A DNA stretch of 64,000 nt from Fictibacillus nanhaiensis (GTDB taxonomy: Bacteria; Bacillota; Bacilli; Bacillales; Fictibacillaceae). The notes beneath the pieces are model-generated. The model ran no database searches. It was not told where the DNA came from and saw only the letters and a program-made list of their open reading frames with translations. Positions 1 through 64,000 of this stretch are shown here, one piece after another. Every line of letters starts with the position of its first letter. The first letter of the stretch is position 1. The translations under genes and the position numbers were made by a program. Where the stretch lies: contig JAEACG010000007.1 of assembly GCA_016401345.1 (NCBI GenBank), positions 63,147-127,146 on the forward strand, given 5' to 3'.

Positions 1-192
1 AATGCTCATGTGTTGCTTTGCCATTGAGATACCGATGATAAATGTGCCATGATCGGTATACATCGGTGTGTTCCACTTGAATTGCGGTTCTAGATTAGGA
101 AATTTTTGAGAGATCCACTCCAAAACCTCCTCCATTCGGTGTCTATGATCGGGGTTATCAATTCCAGCTAGGTATTGCGAAAAGATTTCCAT
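1..192 (-). CDS. fra: Frataxin-like iron chaperone Fra (YdhG, DUF1801), N-terminal part
   Basis: The first 64 codons of a minus-strand gene that runs off the left edge of the window. The peptide begins [14 protein letters not shown] and continues through [15 protein letters not shown], which I recognise as the DUF1801 protein YdhG, named Fra in B. subtilis. The family is a frataxin-like cytosolic iron chaperone that delivers iron for Fe-S cluster and haem assembly. AAGGAG lies 7-8 bases before the ATG, so the start is secure. The C-terminal half is outside the window. Confidence 0.85.
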
Positions 193-379
193 GTAATATC
201 TCCTTATCACTGATAAAATTTACAGAGTCTCGTTACTTAACAGTTTATATCAAGATTCCTTGATAGTAAAACGCCTGTCTATTGGTTATCTGTAAAGAAA
301 CATGGCTGTTGATATACATTATCGACTTTTTTTTATCGGTAGGAATAGCTGCTCACAATTGTTACAATTTTTATTTCAT

Positions 380-1240
380 TTAAGAAGAACAAGAATTACA
401 ACCTACGCCCTTCACACGATCCTTCACCCTTGCTGTGTATTCGTCACCACATCTCTTACATCGCCACCAAACATTATTGTATGACGTAACGGAGACATCT
501 CTAGGTGTTTTATGAACCCCGAACATTGTACCATTACGATCTGGATGCCATTCTGCTGCAATTTCAGGATACATATTGAATAGTGATTGCTCGATTTTCA
601 CACACTCTGGACATCGCGATTTATTTTTAATTCTTTTACGAATTCTCTCTCGCCAAACATGTCCTTTTTCGCATACCCATGCCACTTCCTCGTTTGAGTT
701 ATACACGACATCATGTGGACTTTTTCCATTGTTCACTGTAGACCATTCTTTTACAAGTTCAGGGTGGATCGTCGCCAAACAGTTCTTTTCATACGCTTTT
801 TTGTCTGAACAATACACACATACACTTTTAGGATTATGTACTCGATCAATCACGGTTTCTTCCCACTCATGTCCTCTTTTGCAAATCCACCATCTACGAG
901 GCCAATCTTCCTTGCTGTCAACATCTGCAGTGGTTAGATTTTTATTCAGAGTAAGATGCCATTGCTGACAGAGCTCAGGATCTGCGTCTGCTAAAGTCTC
1001 TTTTGAAATCTCATCAAACTGATACGATCTTTTTAATGCTCTTTCTTCTCTTACACAATCTGAGCACTCCAAGTTCTTTTTATATCGCTCGCGAATAGTC
1101 GCTCCCCATTCATGACCTTTTGAACAGATCCACCATATGTACTCATAGCTTCCAAAACTAGTTTGGCTAGGTTCAATACCTCGATTTTTTGTAGGATGCC
1201 ATTGTAATAAAAGCTTATCCGGTAACATAAGTTGCTTCAA
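380..1240 (-). CDS. Multi-zinc-ribbon (treble-clef, DUF4379-like) protein
   Basis: About 286 residues made of four repeats of one unit. Each unit has an aromatic pair (WW or AW) followed by C-x2-(K/R)GHEW or a close variant, then about 15-20 residues later C-x2-C. The four units start near residues 32, 93, 163 and 238, and each should bind one zinc. Between them run segments with P-E-L/I and EWH or QWH, typical of the probable zinc-ribbon family PF14311. These proteins occur in phage and accessory DNA, some fused to Vsr-like nucleases; no nuclease domain is seen here. The TTG at 1240 lies 9 bases after AAAGGG; an upstream TTG at 1249 touches that site and is less likely. Function unknown, with nucleic-acid binding an inference. 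Confidence 0.8.
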   Translation of the reverse strand: MKQLMLPDKLLLQWHPTKNRGIEPSQTSFGSYEYIWWICSKGHEWGATIRERYKKNLECSDCVREERALKRSYQFDEISKETLADADPELCQQWHLTLNKNLTTADVDSKEDWPRRWWICKRGHEWEETVIDRVHNPKSVCVYCSDKKAYEKNCLATIHPELVKEWSTVNNGKSPHDVVYNSNEEVAWVCEKGHVWRERIRKRIKNKSRCPECVKIEQSLFNMYPEIAAEWHPDRNGTMFGVHKTPRDVSVTSYNNVWWRCKRCGDEYTARVKDRVKGVGCNSCSS

Positions 1241-1495
1241 ATTTCTCAACCCTTTCTCTACAAATCAACTAATTATAAAGGACTATAATTAAACACTTAC
1301 AATAGTTAATTATACCTATTAATTCAGTTTGTGAACTTGGGAAAATGATAGTTAAAAAGACCTTATAAACTAAGGTAAACAGTTGTTTTTTTCCCAACAT
1401 TGGAAGGATTCTGCATCTTACTGAGATATTGACCTATACACAAATTAAAATTCATCATACACTAAAGTGCCATTAATTTAGAAAGGAAAGTTCTG

Positions 1496-3040
1496 ATGAC
1501 TAACAAAGAGCATTGCATATGTGCGTGTTTGAAAGAGATAACTAGTGGACGAAGTATAATTGTTGTTACTGATCGAGGAGGTCTTTTTAATCTAACTTTT
1601 ACAGATGTTATCAATCATTGCGTTAGAGGAATTGATCCATTAGGAAGACCACAAATAATTGATTGCGAGTGTATCGCTGGAATAGATCTAAGACCAAGTA
1701 CAGGTGGGAACTTAACTCTTCAATCTGAAGCAGTAATTGTTTGTAATGGTTTTATTAGTGGAACAGTTTCGTGTAATGGCATTCCATTAGCAGGAGTACC
1801 TGTTACTTTTACCGATGATGTCGCTGCCGGTTTAACATATACGCCAAATCCAGCAATCACAAACTCATTGGGAAGAATTCTTGTAGAAGTTAATATTCCA
1901 GAAGGTACCGCTGAAATTCCCGCTAATATTATTGGTACAACTGTTATAAATGGTGAGACCATTTCGGCTATAGACAATTGCATGGTCATGTGCCCTTCCT
2001 CACAATGTTCAATCGAATTAACTTCATCTGGTGAGAGCTTCGATTGTACAGGTAACGTTTTTGCAGTAGTTACTTGTGGAGGTGTGCCAGTTGAAGGTGT
2101 TACAGTAGACTTTCTAAGTGATAATCCCAACTTCACGCTCAATCCACCATCCGATGTGACTGACTCTCAAGGAGATGTCGCTGCAGGTATAAACATCGCT
2201 CCTAATACACCTTCCCAAACTGCGAATATTACAGCTTCAGCAACAGTAGGAACTCAAACATTAAGCACAACAATATTGGTTTCTGGCCAATGTACGAATA
2301 CTTGTGCTCTAACATTATCAGCAGCTTCTGAGATTGATTGTACTGGTGTACTAACTGGTACTATATTATGCGGCGGTGTACCTCAATCAGGTGTAACTGT
2401 GTCCTTTATACAGTTTCCTGAAGCTGTTGCTACTATTCCTGCAGCAACCACAGATGCTTCAGGAAATTTCACGACCAACATAACCGTTCCACCTGGTACT
2501 GCTTTAACTTCAACCATAGTGACTGGTTCAGCAACTATCGGGATTCAAACGGTCTCATCATCTATTGACATTGATTTTAGTTGTCGTGCAACAAATTGTC
2601 CATGTAAGTTCAGACTTGGTGTACGAGGATCTAGTGCCCCAGCTACTGCAAATGTAGTGAATCAAGGCGTTCCTTCAACTGTGACCGGTAGCATAAATGT
2701 AACAGCGAACCAATGTTATGGTAGAGGTGAAAGATGTGATCCGACGGTTGACAACTTTAGTATCTCATTCTCAGGAACAACGTTTACTTTCAACTTAGCT
2801 CAAGGTAGAAGAATTCGTTTCACTTGTATCGGTGAAAGAGCAGCGACTCTAGAAGGAACAGCTATTGCTACAGGATCTTCTACCATTCAAGGGCTCTTTG
2901 ACGTTTTCATCGGGTTCACTCGTTCAGGCAGCACAGCAACGTGGAACATCCTTGCTACCAATCAAGCTGGCGATTCCTTCAGTACTACCTTTACATCCGG
3001 TATCTCATCAGAAACAGAGATTGAAGATTGTGATGATTAA
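1496..3040 (+). CDS. Cysteine-containing Ig-like repeat surface protein
   Basis: 514 residues. A Cys-rich N-terminal domain (1-70, with CICAC and CEC) is followed by three bacterial Ig-like repeats at about 75-163, 171-266 and 270-363. Each repeat has a start like C-x-G-x-(I/L)-x-G-T-(V/I)-x-C, then GVPVTF-type strands and a P-x-(G/N)T segment. A beta-rich C-terminal domain (about 367-514) ends in an acidic tail. There is no signal peptide or sortase motif, yet the composition (Thr/Ser/Gly/Val rich, Cys pairs at equal places in each repeat) is that of an extracellular or spore-surface protein. A spore coat or exosporium location is my inference. GAAAGGAAAG stands before the ATG. The gene is monocistronic, closed by a strong hairpin. 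Confidence 0.8.
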   Translation: MTNKEHCICACLKEITSGRSIIVVTDRGGLFNLTFTDVINHCVRGIDPLGRPQIIDCECIAGIDLRPSTGGNLTLQSEAVIVCNGFISGTVSCNGIPLAGVPVTFTDDVAAGLTYTPNPAITNSLGRILVEVNIPEGTAEIPANIIGTTVINGETISAIDNCMVMCPSSQCSIELTSSGESFDCTGNVFAVVTCGGVPVEGVTVDFLSDNPNFTLNPPSDVTDSQGDVAAGINIAPNTPSQTANITASATVGTQTLSTTILVSGQCTNTCALTLSAASEIDCTGVLTGTILCGGVPQSGVTVSFIQFPEAVATIPAATTDASGNFTTNITVPPGTALTSTIVTGSATIGIQTVSSSIDIDFSCRATNCPCKFRLGVRGSSAPATANVVNQGVPSTVTGSINVTANQCYGRGERCDPTVDNFSISFSGTTFTFNLAQGRRIRFTCIGERAATLEGTAIATGSSTIQGLFDVFIGFTRSGSTATWNILATNQAGDSFSTTFTSGISSETEIEDCDD

Positions 3041-3060
3041 ATTCACTCTTTAATAAAGTC

Positions 3061-3094
3061 GAAAGCTCTTCTTCAATAGTGAAGAAGAGCTTTC
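3061..3094. terminator. Bidirectional hairpin between convergent genes
   Basis: GAAAGCTCTTCTTC and its exact reverse complement form a 14-bp stem around the loop AATAGT. It lies between the ends of the Ig-like gene and the oxidoreductase gene and can serve both strands. The U-tract is weak on the plus side. Confidence 0.8.
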
Positions 3095-3116
3095 TGAATT
3101 TTATACAGTCTTGTTA

Positions 3117-5153
3117 TCAGAGTTTATTAACGCTAACTCTTCCAGAAAAGAAGGTTGCTCCCCCACCCATATCTGCTATGCGATCAGGGGTTAGAGAATT
3201 GACTAGATGTTTCGTATCTTCATCTGCTCCCCAAAGACCTTGAGTAACGGCAACACCTCGTAGAACATTATCACCAACGCTCGCTTTTAGTACACATTCT
3301 CCTTGCTCATTCCACACTCGTACCTTATCGCTATCTTTTACTCCTGCCAGATCAGCGTCAAACTGATTCATAACAATTACAGGTTCTTTTTCAAGTCGCA
3401 CATGTTTGTCTTGATTTGCAAACGTTGAGTTTAAAAAATTATGGTTCGGTGCTGCAATAAATTGAAGAGGATGGTCAGAATTATTAATCAAAGGGATATA
3501 TGTCGGCAGCGCTGGATAGCCGTCCTGTTTCATCTTCTCAGAATATAGTTCTATTTTTCCGCTCGGTGTTGGGAGCTTAGTTGGAAATTCCACCTCTGCC
3601 TTTACATATTGTTTTTTACTCAATACGTCAAAATTTATTCTTTGAATATAGGGATTCTCTGTTGAATCTAATGCTTGGTCAATTAGTTCTTCTTCTGTAT
3701 CATCAAATGCCGTATCTGAAAAATCCATGCCGTTAGCAAGTAATCGAAACACCTCTACATTAGACTTCGATTCTCCGTAAACTTCAATCACAGGCTGTTG
3801 AAGCTGAATGTAATGGTGCCAGTACGACGTGTAAAAATCTGTATTCTCAAAAGAAGACGTAGCTGGTAATACAATGTCTGCATACAATGCCGTCTCTGTT
3901 AAAAACAAATCATGTACCACCGTAAATAGGTCTTCTCGTTCTAATCCTTTACGAACCTTATTCCCTGCAGGTGCAACCACAGCAGGATTCGTCCCATATA
4001 CAAAAAGTGATTTGATGGGAGGATCTAAAGCAAGCAATGCTTCTCCAAGCAGATTCATGTTTATCACACGTGTATTCTTTTTTTGCTGCAGATCAGGTCG
4101 TTGAAGGTTAGCAGTGTTGAACGCAAGATAAGCCGAATTTCCTTTGATCGCCCCTCCACCTTTAACGGCCCATTGACCTGTTAAAGCCGGCAGACAAGAT
4201 ACCGTTCTCACAAACATACCGCCATTATCGTGATGCTGTGGACCGTTTCCAATCCGTAGAAACGCAGGAGACGTTTGGCCATACATCCGAGCAAGCTTTA
4301 GTATATCCTCTACAGGTATTCCCGTGATGCTTGAAACTGTAATAGGGTCATATTGTTCAACATGTTCACGGAGCTCTTCAGATCCAACGGTGTACTGTTT
4401 CAAAAATGAATGATCCACCATGTTCTCAGCAAATAGAATATGCATCAAGCCTAATGCAAGAGCCGTATCGGTTCCTGGTAAAATAGGGATGAACCAGTCT
4501 GCAAATTTAGCAGTTTGGTTTTTATGGACGTCAATGACGACAATCTTCGCTCCATTTTGTTTACGTGCTTGTTGTGCAAGTGATACTTGATGCATATTCG
4601 TACTAACAGCGTTAATACCCCAGAAAATGAACAGTTTGGAATGAACCGTATCTTCAGGATCAATTCCATAGCTGCCGCCCATCGTATACTTGTAACCGGC
4701 TGCTCCTGCTGAGTTACAGATGCTTCGATCAAGCTCTGAAGCTCCTAGTCTATGAAAAAAACGACGGTCCATTCCTTCAGCAGCAAGATTACCCATATTC
4801 CCATAAAAGCTATAAGGTAGAATGCTCTCGGCTCCGTCTTTTTGAAGCAAGTCCTTCCATCGCGCGGTGATGGTGTTAATGGCTTCATCCCAGCTTATTT
4901 GTTCAAAATGTCCTTCACCTTTCGCTCCAACACGCTTCATCGGATATTTTAAACGCTTTTCATCATATAATCGTTCAGTCATATTTCGAACTTTATTACA
5001 AATAAAGCCCTTCGTGACCGGATGGTCCGGATCACCTTCCACTTTTACAATTTTTCCGTTTTCTTTATGGAGGAGCAACCCACACTGATCGGGACAGTCT
5101 AAAGAACAGACCGATGGAAAAATACCGTTGGGACTATCTACAAAACTGGTCAT
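3117..5153 (-). CDS. yoaE: Molybdopterin-dependent oxidoreductase, YoaE type
   Basis: 678 residues, near the size of B. subtilis YoaE. The N terminus carries the four-cysteine [4Fe-4S] signature C16-x3-C20-x3-C24 ... C52 (CSLDCPDQC then ICNK), the hallmark of bis-MGD molybdenum enzymes. Long Mo-cofactor-binding domains follow, with blocks such as FFWGINA-like LFIFWGINAVSTNMHQ and YGTNPAVVAP. It should be a cytosolic oxidoreductase; the substrate of YoaE is not established. No Tat signal is seen. I chose the ATG at 5153 because AAAGGAG lies 7 bases upstream; a TTG at 5171 would overlap that site. It stands alone, with no electron-transfer subunit next to it. Confidence 0.88.
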   Translation of the reverse strand: MTSFVDSPNGIFPSVCSLDCPDQCGLLLHKENGKIVKVEGDPDHPVTKGFICNKVRNMTERLYDEKRLKYPMKRVGAKGEGHFEQISWDEAINTITARWKDLLQKDGAESILPYSFYGNMGNLAAEGMDRRFFHRLGASELDRSICNSAGAAGYKYTMGGSYGIDPEDTVHSKLFIFWGINAVSTNMHQVSLAQQARKQNGAKIVVIDVHKNQTAKFADWFIPILPGTDTALALGLMHILFAENMVDHSFLKQYTVGSEELREHVEQYDPITVSSITGIPVEDILKLARMYGQTSPAFLRIGNGPQHHDNGGMFVRTVSCLPALTGQWAVKGGGAIKGNSAYLAFNTANLQRPDLQQKKNTRVINMNLLGEALLALDPPIKSLFVYGTNPAVVAPAGNKVRKGLEREDLFTVVHDLFLTETALYADIVLPATSSFENTDFYTSYWHHYIQLQQPVIEVYGESKSNVEVFRLLANGMDFSDTAFDDTEEELIDQALDSTENPYIQRINFDVLSKKQYVKAEVEFPTKLPTPSGKIELYSEKMKQDGYPALPTYIPLINNSDHPLQFIAAPNHNFLNSTFANQDKHVRLEKEPVIVMNQFDADLAGVKDSDKVRVWNEQGECVLKASVGDNVLRGVAVTQGLWGADEDTKHLVNSLTPDRIADMGGGATFFSGRVSVNKL

Positions 5154-5213
5154 ATGTGTTCTCCTTTCCAAGATGTCACATTCATTTTATTCCTTCATTT
5201 CAACATTAAATTT

Positions 5214-5636
5214 TCAATCTGAAATTTCCCAATCAGGGTTCCAAACGACTTCCCACAAGTGTCCATCTGGATCTTGAAAGTGACCAGAATATCCACCCCA
5301 AAACGTTTCGTGAGCTGGATCTGTTATGAAAGCTCCTGCACGTTCCGCTTCTTTCATGACCTTATCAACCTCTGCTATACTTCCAACATTATGACCGAGA
5401 GTAAATTCAGTAGGGTTTGGTTTTCCACCTAAAACCTTAGCCTCATGTGCCAAATCTTTGCGGTTCCAAATGGCAAGCTTTAATCCCTGTTGCAAATCAA
5501 AGAAAGCAACAGCTCCATGCTCAAACTCTTTACCTATAATACCTTTAGTCGAGAACCCTAAACCATCTCGATAAAACCGTAGCGATCTCTCTAAGTTTTC
5601 AACGCCTAACGTAATGACCGTAACTCGTGGTTTCAT
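5214..5636 (-). CDS. VOC-family (glyoxalase-like) protein
   Basis: 140 residues in one vicinal-oxygen-chelate module: a beta-alpha-beta-beta-beta unit starting VTVITLGVENLERSLRFYRD, then a second half ending FQDPDGHLWEVVWNP. The pair GHFQDPDGHLWE and the central HNVGSIAEV segment match glyoxalase/bleomycin-resistance-like proteins of the uncharacterised VOC group. One copy would dimerise to form the metal site. The substrate cannot be read from sequence. GGGAGATGAGACT precedes the ATG. It lies 60 bases upstream of the oxidoreductase gene on the same strand, with no obvious terminator between, so co-transcription is possible. Confidence 0.88.
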   Translation of the reverse strand: MKPRVTVITLGVENLERSLRFYRDGLGFSTKGIIGKEFEHGAVAFFDLQQGLKLAIWNRKDLAHEAKVLGGKPNPTEFTLGHNVGSIAEVDKVMKEAERAGAFITDPAHETFWGGYSGHFQDPDGHLWEVVWNPDWEISD

Positions 5637-5768
5637 AGTCTCATCTCCCGGGTTACTTCTAATAGTTATCTTAAGAATAATGCCAGTTTAACATAAGCCT
5701 TTTTATTAACACGTAAGTTGAAGTTAGAGATATCCAACTAGTCAATATTAAGCTCCTTTGAAAGGTTT

Positions 5769-6530
5769 TTACTTTTTTGACGCTTTTATAATAAATGTGG
5801 CTGGAACAAGGTTTGCTTTTTGAGTGGAATACCATCTGGACGGATTCTCCGAGGGCTCTTCAGGTAAGTAAACATCATCTATTACTTTTTCTATCATAAA
5901 ACCTGCTTCGATTAAAGCATTTATGTAGGTGCTTAATTTTCTATGATGAATAACAGCTAAATTCTGCCAACCTTCATTATATTCCGGGCCTTCATTCACA
6001 TAAGATTTGTTAAATATGAACGTAGACTGTTCCTCTTCGTATTTCAACCGATCATGAAGAGGATGTTCCCAGCTGAAAATTAAAACGCCGCCTGGTTTGA
6101 GATAACTATAAATATTTGCGAACGTAAGACTTAAATTTGTTGTCCAGCCCAAAGCATAGATCGAATAAACAATATCGAAATAATTGCTTGGTAACCCCGG
6201 ATTCTCCTCCATAGGTGATTCTATCAATGTAACCTCTACTTGTTGATCGTGTAAAAGGTTTCTAGCTGTCTCAATCTGCTTCGTGCACAGATCTAGTCCC
6301 CATAATTCTTTTGCACCTTCTCTACCCATATATTGCAGTGAATGGCCACTACCACACCCTATATCCAACACCTTATTACCTTTTATTGAGCCAAATAACT
6401 TTAGTTGCTCTTCATTAAAAGCAAATGGTCCGTATTCCGGAAGTGCCGTTCTACCAAAAAAGCGTTCGGCTGATACCTCCCACCTTTGTTTATTCATTTT
6501 TAAAATTTCAGTTGCTTCCAAAAGTTCCAC
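5769..6530 (-). CDS. SAM-dependent class I methyltransferase
   Basis: About 253 residues with the class I methyltransferase fold. Motif I is VLDIGCGSGHSLQYM at about residues 53-67, followed by an acidic end of strand 2 (LWGLDLC), YFDIVYSIYALGWT and a late LKPGGVLIFSWEHPLH, the usual post-motif segments. The substrate is unknown. The start is uncertain: GTG at 6530 touches AAAGGA, while TTG at 6521 lies 9 bases after it and fits translation better. It is transcribed alone; the upstream gene is a small membrane protein more than 100 bases away. Confidence 0.85.
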   Translation of the reverse strand: MELLEATEILKMNKQRWEVSAERFFGRTALPEYGPFAFNEEQLKLFGSIKGNKVLDIGCGSGHSLQYMGREGAKELWGLDLCTKQIETARNLLHDQQVEVTLIESPMEENPGLPSNYFDIVYSIYALGWTTNLSLTFANIYSYLKPGGVLIFSWEHPLHDRLKYEEEQSTFIFNKSYVNEGPEYNEGWQNLAVIHHRKLSTYINALIEAGFMIEKVIDDVYLPEEPSENPSRWYSTQKANLVPATFIIKASKK

Positions 6531-6650
6531 TTCCTTTAATGTGTGTTTTTTCGATTATTCATCGTTTCTTTAGTAGTAGCTGATGGTTAATCATTGTATT
6601 GAACATCTAGCATCAGCTGATTTGATCTCCCCACAATTTTTAGGTTTTTT

Positions 6651-6842
6651 TTAACTCCATAAAATCACGGTTGGGAATACAAAACCAAGCGTGAAGCATA
6701 TAACTGCTGCAAATTTTGTTTGCCTGATGGTGCGATGATCATTTAATTTCAAATAATAAAAATAGGACAAGGTAAAATAAAAACACATCACCATTGATAA
6801 AACAGAAATAATTAAGAATACATTACTTGCAATTAAACTCAT
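6651..6842 (-). CDS. Small membrane protein, two predicted helices
   Basis: 63 residues with two hydrophobic stretches (about 5-30 and 44-62) separated by a polar segment LKLNDHRTIRQTKFA. No family recognised. AGGGGTGTAGAGAAA before the ATG is a plausible ribosome site, which is why I keep it as a gene. A terminator of the TerC-family gene lies just upstream, so it must have its own promoter. Confidence 0.5.
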   Translation of the reverse strand: MSLIASNVFLIISVLSMVMCFYFTLSYFYYLKLNDHRTIRQTKFAAVICFTLGFVFPTVILWS

Positions 6843-6905
6843 TTTCTCTACACCCCTAAATCAAATACCATTTCTATTTTTACAACACTATAATTTCCAT
6901 ATAAA

Positions 6906-6934
6906 AAAGTGCATTCCTTCTATGAATGCACTTT
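6906..6934 (-). terminator. Terminator of the TerC-family gene
   Basis: AAAGTGCATTC, a 7-base loop and its exact complement GAATGCACTTT form an 11-bp stem. On the minus strand it is followed by TTTTTTAT, so it ends transcription from the 7006-7785 gene. Confidence 0.85.
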
Positions 6935-7005
6935 GACTGAAATATGTTTGATTAAGATAAAAAAACAGTGTACACATATAAAATGGTACACCACATTGAA
7001 CCTTA

Positions 7006-7785
7006 TTAATTTGAAGAATCAGTTACGTTACCGGACTTTTTCGCAGGTGCAAACCATCCGATTACTGCAATACCCACTAACACACCATAGAAGATGATCG
7101 TCCAAACCGTACTATGTGGAAAATCGTGATCTAATACTCCAATATCATTATGAGCAAGTGTAATGACCGCAAGTTTTACACCTACCCATGCAACGATCGC
7201 ATAAGCTGTTGTTTCTAAAGCTGGTCGTTGATCTAGTAACTGAACAAACCAAGTTGCTGCATACTTAATTAAGATCAGACCCGCAATTCCTCCGAGAACA
7301 ACAACTATGAATTGTCCACCATCCATACCACCGAAGTCGCCAAGAGGTGAATCTGGAAGTCCTAGTGCCAATGCAACGGCTGCTAGAATTGAATCGATTG
7401 CAAACGCCAAATCAGCGATAGCGATCTTACCAACTGTTGGCCAGAAACCTTTTCCTTTTGCTTCTTCTTCTACTTCTTCTTGGATCTTCTCATTCTCTTT
7501 ACCGAATTTAGCTTGTATTACATGCTTTAATCCGAGGTATAAAAGATAAGCTGCTCCGATCGCCTGTATCTGCCAAACGTTCGCGATGAATGAAATGGCA
7601 AAAAGTGCACCAAATCTGAAAACGAACGCCATAAGAATCCCATAACTAATCGCCCGTTTCTTCTCATCCTCAGGTAAATGTTTTGCGATAACCGCTAGTA
7701 CAAGGGCATTGTCAGCAGATAACAAACCTTCTAGTCCAATTAATATCAATAATGCCCAGCCGTACTCTAACCAAATTGAATCCAT
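7006..7785 (-). CDS. TerC-family integral membrane protein, YceF/MeeF-like
   Basis: 259 residues, nearly all hydrophobic helices. The two TerC signature loops are visible: GLEGLLSADNALVLAVIA near the N terminus and AIADLAFAIDSILAAVALAL in the middle, each with an acidic residue next to Asn or Ser inside a helix. A cytoplasmic Glu/Lys-rich loop (KFGKENEKIQEEVEEEAKG) separates the halves. B. subtilis YceF (MeeF) and YkoY (MeeY) of this family export manganese to metalate secreted proteins; that role here is inferred. The ATG at 7785 has AAAGGAG 8 bases upstream. I looked for a yybP-ykoY manganese riboswitch in the 200 bases upstream and saw none. Confidence 0.85.
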   Translation of the reverse strand: MDSIWLEYGWALLILIGLEGLLSADNALVLAVIAKHLPEDEKKRAISYGILMAFVFRFGALFAISFIANVWQIQAIGAAYLLYLGLKHVIQAKFGKENEKIQEEVEEEAKGKGFWPTVGKIAIADLAFAIDSILAAVALALGLPDSPLGDFGGMDGGQFIVVVLGGIAGLILIKYAATWFVQLLDQRPALETTAYAIVAWVGVKLAVITLAHNDIGVLDHDFPHSTVWTIIFYGVLVGIAVIGWFAPAKKSGNVTDSSN

Positions 7786-8046
7786 CCATGAATCTCCTTT
7801 CAAATCATACAAATAATATGTAATATCCATAGAATGACCATTTTAGTCGCAAGATACTCTTCGAGAATATACTTGCACTACTAGGAACAACTCTATACTT
7901 ACAAGATTATATATTATTTTTTAGATTTTTACCTTATTTAAGCGAATTTAAAACTTAACAAAGTTAGATATTTAAAGGGTTTATCTTGTTTTTTTTCATG
8001 GGTCTTTCCACTGAAAAACAGAGAGGATTTGCTCACATACTCAAAA

Positions 8047-8075
8047 AACGAGGTGCCTAAATAGGCAACCTCGTT
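8047..8075 (-). terminator. Terminator of the PepSY operon
   Basis: AACGAGGTGCCT, loop AAAT and AGGCAACCTCGTT pair with a single bulge. On the minus strand it is followed by TTTTTTGA. It lies 11 bases past the stop of the last PepSY gene. Confidence 0.8.
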
Positions 8076-8086
8076 TACTATGGTGA

Positions 8087-8668
8087 TTAATTGTTATCAT
8101 CCTTATCAACGACAGCTTCACCTGTTACAGCATCTACGTTAACGTCTACATCCTTACCGTCTTTTTGAATCTCAAACTCGTAAACATAATCATCATCAAG
8201 ACTCATTTCTTTTATAGTTCCAGAAACTTTTTCCAATGCAATGGACTGCGCTTGTTCAGAAGTGATCTTAATTTTTGCAAGATCTATCTGATCATCGCGA
8301 TCTGTTCTTTCATTGTCATCATCGCTATTTTTATCGTCATCACCATCATCGTCATTGTCATCTTGATCTTTCATACCTTCTTCAATTTTAGAGATCTTAC
8401 CGGTTTCAGCCGCAATATCAAGATCGTATTCCTTGTCGCCGTTAAGAACCTCAATCTCATACTTGTCTTTTAGACCATCTCGATCAAGTTCCATCTCTGC
8501 AATTGTTCCGCCCTTTGTTTTTTCTAAAGCGATTTCTTTTGCTTGTTTCTCTGAAATTACATTCTTAGCAGCAAACGCGCTAGGTGTGTTTTCTACATAA
8601 GTATATGTTCCTACTCCAATACCACCGACTAATACTGTACCTGCAATAATTTTTGTTAGTTTTTTCAT
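8087..8668 (-). CDS. Secreted two-PepSY-domain protein (YkoJ/YkoI-like)
   Basis: 193 residues. A signal peptide (about 1-33, ending SAFAA) precedes two PepSY domains at about 38-97 and 130-190, recognisable from VISEKQAKEIALEKTKGG and ITSEQAQSIALEKVSGTI and the closing VDVNVDAVTGEAV. They are joined by an extremely acidic linker of Asp, Asn and Glu (about 99-128), which could bind cations. PepSY proteins are secreted or membrane-bound and are thought to modulate extracytoplasmic proteases or signalling. It is the last gene of the run from the response regulator at 11.65 kb, matching the B. subtilis ykoG-ykoH-ykoI/ykoJ neighbourhood. AAGGAGGAAACAA precedes the ATG. Confidence 0.8.
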   Translation of the reverse strand: MKKLTKIIAGTVLVGGIGVGTYTYVENTPSAFAAKNVISEKQAKEIALEKTKGGTIAEMELDRDGLKDKYEIEVLNGDKEYDLDIAAETGKISKIEEGMKDQDDNDDDGDDDKNSDDDNERTDRDDQIDLAKIKITSEQAQSIALEKVSGTIKEMSLDDDYVYEFEIQKDGKDVDVNVDAVTGEAVVDKDDNN

Positions 8669-8782
8669 TTGTTGTTTCCTCCTTGTTTTTAGCTATATCC
8701 TTATAATAGACAGGTAAAATGAGAACAAAGAGAAGAGAAGATTAGAAAACGATGAGAAAAGCTGGTGTTTTTCTCAAAAAAA

Positions 8783-8811
8783 TAAGAACGCTCTAGATTA
8801 GAGCATTCTTA
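8783..8811 (-). terminator. Hairpin between the two PepSY genes
   Basis: TAAGAACGCTCT, a short loop and AGAGCATTCTTA pair with one mismatch, followed on the minus strand by TTTTTTTGAG. It overlaps the stop codon of the upstream PepSY gene, so the 8087 gene probably also has its own promoter. Confidence 0.75.
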
Positions 8812-9516
8812 GTCACTATCTTTTGTTTCCATCGTTACGGAGTTAACCTCACCCGAAAACGCATTTATGATTACTTGTGCTTCTTTCGTTTTCGTTTCAA
8901 TCTCAACTTCATAAACGATCACACCGTCTTCATCATCTAACTCAATATCTGTGATGGTCCCTTTTACTTCTTTTAGGGCGATTTGGCTAGCTTCTTCTTC
9001 TGTTATTTTTGTTTTTGGCTCAGCCGGTTCATCTTTAGATTCAACCTCGTTTTTACTCTTGATGTCCCCATTGTTCCCGTTAATTTCCAAACGATAAGTT
9101 TTCCCTTCATTCTGGACAGAAACAAGATAGACTTTGTTTTCTTCATTAAATTCAGCAGACTTCACTTCACCGTGTTTGGCAGCTATTTTTTCTGCTTCAT
9201 CCTTTGTTATAGATTTTACTGGAGATTCTTCATCTTCGGTCCGATTCATGTCGAGAATTTCTCCAGAAACAGCATCAGACCAGATTACATATACACCTTG
9301 CTCACTTTTCAACACTGTTTTGTATTGCCGTGTATCTTCTCTATTCGTTAATTCTATAGATAGAATCTCTCCTGGATATTTTGCGCTTACGATTTGATTC
9401 ATTTTCTCTTTTTCTAATGTACTACCTTGGTTTCCGTTCACCCACTCTCTTGTTCCGAAGACAAGAAGGAGAATAACGACTATTATTCCAGAAATCATAG
9501 CTGTTTTTTTGTTCAT
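8809..9516 (-). CDS. Membrane-anchored PepSY-domain protein (YkoI-like)
   Basis: 235 residues. One hydrophobic segment (about 7-22) serves as signal anchor. Three PepSY-like units follow at about 38-95, 104-153 and 171-225, seen in SAKYPGEILSIELTN, ITKDEAEKIAAKHGEV and ITEEEASQIALKEVKGTI, each closing with a (S/N)G(E/D)I/V turn. Family members modulate peptidase activity or sense signals outside the membrane; the precise role is unknown. The gene follows the sensor kinase by 77 bases on the same strand, so it may be the accessory or target of that kinase, as ykoI stands beside ykoGH in B. subtilis. Gly-Gly-Gly-rich AAAGGGGGAATACGT precedes the ATG. Confidence 0.8.
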   Translation of the reverse strand: MNKKTAMISGIIVVILLLVFGTREWVNGNQGSTLEKEKMNQIVSAKYPGEILSIELTNREDTRQYKTVLKSEQGVYVIWSDAVSGEILDMNRTEDEESPVKSITKDEAEKIAAKHGEVKSAEFNEENKVYLVSVQNEGKTYRLEINGNNGDIKSKNEVESKDEPAEPKTKITEEEASQIALKEVKGTITDIELDDEDGVIVYEVEIETKTKEAQVIINAFSGEVNSVTMETKDSD

Positions 9517-9593
9517 ACGTATTCCCCCTTTACATGGATTTTCTCATGTAAGAATGAAAGCTCCATAAGAATTAGATGAGAAAATGATGAGAA

Positions 9594-10958
9594 TTAACTC
9601 TGTTTCACAGGAATCTCCATTGTAACCGTTGTTCCCTTTCCTTCTTCACTCACCAGATGAAGCTTCCCTTGGTGAGCAGAAACGATTTGTTTTGCGATGG
9701 ACAGTCCTAGCCCCGCTCCACCTGTATCACGGCTCCTAGCTTGATCTACTCGAAAGAATCGATCATAGACTTTTTCGAGATTTTCTTTAGGAATGCCGAT
9801 TCCATAGTCTGTTACGGAGATACTGACAGAGTTTCCTTGTTTGGTTAACTCCACTTCAATTGACTTCGAGCTATACTTAATGGCGTTATCTAAAAGGATG
9901 ATAAGAACTTGCTTAAGTTTTAATGAATCACACTCTATATGGATTTCATTTATGTTGGATTGAACATGTATTTCACGTTCGTACGCCTTGTTCATGTTCT
10001 TAGTTGCATTTTTAGCCATTTCAACCAAATCGGTTTGTTCAAGTTTCAGATCCACTTGCGATTCATCCCTTGCAAGAATTAGCATCTGCTGGGTTAACTC
10101 TTTCATCCGAATGGATTCTGAGTGAATCGCTTCTACAGCTTCTTCTAAAATTTCTGGCCGACTTCCTCCCCAGCGCTTCAGCATTTTCGCATAGCTTTCA
10201 ATTACAGTAAGCGGCGTTCTCAGTTCATGTGAAGCATCAGATACGAACTGTTCTTGCTTTTTGTAGTTGTTTTCAAGAAGATACATCATATGGTTAAAGG
10301 TTCTTGCCATCTTATTCAGTTCATCATTCGATTTCTTATTGATCGTGATCCGCTTATACGTCCCACGCTTCTGGTTTTCTTCCATCGTTCGCGTTAAGTT
10401 GCTGATCGGTACTAAGATCAACCGGCTCAAGAATCGCCCTCCTATGTAAGAGGGAATTAAAATGAGTAATGAAGCTAGGATTAAAACGATTCTTAAAATC
10501 TGCATTGTGTTTGGAATGGATGTTTCTCTTTCGATCAACTGTAAAGAAACAACCTCCCCGTCCGTCCAAATAACCGGGTGTTGAGAAACCGTAAATACCA
10601 TTCCATCTAACTTCTTAACATCACTGTATTGATTCGATCTATAGATATGTTTGATTTCCTGAACCTTATCGTCATCAGTAATTCTTGATGAAGTAGCAGT
10701 TACACGGTTATCACCAGTTATAATTCGAATCATTGAATCTGCAGGAAGGTAGGCACGCAAAAGCTGTGTCATGTTCATTTTTGCCTCAGAAGACGTTTTA
10801 ACCGCTTCCGTTAAGCTCTCCATTCTTGTCTCTGAACCTTCTAAAGCATTATCATATAGATTCTTTTGAAACAATAGATAAATGCCACTATTCGTGATAA
10901 GTAGAATGATTAAAAGCCATACCGTTGAAAACAAGGTTATCCGATTCTTTATGTTCAT
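9594..10958 (-). CDS. ykoH: Sensor histidine kinase, YkoH-like
   Basis: 454 residues, the same length as B. subtilis YkoH. Two membrane segments (about 10-30 and 154-176) flank an extracellular sensor domain of about 120 residues. HAMP follows (178-230), then HisKA with the phosphorylated His at 244 in SDASHELRTPLT, then the ATPase domain with DNAIKYSS (N box), DYGIGIPKENL (G1) and GGAGLGLSIAKQ (G2). It should autophosphorylate and pass phosphate to the regulator encoded just upstream. The AAGGAG of its ribosome site overlaps the stop codon of the regulator gene, so the two are translationally coupled. The external signal is unknown. Confidence 0.93.
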   Translation of the reverse strand: MNIKNRITLFSTVWLLIILLITNSGIYLLFQKNLYDNALEGSETRMESLTEAVKTSSEAKMNMTQLLRAYLPADSMIRIITGDNRVTATSSRITDDDKVQEIKHIYRSNQYSDVKKLDGMVFTVSQHPVIWTDGEVVSLQLIERETSIPNTMQILRIVLILASLLILIPSYIGGRFLSRLILVPISNLTRTMEENQKRGTYKRITINKKSNDELNKMARTFNHMMYLLENNYKKQEQFVSDASHELRTPLTVIESYAKMLKRWGGSRPEILEEAVEAIHSESIRMKELTQQMLILARDESQVDLKLEQTDLVEMAKNATKNMNKAYEREIHVQSNINEIHIECDSLKLKQVLIILLDNAIKYSSKSIEVELTKQGNSVSISVTDYGIGIPKENLEKVYDRFFRVDQARSRDTGGAGLGLSIAKQIVSAHQGKLHLVSEEGKGTTVTMEIPVKQS

Positions 10959-10961
10959 GGG

Positions 10962-11651
10962 TTACTCCTTCATCGTGTAGCCTACTCCACGAATCGTATG
11001 AATATAGGGGTGCGAGAAAGTAGAATCAATCTTCTTTCGCAGATAACGTATGTAAACATCTACAACATTGGTATCGCCATAATAATCATAACCCCATACC
11101 TTAGATAAGATCTGGTCACGGTTCAACACCTGGTTTTTATTTCGCATCAAGAAAACAAGAAGATCAAACTCCCTTGGTGTTAACTCAATTAAGGAAGAAT
11201 CTCGCTTAACTTCCCTTGTTTTTAAATCAACGGTCAGTTCACCTAGCTCAAACATTTCGCTTTCTTGATCTTCTGTGTAGTGTTGATTCATGCGAAGAAA
11301 TGCACGGATTCTAGCTAACAGTTCTTCAATTTCAAATGGTTTAGTCACATAATCGTTTGCCCCAAGATCAAGTCCGCTCACTTTATCTGGCAAGGCATCT
11401 CTGGCCGTTAATAAAATGATTGGAATATGACTCCCTGTCGCTCTGATTCTTCTAAGAACCTCCAAACCACTTAGCTCAGGCAGCATAACATCAAGTAGAA
11501 TTAGATCCCACTTACCAGATTTAAACTTTTCTAATCCTTCCATGCCCGTTGTAGCTGTCTCCGTTTCGTAGCCTTCGTGTTTAAGTTCAAGTTGAATGAT
11601 TCTGGCTATCTTTTTCTCATCTTCAACAATCAGAATTTTTTCAGCGCTCAT
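10962..11651 (-). CDS. ykoG: OmpR-family response regulator, YkoG-like
   Basis: 229 residues. Receiver domain with acidic pocket ED at 10-11, phospho-acceptor Asp54 in LILLDVMLPELSG, the conserved Thr (LLTARD) and Lys (YVTKPFEIEEL). A C-terminal winged helix of the OmpR type follows, with LTPREFDLLVFLMRN, WGYDYYGDTNVVDVYIRYLRKK and TIRGVGYTMK. It is first in an operon with its kinase and is likely to control the downstream PepSY genes. I placed the start at the ATG at 11651 because GGGAGGAACAAC lies just before it; an in-frame TTG at 11666 overlaps that site. Confidence 0.93.
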   Translation of the reverse strand: MSAEKILIVEDEKKIARIIQLELKHEGYETETATTGMEGLEKFKSGKWDLILLDVMLPELSGLEVLRRIRATGSHIPIILLTARDALPDKVSGLDLGANDYVTKPFEIEELLARIRAFLRMNQHYTEDQESEMFELGELTVDLKTREVKRDSSLIELTPREFDLLVFLMRNKNQVLNRDQILSKVWGYDYYGDTNVVDVYIRYLRKKIDSTFSHPYIHTIRGVGYTMKE

Positions 11652-11768
11652 CGTTGTTCCTCCCAAGAAAGAAGCTTGTTAGCATTATTATAAAGGAAGT
11701 TTGTAGTAAGTCCACGAATGATTCGCTTTTATAAGGAACGTAATGAATCGACGAGTTCCAATAAAAAA

Positions 11769-11802
11769 AAGAGACCCAATGAATAAATTTATCAGATCTC
11801 TT
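11769..11802 (-). terminator. Probable terminator of the DUF2199 gene
   Basis: AAGAGA and TCTCTT pair around an interrupted arm that includes the palindrome ATAAATTTAT. On the minus strand it is followed by TTTTTTTTAT. The stem is weak. Confidence 0.55.
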
Positions 11803-11828
11803 ACATAAACTTCTCTATAGACTTACTT

Positions 11829-12341
11829 TCATAGTTCGCAAAGAAATTGAGCAATTTCTTTAACCCGATCCATTGTAATTCCTTGTACTTGCTCAATCGA
11901 TAACGGGTGATCAGTAGGCTCGAGCTCAATAAAAGGTCGCATATTTTGTGAGCGGGTATGTACATTCGTTTTTAAATTTACCGTTTCAGGATACATGGGA
12001 AGATGTGTAGATAACCACCCAAACATCGGATCCAGTTCTTCACTATTTGGGTCATCCCATTGCTCTAAAGTACGTTCAAAGTTTTCTTTACTAAGTGACA
12101 CCCATACACCCCATACAAAGAGTTCAGTAGATCCAATAATGGGAATCTCAATACAACCTCTTATGAAGAAATGTTCACCGTCCATTACACAAAAATCATT
12201 AGTAAGTTCAAAATGCTTTTTTCTCTCTTTTATTGTAGCTTCTTCATAATATACAGGTGCTTTAATTCCATAATTTAAGGGAAGTTCATCATGATATTTT
12301 CCACAACATGTGCATTGGTATCCGCTAACTAAATCTGTCAT
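11829..12341 (-). CDS. DUF2199-family protein
   Basis: 170 residues. The N terminus has a metal-type CTCCGKYHDELPL motif, then a middle VWVSLSKENFERTL and W-D-D-P-x-S block, a conserved LSTHLPMYPET, and a C-terminal helix rich in FIELEPTDHPL. This order matches DUF2199, a cytosolic family of unknown function common in Bacillus and other bacteria. Often several copies occur near genes for toxin immunity, but nothing here shows that. The ATG at 12341 has GAGGAG about 8 bases upstream; an upstream TTG overlaps that site. It lies 33 bases past the stop of the DUF695/RraB gene, so the two probably form an operon. Confidence 0.82.
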   Translation of the reverse strand: MTDLVSGYQCTCCGKYHDELPLNYGIKAPVYYEEATIKERKKHFELTNDFCVMDGEHFFIRGCIEIPIIGSTELFVWGVWVSLSKENFERTLEQWDDPNSEELDPMFGWLSTHLPMYPETVNLKTNVHTRSQNMRPFIELEPTDHPLSIEQVQGITMDRVKEIAQFLCEL

Positions 12342-12374
12342 CAGATTGCTCCTCAATTAAGATAACTTAAGATC

Positions 12375-13133
12375 TTACTTTTTAAGAACAACAGGAGATT
12401 CCCACCCGTCATATTCACCATTATGTTTCTGAGATATTTCGATAAATAGATTTGTTACAGAATCGATCAAGTCGTAATCTACACCGTCTTCTCGAGAGAT
12501 TTTGATGTTAAATGTTCCTTCTTCATTCTTTTCTTGTTCGAAATCCTCCGTTTTAAATCCTTCTTTAATAATGTCTTGTTCAAATGCTTTTAAATCTTTT
12601 AATGTACGAAACTCAATCCAATGCTGAATCTCTCTGAGTCGTTCTAGATCGTCATTTTCTTGCTCAAGCAATTCCACTAAATCACGGTTACTCATCTGTT
12701 GAAGATGAAATTCATTTGGATAAAGGAATTCGTAATAAAATGACCACGGTTCCTCTTCTTCTATACTTGAGATTTCCGTTTCGTATTTATTATTATCAAA
12801 AATAGCGAATGTCAGTTTATCTATAATTTTGATCTGTTTTTCTTTTTTAGCGTAATAGAAGAATTCTCGTGTTCCATTTGTAGTTAATCGTCCAACTTGA
12901 ATGATATCTTTATCATACAATTTTTCCATCAAATCGTATTCAAGCTCACCAAGTAATTCATCTTCTAATTCTTCAGGGAAACCTAACTCAGAAGGGGACT
13001 TAATAGTAAGTTTTACTGTAAACAACCAATTGTATTTCTTAATATTAATTTCTTCAGTTACATCCAAATCAACAACAAATGAAGCAAGATTCCCATCCAA
13101 TTCATCGATATAAAAATTCCAGTTATCAGACAT
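12375..13133 (-). CDS. DUF695 plus RraB-like (ribonuclease E inhibitor) fusion
   Basis: 252 residues. The N-terminal about 130 residues (WNFYIDELDGNLASFVVDLD ... WLFTVKLTIK) look like DUF695. The C-terminal about 90 residues have the RraB fold signature: IEFRTLKDLKAFEQDIIKEG, FNIKISREDGVD and a long final helix ending GEYDGWESPVV. RraB inhibits RNase E in Enterobacteria; Bacillaceae lack classical RNase E, so the partner here is unknown. DUF695-RraB fusions occur in several bacteria. It is the upstream partner of the DUF2199 gene. AAGGAGGAGTCATCAC precedes the ATG. Confidence 0.78.
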   Translation of the reverse strand: MSDNWNFYIDELDGNLASFVVDLDVTEEINIKKYNWLFTVKLTIKSPSELGFPEELEDELLGELEYDLMEKLYDKDIIQVGRLTTNGTREFFYYAKKEKQIKIIDKLTFAIFDNNKYETEISSIEEEEPWSFYYEFLYPNEFHLQQMSNRDLVELLEQENDDLERLREIQHWIEFRTLKDLKAFEQDIIKEGFKTEDFEQEKNEEGTFNIKISREDGVDYDLIDSVTNLFIEISQKHNGEYDGWESPVVLKK

Positions 13134-13189
13134 GTGATGACTCCTCCTTTTCTTAAGTATACGAATGGCTAATATTTCTATCTATAGTT

Positions 13190-13885
13190 CTATTTTCCTG
13201 ATGAAAAATGGTATTCACCTAATCTATTACATTCCTGAATAACTAAAGGAATCTCCAACAAACCATCCACTATATAATCTGCTTCAACATCTTCCCAATG
13301 AGCATCTCTCTTCCAAATCCCTTTCATCCCAACATCTTGCGCAGCTTTTACATCATTCTTAGGATGATCACCTACAAAAATAGCCTCATTAGGAGATACT
13401 TGTAGTTGCTTTAAGGCTACATTAAAAATTCGAGGATCTGGTTTCTTTATTCCTTCCCATTCAGAAATTAATATCACATCAAAATATTCATTGATGCCTA
13501 ACGCATTTATATTATCAATCTGAAATTGTCCGAACCCGTTTGAAATGATTCCTAGCTTGAAGTTATTACGTTTTAAATCCTCTAACATTTCAATAAGATG
13601 AGGAAATGGAAGGCAGTGGTTCTTAAATTCATTTATGTAATCAGCAAAAAGATCTTCCCACGAAGGTTCAGGTAATGAAAATTCATTAGCAATTTGGTGA
13701 TATACTTTATCTTTCCAAACATATCCTCGGTTATCTAATTCTATAAATCGTTTAATATACATGTTCTTCGTTACATAACCTTTTAGCTGCGGAAATCTGT
13801 TGTATTGTTCTTCAATAAATAGTTTCACAGACTCATCCCGATCTAATAGTGTACCATCTAAATCAAACATAGCAGCTTTTATCAT
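13190..13885 (-). CDS. HAD-superfamily hydrolase
   Basis: About 231 residues with all four HAD motifs. Motif I is MFDLDGTLLDRD near residue 6 (nucleophile DxD), motif II is LGIISNGFGQ, motif III is the Lys in WEGIKKPDPRIF, and motif IV is FVGDHPKNDVKAA. A helical C1 cap lies between motifs I and II, as in the YjjG/phosphoglycolate-phosphatase subgroup that acts on small phosphate esters or nucleotides. The ATG at 13885 gives the usual N terminus MIKAAMFDLDGT; a GTG at 13897 is an alternative. It follows the GAP-family transporter gene by about 40 bases on the same strand. Confidence 0.9.
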   Translation of the reverse strand: MIKAAMFDLDGTLLDRDESVKLFIEEQYNRFPQLKGYVTKNMYIKRFIELDNRGYVWKDKVYHQIANEFSLPEPSWEDLFADYINEFKNHCLPFPHLIEMLEDLKRNNFKLGIISNGFGQFQIDNINALGINEYFDVILISEWEGIKKPDPRIFNVALKQLQVSPNEAIFVGDHPKNDVKAAQDVGMKGIWKRDAHWEDVEADYIVDGLLEIPLVIQECNRLGEYHFSSGK

Positions 13886-13925
13886 TTGTAGCACCCACTC
13901 CCCTAGTATCATTTTTTCACCTTGC

Positions 13926-14585
13926 TTATAAATAATCCAAACTATTAAAAATCAGTATGATTCCAACGATACACATGATCCATGAAAGAGCTGAACCAGA
14001 CTTCTTAACCAGGCTTTCACGTAGATTTTTTAAAGGTTTATCCATCCATCTACCAAACAAAAGATAAATGAAATACAACAAGAGCGGTGGCAAAACCATG
14101 ATTAAATTGTATCCAGCTAATATAGAAACCCATTCCATACTTGAAAGATTAGTAGTAGATAAAATACTGATCGCTGCAAAGTAAGGAAAAGCGGTTCCTA
14201 CTTCAATAAGTGAAGTTGACAACCCAAGGATTATGATAGAAATCAAACGTTTAGACTTTGGAGTAGGCAGATCCGCATTTTTCTTTGGGGGAATATAAAA
14301 ACTAGCAATAAACAAAATTACCCCAATGAGAAAGATAATCCAGCTTACGGTTTGATTTTGAAAAATGTTAGAGACAATTTCAAGCAAAGTTGATATTCCT
14401 AACATGAGTGAAACACCGACAAAAAAATAAAAACCAGCAACGGTTACTAGGTAGAAGAAAATACCGGATGTTCGTTTCTCTTTCTCGTTTAATAGGAGAT
14501 ATACCGTAACCCCTATTGTCGCAGGACTTAGCATATCTAATACTGCTAACCCACCAATTAAAAGAAGTAGATCTACAGTCACCAA
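13926..14585 (-). CDS. GAP-family (SfLAP/LysE-like) membrane protein
   Basis: 219 residues with six hydrophobic segments. The opening helix GLAVLDMLSPATIGVTVYLLL carries the D-x-L-x-P block seen in GAP (Sap, sulfolipid-addressing) transporters and LysE-like exporters, and the second half repeats it as GLSTSLIEVGTAFPYFAAI. Substrates of bacilli members are unknown. It starts at GTG (14585) with GAGGAGGAATTTG before it. It lies 9 bases past the stop of the MerR regulator and is probably in the same operon, which suggests the regulator controls this transporter. Confidence 0.8.
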   Translation of the reverse strand: MVTVDLLLLIGGLAVLDMLSPATIGVTVYLLLNEKEKRTSGIFFYLVTVAGFYFFVGVSLMLGISTLLEIVSNIFQNQTVSWIIFLIGVILFIASFYIPPKKNADLPTPKSKRLISIIILGLSTSLIEVGTAFPYFAAISILSTTNLSSMEWVSILAGYNLIMVLPPLLLYFIYLLFGRWMDKPLKNLRESLVKKSGSALSWIMCIVGIILIFNSLDYL

Positions 14586-14594
14586 ATTCCTCCT

Positions 14595-15353
14595 CTATTC
14601 AGAATGAGCCTCAGCCCTTTTCTTTATAAATATTTCATAAGCGGAGTTCATAAATTGAAGTACATCTTGATCAATGGGATATAACCCCAGTTTTTCTGAT
14701 TCTGCTTCTGACATCCTCATTACCCATAATTTATCTATGAATTCCTTTTCACCATCAAATGCTTCTAGTCTCTTTTCTTCCATTCTTCTTATAATGTTTT
14801 GAACCTTAGGAGAACTTGGGTCTGTATGTACATACCGTTTTAACTGCCCAATAAGAGCAATCCATTCTAAAGAATCTGCATTGTCGCTAGTCATGTTTGG
14901 AACCTTCTCCCAAAGCTTCCATTCTCTTTCTTTGAACAATGATTTTCTATATTTCTGCTGAAGTTCTTTATTGTTATTGTTTAATTGCATAACCTTTTGA
15001 ATGGCAATCTCATTATTCTCATCTTCAATTGCCATGCCATGTATTAATTCCCGTAGCGCGCTCTCCATTTTGTTTAAGTTTTCTTGCTCTTGTTTTATAT
15101 AAGAAAGTTGATTTCTTAGGCTATCTGACCAATCCCAGTCACTCGAATTCAGCATGTTCTTAATCTCGTTCAAACGAAATCCAATCTTTTTCATGAATTG
15201 AATCTGTTGTAACTTCTTTAAATCACCATTGCTATAGAGACGATGTCCGCCTTCCGTTTTGGATGTTGATTGTAATAATCCTATCTGATCGTAGTGCCGC
15301 AGAGTTCTGACGGTGACCCCTGTCATCTCACTTACCTTATGAATGTGCAGCAA
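14595..15353 (-). CDS. MerR-family transcriptional regulator
   Basis: 252 residues. An N-terminal winged helix-turn-helix, IHKVSEMTGVTVRTLRHYDQ with HRLYSNGDLKKLQQIQFMKK, is followed by a coiled coil around residues 75-110. The C-terminal about 130 residues are helical and hydrophobic, similar in size to the TipA/Mta effector-binding domains that sense drugs. No Cys metal-binding cluster is seen. I set the start at TTG 15353, 9 bases after GAGAGGTGG; upstream in-frame sequence is the body of the small gene before it in another frame. It probably regulates itself and the transporter directly downstream. Confidence 0.88.
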   Translation of the reverse strand: MLHIHKVSEMTGVTVRTLRHYDQIGLLQSTSKTEGGHRLYSNGDLKKLQQIQFMKKIGFRLNEIKNMLNSSDWDWSDSLRNQLSYIKQEQENLNKMESALRELIHGMAIEDENNEIAIQKVMQLNNNNKELQQKYRKSLFKEREWKLWEKVPNMTSDNADSLEWIALIGQLKRYVHTDPSSPKVQNIIRRMEEKRLEAFDGEKEFIDKLWVMRMSEAESEKLGLYPIDQDVLQFMNSAYEIFIKKRAEAHSE

Positions 15354-15382
15354 TTGATAAACCCACCTCTCAAGATCTATTG

Positions 15383-15517
15383 TTATTTTATTAAAGTGTT
15401 CAGCAAGTAACCTGCTCCTAAACCAATGAGAACACCAGCAAACGCTTGATCTATAATTAAACCAACACCAGCTCCGATAATGACACATCCATAGATAATA
15501 ACATCTTCACGTTTCAT
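15383..15517 (-). CDS. 44-residue glycine-zipper membrane peptide
   Basis: MKREDVIIYGCVIIGAGVGL begins a single hydrophobic helix with repeated small residues at a G-x3-G spacing, ending GAGYLLNTLIK. The ATG at 15517 is preceded by AAAGGATGATGAG. The stop lies 29 bases before the MerR start, so it is probably the first gene of the MerR-transporter operon. No family name known to me; small membrane peptides of this kind can modulate transporters, which is only a suggestion. Confidence 0.6.
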   Translation of the reverse strand: MKREDVIIYGCVIIGAGVGLIIDQAFAGVLIGLGAGYLLNTLIK

Positions 15518-15627
15518 CTCATCATCCTTTAAATGTAAGTCGTTATCTATTAGTATACAAAATGACATTACGTCAGTTTCAAGTGTTAATCAGCATTTAT
15601 TTCATAATGTGTGGAGAAATTAAAAAA

Positions 15628-15650
15628 GATCTATCAACGGAGGATAGATC
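15628..15650 (-). terminator. Terminator of the DUF4188 gene
   Basis: GATCTATC and GATAGATC form a perfect 8-bp stem with a 7-base loop. On the minus strand CTTTTTTAATTT follows. It lies 9 bases past the stop codon. Confidence 0.85.
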
Positions 15651-15658
15651 GACTAACA

Positions 15659-16126
15659 CTAAACGTTCATTCTCTCTCTTGCAGATTGACTCTCTTTCGT
15701 TACAGCAGCTAATGAATAAGCTTTTCCGAGTCCAATACTTGGCATATTGTTATAGATGGCTTCAGCCCCACGATTTACAATTTTATAGCTTTCGTGGAAT
15801 ATGCCAACACTGCCATCGTTACCAATTTTCTTGTTGAATTCTTTCCATGCTACTAAGTGCGTTTTACCATGTGCATAAGCTTCGAGTTGATCAAAGCTTC
15901 TCCAATATTGAATGAGTGTTACTCTTCTCCAACTAAAATGAAATTCTGTATGTAGGAAGCCGATCTCTGGGTTTTGATACAATTCTCTTATCATCGGTCC
16001 CATAGCTTTAAATACAGGTATCCACTTAGAAAATGAAAGCAACTTATTCACTCGCATCCCTATTACAAAAACGACAAAGTCTCCTTCCACTACTGCCACA
16101 TGTCTACCCTTATGAATATTTGCCAC
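15659..16126 (-). CDS. DUF4188 protein (monooxygenase-like fold)
   Basis: 155 residues. The pattern VVFVIGMRVNKLLSFSKWIP, then MGPMIRELYQNPEIGFLH, WRRVTLIQYWRSFDQLEAYA and a late IFHESYKI marks DUF4188, a family related to ferredoxin-like antibiotic monooxygenases. Catalytic activity has not been shown for the family. The start is GTG at 16126, 9 bases after AAGGGG. An inverted repeat lies 37 bases upstream in the gap to the divergent M23-like gene. Confidence 0.85.
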   Translation of the reverse strand: MANIHKGRHVAVVEGDFVVFVIGMRVNKLLSFSKWIPVFKAMGPMIRELYQNPEIGFLHTEFHFSWRRVTLIQYWRSFDQLEAYAHGKTHLVAWKEFNKKIGNDGSVGIFHESYKIVNRGAEAIYNNMPSIGLGKAYSLAAVTKESQSARERMNV

Positions 16127-16162
16127 AATCTTTATCCCCTTTATAACTCATTCACTTTAAAT

Positions 16163-16187
16163 TAACATTAAATGGAATATAATGTTA
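16163..16187. promoter_or_regulatory. 8-bp inverted repeat between divergent genes
   Basis: TAACATTA and TAATGTTA are exact complements 9 bases apart. They sit between the DUF4188 gene (minus) and the M23-like gene (plus), where a dimeric repressor such as a MarR or TetR protein could bind. No matching regulator gene lies next to it, so this is tentative. Confidence 0.35.
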
Positions 16188-16272
16188 GAATAAATTCATA
16201 CAGTTAAAGTGGATTTTTTGTACCGGAAAGTAAAGGATTGACCACATACTATGAAAAGGATGAGGAGCAAAT

Positions 16273-17172
16273 ATGAAGAATACACCTTCTAGCATTACGG
16301 GTGAAACATTTGGGGCTAGCTTTTTAAAAGGCGATTTTCAAACGATCTATGAACAAACTTTAACGAGCTTCAAAGAAATGGTTACGTTAGAACAATTTAT
16401 TAATTTATCGTCTTCGTTTAATTTAGATGTCCAACACTACACTCTTGAAAACAATACACTTCTTACCAATCATCTAAGGCACTTTTTATGGGTAGACAAC
16501 GAAAGAAAAAAAGCGATCAGTGTTGTTTTTGATGAAGAAAATATCATCCATGGTATTCTACTTGCACCATTTATCACCTTCCCTGAAACGGACGACGAAC
16601 TAACTAAAAACACTTACATGATGCCAATAAATGAAGAATGGTTTGTTTTTTGGGGAGGTGCTAACCAATTTATCAATTATCACTATGAGGTTGAAGAACA
16701 GCGCTATGCTTACGATCTTGTCATTGTTAAAGATGGACAATCTTTTAAAGAAGCACCAACATCCAATGATAATTTTTACGCGTTTAATAAAGAAGTAATT
16801 GCTCCACTTGAAGGAAGAGTTGTAAAAGTAGTAAACTCTATCGATGATAATATTCCAGAGAAAACGAATGCTTCTAAACCTGAGGGGAACTATGTGATCA
16901 TTCAACATGCAAACGATGAGTATAGCCTGATTGCTCATTTTAAACAGTATTCAATCGTAGTTGAGGAAGATCAAGTTATCAAACAAGGTCAATTGCTCGG
17001 GTTATGCGGAAATTCCGGAAACTCTTCTGAGGCTCATATTCATTTCCAGGTCATGAACTCACGCGATCACAACAACGGTAAGTCTATTCGAATTCGGTTT
17101 CATGGTGATTATGAACCGATACAAGGAAATCTTGTTAATCCTATACAACGGTACTCTGCTACACAAAAATAG
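16273..17172 (+). CDS. M23-like (LytM fold) metallopeptidase-domain protein, no signal peptide
   Basis: 299 residues. The first about 70 residues resemble the DUF3887-like helical module found in front of some hydrolases (GETFGASFLKGDFQTIYEQ). The C-terminal about 150 residues are a LytM-type M23 domain: H-Y-H-Y-E ... AYDLVIV (zinc His and Asp), IIQHANDEYSLIAHFKQ, GQLLGLCGNSGNS and the HxH pair EAHIHFQV. All zinc ligands appear present. There is no signal peptide or membrane segment, unusual for a peptidoglycan hydrolase, so it may act in the cytosol on another substrate. GAGGAGCAAAT precedes the ATG. Confidence 0.85.
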   Translation: MKNTPSSITGETFGASFLKGDFQTIYEQTLTSFKEMVTLEQFINLSSSFNLDVQHYTLENNTLLTNHLRHFLWVDNERKKAISVVFDEENIIHGILLAPFITFPETDDELTKNTYMMPINEEWFVFWGGANQFINYHYEVEEQRYAYDLVIVKDGQSFKEAPTSNDNFYAFNKEVIAPLEGRVVKVVNSIDDNIPEKTNASKPEGNYVIIQHANDEYSLIAHFKQYSIVVEEDQVIKQGQLLGLCGNSGNSSEAHIHFQVMNSRDHNNGKSIRIRFHGDYEPIQGNLVNPIQRYSATQK

Positions 17173-17187
17173 ATTCTTGATATAAGG

Positions 17188-17215
17188 AAGTGGATGGATT
17201 TTCAATCATCTACTT
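17188..17215 (+). terminator. Terminator after the M23-like gene
   Basis: AAGTGGATGGATT and AATCATCTACTT pair imperfectly around TTC, followed by TTTT. It lies 16 bases past the stop codon. Confidence 0.65.
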
Positions 17216-17378
17216 TTTTGCGTTTTAGAAGCAACATTGCTCCTCTTTTCAATTACCAATACACTTTCTTTATAATCAATTAATATTGAACATTATAGAG
17301 ATATTATGGTAACATTTATAAAAATAAACAAATAAGTATAAGTATACATAATTTGGAATTTATTTAAGGGGTGACACG

Positions 17379-17663
17379 ATGTCAGTTGTACTAAATAAAT
17401 TTTACGACAACAAGAAAGGATATTTTCACCTCCCTGTTGTATGGCGAGAAGAATTTCAGTTTCAAATTGGAGAAAAAGTAGGCGTAGATGTTGAAGACGG
17501 AAGAATTATCATTGATAAGACAAATGCAAGACGGTTTACTCCAATAATCGGAGTCAAAGGAAGACTTACAATTCCGATTGAAATTAGACAAGAATTAAAA
17601 AGCCATACGTATCAATTAATCGCGATACAAGAAACCGAACAGTTTGTTTTAATACCAGCATAG
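17379..17663 (+). CDS. Tandem AbrB/SpoVT-like DNA-binding protein
   Basis: 94 residues holding two swapped-hairpin AbrB-like half units: residues about 3-48 (NKKGYFHLPVVWREEF ... GRIIIDK) and about 52-94 (GVKGRLTIPIEIRQEL ... FVLIPA). The second has the canonical KGRxTIPxxIR block. Ordinary AbrB proteins have one unit and dimerise; here both halves are in one chain. A near-identical layout is seen in the gene at 53741-54028. The role is probably as a transcriptional regulator or antitoxin-like DNA binder; no toxin gene adjoins it. AAGGGGTGACACG precedes the ATG. Confidence 0.75.
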   Translation: MSVVLNKFYDNKKGYFHLPVVWREEFQFQIGEKVGVDVEDGRIIIDKTNARRFTPIIGVKGRLTIPIEIRQELKSHTYQLIAIQETEQFVLIPA

Positions 17664-17711
17664 TAAAAGCTACATCGCTAATATAGGATCGTAAAAAGTA
17701 CATAGAAATAC

Positions 17712-17741
17712 AAAACGGTTTCTATTATTGAAATCGTTTTT
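17712..17741 (+). terminator. Terminator after the AbrB-like gene
   Basis: AAAACGGTTTC, loop TATTATT and GAAATCGTTTT form a stem with one mismatch, followed by TTAG. The stem lies 49 bases past the stop. Confidence 0.75.
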
Positions 17742-17928
17742 AGTTTGAACTATTTATTAAACAAATTATACTAATTAACGCGTGAGTAACATTTTTGAAG
17801 TTTTGTATATCAACTATTCAATGATTGACCTTTCTCTCATTATGTTTTAAAATCCGTTCACCAACGGAAAATAATTTTGCTTATTATCCGCATTCTATTG
17901 GTATAGTGTAAGAGTGGGAGTTGAAAGA

Positions 17929-18777
17929 ATGTTTAACTTAGAATTGTTTAACAAGTTACCTGTGAAAATTTTAATTGTAGCCGTTTTAATTATAGTAACC
18001 GCTTATTTTATCCGGAAATCTGTTCAGCTTTTCTTTGACAATACGAGTTTTCTAGATGAAAACCGTGAAGAAACGTTAATGCATTTTACAGATCAAGTTC
18101 TGAAAGTCATCGGTTTGGTGTTCTTCTTCATTTATGTCCTAAGCCATTTCTATGATCTAACTAGACTCGTTACTGGTTCGGTCGTTGTAGCTGGTGCCCT
18201 GGCATTGATCTTCCAGCATATTATCCGTGATTATATTATGGGACTTGCTTATCTGTTTGAGAGACAGATCAACCTTGGCGATTATGTCATCATCAACGGC
18301 AACAGACAAGGGAAAATAGAAGAGATCAGCATGCGTCACCTGAAGATTCGTCAATACGACGGTTATCTCTATACTGTATCCTACGGAAGTATCAATGAAC
18401 TTCAGAACGGAAACCGTGGCATGCGCCGTGTGAACGAAAGTCTTATTCTAAACTATAGACAAAACCCTGACGAGGCTTTTAAAGTGATGGAAGAAGTCGC
18501 AAGAACGTGCAACGAGAAATATAGTGATTACCTCTTAAAGGATTTGAACGGTGAACCCGTTGAGGGTTTTAAGTTCAACCAAATTACCGAATTAAATGTA
18601 GATTATAAAGGACACCGATATTCACTTTCTGGTCTCGTAAAGGAAGCTTATTTTGTGGATGCAAGTAAGCGAGTAAGGTATGAATTAGCACTTGCCGCAT
18701 ATGTAAATCAGTTGGCGATGGCTGAGAACGGTGAAATGGAATTGGATAAACGCACCGATTCCCAAGCATCTCATTAA
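17929..18777 (+). CDS. MscS-type mechanosensitive channel
   Basis: 282 residues. Three hydrophobic segments (about 12-30, 50-75 and 80-105). The last one is the pore-lining helix rich in Gly, Ala and Val (VTGSVVVAGALALIFQH), running into the MscS beta domain with FERQINLGDYVIINGNRQGKIEEISMRHLKIR. The C-terminal domain is a mixed alpha/beta vestibule. It opens under membrane tension to release solutes on osmotic downshock. I start at the ATG at 17929, after GGGAGTTGAAAG; a GTG 15 bases upstream overlaps that site. It is a single gene closed by a convergent terminator. Confidence 0.88.
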   Translation: MFNLELFNKLPVKILIVAVLIIVTAYFIRKSVQLFFDNTSFLDENREETLMHFTDQVLKVIGLVFFFIYVLSHFYDLTRLVTGSVVVAGALALIFQHIIRDYIMGLAYLFERQINLGDYVIINGNRQGKIEEISMRHLKIRQYDGYLYTVSYGSINELQNGNRGMRRVNESLILNYRQNPDEAFKVMEEVARTCNEKYSDYLLKDLNGEPVEGFKFNQITELNVDYKGHRYSLSGLVKEAYFVDASKRVRYELALAAYVNQLAMAENGEMELDKRTDSQASH

Positions 18778-18789
18778 GAAAAAAGTTTA

Positions 18790-18826
18790 ATGAATGCAGG
18801 CTTTAAGGATTGCAGCCTGCATTCAT
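18790..18826. terminator. Bidirectional terminator
   Basis: ATGAATGCAGGCT and AGCCTGCATTCAT are exact complements around an 11-base loop, between convergent MscS and GNAT genes. A-rich and T-rich flanks suit termination from both sides. Confidence 0.85.
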
Positions 18827-18837
18827 ACCTATTAAAT

Positions 18838-19374
18838 TTATATATCCTCATCATTAATAATGGCAAGTACCTGATGATCTTCCCACCTGCCATTAATCTT
18901 CACATTTTTCTTAGAAACTCCTTCTTTATGAAATCCGTTTTTCATTAATAATTTGATTGAGCCGATATTGTGAGGCATCACTTCTGCTTCTAGCCGATGA
19001 AGTTTAAGCTCTTTAAACGCAAAGTCTATAATAAGCGGAAGAGCTTCTGTCATATAACCTTTACCGTTATGAACCTTATCAAGAGAATAACCTACCATTC
19101 CTTTTTGCGCAGGTCCTCTTTCAATCTTGAACAGACCAATCTGTCCGATTAGTTCATGAGTTTCATGAAGAAAAATTCCAAAAGAGTACCCAAGACCGCT
19201 TTCTCTTCGTTCCTCAATTTCTTTTAAGCGTCTTTCTTGCCCATCTAACGAATAAAAATCTGAATCCCGCTCTGGTGCGTATTGTTGAAAAAATTCTTTG
19301 TTCCTACTTTCAATATCAAATAAAGATTGTAGATTAATTATTGTTAGAGGCTTAATATATATGTTCTTCATCAT
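18838..19374 (-). CDS. GNAT N-acetyltransferase, RimJ/RimL type
   Basis: 178 residues. The acetyl-CoA-binding segment is MVGYSLDKVHNGKGYMTEAL (the Q/R-x2-G-x-G/A block appears as HNGKGYMTEA), followed by FKELKLHRLEAEVMPHNIGS and LLMKNGFHKEGV, typical of the RimJ/RimL branch that acetylates protein N termini or related amines. The target is unknown. The start is the ATG at 19374, after GGGGGATAC; an upstream in-frame codon at 19413 has no ribosome site. Confidence 0.88.
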   Translation of the reverse strand: MMKNIYIKPLTIINLQSLFDIESRNKEFFQQYAPERDSDFYSLDGQERRLKEIEERRESGLGYSFGIFLHETHELIGQIGLFKIERGPAQKGMVGYSLDKVHNGKGYMTEALPLIIDFAFKELKLHRLEAEVMPHNIGSIKLLMKNGFHKEGVSKKNVKINGRWEDHQVLAIINDEDI

Positions 19375-19541
19375 GTATCCCCCATGCTTGGTAGTTACCT
19401 TATTTACGTTCAACTTAGCTTAAATAAATCCTCTTAGTTTGAAGTAGACGCTTCGATGTTTAACACATGTACAAAATATGTAGAAGTTTAATTAAAGTAA
19501 TGATATATTATTATAAACATAAAGACTCTATAGGAGAGACA

Positions 19542-19751
19542 ATGATGACTACAAAATTAAATACGTGGATACTAAAACACAATCTAGATCTACAATGGCT
19601 GCAAGAAGCTAGTAAGTTTCCTTCCTATCAAGTGCAGAAACTGTTAAATGACCCCCTCTACAAACCAGACGGTACTACGATGAGAATTGTACTAAGTATT
19701 GTAAAAAAGAAAGAGGACACAGCGAAATTAAGTGATTTTTGGGATGTTTAA
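19542..19751 (+). CDS. Small helix-turn-helix-like protein
   Basis: 69 residues, mostly helical: LNTWILKHNLDLQWLQEAS, then a turn FPSYQVQKLLND and a closing MRIVLSIVKKKE segment ending DFWDV. The pattern resembles single-domain XRE/Cro-like proteins of Bacillus that keep the recognition helix but have a short tail. Two ATG codons stand in a row; AGGAGAGACA precedes them. No neighbour suggests its target. Confidence 0.6.
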   Translation: MMTTKLNTWILKHNLDLQWLQEASKFPSYQVQKLLNDPLYKPDGTTMRIVLSIVKKKEDTAKLSDFWDV

Positions 19752-19850
19752 ATAAAATTTCTAACACATTTTGAGTAAAATAGTGACTTGTCTAGATCAT
19801 TTTACCCTCCAACTGCATCTACTAAAGTATGAAATGTAGGAGGTGCTATC

Positions 19851-20114
19851 TTGGGTAAAGACAAGCATTGTAAGAAAAAGAAGAAAAAAGTAATCTGTTG
19901 TGATCCTGTTTATATCATTGAGGATTCATATACAGAGAAAGAAGTTACTTTCGTTCATCCGATCATTCGTGTAAAACGTGAACACATTAAGTATGTTCGC
20001 CGTGACGTGTATGAGGAGAAAGTAATCAACGAAGTAATCGATCCTGGTTCTCCAACTAAATGCGATTGCAATAAAAAACACAAAAAATGTAAGAAAAAAA
20101 GCAAAAAGAAGTAA
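19851..20114 (+). CDS. Small Lys/Cys-rich protein, possible spore-coat type
   Basis: 87 residues. Basic ends (KHCKKKKKKVICCDP and CDCNKKHKKCKKKSKKK) flank a central segment VHPIIRVKREHIKYVRRDVY with two His. The start is TTG at 19851, 5 bases after AGGAGGTG. Cysteines in both arms and a His/Arg/Tyr core resemble small CotD-like or morphogenetic coat proteins of spore-formers, but I cannot name a family. A strong terminator follows at 20145, so it is a well-formed single transcript. Spore association is an inference. Confidence 0.6.
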   Translation: MGKDKHCKKKKKKVICCDPVYIIEDSYTEKEVTFVHPIIRVKREHIKYVRRDVYEEKVINEVIDPGSPTKCDCNKKHKKCKKKSKKK

Positions 20115-20144
20115 TTTCAAAGTATAATTACTCTTTCTGAATGG

Positions 20145-20172
20145 AACCCCCGACATTATGTTTCGGGGGTTT
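20145..20172 (+). terminator. Strong terminator
   Basis: AACCCCCGA pairs with TCGGGGGTT around an 8-base loop and is followed by TTGCTTTG. It ends the small basic protein gene. Confidence 0.85.
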
Positions 20173-20228
20173 TGCTTTGTTTTGAGATAGAAGTTTTTAC
20201 GGTACGTGTTTTTATCATTCTTACACGT

Positions 20229-20354
20229 TCGCCGATAAATGAGTTGTTACCACCTGTAAAATCGTCTCCACCACCTACGTTGTACAAAACTTCACCGGCA
20301 AATGAATCTTAACCACCTAGGAATTGGAGCTGACCACCTGAAATGGCACAAGTC
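20229..20354. repeat. Degenerate 21-bp-step array, six units
   Basis: In the gene-free stretch 20173-20505, the hexamer CCACCT (or TCGCCG, TCACCG) recurs with starts at 20229, 20250, 20271, 20292, 20313 and 20334, exactly 21 bases apart each time. Four of the six copies read CCACCT. The remaining about 15 bases of each unit vary, though a run like GNAAAT follows the hexamer in several. It differs in sequence from the arrays at 32.85 and 33.76 kb but has the same step. Function unknown. Confidence 0.7.
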
Positions 20355-20505
20355 ACATAAAATAGGCATTAGCATGCTACACTCTCCTATGAAATGCCTC
20401 ACAAAAAAATTCATTTTCTATAGATATAAGTAATTCTTGATTTGATATACTGTTAACGTACATAAAATTCGAATTTTCTACCAATTATAGGAGTTGAGAG
20501 AACAA

Positions 20506-20940
20506 ATGAATGATAATTTTAAGGTGATTGTTGGTGAAGGTAATGCAGAGTTAGATCAACGACTTTCTGATGAATTAGATAAAGTGAACGCTGCAGCTAC
20601 GGCTGGCATCTCTCCTGCTCGGGAGTTGACGGTACAAATTGTAGATAGTCATGGTCAGCTTGCAGCCGGTATGAGTGGATGGACTTGGGGCGTAGCTGCT
20701 GGTATCGCGATGACATGGGTCCGTGAAGATGTGAGAAAAGACGGTCTTGGCACAAAATTGCTACATGATTTTGAACAAGAAGCTATAGAACGAGGTTGTA
20801 CACACGTATTTACTACTTCCTTCACATTTCAAGCACCTGGTTTCTATGAACGACATGGCTATGAAGAACTGTTTCGTTGGGAAGGACTACCGACTCCAAA
20901 TGCGGCAGACATTCATTTTCGCAAGGAACTTAAACCCTAG
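20506..20940 (+). CDS. GNAT N-acetyltransferase
   Basis: 144 residues. The motif V-R-E-D-V-R-K-D-G-L-G-T-K-L-L at about 77-91 is the acetyl-CoA loop (R-x2-G-x-G/A), followed by ERGCTHVFTTSFTFQAPGFY and a final beta strand. The mid-region W-T-W-G-V-A-A-G-I replaces the usual substrate strand. Substrate unknown. The ATG at 20506 has a ribosome site (GGAG) 12 bases upstream, a little far; the TTG at 20494 directly abuts it. A terminator follows at 21042. Confidence 0.87.
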   Translation: MNDNFKVIVGEGNAELDQRLSDELDKVNAAATAGISPARELTVQIVDSHGQLAAGMSGWTWGVAAGIAMTWVREDVRKDGLGTKLLHDFEQEAIERGCTHVFTTSFTFQAPGFYERHGYEELFRWEGLPTPNAADIHFRKELKP

Positions 20941-21041
20941 TAGCTGTAACGGTGATAAGTAAAACCTAAAACGATATTCCTACCTACATCCCCTATTACC
21001 TGCAACAATTTAGTTGAAGATGATTCTTTTAGTCATTTAGG

Positions 21042-21080
21042 AACATGCTCCAGAATACTTTCAAAGTAGCATGTTTTTTT
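21042..21080 (+). terminator. Terminator after the GNAT gene
   Basis: AACATGCT pairs with AGCATGTT and encloses a smaller ACTTT/AAAGT hairpin. TTTTTT follows. Confidence 0.75.
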
Positions 21081-21100
21081 CATAAAGTTAACTTTATGAA
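21079..21100. promoter_or_regulatory. Perfect 22-bp palindrome, likely operator
   Basis: TTCATAAAGTT is followed directly by its exact complement AACTTTATGAA, with no spacer. It lies 21 bases before the ATG of the nucleoside hydrolase gene and after the terminator of the preceding gene, the position of an operator for a dimeric repressor. No regulator gene is adjacent, so the binding protein is unknown. Confidence 0.6.
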
Positions 21101-21121
21101 TTATTTTAAAGGGGCGGTAGT

Positions 21122-22069
21122 ATGTATAACGTTTTACTGTTCTGTGATCCAGGAATCGATGATTCTCTTGCGATTATGTACGCACTGTTAAATCCTAAAG
21201 TAAATGTTGTAGGAATCGTTTCGAGCTATGGAAATGTACCACAACAACAAGCCATACAAAATGTTGCTTATCTTCTACAGCTAGCTGGTAGAGAGGATAT
21301 TCCAATCATCGCTGGTGCAAGAAGTCCGCTTAGTGGTGAGATCGCAATCTTTTATCCGGAAATCCACGGTGAAGAAGGTCTTGGACCGATACGCCCACCA
21401 GACACCGTTCAAAGAGAAGTCGTAAATTTTGACGAAATCTTCAAGATTATAAATTACTATGCTCATAATATTTTCATTGTGGATGTTGGAAGGTCTACCT
21501 CATTGGCCATTGCTTTCTTGTTAGGAGGAGAAGAACAATTACGTAAAGTACGTGGCATCTATTGTATGGGCGGTGCCTTTTTGGTTCCAGGGAACGTAAC
21601 TTCATTAGCCGAAGCAAATTTTCATGGAGATGCGATCGCAGCCAACTTGATCCTCGACAAAGGAAGAAATGTGTATATCACACCTTTGAATGTTACGAAC
21701 TATGCGATTATCAAACCTGAGAATATCGATCAGATTACCTCTCAACCGTTCAATTCTTTCTCTGACTTAATAAAACCTATATTTGAATATTATAACGATG
21801 CATATAAAAAGTTAGACCCTAGCCTTTCCGGTAGTCCGTTGCATGATGTGTTTACTTTGTTTGCCTTAGTTAACCCACAACAAGTTAGGTATGTTAACCG
21901 GGAAGCTTCCGTTTCAATCAATTTTGATAATACAAAAGGAGTAAGTATTGCTGATTTCAGACCAAGGTCTACAGAAGAGACTACTGAAGCTACAGATTTT
22001 ATCGCCATCTCATTTAATTATCAAGCATTTTTAGAAGATTTTATTCAAATTATGACATCTAAGAGATAA
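21122..22069 (+). CDS. Nucleoside hydrolase (IU_nuc_hydro family)
   Basis: 315 residues. The N-terminal calcium-binding motif is CDPGIDDSLAIMYAL (D-x-D-x4-DD type), and SYGNVPQQQAIQNV with the later NVTSLAEANFHGD block completes the active-site pattern of inosine-uridine-preferring hydrolases. The family cleaves the N-glycosidic bond of ribonucleosides for purine or pyrimidine salvage. HDVFTLFALV near the end is the usual His/Asp site. AAAGGGGCGGTAGT precedes the ATG. The gene is single and sits behind the 22-bp palindrome. Confidence 0.9.
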   Translation: MYNVLLFCDPGIDDSLAIMYALLNPKVNVVGIVSSYGNVPQQQAIQNVAYLLQLAGREDIPIIAGARSPLSGEIAIFYPEIHGEEGLGPIRPPDTVQREVVNFDEIFKIINYYAHNIFIVDVGRSTSLAIAFLLGGEEQLRKVRGIYCMGGAFLVPGNVTSLAEANFHGDAIAANLILDKGRNVYITPLNVTNYAIIKPENIDQITSQPFNSFSDLIKPIFEYYNDAYKKLDPSLSGSPLHDVFTLFALVNPQQVRYVNREASVSINFDNTKGVSIADFRPRSTEETTEATDFIAISFNYQAFLEDFIQIMTSKR

Positions 22070-22144
22070 TCGTGTTAATGAGCAGAACATAAGGGTGTGT
22101 CTCATATTTCGGTGAACATCTTCCCTTTCCATACAATAGAACAT

Positions 22145-23254
22145 TTATTCAGTAATACCTGTACGAACTAGTCTAAAATCTACCTTCATAGTATAAGTCA
22201 TATTCTTGTATTTTTCGTGCCATTTCCCTTTTGTTAAGTCTGAATGACGAACGGAACTTCTATAAACTTCGCCAAATCCAAAAATATCTGAGTTGCGTTC
22301 TTGAGAATAAGTAATAACTTTTTTTGCTTCTTTCTTAATCTTATTGTTTAAGGCTTTTTCAAGTTGTTTTACGTTTGTTGGTATTGTCAGATCGACATCA
22401 CCTTGTATTTCGAGCAACCGTGCTTTTATGTTCAGTTGCAGATCGAATTGCGGAATATTTTTATCTTTTAGGCTGAGATCTCTTGAGCTCACGATCATAT
22501 CAATGACAGTTGTAACTTTTTGTTCTTTTCCGTTTTCATCCTTCATTTCAAACGGAAGCTCAATACTGCCAGCATGATACTGATCTCGTATAAGTTTCAC
22601 ATAAAAACTATCATCAGGAGAAAGCTTTCCGACGATCTTGTCGTTCCTCATGACTGCATTTCCCGTAACGCGAATTAACTCTCCATCTCTTTTTAAGATA
22701 GGCAAAATTGGATCAATTCCATCTGAATAATAACTTTGCTGTACTTCCTGAAGAGTAGCATTCGAAATCTGCTCTTTATCTGTTAGCTGTTCAATCTGAT
22801 TAAACAACTGCTGTCCTACGTCTGAAATGTTATGGTATTCATGTTTCAATAAATCCTTAGTTGAACCTTCAACGATGGCAAGGTAGGTAAGGTCACTGAT
22901 GGAAGGGTCTCTCGCAAGTGTGTCAACATATGGTTTAATCCCTCTTTTTGCTATCTCTTCATTGTAGAGAGCCACACGGAGCTGCCCAGATTGTAATTCT
23001 TTAGATGTTTTCAGGTTCGCGTTCAACCTCCCGCCTTTACTTGTCAAACCTTCACTTGAAATAACATCGATATTTCTTACAGCTTCTGGATCGATCTGTA
23101 ACACAACCATTGTCGACCTTATATTGTTGTTCCCTGCTAAATCATAGCCTACTGTAGTAATTAATCCGATATCTTCTAAAATCTTGCGGTCCGCACATCC
23201 AGTAAGGAGTATGAAGATCCATAATATTATTATGTAAATTTTTAGACGCTTCAT
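22145..23254 (-). CDS. Ger(x)C spore germination lipoprotein
   Basis: 369 residues. A lipoprotein signal peptide ends ILLTGC with the lipidated Cys at 20. Then comes the GerAC/GerKC pattern: DIGLITTVGYDLAG at the N-terminal domain, IVGKLSPDDSFYVKLIRD in the middle, and a C-terminal IKARLLEIQGDVDLT domain. It is the C subunit of a germinant receptor in the inner spore membrane. Its start overlaps the stop of the B-subunit gene by 4 bases (ATGA), so the three genes are a tight operon in the order A-B-C. Confidence 0.9.
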   Translation of the reverse strand: MKRLKIYIIILWIFILLTGCADRKILEDIGLITTVGYDLAGNNNIRSTMVVLQIDPEAVRNIDVISSEGLTSKGGRLNANLKTSKELQSGQLRVALYNEEIAKRGIKPYVDTLARDPSISDLTYLAIVEGSTKDLLKHEYHNISDVGQQLFNQIEQLTDKEQISNATLQEVQQSYYSDGIDPILPILKRDGELIRVTGNAVMRNDKIVGKLSPDDSFYVKLIRDQYHAGSIELPFEMKDENGKEQKVTTVIDMIVSSRDLSLKDKNIPQFDLQLNIKARLLEIQGDVDLTIPTNVKQLEKALNNKIKKEAKKVITYSQERNSDIFGFGEVYRSSVRHSDLTKGKWHEKYKNMTYTMKVDFRLVRTGITE

Positions 23255-24360
23255 GTTCCTATCCCCTTATTGAAAACCTTCTTTTTTAGCCAAGCAAAGG
23301 AAAACAAAATAAATGGGTAGCAAGCCACAACGAAAAAAGCACACTTCGCAAAGAGATCATTTAAATGGTTGACTTGTGTTCTTGTTATAATAAGCTGTAC
23401 AGAGATAATAACGATTAGAGAAAATAGCCAAACGCTTCTCTTAATTGAAACTTTGAATACCCTCTCCATTCCACGACAAGCAGACCACATATAGAAGATC
23501 AGATTAGGCAGGATAATGAGCATCCAAAATGTAATCGCTACATATTCAAACCGTTCAATGAAAGGCAGTCGCACAATTTTAAACAATGACAAAGTTGCCC
23601 ATACTGTTTTCTCTAACTGAACTCCGTTAAAATAAGTAATGGCTACAATCATTAACGCTGTATAGATGAACGTGGTAAATAAGATGCCTAGCTGTGCAAA
23701 TTTCATAACCTTCTTCTTTTCTTTTAAATACGGATAGATTATATAAAGGATCTCAAATCCTAGGACTGTAAAAGTCATGTTATATGCACCTTTTAACAAA
23801 CTGATAAGATCGGCTTCAAACATTGGAAGCAAATGATCAATTCGCGCAAATTTTATCGGATAACTAATAAAGAGCAACAACCATAGAGATAGAATAACGC
23901 TAAAAAAGGAAATGCCGATTATGCTTCGAACTCCAGAATTAATGCCATATGTAACGAGAATCAGCATGGACATAGATAGAAACCATAATGGAAGCTCTGG
24001 GAAAATCCATGCTTGAATAACTTCAATATAGTTTCGCAAGACCACAAAAAAGCTAAGAAGTGAGTAAAAAATGTAAAAACAGTTCAAAACTTTACCGATT
24101 AGAATTCCAAATACATCGTGTTGAATTCCATAAAGATCAGTGGAACCATACAACTCTAAGGTCTTGATGATGATGAAGACTAGAAGGCTCGTCGCAACCC
24201 CAGAAATAAGAACGGAAATCCAAGCATCTTGTTGGGCATCTCTATAGATGATACGTTGAAATCCTTGAAGGCCAACACCAACCTGAGTCGTATGAATGAT
24301 AAAGAAGACTAGGAACGCGTTAACCAATTGGTTTGGCTTCATCTTAAGGATAACTTCCAT
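23251..24360 (-). CDS. Germinant receptor B subunit (GerAB-like permease)
   Basis: 369 residues with about ten membrane helices, opening LKMKPNQLVNAFLVFFIIHT and TQVGVGLQGFQRIIYRDA. This N terminus and the later WSACRGMERVFKVS segment match the GerAB branch of the amino acid/polyamine permease superfamily. The B subunit binds the germinant, usually an amino acid or nucleoside; which one cannot be read here. AAAGGAG precedes the ATG at 24360 by 9 bases; an in-frame GTG at 24369 abuts it. Confidence 0.9.
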   Translation of the reverse strand: MEVILKMKPNQLVNAFLVFFIIHTTQVGVGLQGFQRIIYRDAQQDAWISVLISGVATSLLVFIIIKTLELYGSTDLYGIQHDVFGILIGKVLNCFYIFYSLLSFFVVLRNYIEVIQAWIFPELPLWFLSMSMLILVTYGINSGVRSIIGISFFSVILSLWLLLFISYPIKFARIDHLLPMFEADLISLLKGAYNMTFTVLGFEILYIIYPYLKEKKKVMKFAQLGILFTTFIYTALMIVAITYFNGVQLEKTVWATLSLFKIVRLPFIERFEYVAITFWMLIILPNLIFYMWSACRGMERVFKVSIKRSVWLFSLIVIISVQLIITRTQVNHLNDLFAKCAFFVVACYPFILFSFAWLKKKVFNKGIGT

Positions 24361-24375
24361 GCTAGGCACTCCTTT

Positions 24376-25887
24376 CTATTTAACTTTATCCGGGTTATAC
24401 TTATTTCTGTTTTGTGGCCTTGCTAATTGTGGCCGCCGAAAGGTAAATTTGATAGGCAAACGAACAATACTATCTAGCCAGTCAGCGAATCTTGGCGGGT
24501 AAAACGGTGCTAAGTACGGACTTTCCAATGTCGTTAGTCTTAAAAGATGTATAAGAATAATACAGAATCCAAACATAATTCCATAAAAACCCCAAAAACC
24601 AGCAAGAAATAGTAGTGGAAAACGAATAATTCGAATTAAGCTTCCCATCGTATAACTTGGTGTAGTAAAAGACGCCAAAGCACTAAGGGCAACGATAATA
24701 ATCAAAATGTTGCTCGTAAAACCAGCCTGGACTGCTGCTGTTCCAATAACAATACCTCCCACGATACCCATTGTCTGTCCAACTTTCGTGGGTAAACGGG
24801 CTCCTGCTTCACGTAATAGTTCAATGATAAATTCAAGAAGTAACGCTTCAAATAATGGAGGAAATGGTACTCGTGATCTGGATTCTCCTAATGGTACTAA
24901 AAGGGCTTGTGGAATAACTTCATAATGAAAGGAGAGAGCTGCAACGTATAGCGCTGTAAAAAATACGGATAAAAGCATTGCAATAATACGTAATAACCTA
25001 ATAAAACTAGCGATTGGCCATCTTACGTTATAGTCTTCTCTACTTTCAAAAAACTCTATAAACGATAATGGACAAAGAATTGCCATCGTACTTCCCTCTA
25101 CCAAGATAGCTAACTTCCCATTAAGTAATCCATCACATATACGATCTGGTCTCTCAGTTAATAACATTTGAGGGAAGATGGATAACGCATTATCACTAAT
25201 TAACTGGTTTAATACCGCACTGTCTAATAAACCATCCACATCAATAGATTTTATTTTTTCCTTAAACCTTGTGACCATAGCCTGTGAAGCAAGGCCATCT
25301 ATATAAAGTAACGACACTTCCGTATTCGTCCTAGAGCCTATTACAAATCGTTCATTATGAAGATCAGTTGTGGTAATATAACGTCTGATTAGAGATATAT
25401 TAGTAGCTAATGACTCGTTAAATCCAATTTGTGGTCCTACTACCTGTGACTCATTTTCAGGTTTACTTAAAGAACGATTATTATCTGTAGGAATGTTAAT
25501 TAACAATAATGTGCTTGTTTGATCAATATGTATTCCCACACTACCTTTGAGTATCGACAGCATTCCGTTTTTCATACTATAAGACTTTTGTATTTCTGAA
25601 ACTGCAATTTCCGTTATTACGTTCTTTTCTGTGTAGACCTGTACATTTTTTAAGTGTCCAATTATATTCTGATTAAGTTCTTTTATATTTACTTGAGTAT
25701 CGATATAGATAATGGTGAGGTTTGAAATTTTAATCGTTTTAAAATCTGCTGAATAATGTAATTTTTGTTGAATTATTTTTAGAAACTCTACAGAATCGAG
25801 TGGTATATCTGATGAAGTATTCGTTTCTTGTGACTCAACAAATGGTTTTTCTTGAAGTAACTTCTTGATCTCTCTTTTTCTAAACAT
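24376..25887 (-). CDS. Germinant receptor A subunit (GerAA-like)
   Basis: 503 residues. A long soluble N-terminal domain (about 1-285) is followed by several membrane helices around 290-445 and a basic C-terminal tail. Clear GerA signatures: RRYITTTDLHNERFVIGSR, LYIDGLA and FPQMLLTERPDRICDGLLNG, then LVPLGESRSRVPFPPLFEAL. This subunit forms the ion channel of the receptor. It is the first gene of the operon and its start follows GAGGTGAGGTT. The forespore promoter was not identified with confidence. Confidence 0.92.
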   Translation of the reverse strand: MFRKREIKKLLQEKPFVESQETNTSSDIPLDSVEFLKIIQQKLHYSADFKTIKISNLTIIYIDTQVNIKELNQNIIGHLKNVQVYTEKNVITEIAVSEIQKSYSMKNGMLSILKGSVGIHIDQTSTLLLINIPTDNNRSLSKPENESQVVGPQIGFNESLATNISLIRRYITTTDLHNERFVIGSRTNTEVSLLYIDGLASQAMVTRFKEKIKSIDVDGLLDSAVLNQLISDNALSIFPQMLLTERPDRICDGLLNGKLAILVEGSTMAILCPLSFIEFFESREDYNVRWPIASFIRLLRIIAMLLSVFFTALYVAALSFHYEVIPQALLVPLGESRSRVPFPPLFEALLLEFIIELLREAGARLPTKVGQTMGIVGGIVIGTAAVQAGFTSNILIIIVALSALASFTTPSYTMGSLIRIIRFPLLFLAGFWGFYGIMFGFCIILIHLLRLTTLESPYLAPFYPPRFADWLDSIVRLPIKFTFRRPQLARPQNRNKYNPDKVK

Positions 25888-26050
25888 AACCTCACCTCGA
25901 CCATTAGTTTCAACACAAAAGTTTATAATATACTTTAGAAAAATTGAAAATCAATCTGCACATATTATTCAGCATTACTTCTTTTCTCATACAAACTAAA
26001 GAGAAATAGGATTTTACAAATTTGTTACATAATGAACTACAAATAAAAAA

Positions 26051-26070
26051 AGCATTGCAGAAAGCAATAC
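26051..26070 (-). terminator. Second hairpin after the nucleotidyltransferase gene
   Basis: AGCATTGC and GCAATACT pair with one mismatch around AGAAA; on the minus strand TTTTTTTATT follows. It is a backup to the hairpin at 26109. Confidence 0.6.
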
Positions 26071-26108
26071 TCTCATTTATAAAAGTTTTCTTATCTAGAG
26101 CATGAAAG

Positions 26109-26134
26109 AACACCTAGCTACTCAGTTAGGTGTT
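26109..26134 (-). terminator. Terminator of the nucleotidyltransferase gene
   Basis: AACACCTA and TAGGTGTT pair exactly around a 10-base loop, 11 bases past the stop codon; TCTTTC follows on the minus strand. Confidence 0.7.
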
Positions 26135-26144
26135 GGAGGGTACT

Positions 26145-26990
26145 TTATTTTAATTTGTGCTGAATCAAGGTCTCTACCTCTTGCACAATTTTCTTGAATT
26201 TTTCCGCTTCAACATACAAATTATCTTGTTTATTAGTAATTGATTCAAATATACCATTAATGCGAACTTCAAGATTCTCAGGAGTATATCTAAAGCGACT
26301 AGCTAACTTGATAGCTCCTTTTTCATTTATAAGAAACGTTTCATTCAGAGCAAATAACACTTGAGTTAGACAAGAGGCACATCGAAAAAAGCAACCTGAA
26401 ATATACGAAAGGTCATTAATAACGAAACCTTTCTTAGCATTTTCCAATGAGAAATTTGCTTCCCAAAAAAACTGATTAATGATCGCTTTCTTTAACGCTT
26501 TTGGATAAGGAACGGTATAAGACTTTAGCTTCTCTATTTTTTCATAGGGGTCCCATAAAGGTTTGCAAATGGCTATCTCTCCAAAGTAAATAGAATTTTG
26601 AAAGCCATGTGGATGCCCAGGTTGATAATCTATTGAGATATTCCCAGCAATACAATCTTCAACAACGGTAGAAACCTTGTTTAGATCCCGATATAAAAAA
26701 TCCACTGGCATATTATTCACCTTTAACCACCCACCACCATTGATCCAAGGTCCCCATCCTCCAATTGAAGTAACTAAACCTTCTCTATGGAAGTCATCGA
26801 TTTCTGAAGCAATTTCATCTAGCTTTTTAATATCAAACGAATCAGCCGAACGATAATAGATTCCAATATCAATATCTGAAGCTTGAGTATGTGTGTCATT
26901 CGCTCTAGATCCACCGAGGACAATCGATTCTACTCCTGGCACATCCTTCACACGGTCTACAATATCTTTAATAATCAAGTTTGTACTCAT
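26145..26990 (-). CDS. Nucleotidyltransferase-domain protein (DUF4037-like)
   Basis: 281 residues. The polymerase-beta-type nucleotidyltransferase motif IVLGGSRANDTHTQASDIDI (G-G/S, then D-x-D) lies at about residues 23-42, and a third acidic residue may be in PVDFLYRDL. The C-terminal half is helical. It resembles DUF4037-type or antibiotic-nucleotidyltransferase relatives, but substrate is unknown. A GGAGTGTG ribosome site stands before the ATG. Single gene, with two terminators after it. Confidence 0.82.
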   Translation of the reverse strand: MSTNLIIKDIVDRVKDVPGVESIVLGGSRANDTHTQASDIDIGIYYRSADSFDIKKLDEIASEIDDFHREGLVTSIGGWGPWINGGGWLKVNNMPVDFLYRDLNKVSTVVEDCIAGNISIDYQPGHPHGFQNSIYFGEIAICKPLWDPYEKIEKLKSYTVPYPKALKKAIINQFFWEANFSLENAKKGFVINDLSYISGCFFRCASCLTQVLFALNETFLINEKGAIKLASRFRYTPENLEVRINGIFESITNKQDNLYVEAEKFKKIVQEVETLIQHKLK

Positions 26991-27194
26991 GTTTCACACT
27001 CCTATCAACATGATTATTTAAACAAGAATAACTTCATCAATTTAATTCTTTGGCACTTTACTTTTTCGATTTAGCTTTCTATAATCCTTTTAGAGTCGTG
27101 AATGGAACAATGAAACACAAGAACATGCCACCTTGCTACTATAAATGTACATTAAGAAATGGATTTGCCCTACATAACCAATACATAAACAAAA

Positions 27195-27233
27195 AACCAG
27201 GCAGCTAAGCAAATATAGACTAGCTGACTGGTT
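27195..27233 (-). terminator. Terminator of the sulfotransferase gene
   Basis: AACCAGGCAGCT pairs with AGCTGACTGGTT with one mismatch, followed on the minus strand by TTTTTTGTTT. Confidence 0.8.
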
Positions 27234-27266
27234 GCATAATTTTTGATTTGTGATTGAGGTAATTAC

Positions 27267-28016
27267 TTACCAACGTAAATCTGTTTCATATCCTAATTCA
27301 ATGAGTAATTGGCCAGCATTTTCCTTAAAGGCAAGGGTAATCTCTTCGTCAAATTCCTCTTTCCAGTTGCCAATCGTTCCTTTTCTAAACGTAGCGGAGT
27401 CTTGAGTTGATATGTTTTCTTTTGCACGTTTAATTACGGTATGATCGATGCTCTCTTTATCCTCTTCTGTAACAAACTGAACGATCTTCTGAACCGATTC
27501 GTCTAATGATCCTTCACTCCTTAGTAGATCTTCAAACTTAATGGAAAGCACGTTAGGTGCAGATAACCATCCTTTAAATTCAGAAAACCAATCGTGAATA
27601 TCCTGATGACCCAATTCAGGAATTCCTCTTATGATTGATAGCATTCGTTCTTTTTTGGACAGCTGCTTTTTCTTGAAATATTGATGAAGTGGAGCATTTA
27701 CCTTCTCAATATAATAATTATAAGAGACCACAACATCTCGCAAGTCTCGATATAGAAAAATCTGCTTCATATTGAGATCTTGTAGAAGACTTGCCCATGA
27801 TGCGGAATAATAAATATGCCCTGACAAAAACTCATTATCGCTTAGTTTCTCTAACTCGCGCTGATGTTCAGCCAATTGTGCAGAAACTCCTTCGTAAAGA
27901 TGCAGGTTTTGATCAAATGTTATTGAGTGAATACCTGTTAATATTTGAAACATAAGATGTGTTCCGCTTTTAGGAAACGAATTAAAGAAAAAAGGACTTA
28001 TTGTTTTTTTATTCAT
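27267..28016 (-). CDS. Sulfotransferase-family protein
   Basis: 249 residues. The 5'-phosphosulfate-binding loop is NSFPKSGTHLMFQIL at about 12-26, and the 3'-phosphate motif is FLYRDLRDVVVSYNYY at about 88-103. These are the two PAPS-binding hallmarks of sulfotransferases. Later, RKGTIGNWKEEFDEE matches the conserved RKG near the C terminus that binds the nucleotide. It would move sulfate from PAPS to an unknown acceptor. Such genes are uncommon in Bacillus relatives. Single gene with its own terminator. The ATG at 28016 follows an AAAGGTGATC site. Confidence 0.85.
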   Translation of the reverse strand: MNKKTISPFFFNSFPKSGTHLMFQILTGIHSITFDQNLHLYEGVSAQLAEHQRELEKLSDNEFLSGHIYYSASWASLLQDLNMKQIFLYRDLRDVVVSYNYYIEKVNAPLHQYFKKKQLSKKERMLSIIRGIPELGHQDIHDWFSEFKGWLSAPNVLSIKFEDLLRSEGSLDESVQKIVQFVTEEDKESIDHTVIKRAKENISTQDSATFRKGTIGNWKEEFDEEITLAFKENAGQLLIELGYETDLRW

Positions 28017-28217
28017 TTTTTACGATCACCTTTTCTATTTACATGACATGCTTATATATCTTATTCGTTCGTCTCCTAAACGCTTGTACAATTGCCTGAA
28101 ATCTCATATTTCCATACGTGAAAAATATTTTATACATACATACACTTTTATCGTTCAACGCACGAAAGATATAGAGCAAGACCTTAACCCCTAATTGTTA
28201 GCAAGATGAAACCATGG

Positions 28218-28248
28218 AAAAGGCAGAGATACGCTCCCTGCCTTTTTT
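28218..28248 (-). terminator. Terminator of the ACR3-like gene
   Basis: AAAAGGCAG and CTGCCTTTT pair exactly around an 11-base loop; T and A runs flank it on both sides, so it could act on either strand. Confidence 0.75.
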
Positions 28249-28259
28249 CTGTGCACCTT

Positions 28260-29225
28260 TTATTTAGGATCTCTTAAAATCCATTTTGGCACTATTTTTA
28301 TGTAGATTAATTCTCCAATCAGCTCAACGATCGTTTGCGTCACGATCACTGCTGCCGCTAAGGTTCTCCAAGACTCTGGTAACGCAAGCGCTAACGGAAG
28401 AACGACAAGAGAATTTCTTGTTCCCATGCTGAAGATTAGTGCTCTTCCTGCACCTATATCTAAAGTGAATACGCGTGCGATAACGCGAGAAACCATTGGC
28501 ATGATGATTAAGAATAATAGATAAATTGGTACTACTTGAACGATACTATTAAAATCATTGTAGACTTTTCCTATTTGTGATGCGACAATGACGATCAAGA
28601 CAAGAGCCATAAACGGGACGGGTAACCATGCTGTCAGGTTTAATGCTTTATCACCAATGGTCTGTTTTCTCGCCCATAGTTGTGTAAGAACCGCTAATAA
28701 TAAAGGCACCACGATCAATAAGAAAAAGGCTTCTAAAAATGGTCCCATCTGTACGACTGACATCACCTTTTTACCGATAAATAACCATAGATAAAGAGGA
28801 AGCAGCACCATCTGGACAACAAACAAAATAGGTGTTGCCGCTAGCATTAATTTTTCGTTTCCTTTTCCGAGCTGAGTAAAGACGATGATATAATCAATAC
28901 ACGGAGTAAGAAGAACTAAGCAAATCCCCAATACGATTGGTGCAGGCTGTGGGAAAATGGAAATTAGACCCCATACTATGATAGGTACGATTACGAAATT
29001 TCCGATTAGCAAAGCTATCATAAATCTGACGTTTGAAACAGCTTCTCTTATCTTTAAAAAAGGAATTTGGGCGAACATCCCGTACATGAGGATAGCGATT
29101 AGTGGAGTGATTGTCCATTGAAGTCCAGCTCCGAAATTTTCAAAGGTAAGACCGGTAAAGCCACCTATTAGTAAAGATATACCGTAAATCCATATTTGTT
29201 GATTCTCTAGACCTTCCCTCGTCAT
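28260..29225 (-). CDS. Arsenic-resistance (ACR3/bile-acid symporter superfamily) transporter
   Basis: 321 residues with ten hydrophobic helices. The segment VLLTPCIDYIIVFTQLGKGN carries a conserved Cys near a helix break, as in ACR3 arsenite pumps, and a second signature is IFSMGTRNSLVVLPLALALP. Such proteins export arsenite; relatives may move other oxyanions or organic acids. There is no ArsR or arsenate reductase next to it, so arsenic is a family-based guess. The ATG at 29225 is preceded by AAAGGGAGATATTAC. Confidence 0.83.
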   Translation of the reverse strand: MTREGLENQQIWIYGISLLIGGFTGLTFENFGAGLQWTITPLIAILMYGMFAQIPFLKIREAVSNVRFMIALLIGNFVIVPIIVWGLISIFPQPAPIVLGICLVLLTPCIDYIIVFTQLGKGNEKLMLAATPILFVVQMVLLPLYLWLFIGKKVMSVVQMGPFLEAFFLLIVVPLLLAVLTQLWARKQTIGDKALNLTAWLPVPFMALVLIVIVASQIGKVYNDFNSIVQVVPIYLLFLIIMPMVSRVIARVFTLDIGAGRALIFSMGTRNSLVVLPLALALPESWRTLAAAVIVTQTIVELIGELIYIKIVPKWILRDPK

Positions 29226-29325
29226 GTAATATCTCCCTTTATTCCAAAACTTCAGCGTGAAGTTTATGTAAATTACATTAAATACTCTAAAATTATTAAT
29301 ATACCATTTCCATTATCAATAAAAA

Positions 29326-29352
29326 AGAACCGCCTCATTTAAAGACGGTTCT
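29326..29352 (-). terminator. Terminator of the 80-residue gene
   Basis: AGAACCG and CGGTTCT form the outer stem with partial inner pairing; on the minus strand TTTTTTATTG follows. Confidence 0.75.
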
Positions 29353-29380
29353 ACGAATACGAATCAATTGATTAAACATA

Positions 29381-29623
29381 CTAAGCACGTTCTAGCACTT
29401 TAGTCAGCATACGGTGAATAACCTCGTGATCTCGTGGATCATGCAATTGATACTCTTCACCAGGTAGTGTATACCACTCTGCTGCCCCCACGTATGTGAT
29501 AGCGAGGTTCAGAATACCTTGTTCATTGCAGCTTGTCTTAAGCTCGAGCTCTCCGCTGATCACACCCACCTCTGTAGTCATTACGCCATGAGTTGCCGTA
29601 AAGACTGTTGATTTCTCTTCCAT
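29381..29623 (-). CDS. Conserved 80-residue hypothetical protein
   Basis: MEEKSTVFTATHGVMTTEVG begins a small protein of mixed beta strands, followed by a segment EWYTLPGEEYQLHDPRDHE and a short C-terminal helix. No signal peptide or membrane segment. I do not recognise the family. The ribosome site AAAGGAGCTGCTCCA is good and a terminator follows, so it is very likely a real gene. Confidence 0.65.
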   Translation of the reverse strand: MEEKSTVFTATHGVMTTEVGVISGELELKTSCNEQGILNLAITYVGAAEWYTLPGEEYQLHDPRDHEVIHRMLTKVLERA

Positions 29624-29678
29624 TGGAGCAGCTCCTTTCTATAAAACAAGTTAGTACATTGTTTATACTCTAAATTGA

Positions 29679-30320
29679 TTAATACGTGCAAGTGTTAAGC
29701 ATGCTTTGAAGTTGTGTTTTTTCCGCTGATTGAAGATTTAAGCCCCAGTTGTACTTTGTTTGAATCCACCATTTTGCATATCCACAACCAGCTGCTGTCC
29801 GAGTAGGCTTCCATGTTGATGGATCTTGGTCACCTTTTGATCGGTTAGAACTTGCCGTCACGGCAATAAGTTGCGGACCTGTAAGATCATTCGCGAAATC
29901 CTCACGTTTGTCTGTTGTCCAGCTGCTTGCACCAGAACGCCAAGCCTCAGCGAGTGGTACGACATGATCAATATCAAGGTCAGATGGATTCGTAATCGTT
30001 ACACCGTCGTAATAGCTGTACCAACTGCCTGATGTTACTGGACAATTCCCGCTAAAAGAGTCTGCATCACGCTTAAGAACAACTTGACGTGTATCACATC
30101 CTCCACCTTGACTCGACCAATGAGGAAACAGATCGCGAGAATAACCAGTCATTGTACCTTCTGTCTTTACTACTAATGCATTCAACTGAGATTGTGCAGC
30201 AGATTTAGTAGGAGTTCCTGGCGGTAGCGCCCATGCCTTTTGGTTATCATCAGATGATACGACGACAAAAGACATCACCAGAGTAAAAATAAACGAACAC
30301 AACATCGATTTCTTCAACAT
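29679..30320 (-). CDS. Secreted HNH-family (DUF1524-like) nuclease
   Basis: 213 residues. A signal peptide (about 1-31, ending QKAWA) is followed by an HNH domain of the DUF1524 / GmrSD-C-terminal type: SDLDIDHVVPLAEAWRSGAS carries the His, then FANDLTGPQLIAVTASSNRS carries the Asn and KGDQDPSTWKPT the last site. Cys pairs near residues 81 and 96, and at the C terminus, suggest disulfides. It should be an extracellular DNA or RNA endonuclease. I start at the ATG at 30320, after GGAGGATTTAAGC. It resembles secreted HNH proteins of Streptomyces and Bacillus. Confidence 0.85.
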   Translation of the reverse strand: MLKKSMLCSFIFTLVMSFVVVSSDDNQKAWALPPGTPTKSAAQSQLNALVVKTEGTMTGYSRDLFPHWSSQGGGCDTRQVVLKRDADSFSGNCPVTSGSWYSYYDGVTITNPSDLDIDHVVPLAEAWRSGASSWTTDKREDFANDLTGPQLIAVTASSNRSKGDQDPSTWKPTRTAAGCGYAKWWIQTKYNWGLNLQSAEKTQLQSMLNTCTY

Positions 30321-30513
30321 GCTTAAATCCTCCAATATGTAGTTTTTTGAATCGTTATAATTTTATAACATATTTGTTTGAAGTGGTATTTGATATTTTG
30401 CAATTAAACATAATCTAGACCTTAGATATAGGTGGATAGTCTGGATTTTCTACGGCAATTCCACTCACGAAAAGCATTATAGTAAAATATAATTATCTCT
30501 TTGTGTTATTCCA

Positions 30514-31710
30514 CTATTGCATCGCAGGCTGTTTTTCTCCTGGTAAAGGAGCCGGTTCCATGCTTTGGTCGTTTGGCGATAAGTCAATTCCATAATCTTT
30601 TGCAAACACCATGTGTGTCTCTTTAAGAACGTTTTCGTGATTCAGATCCAAGTTAAAGACACGCGCTCCACGGAGGCGGTTCTTCTCTGCCCCAGGAAGT
30701 CCGTACGCTCCAAATCCAGCGCTTCCGCCATAACCTAGCATAATGCCATAATAGTTTCCGGCATACGTGTTGATGTGGTCATGTCCACAAAAGACTCCTT
30801 TTACATCACCACGATGCTGCAACGCTGAGAATAATCCAGAGTTGATCGGACCCGGACACTCATCTTCATTTCTCTCACCTGTAATCTGATGTTTGATTTT
30901 AGCTCGAGTATGATCAGCTTCTGTTCGGCCATCTACACTCGAATACCACATATAACGGTGCTCCCAAAGTGGAATGTGAATGAACATGAGAGAAGGCACC
31001 TTGAATCTAAAACGGTTTTCGATCTTTTGAGATGTTTCGTTGTACCAATTGACTTGGTCAAAACGAACCCAGTCCCATGTTGGATAACCTTCAAAATCTT
31101 GGCCCGCAATCTCTTTTGGCGCGTATCTTCCACTATCCATCAACCAGAAATTAAAAGCGGGCTTCTTCCCTTTCGTGTCCCAAACAAGAAGGTTCATGTT
31201 CCCAGTTCCTGTGATGTGCTTCGCTCCCTTCTCGTTCACATTGTGTTTATAAGATTGGTAGAATGCTAGCATCTTACTCTCATCCACACCGCTTTTCGGA
31301 GTAGAATCTTCATCATGATTTCCGAATGTAATGGCCCACTTAATGCCTCTCTTCTCCATCGGCCCAGCAACGTTGTTCATCGCTTGTTTCATTTCGAGTT
31401 CTGTGTCACATCCACCGGTGATTACATCTCCGTTCAATACAACAAAATCAGGCTTCTCAGCATCTAACACTTTTTCCATCAGCTCAATCGTACGTCGGTC
31501 GATGCGCTCATCATCTTGCGTATCGTTAAACTGAACGACCTTGAAAGTGCCATTGGAATGAAACTTTAACACCTTCTCTTCCTTTCGATCTGCATGGGCT
31601 TTTTCAGTGAATAAGTTGGATGTATCACCGAGCGAACCTAGTGTTAATGCCAACGTGCTCGCTCCACCTATCTTAATAAAATCACGACGATTCACTTGTT
31701 TAGAACTCAT
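30514..31710 (-). CDS. Tat-exported calcineurin-like metallophosphoesterase
   Basis: 398 residues. The N terminus NRRDFIKIGGASTLALTLGS is a twin-arginine (RR-x-F) signal peptide ending near KAHA. The phosphoesterase motifs follow in order: FNDTQD, VVLNGDVITGG, ITFGNHDED, LMFIHIPLWEH and GVFCGHDHINTY, which supply the two-metal ligands. It is a purple-acid-phosphatase-like extracellular enzyme for phosphate scavenging or similar. The start is the ATG at 31710 after GGAGGGGTAGCAAA; open frame upstream of it (to 32016) is not coding and overlaps the divergent Imm26-like gene. Confidence 0.9.
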   Translation of the reverse strand: MSSKQVNRRDFIKIGGASTLALTLGSLGDTSNLFTEKAHADRKEEKVLKFHSNGTFKVVQFNDTQDDERIDRRTIELMEKVLDAEKPDFVVLNGDVITGGCDTELEMKQAMNNVAGPMEKRGIKWAITFGNHDEDSTPKSGVDESKMLAFYQSYKHNVNEKGAKHITGTGNMNLLVWDTKGKKPAFNFWLMDSGRYAPKEIAGQDFEGYPTWDWVRFDQVNWYNETSQKIENRFRFKVPSLMFIHIPLWEHRYMWYSSVDGRTEADHTRAKIKHQITGERNEDECPGPINSGLFSALQHRGDVKGVFCGHDHINTYAGNYYGIMLGYGGSAGFGAYGLPGAEKNRLRGARVFNLDLNHENVLKETHMVFAKDYGIDLSPNDQSMEPAPLPGEKQPAMQ

Positions 31711-31834
31711 TTTGCTACCCCTCCGTATTATGTATGTTGGATTGTTTGTTACAAGATTAAGGGTAGCAAGGCTATTTTTAGGTAGTGTTTGATTGGTGTA
31801 AATGTTGTGTGAGAGTGGTTGTTGAGAGATTTTA

Positions 31835-31858
31835 CAATTTTGGGCCCCCACAAAATTG
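31835..31858. promoter_or_regulatory. Inverted repeat in the divergent promoter region
   Basis: CAATTTTG, then GGCCCCCA, then CAAAATTG: exact 8-base arms around a GC-rich centre, in the gap between the phosphoesterase and Imm26-like genes. An operator or a hairpin in the 5' leader of the plus-strand gene (first codon 57 bases away). Confidence 0.4.
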
Positions 31859-31914
31859 AAGAAATGGATATATAATAGGCTTAACAATAAAATGTGTTTC
31901 ATTTGGAGGTTTGT

Positions 31915-32798
31915 ATGTATAAATCTAATAAAAATGTTCCGATTTCTGTGGGCAATGTTTATGCCGTCAAGTTGCCTGATGGCCGATATGGAGCATTCAG
32001 AATTATTGATAAACAAAATCGATCTACAACTCTCGTAACCACTCCTTATATTAGTGATAGACTTCCTAACATTGATGATGAAAAATTAAAACAAACGCTA
32101 GTCCAAAATCGATTTTTCTTTGATGGGCAAAAGGCGGGATCGATTGTTGATGGTAAACCACCAAAAGAGTTAATTTTTATTGGTAATATTCAGATGAAAG
32201 AAGAACGCCGCTTTCCCAGTTATAGTGGCGTTTGGGATAAAGAGACGGGAATAGAAGCTTATTATGAATGGCGCTGGGAACATGATCGAGAAAACTTTGA
32301 AAAAGAGATGCAGGAAGATGAAGAACGAATGGCGAGAGAATCACTCGCTAAAGTTCAAGTACCCAAGAAAATGATGAGTGAAGAAATGTTTGGTCTATCA
32401 TCTCTTTAGTAGATGATGAAGATATAGAAGCTGCCATTCAGAAGTTAGCAGGACTAGGTGTACGGAATATTAAGCAGTTTGAAGAAACCTTGTCTTATAA
32501 ACTCTTTCAATTAGATACAGAAGAACACGCACGAAACATTGGAGTTTATTCCTATAAGGACGAAAATAAGCATTTTTCGGTTGATTTATTTTTATACTTT
32601 CGATGCGCTGTCATTACCAAAGGTAGAGACTTTTATGAATTGGTATTACAGAACCCTATACTTATGCCTGAAAACGATACGTGTGAGCCCTTACTAGATC
32701 TAGCTTCTGAAGCGTATGAGCTTCGCACCGGTAAAGACTTCGAATATAAAACGGGTTGTGATTATGAAACATTCTCCAATTGCAAGGGTTGGGAATAG
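31915..32798 (+). pseudogene. Frameshifted Imm26-like immunity protein gene
   Basis: The first part (31915-32409, 164 residues) has an immunity-protein-26 domain: ISVGNVYAVKLPDGRYGAFR, TLVTTPYISDRLP, then KPPKELIFIGNI and YEWRWEHDRE. It stops at SSL. In the -1 frame the coding continues without a start: SLVDDEDIEAAIQKLAGLG through LSYKLFQLDTEEHARN to FSNCKGWE at 32798. Combined length about 290. The shift lies near 32390-32408; no slippery heptamer is seen, so I call it a broken gene rather than programmed shifting. The ATG at 31915 follows GGAGGTTTGT. Imm26 proteins protect against polymorphic toxins. Confidence 0.7.
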
Positions 32799-32840
32799 CG
32801 TGACTAAGTTCTTTAGATTAGGGGTATACTCCACGCAAAA

Positions 32841-32942
32841 TTTGTCGAGATTTAGCAACTCGTCGATAAACGATTGAAACTTGTGGAATTATTATTCAAA
32901 CTCGTGGAATTATTGACGAAATTTATAGATTCACGCTATAAA
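32841..32942. repeat. Degenerate 21-bp-step array
   Basis: Three units start at 32859, 32880 and 32901, each 21 bases. They read CT(C/T)GT(C/G)GA at the front and end in AAA. Copies two and three share GTGGAATTATT. An 18-base relative (TTTGTCGAGA...) precedes, and a more divergent 21-base unit follows. This occupies the gap between the Imm26-like pseudogene and the TOMM precursor. Read in one frame it gives heptads L-V-(D/E)-x3-K, but no start or ribosome site supports a gene. Confidence 0.6.
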
Positions 32943-33143
32943 TTTCTTGAATAAAGTGGTTGAATACCCTATATGGTATGTATTGTTGATAAGAACAAGC
33001 CACTAAAATGGAGCATAATGACACATTTTCTTCCAGTTACAACTCACTGTTCTCTTTCAAACGCAAAAAGTGACTTTCTCCAACTCTTTTTCTCAAAAAT
33101 AGTCGTTCACCATCACACTATAATCATATATCTTCGCTCTCGT

Positions 33144-33167
33144 CCTGTGTTTTCCCAAAAACACAGG
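33144..33167. other. Hairpin upstream of the TOMM precursor gene
   Basis: CCTGTGTTTT, loop CCCA, AAAACACAGG: a perfect 10-bp stem 127 bases before the precursor start. CTGTTTCTATTT follows, so it could be a terminator for upstream transcription or an attenuator in the precursor leader. Confidence 0.55.
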
Positions 33168-33293
33168 CTGTTTCTATTTCCAGCACCCAATCCTGTAACG
33201 GTGGACAGACTGTATCCATATTTTATTATGAGGAATTTGAGCAGAGATTCTCTACTCGTTCTAGATCTGACAAAAAACAAGGAGGTGTTTGTA

Positions 33294-33596
33294 TTGGACA
33301 ATAAACACCAATGGAATTTGGATGGATTAAGTACTGGAGACTTTCAAGTTAGTGGCGGTCAGCCACATCATCCCCAAGAACAGCAAGCACAAGACCCTCG
33401 TCTTATCGTTCCAGGCTGTGTAATCGGAATCTGTTTTAACTTTTGTGGAGGTTGCGCAGGTTGCGTCGGATGCGCTGGGTGCGGCGGTTGTGCTGGTCGT
33501 TGTGGAGGCTGTGGCGGTTGCGGAGGCTGCGCAGGACGTTGTGGTGGTTGCGGTGGACGCTGTGGCGGATGCGGCGGACGTTGCGGAGGCAGATAA
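33294..33596 (+). CDS. Heterocycloanthracin-type TOMM precursor peptide
   Basis: 100 residues. The leader (about 1-40) contains LDGLSTGDFQVSGG, which matches the L-x3-DFQ-x-G block of heterocycloanthracin/sonorensin leaders. From residue 41 the peptide is a run of Cys, Gly, Ala and Arg: 17 Cys between 42 and 97, spaced by 3 or 4 residues (CGGC, CGGRC), and no Ser or Thr. The enzymes encoded 0.3 kb downstream would convert these Cys to thiazolines and thiazoles. The start is TTG at 33294 with AAGGAGGTG 6 bases before it; a longer frame upstream lacks any site. Export and cleavage genes are not seen beside it. Confidence 0.88.
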   Translation: MDNKHQWNLDGLSTGDFQVSGGQPHHPQEQQAQDPRLIVPGCVIGICFNFCGGCAGCVGCAGCGGCAGRCGGCGGCGGCAGRCGGCGGRCGGCGGRCGGR

Positions 33597-33626
33597 TCAG
33601 ATAAATGCATTGTTCGAAGAAATTTC

Positions 33627-33663
33627 AGGGGGCTTTGCTCAAGTTTTTGAGCATCAGTCCTCT
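33627..33663 (+). other. Hairpin between precursor and biosynthetic genes
   Basis: TGCTCAA and TTGAGCA pair with a GTTT loop, extended by a partly paired AGGGGG/CCTCT outer arm, followed by TATTTAATTTTT. Such a weak terminator may let some transcripts run into the enzyme genes, keeping precursor in excess. Confidence 0.5.
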
Positions 33664-33757
33664 ATTTAATTTTTCACACCCCTACAATTCCGATTTTGTC
33701 CTCCTGAAATATATAATCCCTACAAATGTATTTCTCAAAATGACACACATACATATA

Positions 33758-33862
33758 TTCACGGTAATTCAAAATAATTTCACGGTAATCCGCAATATAT
33801 TCACGGTAAATAACTATTTATTCACGGTAATTGGTTTTATATTCACGTTACTCAATTACTTA
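33758..33862. repeat. Five direct repeats with exact 21-bp step before the TOMM enzyme genes
   Basis: TTCACGGTAA begins at 33758, 33779, 33800 and 33821, and the variant TTCACGTTAC at 33842, each 21 bases after the last. The other 11 bases of each unit are AT-rich and vary. The array ends 72 bases before the ATG of the HcaF-like gene. A 9-base core CACGGTAAT with a 12-base spacer is the geometry of LytTR-type regulator sites, such as those controlling plantaricin genes, but no LytTR gene is in this window. Sites on one face of the helix, two turns apart. Confidence 0.75.
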
Positions 33863-33934
33863 TTAATCATATGACATAACGGACAAGCAGAATCCATAGG
33901 TATAGATGATGAGCATTAGGTTAGGAGGGGTATT

Positions 33935-35809
33935 ATGTCAGGTGTCACTCTCTCGATGTGTTTGAAAATCAACCGAGACACGTTCGTCTATCCACAAAAT
34001 AACGGCGGCGTTTATCTCCGTAATAACGTGACTTCTATACAAATGGACGGAAATACGATCGAGCAATGGCTGCAAAAATTAATTCCTATGTTAGATGGTA
34101 ACCGGTCCATGGAGGAAATTACGGACGGGCTGCCTGATGCATATAAAGAGCAAGTCTTTAAGATCGCTGAAGTGTTACACAAAAATGGTTTTGTTCGCGA
34201 TACAAGTCAGGACCTTCCACATCAGCTACCTCCTGCTCTTTTAGAAAAATATGCTTCACAGATTGAATTTATTGATCACCTTAGCCACTCTGGAGCGCAT
34301 CGTTTTCAAAACTATCGTGATTCGAAAGTCGCTCTAATAGGCGGTGGTCCACTTCTCACTTCTCTCACAGCTTCACTTTTACAATCAGGACTTCCTGCTT
34401 TCACAATATTTCACGATACGGTAAACCAAGCTGAAACTAAATTACTGCAAGAACAAATAAAGGCTGCAAAAAAGCATGAGCCTCAATCGGCCATTACACT
34501 CTTACCATTCAATGAAAACAACTGTAAAGAAGATCTATCAAACGTTAATTATGTTCTTTATGCAAACGAAGATGTGAACACAGACATACTCTCTATGATT
34601 CAAAATATATGCAGGGAACAATCGATATCATTTCTACCTATTACATTACAAAACAATCAAGCTTTTGTTGGTCCTTTTGTCTTATCAGATTCTGCAGCAT
34701 GCTGGAAAACAGCTTCTTTACGCTTAAACAAAAAAATCAGCGAGGGAAACAAATCCATATCATCGCGAACAGCTTCAAGCCTGCTTGCGAACGTTGCTGT
34801 TTTTATGCTGTTCAAAAAGATAACCGACGTACAGGAAAATTCCGAAAACTCCGTCTATCAACTGAACGTGGAAACCTTAGAAGGAAGCTGGCATCCGGTT
34901 TCTCCTCACCCTTTCATAAACAAAAAAATGAAGGTTGATCAGATCGATGACCCTCTCTTGTTTTTAACAGATTCACCCAACCAAGAACTTGATCTGCACT
35001 CATTGTTTTATCAAATTACATCAAAGGAAACCGGACTATTCCGCTTGTTTGAAGAAGAAGATCTATCCCAGCTTCCACTGTCACAGTGCAGAGTAAAAGT
35101 GGCAGACCCATATGGTGAAAGTGAACCAGAACTCATCACAGCCTCAGGTAGAACACACGAAGATGCCAGACTAGAAGCAGGTCTAACTGGACTTGAAACG
35201 TATGTGAAGAAGTTATTTCATCATTCTCCCCATAATATGAGTGTTGGTACCGGCCGGTCTGCAGCAGAAGGAATGTGTAGAGCACTGCAAAACAACCTGC
35301 AAGAAATCTTCATGAATTCTCAAAACAAAATGCAAGTTTCTGCAGAAATTGATCAAAGTTCTATTCAAGACTCATACTCCACTTTTCTAATTCAAGCACT
35401 ATCAACGCTTTGTAATGAGATCAAACTCTATTTAGGTAAGAAGGTTTATGGTTTTCCCGTGGTTTGCGTTCAGCATGATGGTAAATGTTTCGGCTCTATC
35501 GGTCTAGATGAGAACCGTGCATTACAAAACGCACTTCAAGGAGCTCTTATGTATCGGCAAAATAAAGAAAAAGCATCTAGCAAGAAATGCATAATGTTGT
35601 CTAACACCATTCCAACCATTCGACTTCAAACGATTACCCTTTCAGAAACAAAAGAAGTACCACTAACAGAAACATTAGCATCAGCTCTACAAACGTTAAA
35701 GAGCAACAACTGCAACGCAACGTTTTACACATTACATGCAGAACCCATTTTGAACGAAAATACTTCTGGCATGTTTGGAATCACACTCTCTTCGGAGGTT
35801 CAATCATGA
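33935..35809 (+). CDS. TOMM leader-binding maturation protein, HcaF-like (ocin-ThiF-like)
   Basis: 624 residues. Residues about 15-90 look like the small winged-helix leader-binding (RRE) module. At 130-150 a Rossmann-like SKVALIGGGPLLTSLTASLL marks the degenerate ThiF/E1 fold of the thiazole-bacteriocin maturation family. The rest is unlike other families. In heterocycloanthracin systems HcaF binds the precursor leader and is required for the cyclodehydratase to work. Here it is first of three enzyme genes and its stop overlaps the next start by 4 bases (ATGA). TAGGAGGGGTATT precedes the ATG. Confidence 0.87.
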   Translation: MSGVTLSMCLKINRDTFVYPQNNGGVYLRNNVTSIQMDGNTIEQWLQKLIPMLDGNRSMEEITDGLPDAYKEQVFKIAEVLHKNGFVRDTSQDLPHQLPPALLEKYASQIEFIDHLSHSGAHRFQNYRDSKVALIGGGPLLTSLTASLLQSGLPAFTIFHDTVNQAETKLLQEQIKAAKKHEPQSAITLLPFNENNCKEDLSNVNYVLYANEDVNTDILSMIQNICREQSISFLPITLQNNQAFVGPFVLSDSAACWKTASLRLNKKISEGNKSISSRTASSLLANVAVFMLFKKITDVQENSENSVYQLNVETLEGSWHPVSPHPFINKKMKVDQIDDPLLFLTDSPNQELDLHSLFYQITSKETGLFRLFEEEDLSQLPLSQCRVKVADPYGESEPELITASGRTHEDARLEAGLTGLETYVKKLFHHSPHNMSVGTGRSAAEGMCRALQNNLQEIFMNSQNKMQVSAEIDQSSIQDSYSTFLIQALSTLCNEIKLYLGKKVYGFPVVCVQHDGKCFGSIGLDENRALQNALQGALMYRQNKEKASSKKCIMLSNTIPTIRLQTITLSETKEVPLTETLASALQTLKSNNCNATFYTLHAEPILNENTSGMFGITLSSEVQS

Positions 35810-37746
35810 CTCAACAAATCATTTTGATTGGGAATGGTAGTCTAGCTAATGAAGTTTACCAACAATTATATGAAACCTATCACATCTCTCGTTTTAAGAC
35901 AGTGGTAGATGCTGAAATCAATAATGAAAAACTAGCATTAGTCCTTCATGATAGCTGGAATCCGGCTCAGCATGTTAAAGCAGATGAATTGTTCCGAAAC
36001 AGCAATATTCCATGGTTGAGAGGATTTGTATTCTTTGGTGAAGCACATGTTGGTCCACTCGTTCAGCCAGATCAACCAGGCTGCTCACAATGTGCGGATC
36101 TACGTTTTTTCATGACCGGTCAAGATCGTAGAGAACATTTTCACATGAAAGACTATCAATGTTCAAAAGAAGAATTACCGCGAGATGTTTGGGCTACTAA
36201 TCTCGCAATCAACCAGACAGCTGCCCTCATTTGTGATGAGGTCGAGCGTCTCATGCATGTTGGTACTCCTCTCACCCATGAACACGTATACTTGATGAAC
36301 CTACAAACGTTCAAACTTTCGAAGCATTTCTTTTTACCAGATCCGTATTGTGAAACATGTGGTGACATACTACTTGATACCGATGATCATGCTATGGTTT
36401 CTCTTCAATCTAGTCCGAAAATCTCTCGAGACGTTTATCGTTGCCGTTCGATAGATTACCTTCAAAACGTATTAAGTCGAGATTATTTAGATAATCGTAC
36501 GGGTCTTCTCAACTTTAAAAGATATGACTTGATCTCACCTTTCGCCGACACTGTTGTAAACCTGCCTTTGCTCTCTGGTAATGAACTGAATGCCGGCAGG
36601 ACACATTCGTATGTGCATAGTGAACAAGCGGGTATTTTAGAAGGACTTGAGCGGTATTGTGGTTATGCGCCACGAGGAAAACGAACAATCGTTTACGAAC
36701 CATACAACAAAGTGAAAAATGTAGCAATGAATCCCCTATCGATCGGAACTCATGCACAGAAACAATACAGTCAGCACCATTTTCCTTTTCAACCGTTTGA
36801 TCCAGACCGACCGATCCACTGGGTGTGGGGATATTCCTTGTCTGAAGATCGCCCTGCATTAGTGCCTGAAACGTTCGCCTATTACAGCATGGGTGGAGGA
36901 GAAGGCTTCGTTTATGAGACTTCAAATGGCTGTGCAGTTGGTGGTAGTTTAGAAGAAGCCATTCTTTATGGCATCTTCGAAATCGTAGAACGGGATGCAT
37001 TTCTTATGACGTGGTACGGTGAACTGCCTATTCCGCGTCTTGACATGAAATCAATTAATGACGCAGAGCTTCAGCTCATGGTTCAACGCATCCAGCATGT
37101 AACGGGGTTTGAGGTTCAATTATTTAATGCTACTACTGAAAACGGAATTCCAAGCATTTGGGCGATGGCAAAGAATACGAAGAACGATGGCTTAAATTTG
37201 CTCTGTGCAGCCGGTGCCCATCTTGATCCACTTAGAGCAGCCAAAGGTGCTGTTCAAGAGCTTTCTGGCATGCTTCTTAATATGGAAGAAAGTTTTCTGA
37301 AAGACCGTAAGAAATACGAAAAGATGTATAAAGACTCTAGTCTAGTTCGTCATATGGAAGATCACTCGATGGTGTACGGCTTAAAGGAAGCAGAGAAACG
37401 ATTATATTTTTTACTAGATAAGCGGAAGGTGCGAGACTTTGAAGAAGAGTTCAAACCGGTTCGCCAAACTGACGATCTTTTAGAGGACCTAAATAGTGTG
37501 CTGAAAATCTTTAAGAACCTAAACCTTGAAGTTATTGTGGTTGATCAAACCGGACCTGAATTACAGAGAAACGGCCTACATTGTGTAAAAGTTATCATAC
37601 CAGGCATGCTGCCGATGACGTTCGGACATCATCTCACTCGATTACAAGGGTTGGACCGAGTGCTCACGGTACCGATGAAACTCGGATATGTGAAACAACC
37701 GTTATCACCGAACGAATTGAATCCACACCCTCACCCGTTTCCTTAA
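35806..37746 (+). CDS. TOMM cyclodehydratase, fused C and YcaO (D) domains
   Basis: 646 residues. The N-terminal third is an E1-like C domain with IILIGNGSLANEV and two CxxC pairs (C93/C96 and C182/C185) for structural zinc. From about residue 260 the YcaO domain runs: HSEQAGILEGLERYCG and EAILYGIFEIVERDAFLMTW hold the ATP- and Mg-binding Glu residues. The chain ends NPHPHPFP, the PxPxP tail that TOMM YcaO enzymes need for activity. It uses ATP to phosphorylate amide oxygens and close Cys side chains into thiazolines on the precursor. HcaD is the closest described relative. Confidence 0.92.
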   Translation: MTQQIILIGNGSLANEVYQQLYETYHISRFKTVVDAEINNEKLALVLHDSWNPAQHVKADELFRNSNIPWLRGFVFFGEAHVGPLVQPDQPGCSQCADLRFFMTGQDRREHFHMKDYQCSKEELPRDVWATNLAINQTAALICDEVERLMHVGTPLTHEHVYLMNLQTFKLSKHFFLPDPYCETCGDILLDTDDHAMVSLQSSPKISRDVYRCRSIDYLQNVLSRDYLDNRTGLLNFKRYDLISPFADTVVNLPLLSGNELNAGRTHSYVHSEQAGILEGLERYCGYAPRGKRTIVYEPYNKVKNVAMNPLSIGTHAQKQYSQHHFPFQPFDPDRPIHWVWGYSLSEDRPALVPETFAYYSMGGGEGFVYETSNGCAVGGSLEEAILYGIFEIVERDAFLMTWYGELPIPRLDMKSINDAELQLMVQRIQHVTGFEVQLFNATTENGIPSIWAMAKNTKNDGLNLLCAAGAHLDPLRAAKGAVQELSGMLLNMEESFLKDRKKYEKMYKDSSLVRHMEDHSMVYGLKEAEKRLYFLLDKRKVRDFEEEFKPVRQTDDLLEDLNSVLKIFKNLNLEVIVVDQTGPELQRNGLHCVKVIIPGMLPMTFGHHLTRLQGLDRVLTVPMKLGYVKQPLSPNELNPHPHPFP

Positions 37747-37778
37747 AACTGTACGATAGAAAGAAAGGGGCATTGTAC

Positions 37779-39323
37779 ATGAACCTCGATGAGTTTTTAT
37801 ACAACCTTCATTACGAGACCGCTAAGATCACGCCTCCCGATTGGGAAGTGAACTGGGAAGATGCCCCGCTTCCCTATAAACTGTACACAACAGATCTGCC
37901 TGAAGTTGAATTAACCAGAAATTTTTCTGACACACACTCACCTAGTACTCTTCCAACGCTAGCTGATCTAAGTCAATTTCTTTGGTATTCCTATGCAATC
38001 ACACAAGTGAGCGAGTCGTTTCTTTCCATCGATTCAGTGGATACGTGGATGACTTATCGCCGCTACGTTCCTTCTGGGGGTGCACTCTATCCGAGTGAAG
38101 TTTATCTGTATCTGAAGCTCCAAGAAATACCCACTGGCATCTATCATTACGATGCTGCACATCATTCGTTAATTTGTTTGCGTGAAGGAAATTTTGATGA
38201 TTATTTGGATGGAGCTTTAGGAAATCGCTGCGATATATCGAAATGTTTTGCATCTATATTTGTATCGACTTTCTTTTGGAAAAACTTTTTTAAATATCAC
38301 AATTTCTCTTATCGTCTTCAAGGACTCGACGCAGGCTTTTTGCTCGGCCAGATGTTAGAAGTCGGGAAACGTAAGAACTTTAAGACTGGCGTTTATTATC
38401 AATTTTTAGATGGGGCTATCAATCATTTACTTGGGGTTCATGAGGATGAAGAAAGTGTGTATGCTGTTCTTCCTCTCTCAATAGACAACGCAATGAAATG
38501 GTTTGAGGATATAAAAAACGTTCAAATTACCTCAGCAAAACTATGTAAAGAGCTTGAGCCCATACACCATCAACATTATATGAAGTCAAAGGTTGTTCGC
38601 CCTTATCCAATGCTGCTTAAAATGAATCAAGCATGTATGTTGCATGCTTTAACTAATGATAAAAAGCATCCAATCAATAATGATTCTTCTCTTGTAAAAG
38701 TACCGCAAACAAACGATTTAACTAATTCGTTCTCAAAAGCATGCAAAGATCGATATTCCCCAGGACAAGATTTTGTATTAAAACCATTACAGTTCGAAAC
38801 TCTTTCAAACCTTTTAAATGACCTTACATTAATGAGTCACTATCGAAACGATATTGATCAAGATCTTTCACTTTTAACGTCCCGTGTTTCCCTTCGCTTT
38901 ACTTCATATGGTGTAGTTGGACTTTCTAATGGTATGTATGAAGTCTGTAATTTCACTCATGAGATAAAGCAGATCTCAAACGGAGATTACAGGATGACTC
39001 AACAAGATGGTCTGCTTTCCGATTTTGTTAATATGGCTCAGATTCCGCTTTCGTTTAATTTTAGCGGCAACAGAAACCACTACCAGGAACTGTACGGTTA
39101 TCGAGGTCATCGGATACTGCACATGGAAGCGGGAATTCTAGCTCATAAGTTACTCATTGCTGCCTCTGCACGAAACATGAACGGTCACCCAGTTCTAGGA
39201 TTCGATGTTCCTTGGTATGATGAGTTATTTCAACTAAGAAAAGATGAAAGAACGAGTTTACTACAGATTCCAATTGGTTATCACCGTCCACCAGCAAGGT
39301 TACAAAGTCGTGTGGATATGTAA
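37779..39323 (+). CDS. SagB-type FMN dehydrogenase
   Basis: 514 residues. Nitroreductase-fold SagB/McbC family: RRYVPSGGALYPSEVYLYL at about 90-108 (the conserved R-x2-PSGG-x2-YP block), GLDAGFLLGQMLEVGK in the middle, and a degenerate second copy in the C-terminal half. FMN-dependent oxidation turns thiazolines into aromatic thiazoles, completing the modification begun by the cyclodehydratase. The start is the ATG at 37779 after AAAGGGG; an open frame further upstream belongs to the previous gene in another frame. It is the last gene of the unit; the terminator begins in its stop codon. Confidence 0.88.
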   Translation: MNLDEFLYNLHYETAKITPPDWEVNWEDAPLPYKLYTTDLPEVELTRNFSDTHSPSTLPTLADLSQFLWYSYAITQVSESFLSIDSVDTWMTYRRYVPSGGALYPSEVYLYLKLQEIPTGIYHYDAAHHSLICLREGNFDDYLDGALGNRCDISKCFASIFVSTFFWKNFFKYHNFSYRLQGLDAGFLLGQMLEVGKRKNFKTGVYYQFLDGAINHLLGVHEDEESVYAVLPLSIDNAMKWFEDIKNVQITSAKLCKELEPIHHQHYMKSKVVRPYPMLLKMNQACMLHALTNDKKHPINNDSSLVKVPQTNDLTNSFSKACKDRYSPGQDFVLKPLQFETLSNLLNDLTLMSHYRNDIDQDLSLLTSRVSLRFTSYGVVGLSNGMYEVCNFTHEIKQISNGDYRMTQQDGLLSDFVNMAQIPLSFNFSGNRNHYQELYGYRGHRILHMEAGILAHKLLIAASARNMNGHPVLGFDVPWYDELFQLRKDERTSLLQIPIGYHRPPARLQSRVDM

Positions 39324-39353
39324 ATGCCTGTGGCTATGTGGCCACAGGCATTT
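39322..39353. terminator. Bidirectional terminator ending the TOMM unit
   Basis: AAATGCCTGTGGC and GCCACAGGCATTT are exact complements around TATGTG. The stem begins within the stop codon of the dehydrogenase gene and also faces the convergent SdpI-like gene. Confidence 0.88.
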
Positions 39354-39368
39354 ATGTGTGTAAAACAT

Positions 39369-40019
39369 TTAGTTGTTATCTACATTCTTATACCGATTGA
39401 AAAAAACATAAGAAGCAATGGTTGCGATGAGAACCGTTGATAAAACCACAACGAGCATACCCGTAAATTTATAAATGCCTGGCAAGAAAGATATTGCAAC
39501 AAGCAAAATTCCTGCCATTACAAAGAGCTTCCCACTAAGTTGGTGTGTTTTTCTCCACGTCTTCTCGTTCGCAAGCGTCCACGGTGTGCGTATCCCGATA
39601 AAGTAGTTATGTTTGATTCTCGGCAAGTAGTTTCCAAGTACGATAAAAAGTAACCCGATACCTAAATTCACGACTAGTGAAATGTCTATATTAACACCTA
39701 AACCATAGCTTATGGTCATGGATTGAAGAAGTAAGAAGAACACGTTCATAATCGTAATAAAAATCGTATAACTGCTAGAAAATTTCTTGTAGTTTTCTTT
39801 CTTCGGGTCAATTCTTGGCATGAAGATAAACAACGCCATCAAAACAATCATTAAAAGTGGCGGAAAGAATGCAGCATATTGCTTATCCCAATATCCATCC
39901 ACCTCACCATGGATGTTCCAATGCATTGGCATTTGATCAGGCAGGTAAGGATATGCGAATACACCGATCAGTACACTAAGTGCAATAAGAAGATAACTCC
40001 ATCCATACTTTTTCATCAT
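39369..40019 (-). CDS. sdpI: SdpI-family immunity-type membrane protein
   Basis: 216 residues with about six membrane helices. The N-terminal block AYPYLPDQMPMHWNIHGEVD is the DUF1648 signature (P-x2-(M/I)P-x-HWN), and GNYLPRIKHNYFIGIRTPWT with ETWRKTHQLSGK is the SdpI block. In B. subtilis SdpI protects cells from the SdpC toxin and holds SdpR at the membrane. No sdpC toxin is seen, but the gene lies beside the TOMM cluster. Its start overlaps the SdpR-like stop by 4 bases. Immunity to the TOMM product is an inference. Confidence 0.87.
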   Translation of the reverse strand: MMKKYGWSYLLIALSVLIGVFAYPYLPDQMPMHWNIHGEVDGYWDKQYAAFFPPLLMIVLMALFIFMPRIDPKKENYKKFSSSYTIFITIMNVFFLLLQSMTISYGLGVNIDISLVVNLGIGLLFIVLGNYLPRIKHNYFIGIRTPWTLANEKTWRKTHQLSGKLFVMAGILLVAISFLPGIYKFTGMLVVVLSTVLIATIASYVFFNRYKNVDNN

Positions 40020-40288
40020 TTTTCCTCCTTCGTTGTAAATGTGAAATACCAGCTCATTAATTCATGAAACACCGTTGTGTTCAAAGAATAATAAATATGC
40101 TGTCCTCTTCTCTCATCATCAATTAGCGAAGCATGCTTTAAAATTTTCAAGTGATGAGACACACTCGGTTTTTGCATGTCAAAATGTGAAGCGATCTCTC
40201 CTGCTGTTAGTTCATCTTCTTTTAACAGCGTTAAGATCTGTCTTCGGGTTGGGTCGGATAATGCTTTAAATGCTTCATTAAGAGACAT
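40016..40288 (-). CDS. sdpR: SdpR-like ArsR-family autorepressor
   Basis: 90 residues. Winged helix-turn-helix of the ArsR family: FKALSDPTRRQILTLLKEDE, MQKPSVSHHLKILKHASLI as the recognition helix and ERRGQHIYYSLNTTV as the wing. No metal-binding Cys are present, which fits the SdpR branch. It shares a 4-base stop/start overlap with the SdpI-like gene and has a palindrome 28 bases upstream that is likely its own operator. GAGGTGACAAG precedes the ATG. Confidence 0.9.
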   Translation of the reverse strand: MSLNEAFKALSDPTRRQILTLLKEDELTAGEIASHFDMQKPSVSHHLKILKHASLIDDERRGQHIYYSLNTTVFHELMSWYFTFTTKEEK

Positions 40289-40315
40289 CTTGTCACCTCA
40301 GGATGATTTCCCATT

Positions 40316-40349
40316 ATTAGATATTTAGATAAATGTCTAACTATCTAAT
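40316..40349. promoter_or_regulatory. 34-bp imperfect palindrome, likely SdpR-type operator
   Basis: ATTAGATATTTAGATA pairs with TGTCTAACTATCTAAT in 14 of 16 places, with AA at the centre. The inner TTAGA...TCTAA unit is typical of ArsR-family operators. It lies just upstream of the autorepressor gene. Confidence 0.65.
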
Positions 40350-40465
40350 TACATAATATGTTTATTCTGCCTTTGTGTCAATCATTTCAGTAAAATGTGT
40401 TCAATAAAAATAAACACATTTATTAGTTAAATAAATGTGCCTGCTTCAAGGAATATTCTTCTGAT

Positions 40466-40933
40466 TTAACGATGGGATGGCCAAGATCCCTGCATTTTTC
40501 TCAACAGCATAATTTGACCAGTATGATAGGCATCATGAAGAAAGATATCAATGAGATCACTTTCTAATCCGCTCTCTTTTAAATCTTCAGAACTCATCTC
40601 ACTTAGTAATCCTTTGAGCTTGTTGTGTACGTTTTCTGCGCGATTGGTGGTAAGATACCAGTCATCATCGTCTTCTGTTTGTTTGGTGATAAAAAAGGTA
40701 TCGTTTCCATCAATTCGCGTCCATTCTTGTCCTTCCAACGTGGCAACAAGTCGTTCTTTGTAATAAATGAGATGATTGACGTTCTCCCAGATGGATTTCG
40801 TTGCTTCGCCCGGCGGTCTAAAGCTAGCTTGCTTAGCCGTTAATCCTTCTATAGCTGGTTTGAGCGGGGCATACCAGCTCTCTTTATCAAATGTCGAATC
40901 TAGCACATCCAGTAATAATTCTGCTCGGCTCAT
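40466..40933 (-). CDS. DinB-family protein (first of a pair)
   Basis: 155 residues with the four-helix DinB/YfiT fold: SIWENVNHLIYYKERLVATL carries a first metal His, and DIFLHDAYHTGQIMLLRKMQ the H-x3-H pair. The family binds metals and may be thiol-dependent transferases (bacillithiol-linked in some). Function unknown here. AGGAGG lies 10 bases before the ATG at 40933. It follows the second DinB gene by about 14 bases on the same strand, so both are in one operon. Confidence 0.85.
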   Translation of the reverse strand: MSRAELLLDVLDSTFDKESWYAPLKPAIEGLTAKQASFRPPGEATKSIWENVNHLIYYKERLVATLEGQEWTRIDGNDTFFITKQTEDDDDWYLTTNRAENVHNKLKGLLSEMSSEDLKESGLESDLIDIFLHDAYHTGQIMLLRKMQGSWPSHR

Positions 40934-40947
40934 GTGCAAATGACCTC

Positions 40948-41445
40948 CTAATGATTTGTCGGATTTTTTATCATCGGCTCAATGAGATCTGTATCTGGCG
41001 GGGCATATCCTAGTTGTCTGCCAATCTTTACAATCTGTCCTTTGTGATGGAATTCATGAGTCATCGTGTGCGTAAATAACCACAAAGCCGTAAAGTCGGC
41101 TTGACTTCCATTTCTAAACGTCACTTCTACTGTGTGATCCCAATTGTCTTCAAATTTCTCAATGAACTCATAAACCAGTTCATCTGTTTTTCTAAAAATC
41201 TCACGCATTTCTTGTACATTATGGATCGACTCTGGTGTAATATCAGGCAGCGACTTTCCTAGTGCACGATCACCGAGCCATCCTTGGTAACAACCTGCTA
41301 CGTGAGCATGTAGGCTGAGAATAGATTCACCACTAAATCCTTTAAGTTTCTTTTCATAATCAGCTGGATCTAATGTCTCGCAATATTGAAAAAGAGTCTC
41401 TCTCGTTGAACGTACCCAATCATACTGAGTTCTGAACAAATTCAT
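40948..41445 (-). CDS. DinB-family protein (second of a pair)
   Basis: 165 residues, same fold as its downstream neighbour but only distantly similar: ILSLHAHVAGCYQGWLGDRA has the first His, and TMTHEFHHKGQIVKIGRQLG the H-x3-HH block. The family is widespread in bacilli, often as several paralogues. The start follows AGGAGAGTGAGAGT. First gene of the two-gene unit. Confidence 0.86.
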   Translation of the reverse strand: MNLFRTQYDWVRSTRETLFQYCETLDPADYEKKLKGFSGESILSLHAHVAGCYQGWLGDRALGKSLPDITPESIHNVQEMREIFRKTDELVYEFIEKFEDNWDHTVEVTFRNGSQADFTALWLFTHTMTHEFHHKGQIVKIGRQLGYAPPDTDLIEPMIKNPTNH

Positions 41446-41542
41446 ACTCTCACTCTCCTTTTTGAACTCACGAATACTTCCCTATCGTTAAGTAGATTTC
41501 CTTCTTATCGGGTTTAAGAATATGACGTTAACCTCGTTAAAA

Positions 41543-41574
41543 AAGATGTATTCCTTGTGCTAGGAATACATCTT
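41543..41574 (-). terminator. Terminator of the AlaR-AlaT unit
   Basis: AAGATGTATTCCT and AGGAATACATCTT pair exactly; on the minus strand TTTTTAACG follows. It starts 15 bases past the alaT stop. Confidence 0.88.
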
Positions 41575-41588
41575 CAATAAAGAAATGC

Positions 41589-42761
41589 TTATAATGTTTG
41601 TAAAAATCGGTCAATTCGGCGCATCGCTTCTTCAAGCTTTTGAACAGAGGTCGCATAGGAACAGCGAACATGCCCCTCTCCACTCTCTCCAAAAACACTT
41701 CCTGGTACAACGGCAACCTGCTCTTTCATAAGGAGCTGTTCGGCAAACTCTTCCGATGACAGTCCTGTCTTTTCAATGGATGGAAATACATAAAATGCAC
41801 CACCTGGAACATGGCACGATAAGCCCATCTCCTCTAAAGCATGAATGACTAAACTACGGCGCTGCCGGTAACTTTCTTTCATTTTCACTACATCTTTCTG
41901 CCCGTTAACGAGTGCTTCAAGAGCAGCATGCTGGGCCATTGTAGGAGCGCACATCATCGTATACTGATGGATTTTTAGCATAGCTTGCAAAATAGTTTTA
42001 GGACCACAGGCAAAGCCCAAGCGCCAACCCGTCATGGCAAATGCTTTTGAGAATCCAGAAATTAAGATCGTGCGGTCCCGCATATTTTTCACTGCAGGAA
42101 AACTCGTATACGGTTCATCGTACGTAAGTTCAGCATATATTTCATCTGAAATAACGAGCAAATCATGCTTCTCCACTACCTCCGCTATACGTTCCAAATC
42201 GTCTTTTGACAGCACAGTGCCTGTTGGATTATTCGGACTGCACAACATAAGCACTTTCGTTTTGTCAGTGATCGCCTCTTCGATTTGCTCTGGCTGAAGC
42301 TTGAAATCATTCTCGCTGTACGTATTTACAGGGACAGGGACTCCGCCAGCCAGTGTTACTGTTGGTGCATAGGAAACAAAGCTTGGCTCAACAACAATAA
42401 CTTCCTCACCAGGATTAAGAACTGCACGCAATGCTATATCAATCGCCTGTGAAGCACCGACAGTAACGACTATTTCTTCATCCGCACTATACATAACACC
42501 AAACCGTCTTTTCATATAGCGAGAGATCTCTTTTCGGAGCTCAAACAATCCAGCATTAGCTGTATAAGCCGTATAGCCTTGTTCTAACGAGTGATAACTT
42601 GCTTCAATCACATTCCATGGTGTAACGAAATCCGGCTCACCGACACCAAGAGAAATAACGTTTTCCATAGAAGAAGCAAGGTCAAAGAAACGACGGATAC
42701 CAGATGGCTGGATGGATTGCACGGTATTTGATAAATATTTAGAAGTGGGTTCAGTGATCAT
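41589..42761 (-). CDS. alaT: PLP-dependent aminotransferase, AlaT (YugH)-like
   Basis: 390 residues, fold-type I aminotransferase. Conserved N-terminal pattern VISLGVGEPDFVTPWNV, then CSPNNPTGTVLSK and the PLP lysine in ILISGFSKAFAMTGWRLGFA. Its gene starts inside the stop of an Lrp-type regulator gene (4-base overlap), exactly the alaR-alaT (yugG-yugH) layout of B. subtilis, where AlaT makes alanine from pyruvate. The substrate is thus inferred from context and similarity. A clean terminator follows. Confidence 0.88.
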   Translation of the reverse strand: MITEPTSKYLSNTVQSIQPSGIRRFFDLASSMENVISLGVGEPDFVTPWNVIEASYHSLEQGYTAYTANAGLFELRKEISRYMKRRFGVMYSADEEIVVTVGASQAIDIALRAVLNPGEEVIVVEPSFVSYAPTVTLAGGVPVPVNTYSENDFKLQPEQIEEAITDKTKVLMLCSPNNPTGTVLSKDDLERIAEVVEKHDLLVISDEIYAELTYDEPYTSFPAVKNMRDRTILISGFSKAFAMTGWRLGFACGPKTILQAMLKIHQYTMMCAPTMAQHAALEALVNGQKDVVKMKESYRQRRSLVIHALEEMGLSCHVPGGAFYVFPSIEKTGLSSEEFAEQLLMKEQVAVVPGSVFGESGEGHVRCSYATSVQKLEEAMRRIDRFLQTL

Positions 42762-43261
42762 GGCGACACCACAATTCGTTTATCCTCATCATTATCACTA
42801 AATACAAGCCCGTCATGTTTGTATTTTTTTAGAATGAAATGAGTGGTTGTTGAAATGACTGAATCGATAGTCGAGAGTTTTTCCGATACAAATCGTCCGA
42901 CTTCCGCCATCGTTTTCCCTTCGATCGATACTGACAAATCGTAAACGCCGGACATGAGATATACCGCTTTAACTTCAGGAAAACGGTAAATTCGCTCCGC
43001 CACTTTATCAAAGCCAACACCTCGTTTTGGTGTGACCTTTACATCGATCATAGCTGTTACAGCACCGTCTTCGGTACCTTTCGTCCAGTCGATAATGGCC
43101 GAATAGCCTAGAATCACTTTTTCTTTTTCAAGCTTGTCTAGTATTTGTTTTGTTTCATCCTCTGTAATTCCCATTAACCTTGCGATCGTACCTGTTTCAA
43201 GACGTCCGTTTTTTTCTATGAGTTGCAATAATTCGCGTTCTGTAGAATTCAAATCAATCAC
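42758..43261 (-). CDS. alaR: Lrp/AsnC-family regulator, AlaR (YugG)-like
   Basis: 167 residues. N-terminal winged helix: STERELLQLIEKNGRLETGT and ARLMGITEDETKQILDKLEK, followed by the Lrp/AsnC ligand-binding domain AMIDVKVTPKRGVGFDKVAE and VKAVYLMSGVYDLSVSIEGK. It should respond to an amino acid, most likely alanine, and control the overlapping aminotransferase gene downstream. The start follows AAAGCGAG, a modest ribosome site. Confidence 0.88.
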   Translation of the reverse strand: MIDLNSTERELLQLIEKNGRLETGTIARLMGITEDETKQILDKLEKEKVILGYSAIIDWTKGTEDGAVTAMIDVKVTPKRGVGFDKVAERIYRFPEVKAVYLMSGVYDLSVSIEGKTMAEVGRFVSEKLSTIDSVISTTTHFILKKYKHDGLVFSDNDEDKRIVVSP

Positions 43262-43419
43262 TCGCTTTTAGTAGATTATGCTGACCATTATAACAAACCC
43301 TCTACGTTAATCCACTTGGAAATTAATTAATAAATGGATATCTGTTAGATTTTCTAGTTACGATACAAATACTCCGTATCATACATTGTAGCTCTGTAAC
43401 GCTTTTACCCTGGTTCTAT

Positions 43420-44064
43420 TTAAAGCCATTCATAGCAATCGTCAGCTAAATGCTGTAACTCTTCTATGAAAAAACTAGCGTGATATCCGTCACATACCGC
43501 ATGGTGCACTTGTAAAGATAATGGAAGCAATATTGTCGAATCCTGTTTAAAATATTTTCCACTTGTTATAATCGGTAACAAATAACTGTTCCCCTCATTT
43601 ATGTTCAAGTTGAATCCAGTAAAGCTAACCCAAGGAATCATGGATATCGGAAATGAATTTGGTGGTTCATTCTGTTTCGTGAATAACCCCTTTATGCTAG
43701 AATATCGCTCTATATCATCATTATAGTTTTTGTAAAAACGAACAAAATGATTGGAATACTCTGTCCAAATGCTCGAGAACGATTTGTTATCACTATGAAA
43801 GATTGTATAGCTCGGCAGCATCTCTTCCCAATAACCTAGTGTTCCATCCTTAAAACAGGTGCGGAATTCTTCATGAGAATTAACAACTTTACTAACCATG
43901 TGAAGGAAAGTCGGATAAAACGTAATGCCTTTTTTCCGAATCTGTTCAAGTAACCTTGTAATGTTAATATAAGCGGTCAAGCTAAAGGTGCATTTTTGAC
44001 GTAAATAATGTTCAAAATATGGAGTTCTATCCCAATTCTCTTTATTGATTGCATGAAATTTCAT
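43420..44064 (-). CDS. catA: Type A chloramphenicol acetyltransferase
   Basis: 214 residues, the usual CAT length. The catalytic block is LSLQVHHAVCDGYHASFFIE, with the general-base His in HHAVCDG near the C terminus and the conserved Asp beside it; PISMIPWVSFTGFNLN and FYPTFLHMVSKVVNSHEEFR are the other family segments. It acetylates chloramphenicol at the 3-hydroxyl. The ribosome site CAGGAGGC is held in the hairpin at 44072-44105 and freed when a ribosome stalls on the MVKADK leader. The two Cys in LGYWEEM-like regions are not conserved, so normal activity is plausible. Confidence 0.92.
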   Translation of the reverse strand: MKFHAINKENWDRTPYFEHYLRQKCTFSLTAYINITRLLEQIRKKGITFYPTFLHMVSKVVNSHEEFRTCFKDGTLGYWEEMLPSYTIFHSDNKSFSSIWTEYSNHFVRFYKNYNDDIERYSSIKGLFTKQNEPPNSFPISMIPWVSFTGFNLNINEGNSYLLPIITSGKYFKQDSTILLPLSLQVHHAVCDGYHASFFIEELQHLADDCYEWL

Positions 44065-44071
44065 GTATTTC

Positions 44072-44105
44072 GCCTCCTGAACTATTTTTTTAAGTTTCAG
44101 GAGGC
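44072..44105 (-). promoter_or_regulatory. Translational attenuator hairpin of cat
   Basis: On the minus strand GCCTCCTGAAACT pairs with AGTTCAGGAGGC (one bulge) around an A-rich loop. The right arm contains the cat ribosome site, so translation is blocked unless the hairpin is opened by a drug-stalled ribosome on the leader just upstream. Confidence 0.88.
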
Positions 44106-44126
44106 TTACTTATCTGCTTTCACCAT
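44106..44126 (-). CDS. Cat leader peptide MVKADK
   Basis: Seven codons, MVKADK then TAA, directly before the attenuator hairpin, with its own site GAGGTGAG 4-5 bases upstream. The classic cat-86 leader begins MVKTDK and a ribosome holding chloramphenicol stalls with codon 6 in its active region; here residue 4 is Ala instead of Thr and the stop follows codon 6. The leader stop is immediately next to the base of the hairpin. Confidence 0.85.
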   Translation of the reverse strand: MVKADK

Positions 44127-44161
44127 TTTTCTCACCTCTTAAATTTCACTGAGTTCACTAG

Positions 44162-44632
44162 TTATTCTACTTTAATATTAGCAACGAATTCCGTATCTCC
44201 TTGATCAGAATCAAAGTCTATTTCTAGCACATAATTACCCTTTTCTTTAGGAAAATAGAAAGTCTTGTCAGCTTCACTTAACATGTCAAGATCTTCACCT
44301 TTTCGAGCTACTACCCCAATTCTCACTCCCGAATATGGATTCATTCCTTCGATCTCATTTTGTTCAATGATTAAAAACCCGCTACTCCCAGGATTAACGG
44401 AAATTTGCTTTTCTTTTGCAGCAAGTTCTTTTAAATTTATGTATTCTTTATCATATTCACCTTCCGTAAAGTTCCACTTTCGATTTCCTTCTTTAAGTTT
44501 ATATAGCTCATCCCCCACCTGAAGAAATGCTTCTGGAGGACTTTCATAGTACTCTTCACCAATACAGCCTGTTAACAAAAAAGGACCAAGAAGCAGTGTT
44601 GCTAGAAAGGATACGCTTTTGGATTTATTCAT
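44162..44632 (-). CDS. Lipoprotein of unknown function
   Basis: 156 residues. A lipoprotein signal peptide ends FLLTGC, Cys at about 23. The mature part is beta-rich and acidic, with KGNYVLEIDFDSDQGDTEFV near the C terminus; no named domain. The stop is only 36 bases upstream of the cat leader start, with no terminator between, so the two may be co-transcribed. The site GGAAAGGAAATATTAAAT precedes the ATG. Confidence 0.8.
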   Translation of the reverse strand: MNKSKSVSFLATLLLGPFLLTGCIGEEYYESPPEAFLQVGDELYKLKEGNRKWNFTEGEYDKEYINLKELAAKEKQISVNPGSSGFLIIEQNEIEGMNPYSGVRIGVVARKGEDLDMLSEADKTFYFPKEKGNYVLEIDFDSDQGDTEFVANIKVE

Positions 44633-44791
44633 ATTTAATATTTCCTTTCCTTACTAACCTTGAACAGTAATGAATTATTAGAAAGAATTTTTCTTTTCCT
44701 AAACCGTTTAAAACGATTTAAAAGTTTTTAACTACGAAGTCAAGTTCCTTTAATGATTCTGTACATATGTTTAACAACATTCAATAAAAAA

Positions 44792-44818
44792 TGCACTTCT
44801 CCTTCTTGAAGAAATGCA
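44792..44818 (-). terminator. Terminator of the NUDIX gene
   Basis: Minus strand: TGCATTTCTTC pairs loosely with GGAGAAGTGCA, followed by TTTTTTATTG. Confidence 0.65.
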
Positions 44819-44840
44819 CCTTATTTTGTAATGCAATACC

Positions 44841-45254
44841 TTAACAATTCCCTTGGAAAATATATGGTGTTGAGGATTTTAATAAGCTTTTCACACCACC
44901 TGGATGGTAGGGCATTAAATTATCTGCAGTTTCTATGTCCATCCATTTTGTTTCAACAATCTCATTCTTATCTTTTATTGTTACTTCTCCACTAATGATT
45001 TTTGTGGAAAAGGTAATCATTACTCCATGATGTTCATGTTTAGTAAAAAAAGCTTCGTTAACCGCAATAACCTTATCCACTTCGATAATTAAACCTGTTT
45101 CTTCTTTTGTTTCACGGATAACTGCTTGTTCTAAAGTCTCTCCTTTTTCCACCGCCCCACCTGGTAGTGACCAACTTGAGCGACGATTATTAACCATTAA
45201 TACTTTCTCTGTTTTCTCGTCATAAATAAAAGCATATACTACATCTACTCTCTT
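44841..45254 (-). CDS. NUDIX hydrolase
   Basis: About 137 residues. The Nudix box runs from [18 protein letters not shown] to EETGL (G-x5-E-x7-RE-x2-EE-x-G), all metal-binding Glu present. It hydrolyses a nucleoside-diphosphate derivative; which cannot be read. The start is GTG at 45254 after GAGGTG; an ATG at 45275 is possible but lies before that site. Confidence 0.87.
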
Positions 45255-45374
45255 CACTAACTTACACCTCATCATTTATTTAAAATATTTAAGACACATA
45301 ATAACATCTTATAAGTTGTAAATTTTTTAATAAAATGCTACTACTATTTAAAAAGTACCGATTCTTGAATAATA

Positions 45375-45767
45375 TCATTCTTCTAATAGGTCGTTAATAT
45401 AGTCTGTTAATTCTTCTTTAACATCCTCCAGCGTTTCATCAAGAAATTCCCCAATAATTTTATTGCCTGGAACATTTTTTGAAGTAGGCATTCCTAAAAT
45501 ATATCGATTGCATTCCCATATTTTAATTGTATGTAAATTAATAAGAGATTCATTTTCATCAATTCCAATTGAAGTTGTTGAAATATAACCAGGCGTAAAA
45601 GGATCATTACACTCTTTGAAAAACCGTGCCTCAAACCCTAATTTCTTCTGAGCAAAAACAGGTTTATATTTTATTGACAAGCAATTCATATAGTCTTTTA
45701 AAGCTGCTTCAGTATTTTTAATTCTTTCTAATAAATCACTTGAAAACTCTTTTTGTTGATATTTCAT
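45375..45767 (-). CDS. Hypothetical 130-residue protein
   Basis: Mixed alpha/beta, no signal peptide. An N-terminal helix (SSDLLERIKNTEAALKDYMN) is followed by beta strands including PGYISTTSIGIDENES and LINLHTIKIWECNRY, and an acidic C-terminal helix. The strand pattern could be a small immunity-like or ligand-binding fold, but I recognise no family. AAGAAAAGAAGTGA precedes the ATG; a good gene by composition only. Confidence 0.55.
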   Translation of the reverse strand: MKYQQKEFSSDLLERIKNTEAALKDYMNCLSIKYKPVFAQKKLGFEARFFKECNDPFTPGYISTTSIGIDENESLINLHTIKIWECNRYILGMPTSKNVPGNKIIGEFLDETLEDVKEELTDYINDLLEE

Positions 45768-46022
45768 AATAAATAAATCACTTCTTTTCTTGAAAATAGA
45801 AATTATCTTTAGATTAAGTAATCCTTTTTGTTACTTATTAAAATTCCATAATAAGAGCATTAATCCTTGTTGGATAGATGCTAGCGTATGTCGAAAAAAC
45901 TTTTCATAAATAAATTCCATTACACTTTGAAAAAGCTTCTAAGTACTCCCCAGATAAAAACCTGCACACTCTTATTGTTCTAGTTTTCAATACTTAAGTT
46001 TGATTACAATTTATGTTCATTG

Positions 46023-46052
46023 TTGATATATTAGTTATCATAGATTTATTAT
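46023..46052 (+). promoter_or_regulatory. Likely promoter of the beta-lactamase gene
   Basis: In the gene-free stretch 45768-46090, TTGATA and TATTAT lie 18 bases apart, a fair sigma-A promoter. The start would lie about 30 bases before the ATG. No BlaI/MecI-type operator (TACA-N-TGTA repeats) is seen, so expression may be constitutive. Confidence 0.5.
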
Positions 46053-46090
46053 TTGAAAGAAAATACCTAATAGAAAGAGGTTGAATTTTT

Positions 46091-47020
46091 ATGAAATCGT
46101 TGAGCAACATATTTCGTTCATCTACTTTTAGAAAAATTGTCCCTGTTCTATTTCTTTCTAGTGCAACTCTTGTAGGTTCAATCAGTCATGTTGATGCCAA
46201 AGCAACAAGACCCTATGAACAAGGAATTGCAAATCATCATGTTTTTTCCAAGCTTGAGAAAAAATTTGATGCGAAACTTGGAATCTATGCATTGGATACT
46301 GGTACCAACCAAACCGTAAACTATCATCCAGATGAACGTTTTGCTTATACATCTACTCATAAGGCTCTAGCTGTAGGAGCACTATTACAACAGAAATCAA
46401 TAGAAGACCTTAATCATACAATTACCTATACACGTGAAGATCTCGTTACTTATAGTCCGATTACAGAAAAGCATGTTGATACCGGGATGACTCTTAAAGA
46501 GCTTTCGGATGCTTCTCTTCGATACAGTGACAATACTGCTGGAAACCTTATACTTAAACAACTGGGGGGACCGACTGGATTTAAAAAATCACTGGAGGAA
46601 ATTGGTGATTATGTTACCTACCCTAAACGCTATGAACCTGATTTAAATGAAGTTAATCCAGGTGAGATTCACGATACAAGTACACCAAGAGCTCTTGCTA
46701 CTAGTCTTCAAGCCTATGCACTGGGAGATATACTCCCAACAGAAAAACGCGAACTATTAATAGATTGGATGAAGAGAAATACTACTGGAGATGCCTTAAT
46801 TCGAGCAGGAGTGCCAAAAAGGTGGGAAGTAGCTGATAAGACTGGGGCAGGATCATATGGTACGCGAAATGACATTGCGATCATTTGGCCGCCAAAAAGA
46901 GACCCTATTGTTCTTGCTGTACTTTCCAGTCGTGATCAAAAAGATGCTGATTATAACGACAAGCTTATTGCTGAAGCAACTAAAGAAGTAATAAAGATTC
47001 TTAAAGTCAAAAACAAATAG
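46091..47020 (+). CDS. bla: Secreted class A beta-lactamase
   Basis: 309 residues. Signal peptide about 1-36 (KIVPVLFLSSATLVGS core), ending near VDAKA; no lipobox Cys. All active-site elements are present: Ser88-T-H-Lys91 (S-x2-K), Ser146-D-N148, Glu182-x3-Asn186 in EPDLNE on the omega loop, and Lys250-T-G. This is a typical Bacillus penicillinase. No blaR1/blaI sensor pair lies nearby. AGAAAGAGGTTG precedes the ATG. The terminator downstream is shared with a dead gene on the other strand. Confidence 0.93.
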   Translation: MKSLSNIFRSSTFRKIVPVLFLSSATLVGSISHVDAKATRPYEQGIANHHVFSKLEKKFDAKLGIYALDTGTNQTVNYHPDERFAYTSTHKALAVGALLQQKSIEDLNHTITYTREDLVTYSPITEKHVDTGMTLKELSDASLRYSDNTAGNLILKQLGGPTGFKKSLEEIGDYVTYPKRYEPDLNEVNPGEIHDTSTPRALATSLQAYALGDILPTEKRELLIDWMKRNTTGDALIRAGVPKRWEVADKTGAGSYGTRNDIAIIWPPKRDPIVLAVLSSRDQKDADYNDKLIAEATKEVIKILKVKNK

Positions 47021-47121
47021 AAAATTATAAGGTTTGTTTTTATACTTTAATTGCTGTCAAGATATAAAGGACCTTCTTTATTTACATTTGCACCCTATTG
47101 CAGCATATATCGAAAATAAGA

Positions 47122-47157
47122 AAAACCATAGGGAGAACTTAATCTTCCTATGGTTTT
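47122..47157. terminator. Bidirectional terminator
   Basis: AAAACCATAGGGAGA and TCTTCCTATGGTTTT pair with one wobble. It serves the beta-lactamase on one side and the pseudogene on the other and resembles the terminator at 52853. Confidence 0.8.
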
Positions 47158-47164
47158 ATTCTAA

Positions 47165-47298
47165 TTATTTTTCTGTTTGATTTTGCTTATTTCAAATACT
47201 CCGCACATATTTTCAAGATGATTCTTTTTAACAAAGTTAACAAGTGTCTGTTTGTTCATTGAAACTTTGACACAGCTACTTGACCTTTATTTCCCCAT
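47165..47298 (-). pseudogene. Decayed paralogue of the 49-residue protein at 52895
   Basis: Aligned with the intact gene: the start ATGGGGAAA matches TTGGGAAGA, a stop appears at codon 4, then GQVAVSKFQ (matching AQVAVTKFH) runs into a shift, and NKQT and KKNHLEN follow in another frame (matching EKQT and KKKHLEK). About 16 bases are lost in total. It even keeps the following terminator. So a small gene was duplicated and one copy has died. Confidence 0.7.
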
Positions 47299-47432
47299 TT
47301 TGTTTACCTATTTTTATTTTCAAACTTGTTTCACTAAGTAAACCTGATAAATCTTTTAAAAGCAAAAGCAAGGTGATAACTATAGAAAAAAATGAAATTG
47401 TCTTATACTAAAATACTTCTATACGTAAACGT

Positions 47433-47618
47433 CTATCCACTAGACTTTTTTAGTCTCTCAATAATATTGCTTCCAATTACACCAATCCATAAAAATATGA
47501 AAATCCATATTAAATACTCTTTAATAGTTTCTTTACCTATACCTATTAAATAAAAAGTAATCATTAAAACTGCCATTCCACGAAACAAATTAAAAAGTCC
47601 ACTAAACATATTAACCAT
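47433..47618 (-). CDS. Small membrane protein
   Basis: 61 residues, two hydrophobic stretches (about 12-25 and 35-52) and a basic end ERLKKSSG. GAGGATGAAGA precedes the ATG, a reasonable site. No family recognised and no homologue known to me. Confidence 0.5.
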   Translation of the reverse strand: MVNMFSGLFNLFRGMAVLMITFYLIGIGKETIKEYLIWIFIFLWIGVIGSNIIERLKKSSG

Positions 47619-47764
47619 TCTTCATCCTCAATTACCATTTTTATTTCTGTATTACGTTAAATAATGCATTCATTATATCTTTTGTATAGATGTCATGTCC
47701 TAACACTTTTAGTACAGAGGAAGTTGGCAGCAACAACGTATATTTTTCATTATGCTACCGTATC

Positions 47765-48623
47765 TTAGAGATATTCTTTTATTCCGTTTTCAAAGGCACG
47801 TTTATCGTTATTTATCAAACCATGCAACGCTTCTTGTAAAGCAAACGTGCTCTTATAAAATGTAACACGCTGAGCTATTTCTGAACCATTTGGGTAAAGG
47901 TCTATACACATGTTAAAGAAATCTTCGCCGTAACTTGATAGTATTCCTGCAAAATCAAAGGCAGGATCACCAATACGGGTACCACCAAAGTCTATAATCC
48001 CTGAAATTTCACAATTTTGGGAGTTCCATAAGATATTCGAAGCTCCAAAATCTCCATGTATAAGAGTTGTTTTTAAATGTTCTTCATTATTAAGGAAACT
48101 CTCAAATGAATAAATGATATCCTTTTGAGCTTTTTCATTGATAAATGGAAAGAGCTTGTTCTGTATATTGTAAAATAGTTCTTTCATTTCTTCATAAGGG
48201 TTATGATCTATTAATTCTAGATCGCTATGCAACTTCTCTTTTGTTATGGAATGCATTTCAATTAGAAATGTTACGAGTTGTTTTGCAAGTTTTATTGAAT
48301 CCACTTTATCAACTTTAACTAAATGTTCATTCCAAAAAGGATCACCTTCAATACGTTCATAACCAGTAAATACCAGGTTCTAATAGTTCAAATGACTGAT
48401 ATTTTGGACATGGAATTGGGATTGATGTAGTGCCACTAATATGTTCCAAGATTTTCGTTTCTTCTTTTAAATTTACAATTCCTTTATTGTACTTGGGAAA
48501 TCTGAATACAAGAGAATTGTTTATTATGAACACATCGTTATTTTGACCAATATCATTGAGATAAACATCCTCAATTAAAAGTTCAGGATAGACTGCTTGA
48601 ATACGTTCAATATAATCATTCAT
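47765..48623 (-). pseudogene. Frameshifted aminoglycoside-phosphotransferase-family gene
   Basis: Two pieces of one protein in different frames. The first (48623 to 48357) starts MNDYIERIQAVYPELLIEDV and reads through GQNNDVFIINN and FRFPKYNKGIVNLKEE (ATP site), ending LLEPGIYWL at a stop. The second, from about 48375 down to 47765, resumes TGYERIEGDPFWNEH and carries HGDFGASNIL (catalytic Asp) and DFGGTRIGDPAFDF (Mg site). One base was lost or two gained near 48375. Total about 286 residues, full length for the family. Loss of activity is likely unless the shift is suppressed or a sequencing error. Confidence 0.82.
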
Positions 48624-48674
48624 TGGTATACTCCTTGTTTTTCAACCTTACACATGATAGTGGAAGAAAGAATC

Positions 48675-49196
48675 TTAGTTTTCTTTCCAAATAACCGCTT
48701 TCTTAATTAACTCATCAACAAATTTCTCTTTAACTTCTTGATATTTATGTGTATCATCAGGGAACTGTTTTGCCAACACCTTCTTAAGATCTCCGTATTT
48801 TCTTGCTTCTTCTGGATTGTGGTTTAGGTAATCTTTGAATGTTAAATGTGTTTTAATGTTTTTATTTCCAAGCTGAAAAATATGGATGTGATGAGATCTT
48901 TTAAGTTTCCCTTTTGTAAAATATCTTCTACCTGTTATTCCATGTTCATTTCTTGAATCATATCCTAAAGACAACATTTCCTCATTGAATAAATGAACCT
49001 TCTCGATATCTTTGACGACGATTAAGATATCAATGATTGGTTTTGCATAACCAACTGAGGGTAATGAAGTACTACCTATATGATAAATTTCAATCAGCTC
49101 ATCTTTAAATATTTCTCTAAGTTTACTTTCTTCTTTTAAATATGCGTACTTCCATTCTTCTGTCCATGAAAGTATTTCAGTCTTTCTCACCAGCAT
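48675..49196 (-). CDS. GrpB-family nucleotidyltransferase-like protein
   Basis: 173 residues. The block LIEIYHIGSTSLPSVGYAKPIIDILIVV is the GrpB/YqkA signature (G-S-T-x4-G, then D-I), a nucleotidyltransferase superfamily whose substrate is unknown. The C-terminal part has GKLKRSHHIHIFQLGN and an FKDYLNHNPEEARKY helix, also typical. It lies 52 bases before the phosphotransferase pseudogene on the same strand. GGAGGAGTAA precedes the ATG. Confidence 0.88.
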   Translation of the reverse strand: MLVRKTEILSWTEEWKYAYLKEESKLREIFKDELIEIYHIGSTSLPSVGYAKPIIDILIVVKDIEKVHLFNEEMLSLGYDSRNEHGITGRRYFTKGKLKRSHHIHIFQLGNKNIKTHLTFKDYLNHNPEEARKYGDLKKVLAKQFPDDTHKYQEVKEKFVDELIKKAVIWKEN

Positions 49197-49330
49197 TTAC
49201 TCCTCCCGTATAAACAAGCACCCTTCCTATTCCCATGCCTCTGTAATTTTTATAATACGACATTTAATGATAGTTTCCTTTCCCACAATCTAGTCAAGTT
49301 ATGAAAGAAACCATTTAGCCACAAAAAAAA

Positions 49331-49349
49331 CGCAACGAATTTCGTTGCG
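49331..49349 (-). terminator. Terminator of the XRE/membrane-protein unit
   Basis: CGCAACGAA and TTCGTTGCG form an exact 9-bp stem; eight T follow on the minus strand. Confidence 0.88.
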
Positions 49350-49364
49350 AGCTTCAACTATTTT

Positions 49365-49724
49365 TTATGAAAAATCCCTCTTATATTGAACCGCTAAATA
49401 TATACCACTTGCTAAAATGGCTAACGCGTATTTGTATAAGAAAAATATGTTCGCCATATATTCTGTAGGAAAAACGATGTCACATAGAATGATCGTCAAC
49501 AGCATAAAGTAACTGCTCTTCAAATGAATATTTTTTGTACGTTCATCTTCATTCCCCATCTTTTTATAGAACACATAAGCTAATACGATACTAGCCATTA
49601 ACAATAAAAAACCAATTCCTAAGAGAATGTTCCAATTATCAGTAGACTGTTCCGCCCATGACTTCAGTGGGTAAAAAGCTGCACCTGGGATATCTGAGAT
49701 CGACTTAATTTCCATTTTCATCAT
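49365..49724 (-). CDS. Membrane protein paired with an XRE regulator (first pair)
   Basis: 119 residues, three to four hydrophobic segments (LLGIGFLLLMASIVLAYVFY, then SSYFMLLTIILCD and KYALAILASGIYLA) with an acidic-basic loop KKMGNEDERTKNIHLKS. DUF2178-like layout of small bacillus membrane proteins. The gene overlaps the 3' end of the XRE gene by 20 bases. Function unknown. Confidence 0.75.
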   Translation of the reverse strand: MMKMEIKSISDIPGAAFYPLKSWAEQSTDNWNILLGIGFLLLMASIVLAYVFYKKMGNEDERTKNIHLKSSYFMLLTIILCDIVFPTEYMANIFFLYKYALAILASGIYLAVQYKRDFS

Positions 49725-49944
49725 TTCCTTTCATATAAGTAAAAACATCGTTTACATCAACTTTAAAGAATTCGGCAATTCGAAAAGCTAACAACAGAGT
49801 GGGTACATAATTTCCCTTTTCCATGACAAATATGGTTTGTTTGGAGACCCCGACTTTTTCTGCTAATTCTTGCTGCGACAATCTGGCAAGTACGCGATAT
49901 TCATAAACCTTATTTGAAATAGAATCACCAAAGTCTTTCTTCAT
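49705..49944 (-). CDS. XRE-family HTH regulator (first pair)
   Basis: 79 residues. HTH_3: NKVYEYRVLARLSQQELAEK, GVSKQTIFVMEKGNYVPTL, with the tail AFRIAEFFKVDVNDVFTYM. Short one-domain Cro/CI protein that binds DNA as a dimer, translated in one unit with a membrane partner. Such pairs often link a membrane signal to gene control, as in bacteriocin immunity systems, but nothing specific is seen. AAGAGGTGATGTC precedes the ATG. Confidence 0.88.
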   Translation of the reverse strand: MKKDFGDSISNKVYEYRVLARLSQQELAEKVGVSKQTIFVMEKGNYVPTLLLAFRIAEFFKVDVNDVFTYMKGNDENGN

Positions 49945-50169
49945 GACATCACCTCTTGTGTTTGATCATAAACTAATTTCTTACAAAAAGTAAAGTAAAC
50001 TTATACTTTATTATAATTTGTTTATATTTTAATTTGAATTACTTTTATAAAAGCTGGGTAATAAAATGTTTAGCCAAAACTAAAGGCATGAACTGAAGTA
50101 GCTCGCTGAATAATACTGTGCGTTAACACCTATATTCTATATGCCTGTGTTGAAGTCTAAATAAATAAA
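49945..50169. other. Gene-free interval
   Basis: AT-rich upstream region of the XRE gene with a few short inverted stretches and no coding signal; I see no conserved feature other than a possible promoter for the regulator. Confidence 0.4.
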
Positions 50170-50215
50170 AAAGTAACCAACCCGTGTCCATCCAGACAAT
50201 AGGGTAGGTTACTTT
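50170..50215 (-). terminator. Terminator of the MBL-fold gene
   Basis: AAAGTAACCAACCC pairs with GGGTAGGTTACTTT with one mismatch around an 18-base loop; TTTTTTATTT follows on the minus strand. Confidence 0.75.
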
Positions 50216-50279
50216 ACTTAAAATTGATATGAACCATCATTCTTCGTTAAAAGTTACTACTGAGCTCTGTTTTTATAGA

Positions 50280-51104
50280 TTATGTTTGGAACAGCACTCC
50301 ATTTAGCGCATCAACGTATCTCTTCGCTGATCGCTGAACGGACTGTGCAGCATTTTCTTTAATCACTCTGTTAAAAGCATCATAGATACGATTAAAGTGT
50401 AGTTCTTTCATACGCTGAGCGATCCTTTCAACCGTAGCACCTGGTAAAGGAATAAAGTTAGGATAACTATACATAAAACTGACCCAATCCCGGTCCGCTA
50501 CAATACGTACAATATCACCACAAAGAAGAACTCCTTGTTGCTGGTTCCCTTCTTTCCATTCAAGGATGGTGCCTCCCTTAAAATGACCACCGATTCTCTG
50601 AAGAACGATGCCTTCACTAAGTTCAAGCGTGTCACCCGACCAGAACACGATTCTTTCACTCATTCTCGTTATCCACTTCTTATCATCTTCGTGAATATAA
50701 AGTGCAGCATCAAATGTTTCAGCCCATTCCACTTGAGTGGAATAATAATGAGGATGTGATAGTGCAATCGCATCAATTCCACCGAGTTGCTGAATAGCAT
50801 CAATCGTACCTTCATCTATGTAAGTCACACAATCCCATAATACGTTATATCCCTTACCCTTTACGAGGTATGCCGTCTGGCCAATTCCAAAGCTCGGGCT
50901 CGTCTGAACACGATACAGATTATCTTCTTCAACACTAACTTCTGTTTTATAGTTGCCGCTCTCCACCATGACTTCTAATGTTGTCCAGAATTGCCCTTTT
51001 GAGCTCACATACTGTCTTTCTTCCTTACAGATGGAACATGACGTTGGCTCATTTAAAGTTGCTTCAAATTGAACCCCACATGTCTTACAAATATAGTTAT
51101 GCAC
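50280..51104 (-). CDS. Metallo-beta-lactamase-fold hydrolase with N-terminal zinc ribbon
   Basis: 274 residues. The first about 30 residues hold two CxxC pairs (CKTC and CSIC), a rubredoxin-like zinc ribbon. Then an MBL-type domain with IDAIALSHPHYYSTQVEWAE (the HPH metal motif, with Tyr in place of the third His position), RIGGHFKGGTILEW and LLCGDIVRIVADR. It is a cytosolic hydrolase of unknown substrate, larger than lactamases. No signal peptide, so it is not a resistance lactamase. The ATG follows GGGGGAAATATC. Confidence 0.85.
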   Translation of the reverse strand: MHNYICKTCGVQFEATLNEPTSCSICKEERQYVSSKGQFWTTLEVMVESGNYKTEVSVEEDNLYRVQTSPSFGIGQTAYLVKGKGYNVLWDCVTYIDEGTIDAIQQLGGIDAIALSHPHYYSTQVEWAETFDAALYIHEDDKKWITRMSERIVFWSGDTLELSEGIVLQRIGGHFKGGTILEWKEGNQQQGVLLCGDIVRIVADRDWVSFMYSYPNFIPLPGATVERIAQRMKELHFNRIYDAFNRVIKENAAQSVQRSAKRYVDALNGVLFQT

Positions 51105-51201
51105 GATATTTCCCCCTTCTATCTCTCTAACTCAGATTATAATCACTGAAGGAAATAATTAGAAATTTTCTGCTTATAAATAGGATCACAACATGAAAAG
51201 A

Positions 51202-51231
51202 AACCTTACGAAAACATATTCTCGTAAGGTT
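51202..51231 (-). terminator. Terminator of the second XRE/membrane unit
   Basis: AACCTTACGA and TCGTAAGGTT pair exactly around a 10-base loop. Confidence 0.75.
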
Positions 51232-51258
51232 AAAAAACCGTAATCATTCAAAAGGAAT

Positions 51259-51714
51259 TTATATTAGTTCCTTATTCTTCTGGTAAGATCGCTTTAAAGA
51301 AATATATGTAGATAAAAACTTAACTACACAAACACTTACTAACAACCCCGATATTTCTAGCCATTTGTCCAGACTCGATGGCACACCAATAATAATTAGA
51401 TAGCTTGTTAAAAAGATAACAATAAAACCAACCGTTTTCATGATTGTTGCTTTTAACTCTTTTTTATAGGCTCTCTCTGTTGAAATATCTGTGTATTCAA
51501 TGCCAGATAAGATATATCTGCCTGACACATAAAAAAGGAAGATACCCATAGCTACCAATAAAATCGTTTGTGAATCCAGTTGTAAAGACTTGTTGGCAAT
51601 GAGCATGACAAAAAGGGAAAGAAAAAGAAGGATTGCACCTTCAGAGAAAAAATATAACATCTTTCTTTCTTTGTATTCATCATCTGGTAGTAAAAAGGAT
51701 ATCCAAGATTTCAT
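51259..51714 (-). CDS. Membrane protein paired with an XRE regulator (second pair)
   Basis: 151 residues with four hydrophobic segments (near 25-45, 50-68, 95-112 and 118-138), joined by basic loops such as RAYKKELKATIMKT. It starts in the stop region of the XRE gene (one-base overlap). The layout repeats the first pair at 49365-49944, though the sequences are only loosely alike. Function unknown. Confidence 0.75.
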   Translation of the reverse strand: MKSWISFLLPDDEYKERKMLYFFSEGAILLFLSLFVMLIANKSLQLDSQTILLVAMGIFLFYVSGRYILSGIEYTDISTERAYKKELKATIMKTVGFIVIFLTSYLIIIGVPSSLDKWLEISGLLVSVCVVKFLSTYISLKRSYQKNKELI

Positions 51715-51911
51715 TACGCATCAACCTCCCAAAATAATTCATCCAACGTTTTCTGCAATTCTTTAGCTATTGCAATACATAACTGAAGACTAGGGTTAAA
51801 CTCGCCCTTTTCTATAAGACCGATCGTTTGTCTAGTCACACCAACTTTTCTTGCTAATTGTTCCTGAGTGATGGCCGCATTCATTCTAGTTATTTTAACG
51901 TTATTCTTCAT
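51714..51911 (-). CDS. XRE-family HTH regulator (second pair)
   Basis: 65 residues: ITRMNAAITQEQLARKVGVT followed by RQTIGLIEKGEFNPSLQLCI and a short ELQKTLDELFWEVD tail. This is the minimal Cro/CI type seen in many Bacillus genomes, linked to a membrane protein gene. Site GGGGTGAGAAATG precedes the start. Confidence 0.88.
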   Translation of the reverse strand: MKNNVKITRMNAAITQEQLARKVGVTRQTIGLIEKGEFNPSLQLCIAIAKELQKTLDELFWEVDA

Positions 51912-52242
51912 TTCTCACCCCAGCTGGATGTTAGATATAGTTTACATATGCAATTTATATATTACATACGATATAAGAAAAAGTCAATTTTTTTCATAAA
52001 TTTAACAAATTAATTTGAAAAAAGAGTATCCTTGAATACAGCTATCCTGCGAACGTCTTCTATAACATTAAATTCTTAAAAAATATTTCTTTCCTACGGA
52101 TTTGATGAATATTAAACCCTTGAACACAAACATCCTCACCTTATCAGTGAGGATGCCAGAACGTAGAACAAACCGCTTTACAATTTTAGTTATAATGGGA
52201 TTTGTCTACATATTGAATTTGGTTAATAAGTTTGAAAAGTGG
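51912..52242. other. Gene-free interval with terminator
   Basis: About 330 bases of AT-rich DNA holding the terminator at 52131-52155 and otherwise no coding or repeat signal visible to me. Confidence 0.5.
52131..52155 (-). terminator. Hairpin downstream of arr
   Basis: CATCCTCAC and GTGAGGATG pair exactly around CTTATCA, but the T-run on the minus strand is weak (GTTTGTG). Confidence 0.65.
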
Positions 52243-52659
52243 TTAATCATATATAACATTTTTACCTTGTTCAGTTAAAGTCTTCAAGTGAGTAAGCATG
52301 TGATTGATTTCTTGATCTGAATGTCTTTCCCATGATTTTAATTCAGCTATGATTCTCAAAGGCGATTTAGATCTGTAGGATCTTGTTGGGTTACCGGGGA
52401 ATCTTTTATCGGTCACGTTCGGATCATTTTCAAATTCACCTAGTGGTTCTACGATATAGATTCTCTCTTTCGATTGAGATTTTGCTAATTCAGCTCCCCA
52501 TTTAGCAGCATCTAATGTAGCGGTAAAATAAATATAGTTAGATTTTTTGTCTTGGTAATTTGATTGGTATAACGGTTCTAATTGGTCTCCAATTTTCAGC
52601 TCTGCTTCAGTACCATGAAAGAAAGGACCTTTATCTAATACTTCTTTTTTATCATTCAT
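52243..52659 (-). CDS. arr: NAD-dependent rifampin ADP-ribosyltransferase (Arr)
   Basis: 138 residues, the size of Arr. It begins DKGPFFHGTEAELKIGDQL and holds SNYIYFTATLDAAKWGAELA and GNPTRSYRSKSPLRI, the Arr signatures that form the NAD cleft. It moves ADP-ribose from NAD to the hydroxyl at C23 of rifampin, inactivating it. GAGGTGTCTATGG precedes the ATG. No rifamycin-associated promoter element could be identified by eye. Confidence 0.92.
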   Translation of the reverse strand: MNDKKEVLDKGPFFHGTEAELKIGDQLEPLYQSNYQDKKSNYIYFTATLDAAKWGAELAKSQSKERIYIVEPLGEFENDPNVTDKRFPGNPTRSYRSKSPLRIIAELKSWERHSDQEINHMLTHLKTLTEQGKNVIYD

Positions 52660-52852
52660 CCATAGACACCTCTAACTTTTTTAATTTGTTTACAACAGTA
52701 TATGGGTAAATACCTAGAAAGAGTAGTCTATTAATTATCTAGCATTCGGAGTATAATTAAAGTAGAAGGAGTGATATTGCGTTTTTAAGATGCCCACTAG
52801 TATTACTCTTCTTAGAGAATTCACGTTTCTACAGAATAAATACATAAAATAA

Positions 52853-52886
52853 AAAACATAGGAAGCATATAATCTTCCTATGTTTT
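52853..52886 (-). terminator. Terminator of the 49-residue gene
   Basis: AAAACATAGGAAG and CTTCCTATGTTTT pair exactly around CATATAAT. Closely related to the hairpin after the dead paralogue at 47122. Confidence 0.85.
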
Positions 52887-52894
52887 CATTCCTA

Positions 52895-53044
52895 TTATTT
52901 ATCTGTTTGTTTTTGCTTCTTTTTCAAAAACTCCGTGCGTAGTTTTTCAAGATGCTTCTTTTTATCAAATCTGGCAGGCGTCTGTTTCTCATGAAACTTT
53001 GTCACCGCTACCTGAGCTTTGTCATCCAATTGATATCTTCCCAA
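52895..53044 (-). CDS. Small basic hypothetical protein, 49 residues
   Basis: A protein too short for a standard scan: a Gly-Arg-Tyr start, then DDKAQVAVTKFHEKQTPARF and a Lys-rich helix KKKHLEKLRTEFLKKKQKQ. The start is TTG at 53044 after GTAGGTG; the aligned dead paralogue at 47165 has ATG at that spot, which supports it. No family known to me. The paralogue and the shared terminator show that the gene is a mobile or duplicated unit, or at least was copied locally. Confidence 0.65.
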   Translation of the reverse strand: MGRYQLDDKAQVAVTKFHEKQTPARFDKKKHLEKLRTEFLKKKQKQTDK

Positions 53045-53180
53045 AATGTTCACCTACTTTTTCATCTTCAATCATCATATATACTATACCTTAGTTTGCT
53101 AAAAGAAACCTTATAATTATTTGGAAAAAATCAACTACGAAAGATTATTGTGTCATCATTGAATATCAGATCTACCCTAT

Positions 53181-53555
53181 TTATTTATTGTATTTAAAAT
53201 AATGCACAGGACGAATTTCTATGCGCCAGCCAAACTGTTCACCTTTGCTCACTTGAGTTGTTGGATGTAAAGAAGCAAGTTGGATTGCCTCATCCATGTT
53301 TTCTGCCTCAAAAATAAAAATACTTCCTATCATTTCTTTAGTTTCTGTAAATGGCCCATCAGTTACTATTATCTTGCCGTCTACACGGCGCAAGCTTTTA
53401 GACTCTGTGTCAAGACCGGCATCAAGCAAAACCTCACCGCTATTATAAAAATTCTCAATGTGTGGTTGACATTCATTCATAATGGCTTCAATCTCTGCCC
53501 TTGGACGTGCATCCATCTTTTCAGGGTTGTAATAGCCCATACATAAAAATATCAT
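53181..53555 (-). CDS. YciI/DGPF-domain protein
   Basis: 124 residues. The DGPF family block is TDGPFTETKEMIGSIFIFEA, with a late FGWRIEIRPVHYF strand. Homologues appear beside sigma factors as small ferredoxin-like proteins; none lies here. A GGAGAGAGGATC site stands before the ATG at 53555; an earlier in-frame codon lacks a site. Confidence 0.86.
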   Translation of the reverse strand: MIFLCMGYYNPEKMDARPRAEIEAIMNECQPHIENFYNSGEVLLDAGLDTESKSLRRVDGKIIVTDGPFTETKEMIGSIFIFEAENMDEAIQLASLHPTTQVSKGEQFGWRIEIRPVHYFKYNK

Positions 53556-53673
53556 GATCCTCTCTCCTCGATTACTCAAATTTTGTATACACTCATACGA
53601 CGATCAACAATCTGTATAATCGACAAGATGTTAAAATTTTTTAAAAAACCTTTAATCTCTTATTTCAATAAAA

Positions 53674-53707
53674 AAGAGCGCATTCCTTTAGTTAAAGAAA
53701 TGCACTT
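53674..53707 (-). terminator. Terminator of the second AbrB-like gene
   Basis: Minus strand: AAGTGCATTTCTTT pairs with AAAGGAATGCGCTT with two mismatches, then TTTTTATTG. Similar to the hairpins at 6906 and 44792. Confidence 0.7.
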
Positions 53708-53740
53708 GATTGCAGAGATTTTTTAATGGAGGCTTTCTTT

Positions 53741-54028
53741 TTATTTTGGAGCCAATATAATTCTTTCATCTTTCTGTTCAATAATGATCTGAAAGGTATT
53801 ACAGATCAACTTCTGCCTTAATGCGTAAGGAATGGTAAGATATCCTTTATTGGAAATTATCTGTTTAAATTCTCTTTTTGAAGACTTATCAATGACAAGG
53901 ATAGAATCATGATAACAATCGATTCCTATCTCTAAACCATTATGAATGTTAAACTCTTCTCTCCAGATAACCGGTATGTACAGGTATCCTTTCTTATTTT
54001 CATAGACCTTATTTGTGTATATAACCAA
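53741..54028 (-). CDS. Tandem AbrB-like DNA-binding protein (paralogue of 17379)
   Basis: 95 residues, same layout as the gene at 17379: ENKKGYLYIPVIWREEFNIH in the first half and ISNKGYLTIPYALRQKLICN in the second, ending ILAPK. Start TTG at 54028 after GGGGGTGTCATC. A truncated HTH gene lies just upstream (54065-54220). The pair of genes may have been a functional unit once. Confidence 0.72.
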   Translation of the reverse strand: MVIYTNKVYENKKGYLYIPVIWREEFNIHNGLEIGIDCYHDSILVIDKSSKREFKQIISNKGYLTIPYALRQKLICNTFQIIIEQKDERIILAPK

Positions 54029-54064
54029 GATGACACCCCCGTGATTCCTGAAAACCATCATACT

Positions 54065-54220
54065 TCATTTCACTACAGCAGTGAATGGGTCATGAGAATC
54101 AATGTATCGATACACCGTCCTAATATTGAGCTCTAACTTCTCTGAGATTTGTTTGGCAGTGACTTTTTCACCTGACCGAAGCATCCATAAAACGGCTAGC
54201 ATATTGTCGATTTTAGGCAT
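54065..54220 (-). pseudogene. Truncated HTH (YafY/WYL-type) regulator
   Basis: MPKIDNMLAVLWMLRSGEKV, then TAKQISEKLELNIRTVYRYI and a break: after YRYID the frame reads SHDPFTAVVK and stops. In intact YafY-type regulators that HTH is followed by a long WYL domain. So only the N-terminal winged helix remains, 51 residues. GGAGTTTTCTT precedes the ATG. It probably cannot sense a ligand, though it might still bind DNA. Confidence 0.7.
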
Positions 54221-54379
54221 AAGAAAACTCCACTTCTTCATAAATCATATTCTATAGATCCAATCTCTAGTATAGCTCATCACAAAAGAATATTTTCTGT
54301 ATTTAGTGTTCATTTTTAGTGTGATTTTTACATTATTAAGATTACCAATATACCTTTAACAGAGCTTAATAATAAAGAA

Positions 54380-54411
54380 GAGTTTGCAGACATATAGGTG
54401 TCTGCAAACTC
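54380..54411 (-). terminator. Terminator of the SDR gene
   Basis: GAGTTTGCAGACA and TGTCTGCAAACTC are exact complements around TATAGG, 26 bases past the stop. Confidence 0.85.
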
Positions 54412-54436
54412 ACAGAATTACTTTTAGTTATAGAAA

Positions 54437-55231
54437 TTAAAAAATAGTTGGTACCATTCCCCCATCAATACGTATGGGAGCTCCTTTAAACGCGGATGCA
54501 TAGGGACTGCATACAAATGTAGTTAATCTACCTATTTCAGAAGGTCTGATAAATCGCTGAATTTCAGATTGAGGTAGGTTTGTAGTCATAAATTCTTTCT
54601 CTTTCTCTGAAAAATTCATGTCTTCATTTGGGTAGATCCCTTCAATGATTTGATATACATTTTCAGAGAGCGTTGGTCCTGGCATGATTGTATTAACTGT
54701 TACTTCTGTTCCTTTTGTTAATTTAGATAAGCTTTTTGACAATGATAATAGCATTGATTTTGTTGTACAATACTGAGGCATTTGTCCTGAAGGCATCATT
54801 GCTTCTTCACTCGCAATGAAGATAATGCGGCCATAATCATTGTTCAGCATTTTAGGTAAATAAAATTTAGATAATCCATTTGCAGCAAGAAAATTAGTGC
54901 GGAAATATTTTTCCCATACTTCATCGTCTACATCCTCATATTGCATGATTTCATAAATCCCCATATTGTTAACCAAAATATCAATATTGGGATATTTTTC
55001 AAACAAAGCTTCTCTCTGTTGAATATCCACTAAATCAGCTGTAGCATTTTGAGGAGATGTAGCTGGGAAATCTGATTTAATTTCATTTACAACTCGTTCT
55101 ACCTCTTCATAGTTTCGTCCATTAATTAGTACATGAACACCTTCTCTAGCAAGTTCAATGGCAATTGCTTTACCGATCCCTTTCGTTGACCCAGTAACTA
55201 ATGCTGTTTTATTGTGTAATTTCATATCCAC
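54437..55231 (-). CDS. Short-chain dehydrogenase/reductase (SDR)
   Basis: 264 residues. The cofactor loop is TALVTGSTKGIGKAIAI (T-G-x3-G-I-G), the NNMG motif appears as ILVNNMGIYEI, and the catalytic Y-x3-K is in MPQYCTTKSMLLSLS, with a Ser in FIASEEAMMPSG. It reduces or oxidises a carbonyl using NAD(P). The start is GTG at 55231, 9 bases after GGGGAG. A gene for an AraC-type regulator follows upstream, perhaps controlling it. Confidence 0.9.
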   Translation of the reverse strand: MDMKLHNKTALVTGSTKGIGKAIAIELAREGVHVLINGRNYEEVERVVNEIKSDFPATSPQNATADLVDIQQREALFEKYPNIDILVNNMGIYEIMQYEDVDDEVWEKYFRTNFLAANGLSKFYLPKMLNNDYGRIIFIASEEAMMPSGQMPQYCTTKSMLLSLSKSLSKLTKGTEVTVNTIMPGPTLSENVYQIIEGIYPNEDMNFSEKEKEFMTTNLPQSEIQRFIRPSEIGRLTTFVCSPYASAFKGAPIRIDGGMVPTIF

Positions 55232-55289
55232 AATTCATTTCTCCCCTGTTTTTACTTCGTGTGATAAATTATATTCTTAAAGATAGTGC

Positions 55290-56303
55290 CTATTTTAACG
55301 AGTGTGTACCTAGATGTTCATTACGCCAATTTGAAGGAGTATCACCTTCCCAAAGGCGAAAGGCACGGTAGAACGAGTTCTGGTCTTCATATCCAATCAG
55401 GAATGCCACTTCCTTAATATCGAGCGAGGGATCTGCCAAGTACTCTCTTGCCTGCTCGTGTCGCACTTGTATCAACAGATGCTTGAAGTTCGTCCCTTCT
55501 TCAGTAAGCCTGCGCTGCAAGGTACGATCGCTCATCCCCAATTCGCTAGCGACAGTCTGAATGTCAGGACGCCCTCCTGTTAAGCTCCGTTTCGTAATCC
55601 ACTTAACCATCTCGGTGATTGAGCGACTGCGTTGCTGCTCGTTCAACGATTGGTCCAGTACGGGAGTCAGAATCTCCAATAACTCCGAGTTGTAAGAAGC
55701 AAAAGGAAGATCTAGATCTTCTCTATGTAACTTCAACCTGTTACAATTTGCACCGATCTGAATACGGCAGCCAAAGTAAGCTTCAAGTACCTGTACATCG
55801 CCCATAGCTTGTGTAAATTCGACGGACCTCGGCGTTAATGGTTTACCAGTGCCGCGGCGTCCTAGCTCCAGAAGAAATGCTAGCGTAAGACCAACCAGCA
55901 GGGGCGGACCAGGTTGATCGATATCCAACCAATCCAATTCGATTGTACAGTTCTCACCTTCCTCGATGATACGTAAACTTTCAGGGGGGCAAAGTTGTTT
56001 GTACCTGGCCATTCGCTTTAGAGCGTCACGGTAGTCACGAGCGTGGTAAGTAGCTAATACGCTAGGTGGGTAATGCGCTGTTTCAAAACCGCTCATAAGC
56101 TCGATAATTCCTTTTGCATTGTCATCAATGAGATCGGAATAAGCTTGCCAGATCGCCAAATATTGGGCGGTGGTGACATCTGGTTCAGTAATAATGGTGA
56201 GCGGAAGTAGTGCTTTTCTAACCACATCGTGGGAGGCAATCCCCAATTGATTTAATCCTGTCCAAAATCCTGCCGGGATTTTTATTCGAGAATGAGACGT
56301 CAT
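55290..56303 (-). CDS. AraC-family regulator with an arabinose-binding-type N domain
   Basis: 337 residues. The N-terminal 200 residues look like the PF12625 domain seen in OruR/FtrA-like proteins of Proteobacteria; the C-terminal double HTH is AIASELGMSDRTLQRRLTEE-like (VASELGMSDRTLQRRLTEEG) and DIKEVAFLIGYEDQNSFYRA with the RLWEGDTPSNWR tail. The DNA looks GC-richer than the AT-rich SDR gene beside it. It likely activates the neighbouring SDR gene in response to a small ligand; this is an inference from position. Start ATG at 56303 after AGGGAGGACCTATATGT. Confidence 0.85.
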   Translation of the reverse strand: MTSHSRIKIPAGFWTGLNQLGIASHDVVRKALLPLTIITEPDVTTAQYLAIWQAYSDLIDDNAKGIIELMSGFETAHYPPSVLATYHARDYRDALKRMARYKQLCPPESLRIIEEGENCTIELDWLDIDQPGPPLLVGLTLAFLLELGRRGTGKPLTPRSVEFTQAMGDVQVLEAYFGCRIQIGANCNRLKLHREDLDLPFASYNSELLEILTPVLDQSLNEQQRSRSITEMVKWITKRSLTGGRPDIQTVASELGMSDRTLQRRLTEEGTNFKHLLIQVRHEQAREYLADPSLDIKEVAFLIGYEDQNSFYRAFRLWEGDTPSNWRNEHLGTHSLK

Positions 56304-56622
56304 ACATATAGGTCCTCCCTATTACTATTTACACAATCACTATTATTGGATATGACTAGCAGTACAGTTAATACATTACCTATCCAATGTCACTCTGTAA
56401 CTAGCAAAGAACGACATTTTACTTGCTGATTACGTCGAATAAGTAGTGTTAGTATTATGTAGGATAACTTCCGTTGTATAGACTCCATAAAAACACCACA
56501 CCCATTAGAGTTTTTATTATTAACCTTTTCAACAAATAGTAAGTTCTTAAAATCTTAAATGATAAATGTTGGACCTTTAAAGCCTTCAACCCTTTCTTCT
56601 GACTCATTGACTTTCTTTCAAC
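56304..56622. other. Gene-free interval
   Basis: About 320 AT-rich bases between the AraC-family and Gfo/Idh/MocA genes. No open frame with a ribosome site, no clear repeat; possible promoter of the AraC-type gene only. Confidence 0.5.
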
Positions 56623-57615
56623 CTAAACCAATTCAGCTAGGATATGATCACAGAGTAGCATCGTACGAACATTATCACGTCCACTCGAACATGCTTCTCT
56701 ATCATTTTGACAACTCTCTATAAAATGAGCCATTTCTCCAACAAAACCACGCAAATAAAGATCCCTGTAACCTCCAGACATGGGAGATGCTGAAGGTGTA
56801 TATACGGTATCATTCTCTGCAAGTGATTTCCAAGGTAGCTGGTCAAAAGACTGGGATTTATGGACAGTAAGTGTATGTACTTCATCTGCAATCGCAAATC
56901 CGTTATCGAATGTTACTGTCACATTTTCGCTTTCCCTAGACCAAGCTGTCATTCCTGTAAAATAAAGACTACCCACGACTCCATTTTCAAATTTTAATGA
57001 AATACTCTGAGAGATAAATTCACTGTTACTGTTTTTAAAACCGGATATTTGAACAACTTCACCAAACAAAAAGCGGACTAGATCAACTATATGTATAGCA
57101 GCGAGCTTCAAAAACTGCTCATCGTCTTTACAAAACGGGGTGCTGTCTACAGCAAATCTTGCTTGAAAAGAGCGAGCTTGTCCAAGGTTACCACTATTGA
57201 TTAATTCTTTTAACTTCTGATAACAGGGCGCATAACGTTTCATAAATCCTACCATTAATATGACCCCTGCTTCCTCAGCAGCATTCGCGATTTCCTCAGC
57301 TTCATCAGCATTCATACCAAGAGGTTTATCCACATAAACATTTTTCCCCGCTCTAATACAGTCCATGACTAAAGAGAAATGATCTTCAGGTTGAGCAACT
57401 ACTACAACGCCATCACACTCTTCAGAATTGAGCATAACTTTATAATCATCATACGGTGTTCCATTGCTTCCGAAGCGTCGAAGTGCATCTTTCGAACGAT
57501 TAAGATTTCTTGTAGAAATGGCTTGAATTTCAGCTCCAGCTTCAATAGCAGATGGATAAATATTTGTAGATGCATGGAACCCCGCACCTATAAAACAAAG
57601 GTTAGCTTTCTTCAC
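56623..57615 (-). CDS. Gfo/Idh/MocA-family oxidoreductase
   Basis: 330 residues. N-terminal Rossmann fold NLCFIGAGFHASTNIYPSAI (G-x-G-x2-A variant), the family EKP-like motif as VYVDKPLGMNADEAEEIANA (K in DKP), then the catalytic-domain segment LAAIHIVDLVRFLFGEV, with His near the active site. It should use NAD(P) on a sugar or polyol substrate. Site AAAGAGGAGTAAGAAAAGT precedes the ATG. Single gene. Confidence 0.88.
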   Translation of the reverse strand: MKKANLCFIGAGFHASTNIYPSAIEAGAEIQAISTRNLNRSKDALRRFGSNGTPYDDYKVMLNSEECDGVVVVAQPEDHFSLVMDCIRAGKNVYVDKPLGMNADEAEEIANAAEEAGVILMVGFMKRYAPCYQKLKELINSGNLGQARSFQARFAVDSTPFCKDDEQFLKLAAIHIVDLVRFLFGEVVQISGFKNSNSEFISQSISLKFENGVVGSLYFTGMTAWSRESENVTVTFDNGFAIADEVHTLTVHKSQSFDQLPWKSLAENDTVYTPSASPMSGGYRDLYLRGFVGEMAHFIESCQNDREACSSGRDNVRTMLLCDHILAELV

Positions 57616-57780
57616 TTTTCTTACTCCTCTTTATTCAAATTTATATGAAATTTAATCTTACCAAAATAGGGTTATTCAGCACATAGTAGGGTATGCTCAT
57701 GTAAATTTAACACCTGTTCAATGAATTAAAAAACCACAAAACCTTACCCGTTTGTGAAGTAAACAGACATCGTAAACAAA

Positions 57781-58227
57781 TTATAAATCCTTCTTTATAA
57801 CGATTCTATTCTCATTTATGGTGTAGTTATTTTTGAGATAAAACGCTTCTGCAAGACCTCCATTAGCTGTTAATAAATAAAGGCTTGAAATGTCTCTTTT
57901 CTTTAATTCATCTTCTAAATACAGAAGAAGTTTCGAACCGTAACTTTTACCTTGGATCTGATTACTAATACAAAATTCAGCCAAATAAAAAGTGAACCCT
58001 GTATACGATTGTTTACTATTTCCGGCAATGAATCCTATTAAAGCATCGTTTTCATATAACAAATAGCCAAGACATTTAGGTGTATGCATTAAATCCGTTA
58101 GTCTTTCTTTAGCATCTCGATCTGTCCAGGTCTCATTCCATGGTTCTTTCTTAAAGAAATTTATATATAATTCAACACATTGTTCTATTCTATCAAATGT
58201 CATTGGTACAATTGTTTCAGTCATCAT
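57781..58227 (-). CDS. GNAT N-acetyltransferase
   Basis: 148 residues. The acetyl-CoA segment is AEFCISNQIQGKSYGSKLLL (Q-x-Q-G-K-x-Y-G-S), with LIGFIAGNSKQSYTGFTFYL before it and FYLKNNYTINEN after it. No close named relative; amide or antibiotic acetylation is possible. The start is the ATG at 58227 after GGGAGAGATT. First of a run of small accessory genes to 59.5 kb. Confidence 0.87.
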   Translation of the reverse strand: MMTETIVPMTFDRIEQCVELYINFFKKEPWNETWTDRDAKERLTDLMHTPKCLGYLLYENDALIGFIAGNSKQSYTGFTFYLAEFCISNQIQGKSYGSKLLLYLEDELKKRDISSLYLLTANGGLAEAFYLKNNYTINENRIVIKKDL

Positions 58228-58311
58228 AATCTCTCCCATTGACGATGTGTACATTTTATAACCTAATCAGAAATCCTTTTTGTACTCTTGAATCAATTAC
58301 AAATGCACCCA

Positions 58312-58671
58312 TTAATACAAAAAGCTCCCTTTAATATAGTAAACATAAGTTAAATAACTAATTATGACTAAGGAAATGGAGCTGAGATTTATTAAACTTG
58401 AATACCCCATATTTTTAAAAATAAGGTAGAGTAAATAGAATGAACATAGAATAATAAATTGTAAAATCAATGTTATATAAATATAAGCATGTAAAGACTC
58501 TCCAATCCCAATAAAAATCCCTGTACCCACTAAAAAAATGCCTGATAATCCAATTATCCCAACCATATTATTTAGAGTACTTCTTTTAAATTCTACTATT
58601 TGAGCTGGAATCAATGCTATTCCTAACACCATGAAACTTATCAAAATATGAAGTATGAATACTATCAACAT
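58312..58671 (-). CDS. Small membrane protein, four helices
   Basis: 119 residues with four hydrophobic stretches: LIVFILHILISFMVLGIALI, the segment VGIIGLSGIFLVGTGIFIGI, a third IYITLILQFIILCSFYLLYL and a last ISLVIISYLTYVYYI. It has few charges apart from KNM and EFKRS loops. Layout like DUF420/YozB-type proteins, but I cannot name it. A GGGGATATA start site precedes the ATG. Confidence 0.6.
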   Translation of the reverse strand: MLIVFILHILISFMVLGIALIPAQIVEFKRSTLNNMVGIIGLSGIFLVGTGIFIGIGESLHAYIYITLILQFIILCSFYLLYLIFKNMGYSSLINLSSISLVIISYLTYVYYIKGSFLY

Positions 58672-58751
58672 TATATCCCCTGTCTTCTTCCAAACATCAT
58701 TTTACATCCTAATTGACTCTTTAACATATCTTGATTTTTCAGGGATTTGTA

Positions 58752-58877
58752 CTATCGATATCCTTTTATCCCGTTTTCAAATACAGCATTATCGTTATTT
58801 ATTAAACAATGCAGTGTTTCATGTAAAGCAAATGGACTCTTAAAAAATGTAACATGCATAGATATCTCTGAACCGTC
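58752..58877 (-). pseudogene. C-terminal fragment of a second phosphotransferase copy
   Basis: GSEISMHVTFFKSPFALHET and the following LHCLINNDNAVFENGIKGY match the end of the phosphotransferase gene at 47765 (GSEIAQRVTFYKSTFALQEA, LHGLINNDKRAFENGIKEY). The DNA lines up over about 120 bases with scattered changes. No N-terminal part is seen, and the next gene begins only a few bases upstream. It is the remnant of a duplication. Confidence 0.7.
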
Positions 58878-58887
58878 CTTCTTATCA

Positions 58888-59451
58888 TTACATTTTTGAG
58901 TAATCATCTTGAAGAAGCCCATAGACAGCACAATCCTTATAATGATTCTTAGCATTGCGGATCATATGTTTAATTGTACCTTCGTGTTCCATTCCAACCT
59001 TTTCCATAATTCTTCCTGAGGCTGGGTTGTCAGTATTATGAGCTGCAGAAATTTTGTGGATATTCATATCCCTAAATCCAAATTCAATGACAGTTTTCAA
59101 TGCTTCAGTTCCATACCCTTTGTTCCACCATTGATAGCCCATCAAATAACCCACTTCACAATTTTCAGTTAACTGATCAAAATTGAATAAATCAATGGCT
59201 CCGATCAACTTACCGTTTTCTTTCAGTTCCATACCCCAATAACAAAATTCTTGAGAATCATAGTTACTTACGACTTCTTTTACTCTCTCAATTGTTTCAG
59301 ATAGAGACTTGTGTGCTCCTTTAATTAAATTATCCATTACGCGTTCGTCTGAAAGCCAATGGTCAAAAATACTTTCCGCATCTTCAAGTATTATTCTTCT
59401 TAAAATTAATCGATCCGTTTCTAATGTTGGTGTTCCTAAAAATTTTATCAC
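58888..59451 (-). CDS. GNAT N-acetyltransferase, RimJ/RimL type
   Basis: 187 residues. Strong GNAT pattern: LIGAIDLFNFDQLTENCEVG then YLMGYQWWNKGYGTEALKTV (acetyl-CoA loop) and INIHK-like NIHKISAAHNTDNPASGRIM, ending in KVGMEHEGTIKHMIRN. It is close to RimJ/RimL-type protein acetyltransferases. Start GTG at 59451 after AAGGTGAGCAA. Its 3' end lies next to the phosphotransferase fragment, which may have been lost by recombination there. Confidence 0.9.
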   Translation of the reverse strand: MIKFLGTPTLETDRLILRRIILEDAESIFDHWLSDERVMDNLIKGAHKSLSETIERVKEVVSNYDSQEFCYWGMELKENGKLIGAIDLFNFDQLTENCEVGYLMGYQWWNKGYGTEALKTVIEFGFRDMNIHKISAAHNTDNPASGRIMEKVGMEHEGTIKHMIRNAKNHYKDCAVYGLLQDDYSKM

Positions 59452-59592
59452 TTGCTCACCTTACCTAATCTTATCTATTTTATAATACGATTGCTGAATA
59501 ACGTAATAAGTTCAAGATGCTCATATTCAAATCCTTTCCTATTCAACGATCTGACTCTCAAAAACGAGAAAGTTTAACCTTTTCCATAGAAA

Positions 59593-59625
59593 AACACACT
59601 GTTTATTTGAGAATAACAGTGTGTT
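59593..59625 (-). terminator. Terminator of mapB
   Basis: AACACACTGTT and AACAGTGTGTT pair exactly around an 11-base loop; on the minus strand TTTTCTATGG follows. Confidence 0.8.
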
Positions 59626-59702
59626 GAGAGTGCAATTCTAGTTGTAAGCTAACATTTTAGAAAATCTTAAAATCATTTGAATTTAGAACTTCATTGCTTG
59701 AA

Positions 59703-60455
<753 letters not shown>

Positions 60456-60632
60456 TTATTATTTTTTATCATTATTCACTACATATTGTTTATAGTAACT
60501 CTACTTTCTCAAAAAATTATACGCATGTAAATTATTTGATACTCCCTTATACGCTTAATAACAAAAAGTACCTAGTGTTAGACGCGGATTTACTTACTGG
60601 CAGTTTCTACATTAAAATGACTATCAGTAAAG

Positions 60633-60682
60633 TTGACGATAGTCTAATTAGACCTTATTATAATATACAAGTCTAATTAGAC
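60633..60682 (+). promoter_or_regulatory. Promoter with two GTCTAATTAGAC operators
   Basis: TTGACG at 60633 and TATTAT at 60656 (17-base spacer) make a sigma-A promoter. The perfect 12-base palindrome GTCTAATTAGAC occurs at 60642-60653, inside the spacer, and at 60671-60682, just past the -10. Binding at either would block transcription. The downstream operon encodes a PadR-type regulator, the obvious candidate to bind them. Confidence 0.75.
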
Positions 60683-60707
60683 TATTATGTAAAGGAATGA
60701 AGATGAA

Positions 60708-61550
60708 ATGATTAAATCTTTTTTAATGTTAGGGCAATCAAATATGGCAGGTCGAGGCTTCTTGCATGAGGTAAAACCTATCTATAATGAAAAAATAAAA
60801 ATGCTGCGCAACGGACAGTGGCAAATGATGACAGAACCCATTAATTATGACCGTCCTGTTGCTGGTGTAAGTCTGGCTGCATCCTTTGCAGAAGAGTTTG
60901 CAAAAGCCAACCCACATGATGAAATTGGTTTGATTCCTTGTGCGGAAGGTGGCAGTTCTTTGGACGATTGGCATCCACAAGGTACTCTTTTTCAACATGC
61001 CTTGTCTGAAGCCCGATTTGCTCTGGAAAGCAGTCAAATTTGTGGCATACTTTGGCATCAAGGTGAAAGTGATAGCCATAATTCTCTACATGAAACGTAT
61101 TACGAAAAGCTATCTCTGATCATTGAAACTTTACGTAAAGAATTAAACCTTCAACATGTTCCATTAATGATTGGTGAGCTTGGGGATTTTTTAGGAAAAA
61201 CAGGTTTTGGAAAGTACTCATCAGAGTTTCAAGAGATCAACAAACAATTACGGCGGTTTGCTCATGAGCAGCAAAATTGTTATTTTGTATCGGCAGAAGG
61301 CTTAACTCCCAATCCGGATGGAATTCATTTAAACGCAGTTTCCCAACGAAAATTCGGTTTTCGCTATTACGCTGCATTTTCGAGAAAGTCTCATATCTTA
61401 GAGCCTCTTTCGGATGAGGATCAATCTCTAAACATAAACAATAACTATTCGAAAACGGAACAAATTTATATTCATAGTATGGATTTAGCTCTAGGTAAAA
61501 TCACATACGCTGAATTTGAGTCAAATATGGCGGTGGTGATGCAATCTTGA
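60708..61550 (+). CDS. SASA-domain carbohydrate acetylesterase
   Basis: 280 residues. SGNH-type motifs of the DUF303/SASA family: LMLGQSNMAGRG (nucleophile Ser in GQSNMAG), ILWHQGESDSHNS (the WHQGE block) and NPDGIHLNAVSQRKFG (catalytic Asp and His). No signal peptide, so it acts inside the cell on an acetylated sugar. AAAGGA stands 11 bases before the ATG. Its stop overlaps the PadR start (TTGA), so the two are translated together. Confidence 0.88.
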   Translation: MIKSFLMLGQSNMAGRGFLHEVKPIYNEKIKMLRNGQWQMMTEPINYDRPVAGVSLAASFAEEFAKANPHDEIGLIPCAEGGSSLDDWHPQGTLFQHALSEARFALESSQICGILWHQGESDSHNSLHETYYEKLSLIIETLRKELNLQHVPLMIGELGDFLGKTGFGKYSSEFQEINKQLRRFAHEQQNCYFVSAEGLTPNPDGIHLNAVSQRKFGFRYYAAFSRKSHILEPLSDEDQSLNINNNYSKTEQIYIHSMDLALGKITYAEFESNMAVVMQS

Positions 61551-62086
61551 TTCCCTTACTAATCCTTGGCTTACTTATACAAAACCCTGGCGCTCATGGA
61601 TACGAACTATTAAGTTTAATGGAAAAGCGACATTATCAATATATTGTTAACTTTACGAAAGGATCCTTTTATTACAATTTGCAACAACTTGAAGAAAAAG
61701 GTTGGATTGAACAAACACAACACATACGTCCGAACAACGGTCGTGACATTCACACCTTTAAAATCACGTCTTTAGGCTTAGAAGAATTTGATCAATTAAT
61801 GATCAAATATGGAACGAAATCCGAGTATGTAAAATTACCAATCTATGGGACGTTACTATTTACAGATGTATTCGATACAAATAAGTTATTAGAATGTATC
61901 CAATCTCAGATTGATCAGACTAAAGCCAGAATTGCTCTCCTTGATGAATACTTAGCAAACCATAAGGAACTACCTGGAAAGATTGATTACTTTCGCCGTA
62001 TGAACGAAAATTCTCGTTCTCACCATTTAGTAAACTTAGAATGGTTTCAAGAAATAAAGTCAGACATAGAGAAAGCTTCTGTATAG
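61547..62086 (+). CDS. PadR-family transcriptional regulator
   Basis: 179 residues. The winged helix of PadR: LILGLLIQNPGAHGYELLSL, then FTKGSFYYNLQQLEEKGWIE and a wing GRDIHTFKITSLGLEEF. A C-terminal helical domain (about 95-179) suits PadR-s1 dimerisation. TTG start at 61547, overlapping the stop of the esterase gene. It is the last gene of the unit and is likely to bind the GTCTAATTAGAC pair upstream, making the operon autoregulated. Confidence 0.9.
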   Translation: MIPLLILGLLIQNPGAHGYELLSLMEKRHYQYIVNFTKGSFYYNLQQLEEKGWIEQTQHIRPNNGRDIHTFKITSLGLEEFDQLMIKYGTKSEYVKLPIYGTLLFTDVFDTNKLLECIQSQIDQTKARIALLDEYLANHKELPGKIDYFRRMNENSRSHHLVNLEWFQEIKSDIEKASV

Positions 62087-62094
62087 ATGAAACT

Positions 62095-62140
62095 AAAATC
62101 ACCCATCCAAATTTTTAATTAAAAATGGATGGGTGATTTT
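62095..62140 (+). terminator. Terminator of the esterase-PadR operon
   Basis: AAAATCACCCATCCA and TGGATGGGTGATTTT pair exactly, a 15-bp stem, followed by T. Confidence 0.9.
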
Positions 62141-62177
62141 TAGTAATCTAGCCATGAGCTGATGACAATGATTCTAA

Positions 62178-62648
62178 TCATCGTCTTCCAGCCATACACT
62201 CTACTATTTTCAGGTCTAGTGCATCCACTCTACCAATCTGTTCTTTCATATCCCAAAGCATGATCATTGTTGTTTCTGCATTCTCTACAAACGGCTGCAA
62301 TTGTGCGACCTCAGAAAAATACACAGGATTTCCTTTAATAGATCCATTCCCTACAAGTTTTGAAGTAACTAAACCTACTAAACTCAGTCCTGTCACACTT
62401 TGTCCTGTTTCTTCATATAGCTCTCTAATGGCACATTCTTTTGGTGTTTCACCCACTTCTCTTTTTCCTGCTGGCAGCTCCCACTGTCGCCGTAAAGAGT
62501 TAAAGCCCATAAGGAATTTGCCCTCACATTTAATTACAGCAAACGATCCTGAAAGTGGACCGAAATCCTCAAGCTTTTCTTCCGTCACGTAAATAAAATC
62601 CACAAACTCATACCCGTTAGGATCTCTAGACTCGTAAACTACTTTCAC
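62178..62648 (-). CDS. NUDIX hydrolase
   Basis: 156 residues. Nudix box in ELPAGKREVGETPKECAIRE then LYEETGQ, with all Glu present, after FLMGFNSLRRQW. Substrate unknown; ADP-ribose or dinucleotide types share this layout. Start GTG at 62648, 2 bases after the stop of the nucleotidyltransferase gene, so they are co-translated. Confidence 0.88.
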   Translation of the reverse strand: MKVVYESRDPNGYEFVDFIYVTEEKLEDFGPLSGSFAVIKCEGKFLMGFNSLRRQWELPAGKREVGETPKECAIRELYEETGQSVTGLSLVGLVTSKLVGNGSIKGNPVYFSEVAQLQPFVENAETTMIMLWDMKEQIGRVDALDLKIVECMAGRR

Positions 62649-62650
62649 TT

Positions 62651-63274
62651 TTACAACTCACAAAGGTAATCTAATAATTCTTTAGAACTTATATCCTTTG
62701 CATCCGTTGATAATGCACGATTAAAAAGATCAAAAGCTTTAGGATCGTTCTCTTTTAAGCATTGAAAAGATACTTTAGGACCTAAAAACCATTCACCTTT
62801 TAATTCAAAATAGATTTCCAAACTGTCTTTTAGCATCCAATGAAATCGATAGTTTCCTTCTAAATCATTTTTGGCAGATCTCACATGCATCTTTTTAAGC
62901 CAACTTTTTAAGAAGTCCTTCTCATCTTGAGTTAATAGTTTTGGTCCCTTCTCAAACGTACTTTGAATGGTAGCTAAAAACTCTTCCGCTAAACCTTTCT
63001 TGTTAATCCAAATTTCGCCTTTATGTACACGTAGAAACGGTTCAGCCTGCTTCATTTTTTCAGTAGGATAAATCCACGCATCTAACTGCTTACCCTCGAT
63101 AAATTCAACTTCATTCGTATCCTCGGTAACGGAATCAGAAAAGCAGATAAGATCCACATCGCTTTCTTCTGTATAATCTCCACGACTATACGATCCGTAC
63201 AAAATGATGGTGTGGCAATCATACTTCTTCAATAAATAAGCTTCAATTTCTTTTAAATCGCTATGTGTATTCAT
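62651..63274 (-). CDS. Nucleotidyltransferase-domain protein
   Basis: 207 residues. The nucleotidyltransferase motif TIILYGSYSRGDYTEESDVD (G-S-x9-D-x-D) is near residue 22, followed by a hydrophobic strand and a helical C-terminal domain rich in FLKSWLKKMHVRSAKNDLEG. It belongs with the MNT/aminoglycoside-nucleotidyltransferase-like group; no HEPN partner is next to it, though its own C-terminal helices are HEPN-like in size. Start ATG at 63274 after AAAGGATG. Confidence 0.83.
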   Translation of the reverse strand: MNTHSDLKEIEAYLLKKYDCHTIILYGSYSRGDYTEESDVDLICFSDSVTEDTNEVEFIEGKQLDAWIYPTEKMKQAEPFLRVHKGEIWINKKGLAEEFLATIQSTFEKGPKLLTQDEKDFLKSWLKKMHVRSAKNDLEGNYRFHWMLKDSLEIYFELKGEWFLGPKVSFQCLKENDPKAFDLFNRALSTDAKDISSKELLDYLCEL

Positions 63275-63286
63275 GAATGTCATCCT

Positions 63287-63784
63287 TTATATTCTTTGTT
63301 TTTTGTATGTGTTTTGTGTTTGAAACCATGCTCTAAGTTTTGCTGCATAACCCGCACGTTCCTCTGGATCGCTAAGACTACCGTGCGTCAGATATAGATG
63401 ATCGTTAAAATACCGAGGGTACACATGCAGGTGATAATGCCAAACATCCTGACTTCCACCTGGTTCGTTATGCTGCCTTGTAGATATGCCATCACACGCG
63501 TAGCAATCTTTCAGAGCATAAGACACTTGCTGAGCCACTTTATGAATGTGAGCGGCAATGTCGAGTGGCAGATCAAAGATATTTTCATAATGACGGTTAG
63601 GAATGATGATCACGTGACCTTTGTTATTTGGCCACCATAATGTTGCGATGAGCGCTGTTACATATTCATCCTGATAAATAATATCTTGTTGCTTGCTCTG
63701 AACCAGTTTGTTATTGGGGTCCTCAACCCCTTGAACTACTAAACAAAAAGGACAGATATAGTCGGGCGGCATATGTGTGTACAT
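63287..63784 (-). CDS. HIT-family nucleotide-binding protein
   Basis: 165 residues. The histidine-triad motif is WHYHLHVYPRYFND (H-x-H-x-H), preceded by KGHVIIIPNRHYENIFDLPL, with a CPFC pair near the N terminus that binds zinc in many HIT proteins. It hydrolyses AMP- or nucleotide-linked phosphoramidates. First of a HIT, nucleotidyltransferase, NUDIX set. AGGAGAGAGTTGTA precedes the ATG. Confidence 0.9.
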   Translation of the reverse strand: MYTHMPPDYICPFCLVVQGVEDPNNKLVQSKQQDIIYQDEYVTALIATLWWPNNKGHVIIIPNRHYENIFDLPLDIAAHIHKVAQQVSYALKDCYACDGISTRQHNEPGGSQDVWHYHLHVYPRYFNDHLYLTHGSLSDPEERAGYAAKLRAWFQTQNTYKKQRI

Positions 63785-63809
63785 TACAACTCTCTCCTAA
63801 GCGATTACA

Positions 63810-64000
63810 CTAGATTTTCATTTCAACAAACTTGTTCATGAACTTCTGAATTTCTTCTTTAAACAAACGTGATTCTTCAAGAAAAGGATAGTGATTACTT
63901 TCGTTGAAACGAACAAAAGTAGATTGAAGGATCGCCTCCTTCATTTCCTCCGAAAACGCTATAGGACACTGAACGTCATGCACTCCGCCCATAATTAAAG
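63810..64000 (-). CDS. Alpha/beta hydrolase, C-terminal part
   Basis: The coding begins beyond the right edge; only the last about 63 codons are seen. IMGGVHDVQCPIAFSEEMKE holds the Asp-bearing strand, and FNESNHYPFLEESRLFKEEI the catalytic His in SNHYPFLEE. This is the usual end of proline-iminopeptidase-like hydrolases. Substrate unknown. The nucleophile elbow lies outside the window. Confidence 0.82.
   Translation of the reverse strand, partial: LIMGGVHDVQCPIAFSEEMKEAILQSTFVRFNESNHYPFLEESRLFKEEIQKFMNKFVEMKI

Follow-up and report, generated by a model that had tools for sequence, protein, structure and literature searches.

Sigma-E- and sigma-K-type promoter patterns point to mother-cell control of a heterocycloanthracin-type TOMM cluster in Fictibacillus

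We examined a 64,000-nucleotide stretch of Fictibacillus DNA (the window) and found a heterocycloanthracin (HCA)/sonorensin-type TOMM cluster, an already-known kind that makes thiazoles from the cysteines of a small peptide. Judging from its predicted promoters, the system is quite likely controlled by the sporulation programme of the mother cell. Upstream of the precursor gene lies GTAAC-N17-CATATTTTA, a promoter of sigma-K-type form, and upstream of the enzyme operon lies CAT-N17-CATA, whose T stands at the base by which sigma-E and sigma-K promoters are distinguished. Taken alone, the gene set is an ordinary member of its kind; the new part is its predicted control by two promoters.

The locus and its gene products

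The locus was confirmed to the base as a precursor, an F protein, a fused CD/YcaO protein and a SagB-like dehydrogenase (Table 1), and the gene coordinates and gene set of a preliminary description of this DNA were borne out.

Table 1. Positions of the promoters and genes of the cluster within the window
Feature	Positions	Strand	Details
Sigma-K-type promoter of precursor (predicted)	33195..33225	+	AAC 33197-33199, 17 bases, CATATTTTA 33217-33225
Precursor peptide, 100 aa	33294..33596	+	TTG start behind AAGGAGGTG; leader to Arg36 (codon 33399-33401), then core with 17 Cys
Sigma-E-type promoter of F-CD-B operon (predicted)	33875..33904	+	CAT 33875-33877, 17 bases, CATAGGTATA 33895-33904
F protein (ocin-ThiF-like, leader-binding partner), 624 aa	33935..35809	+	TIGR03693; PbtF domain
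Fused C/YcaO cyclodehydratase (CD), 646 aa	35806..37746	+	C-terminus NPHPHPFP; TIGR03604, TIGR03882, PF02624
SagB-type FMN dehydrogenase (B), 514 aa	37779..39323	+	TIGR03605; McbC, CyaGox matches

F, CD and B all match TOMM profiles, as expected from the earlier assignment to an HCA-type cluster with thiazole-forming machinery; the profile search suggested there as a check placed CD and B above their curated cut-offs, but F and the precursor below theirs. F aligns with TIGR03693 over residues 1-621 (E = 8.8e-148, 493.4 bits; curated cut-off 561.9), and its residues 15-88 match the solved PbtF domain (structure 8t19). CD matches TIGR03604 (409.9 bits, cut-off 219.25) and TIGR03882 (137.3 bits, cut-off 36.9) in one chain, and also PF02624 and MusD/LynD/TruD. 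The PHPHP tail to which the preliminary description drew attention is present but not distinctive, the PHPFP end being common to all 34 CD proteins compared. B matches TIGR03605 (173.4 bits, cut-off 78.4) and most likely starts at the ATG at 37779 rather than at the extreme end of the open frame. The YcaO part of CD begins at residue 264, compared with 418 in MusD and 407 in LynD; against these comparators, which are not ideal, the position is as expected if the C domain is without about 100 N-terminal residues, an HCA/sonorensin trait.

The precursor matches TIGR03601 below the cut-off (E = 5.6e-4, 20.5 bits; cut-off 35), and the relatives' precursors in two genomes (G019 and G024) exceed it, with 40.9 and 39.9 bits. 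A W-N-L-x-G-L-x-T-x-D leader is common to the window's precursor and those of relatives (L053, L056); a first leader pattern had matched only 4 loci, and a wider pattern was used instead. With leader-only profiles from other genera, the precursor frame ranks first of 937 window frames (E = 0.0038, 0.005 and 0.13 for three training sets), and the precursor ends 144-414 bp upstream of F in all 21 Fictibacillus-type loci compared. Ranking and position together show that the identification is not due to chance, and the scores of the two relatives, the common leader and the first rank place the peptide among those with the family leader and a CXX-type Cys core. A weak TIGR03601 match elsewhere in the same genome (G000:C20:184413-184583; L079), considered as a second precursor, proved to be atpA in another frame; an Rfam search of L079 gave no match.

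The core was previously described as all-cysteine. The last 60 residues of the precursor do hold 17 Cys and no Ser or Thr, but this is not special, since 27 of 62 precursors have a core without Ser/Thr. Between the species compared, cores differ greatly in length and composition. An Arg precedes the core in 61 of the 62 precursors, a count from which one mis-set locus (L207) is excluded. The 17 Cys and their CXX-like spacing could also befit an unmodified, metal-binding peptide of metallothionein-like kind; we find this scarcely credible, as F, CD and B adjoin the precursor in the 21 Fictibacillus-type loci and two relatives (L052, L057) have cores that mix Cys with Ser.

Two conserved promoter patterns

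The strict sigma-K pattern, AAC-N17-CATANNNTD, occurs upstream of 31 of 33 precursors (200 dinucleotide shuffles: mean 0.18, maximum 2; here and below, shuffle numbers overstate independence because the loci are related) and before none of 34 F genes. Its background in real DNA is 16 non-precursor matches in 864 kb. The published sigma-K consensus is MWCM-16-CATANNNTD, in which the -10 may end in A, G or T (PMC9562818); written in this form, the window's promoter is AACG-16-CATATTTTA, whose -35 AACG fits three of the four MWCM letters. The narrower -10 CATANNNTA misses other genera, where the box ends in G. The strict pattern is missed by L038 (Brevibacillus) and L045. L061, with no sigma-K pattern upstream of its precursor, was left out of the precursor counts, having been missed by the leader pattern and running into a sequence gap; L041 (Ktedonospora), where no precursor of the family was seen, was dropped from all promoter counts. 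In a second family with 30 precursor loci, 21 have the strict pattern and 27 the loose one (shuffles 0.11 and 1.86). Among its misses, L194 and L214 carry AAC-N17-CATA with a different -10 end and L207 is mis-set by its match; all three are still counted as misses.

Sigma-E and sigma-K promoters differ by a single C/T base and have an identical -10, according to the available text of PMC517825. We found CAT-N17/18-CATA upstream of 31 of 34 F genes (shuffles: mean 0.80, maximum 4), the misses being L038, L058 and L061, and before 1 of 33 precursors; in the second family it precedes 25 of 29 F genes (shuffles 0.45). Each strict pattern thus occurs at the other's site at chance level. Both promoters of the window also enclose a word resembling the SpoIIID binding box, which we take to be WWRRACARNY: GGACAG at 33203-33208 before the precursor and GGACAA at 33881-33886 before F. 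By the same assumed box, a GGACAR-like word precedes 28 of 34 F genes (shuffles 6.3, maximum 14), 24 of 33 precursors (8.7, maximum 15) and, in the second family, 25 of 29 F genes (8.6, maximum 16).

The precursor motif might instead belong to another regulator, such as an ECF sigma factor whose -35 resembles GTAAC. GTAAC is conserved beyond what the published sigma-K -35 demands, and the sequence between the two boxes is also conserved inside clades, as such a regulator would lead one to expect. We nevertheless regard it as highly improbable: the -10 and spacing are those of the published sigma-K form (PMC9562818), and the F promoter shows the sigma-E form. Moreover, GTAAC-N17-CATANNNTA occurs at only 4 places in the host's own genome, the precursor's included, and therefore there is no wider regulon of that exact form.

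Same-genome controls set limits on the promoter test. The loose sigma-K pattern lies before dpaA in 30 of 30 loci and gerPA in 18 of 18, both of which we assume to be sigma-K genes, and the strict pattern before only 19 of 30 and 4 of 18. For dpaA, 24 of 30 loci have no CATANNNT[AT] box, and the control came out positive when the sigma-K pattern with its wider -10 end was applied. The dpaA and yabG controls each used 30 loci out of 34 genomes, and gerPA the best place in each of 18 genomes, out of 38 gerPA-family places; CotZ (PF10612), intended as a further sigma-K control, had no match in 18 of 18 genomes. The yabG control fits poorly: the gene is placed under sigma-K in B. subtilis in the available text of PMC10681294, and its upstream regions carry the sigma-E pattern in 29 of 30 loci, with the loose sigma-K pattern in a single locus of the 30. 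The C/T rule is therefore an imperfect guide. Across the 398 Bacilli genomes sampled, 80 have an F gene, and spoIVA is present in all 80, compared with 267 of 398 overall, a link confounded by kinship.

Neighbourhood of the cluster

Across the 34 neighbourhoods compared, the precursor, F, CD and B are the only genes shared by 33-34 of them; no exporter, protease or immunity gene is common to as many as 9. Within the window, a Pfam scan of 25 neighbouring proteins (21.1-49.7 kb; smaller frames lay outside the scan, and 4 of the 25 had no Pfam match) found no exporter or protease, which agrees with the preliminary description. One scanned neighbour is a transporter of the bile-acid-symporter family (28260-29225). 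An SdpI/SdpR-like pair behind B was considered as immunity genes and rejected, since the 6 other neighbourhoods (of 33) that contain SdpI all belong to close syntenic relatives.

The preliminary description took the product to be likely antibacterial, with exporter and protease encoded elsewhere or absent; a rival reading in this direction is that of an ordinary bacteriocin secreted by growing or stationary cells, with exporter, protease and immunity encoded elsewhere. The family is annotated as bacteriocin (TIGR03601), sonorensin is reported to be antibacterial (PMC4544038), which also fits this reading, and a gene putatively of the HCA family is upregulated in B. cereus biofilm (PMC6962202); in the available text of that study, however, sporulation genes are up likewise. 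Mother-cell-type promoters precede both the precursor and the enzymes, and, with no export or immunity gene recurring, we judge a secreted bacteriocin unlikely. Cluster type, machinery and the lack of a linked exporter or protease thus stand from the earlier interpretation, but it overlooked the two promoters, and the view of an exporter elsewhere is not favoured.

A proposed two-stage mechanism

The control regions of this locus and of many relatives suggest synthesis of the peptide in the mother cell, which nurtures the spore and finally sets it free; this would account for the lack of an exporter next to the cluster. Early in the mother cell, sigma-E, probably with SpoIIID, would turn on F, CD and B, and sigma-K would turn on the precursor later, enzymes first and substrate after. 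F would bind the precursor's leader, CD would convert core Cys to thiazolines and B would oxidise these to thiazoles. An Arg-specific mother-cell protease may then cut off the leader at the conserved Arg; a candidate is YabG, a spore protease described as cutting after Arg and processing coat proteins (PMC10681294, available text). Finally, lysis of the mother cell would leave the product in the surroundings of the spore or on its surface, and this lysis would make an exporter or immunity gene unnecessary.

Given mother-cell synthesis, we put release at lysis at roughly even chances and incorporation into the spore envelope slightly below that. That the product is a part of the coat or exosporium and not an antibiotic at all is a possibility we hold tentatively. 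Points in its favour are a sigma-K-type promoter like that of bclA and other exosporium genes (PMC4750369), the Arg junction suited to a coat-protein processor such as YabG (PMC10681294) and the lack of a recurring immunity gene; the variation of the cores between species, usual for bacteriocins in the account of PMC2674419, speaks against it.

Extending mother-cell synthesis to the whole HCA/sonorensin family, we lean towards a developmental RiPP of spore-formers: sigma-E enzymes, a sigma-K substrate and YabG trimming would yield a polythiazole peptide within the spore or surrounding it, serving as envelope material or as a chemical guard freed at mother-cell burst. Export and immunity genes would be missing because the producer is destined to die. 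If so, an azole RiPP would be tied to spore biology, and the missing exporter, protease and immunity genes would be explained. Should the peptide be made in the sporulating mother cell alone, cultures in growth would be the wrong material to sample, and washed spores and sporulation lysates should be tested.

Comparison with known systems

Streptolysin-S-type (Sag) clusters have separate C and D proteins and a linked ABC exporter, whereas here C and D are fused and no exporter lies among the 25 neighbours scanned. Both the CXX core and the gene set F/CD/B have been published before, as far as the available text of the two main HCA accounts goes (Haft 2009, PMC2674419; Cox 2015, PMC4603692). 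In these, the HCA group of Bacillus likewise has F, fused CD, B, a same-family leader and a Cys-rich core with C-X-X units and tripeptide-like indels; the Gly-rich window core is much like its published CGG type. The available portions mention no sigma-K/sigma-E promoter pair, and in the literature searched we found no description of a two-stage developmental wiring of HCA clusters. Such clusters are common (254 in Cox 2015), with only F, CD and B in all of them and no final structure named in the text available (PMC4603692). The precursor lies directly before F here, in contrast to most B. cereus clusters, where it is far away (PMC4603692).

Sonorensin of Bacillus sonorensis and the B. licheniformis member bear the same precursor family name, TIGR03601. 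By the account in PMC2674419, the B. licheniformis precursor is adjacent to the maturation genes, as here, and its core has Cys-Trp-Ser units, whereas the window core has Gly, Ala and Arg. The bclA-type sigma-K genes, as described in the available text of PMC4750369, have the promoter CAC-N16-CATATGTTA, compared with AAC-N17-CATATTTTA here; their late mother-cell timing was shown by lacZ and sigK deletion, whereas ours is predicted, and they encode envelope proteins, whereas the window locus encodes a peptide with RiPP enzymes.

Gene set of the cluster

The profile and structure matches below, together with excerpts of Cox 2015 (PMC4603692), which name the fused cyclodehydratase, F and B as the only genes common to all heterocycloanthracin (HCA) clusters, and with the CXX core described by Haft 2009 (PMC2674419), indicate that the gene set belongs to this known kind of TOMM cluster. 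The preliminary description's assignment is thereby supported: the fused C/YcaO protein (CD) scores over the cut-offs of both TIGR03604 and TIGR03882 and the SagB-type dehydrogenase (B) over that of TIGR03605, with the ocin-ThiF-like protein (F) under its curated cut-off (a whole-length match to TIGR03693 at 493.4 bits; cut-off 561.9) and the precursor matching TIGR03601 weakly (20.5 bits; cut-off 35). Leader-only profiles, trained on leaders of other genera with the Cys cores stripped, rank the precursor frame first of 937 window frames, with E values of 0.0038, 0.005 and 0.13 for training sets of 11, 40 and 29 leaders, respectively. Residues 15-88 of F hit the PbtF domain of known structure (8t19, E 1.6e-9), CD matches MusD, LynD and TruD, and McbC and CyaGox are among the matches of B. 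CD places the window in the genus Fictibacillus: its closest named relatives come from F. norfolkensis (93% identity), F. nanhaiensis (90% identity) and F. phosphorivorans (87% identity).

Cluster genes and predicted promoters in the window
Feature	Position	Direction	Description
Precursor promoter block	33195-33225		GTAACGGTGGACAGACTGTATCCATATTTTA; predicted sigma-K type
Precursor	33294-33596	same as F, CD, B	100 residues, TTG start
F promoter	from 33875, upstream of F		CATAACGGACAAGCAGAATCCATAGGTATA; predicted sigma-E type
F	33935-35809	same as precursor, CD, B	TIGR03693
CD	35806-37746	same as precursor, F, B	TIGR03604, TIGR03882
B	37779-39323	same as precursor, F, CD	TIGR03605

Upstream of the precursor's start codon lies AAGGAGGTG. 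All 17 Cys of the precursor fall within its core, at spacings of three residues (ten times), four (five times) and five (once). Two features first singled out here, the all-Cys core without Ser or Thr and the PHPHP tail of CD, are real but not peculiar to this cluster; 27 of 62 precursors have such a core, and the tail is a family mark, with a PHPFP end in 34/34 CD proteins. Another member of the genus (locus L052) has, behind the same sigma-K-type promoter, a precursor whose core is a long Cys-Ser run of 25 Cys and 18 Ser. A weak TIGR03601 match in the cluster's own genome (L079, G000:C20:184413-184583) was rejected as atpA read out of frame, and matches of this type are a trap in genome mining with TIGR03601.

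Predicted sporulation promoters

Upstream alignments contain a conserved block ahead of the precursors. In the window, its CATA lies 77 bases before the start codon, and it reads AACG-16-CATATTTTA beside the Bacillus sigma-K consensus MWCM-16-CATANNNTD (PMC9562818, in excerpt). According to excerpts of PMC517825, sigma-E and sigma-K promoters are alike at -10 and differ in one -35 base, T versus C; in both promoters of the cluster this discriminating base lies 17 bases ahead of CATA, and it is C at the precursor and T at the enzymes. Excerpts of PMC4750369 and PMC11736430 supply proven promoters of the sigma-K and sigma-E types to compare with.

Counted on the same loci where the patterns had been discovered, the strict sigma-K pattern (AAC-N17-CATANNNTD) occurs within 300 bp upstream of 31/33 precursors (200 dinucleotide shuffles: mean 0.18, maximum 2) and the loose form ([AT]C-N16-18) at 32/33 (mean 3.33, maximum 8); the sigma-E pattern (CAT-N17/18-CATA) occurs within 120 bp upstream of 31/34 F genes (mean 0.80, maximum 4) and at 1/33 precursors (shuffles 1.54), and the strict sigma-K pattern precedes 0/34 F genes. 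GGACAR-like words, which we take to fit the SpoIIID box, stand upstream of 28/34 F genes (shuffles 6.3, maximum 14) and 24/33 precursors (shuffles 8.7, maximum 15) in this set. In real DNA (864 kb, counting the two strands of 24 neighbourhoods), the 38 strict sigma-K matches comprise 22 at precursors and 16 in the background, a background rate of about 0.006 per 300 bp.

A second set held 30 loci, among the matches listed, from the family of the Paenibacillus locus L039, where 57/104 genomes were positive. In this set, with the cautions that Paenibacillus L039 and L040 had been inspected beforehand and that several loci are closely related, the strict sigma-K pattern precedes 21/30 precursors (shuffles 0.11, maximum 1) and the loose pattern 27/30 (1.86, maximum 6). 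The F start is contained in 29/30 of these loci; the sigma-E pattern precedes 25/29 F genes (0.45, maximum 3), mostly with a -35/CATA spacing of 18, as does a GGACAR-like word (25/29; 8.6, maximum 16), and the strict sigma-K pattern 0/29.

As controls in the same genomes, dpaA and gerPA, both regarded as sigma-K genes, carry the loose sigma-K pattern upstream in 30/30 and 18/18 cases, but the strict pattern in only 19/30 and 4/18. Upstream of yabG, the sigma-E pattern occurs in 29/30 cases and the loose sigma-K pattern in 1/30, which contradicts a clean sigma-E/sigma-K split by pattern; excerpts of PMC10681294 place yabG under sigma-K in B. subtilis and name sigma-E as well in C. difficile. 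Under either factor, yabG would be expressed in the mother cell.

Among 398 Bacilli genomes, F occurs in 80 (4 of these matches being weak, E above 1e-55) and spoIVA in 267. All 80 F-bearing genomes carry spoIVA, with hypergeometric probabilities, inflated by kinship, of 1.2e-16 by genome and 2.6e-4 by genus (F in 42/145, spoIVA in 123/145).

A literature search over titles and abstract starts among the matches listed, with few subscription papers, gave no paper connecting sigma-E or sigma-K with HCA or any other TOMM, and the words 'TOMM' and 'YcaO' are absent from excerpts of PMC5686519. In B. cereus biofilm, excerpts of PMC6962202 report raised expression of a putative gene of the HCA family, with sporulation genes up too, and those of PMC4544038 report sonorensin as antibacterial.

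Leader junction and proposed course

An Arg lies at most 14 residues ahead of the first core Cys in 61/62 precursors (the exception is locus L038), and the junction often reads D-P/S-(A)-R followed by L, Q or I. Because the spore protease YabG cleaves after Arg (PMC10681294, in excerpt) and the junction Arg is conserved, YabG is a candidate leader protease. From the genes, the two promoter patterns, this Arg and the absence of other conserved neighbours, all read from the DNA itself, we infer promoter use, chemistry, protease and product fate as follows. The enzymes would be made first in the mother cell and their substrate, the precursor, later; core Cys would become thiazoles, the leader would be cleaved at Arg36, and mother-cell lysis would free the product or leave it on the spore.

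Cluster neighbourhoods

F was found in 28/34 own-family (Fictibacillaceae) genomes, at 30 places. We compared 34 neighbourhoods, mostly of 18 kb: 30 from the own family (the window, 24 stretches and L032-L036) and 4 from other genera (L037-L040). Frames of at least 80 aa were joined into families by blastp (1e-8, single linkage), which were reported if present in at least 9/34 neighbourhoods. CD and F recur in 34, the precursor and B in 33; the other recurrent separate genes are DinB-like (12/34), ArsR-like (12/34) and an aminotransferase (9/34), and the remaining frames are antisense to or overlap the four cluster genes. These recurrent families include no gene for an exporter, a protease or immunity, and a Pfam scan of 25 window neighbours found no peptide exporter or protease, as the preliminary description had noted for the cluster's surroundings.

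In the 21 Fictibacillus-type loci, a gap of 144-414 bp separates the end of the precursor from F; the precursor lies farther away in some others (about 4 kb in L059). Between the two genes in the window, 33753-33857 holds 4-5 copies of a 21-base unit (ATTCACGGTAA...) at exact period. TTCACGGTAA has three exact copies in L036, L046 and L033 and none in the other 17/21 loci; L047 has three near copies. Upstream of the cluster, ATTCAAACTCGTGGAATTATT stands twice in tandem at 32873-32914.

The L061 cluster has no B gene visible in its stretch, and its His/Cys-rich precursor, which extends into a sequence gap, lacks the sigma-K pattern upstream; L062 is a second cluster in that genome. In Ktedonospora formicarum (L041), the genes resembling F, CD and B are distant (CD 31% identity) and differently ordered, and no precursor of the HCA-type family was found in that stretch.

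Directly after B, at 39369-40288 on the minus strand, lies an SdpI-family protein with an ArsR-type regulator; SdpI is present in 6/33 other neighbourhoods, each a close relative. The minus strand carries a germinant receptor operon of the GerA type (GerAC, spore permease and GerA) at 22145-25887, 8-11 kb ahead of the cluster. Chloramphenicol-acetyltransferase-family, beta-lactamase-family and APH-family proteins lie together in a span of 5 kb at 43420-48304.
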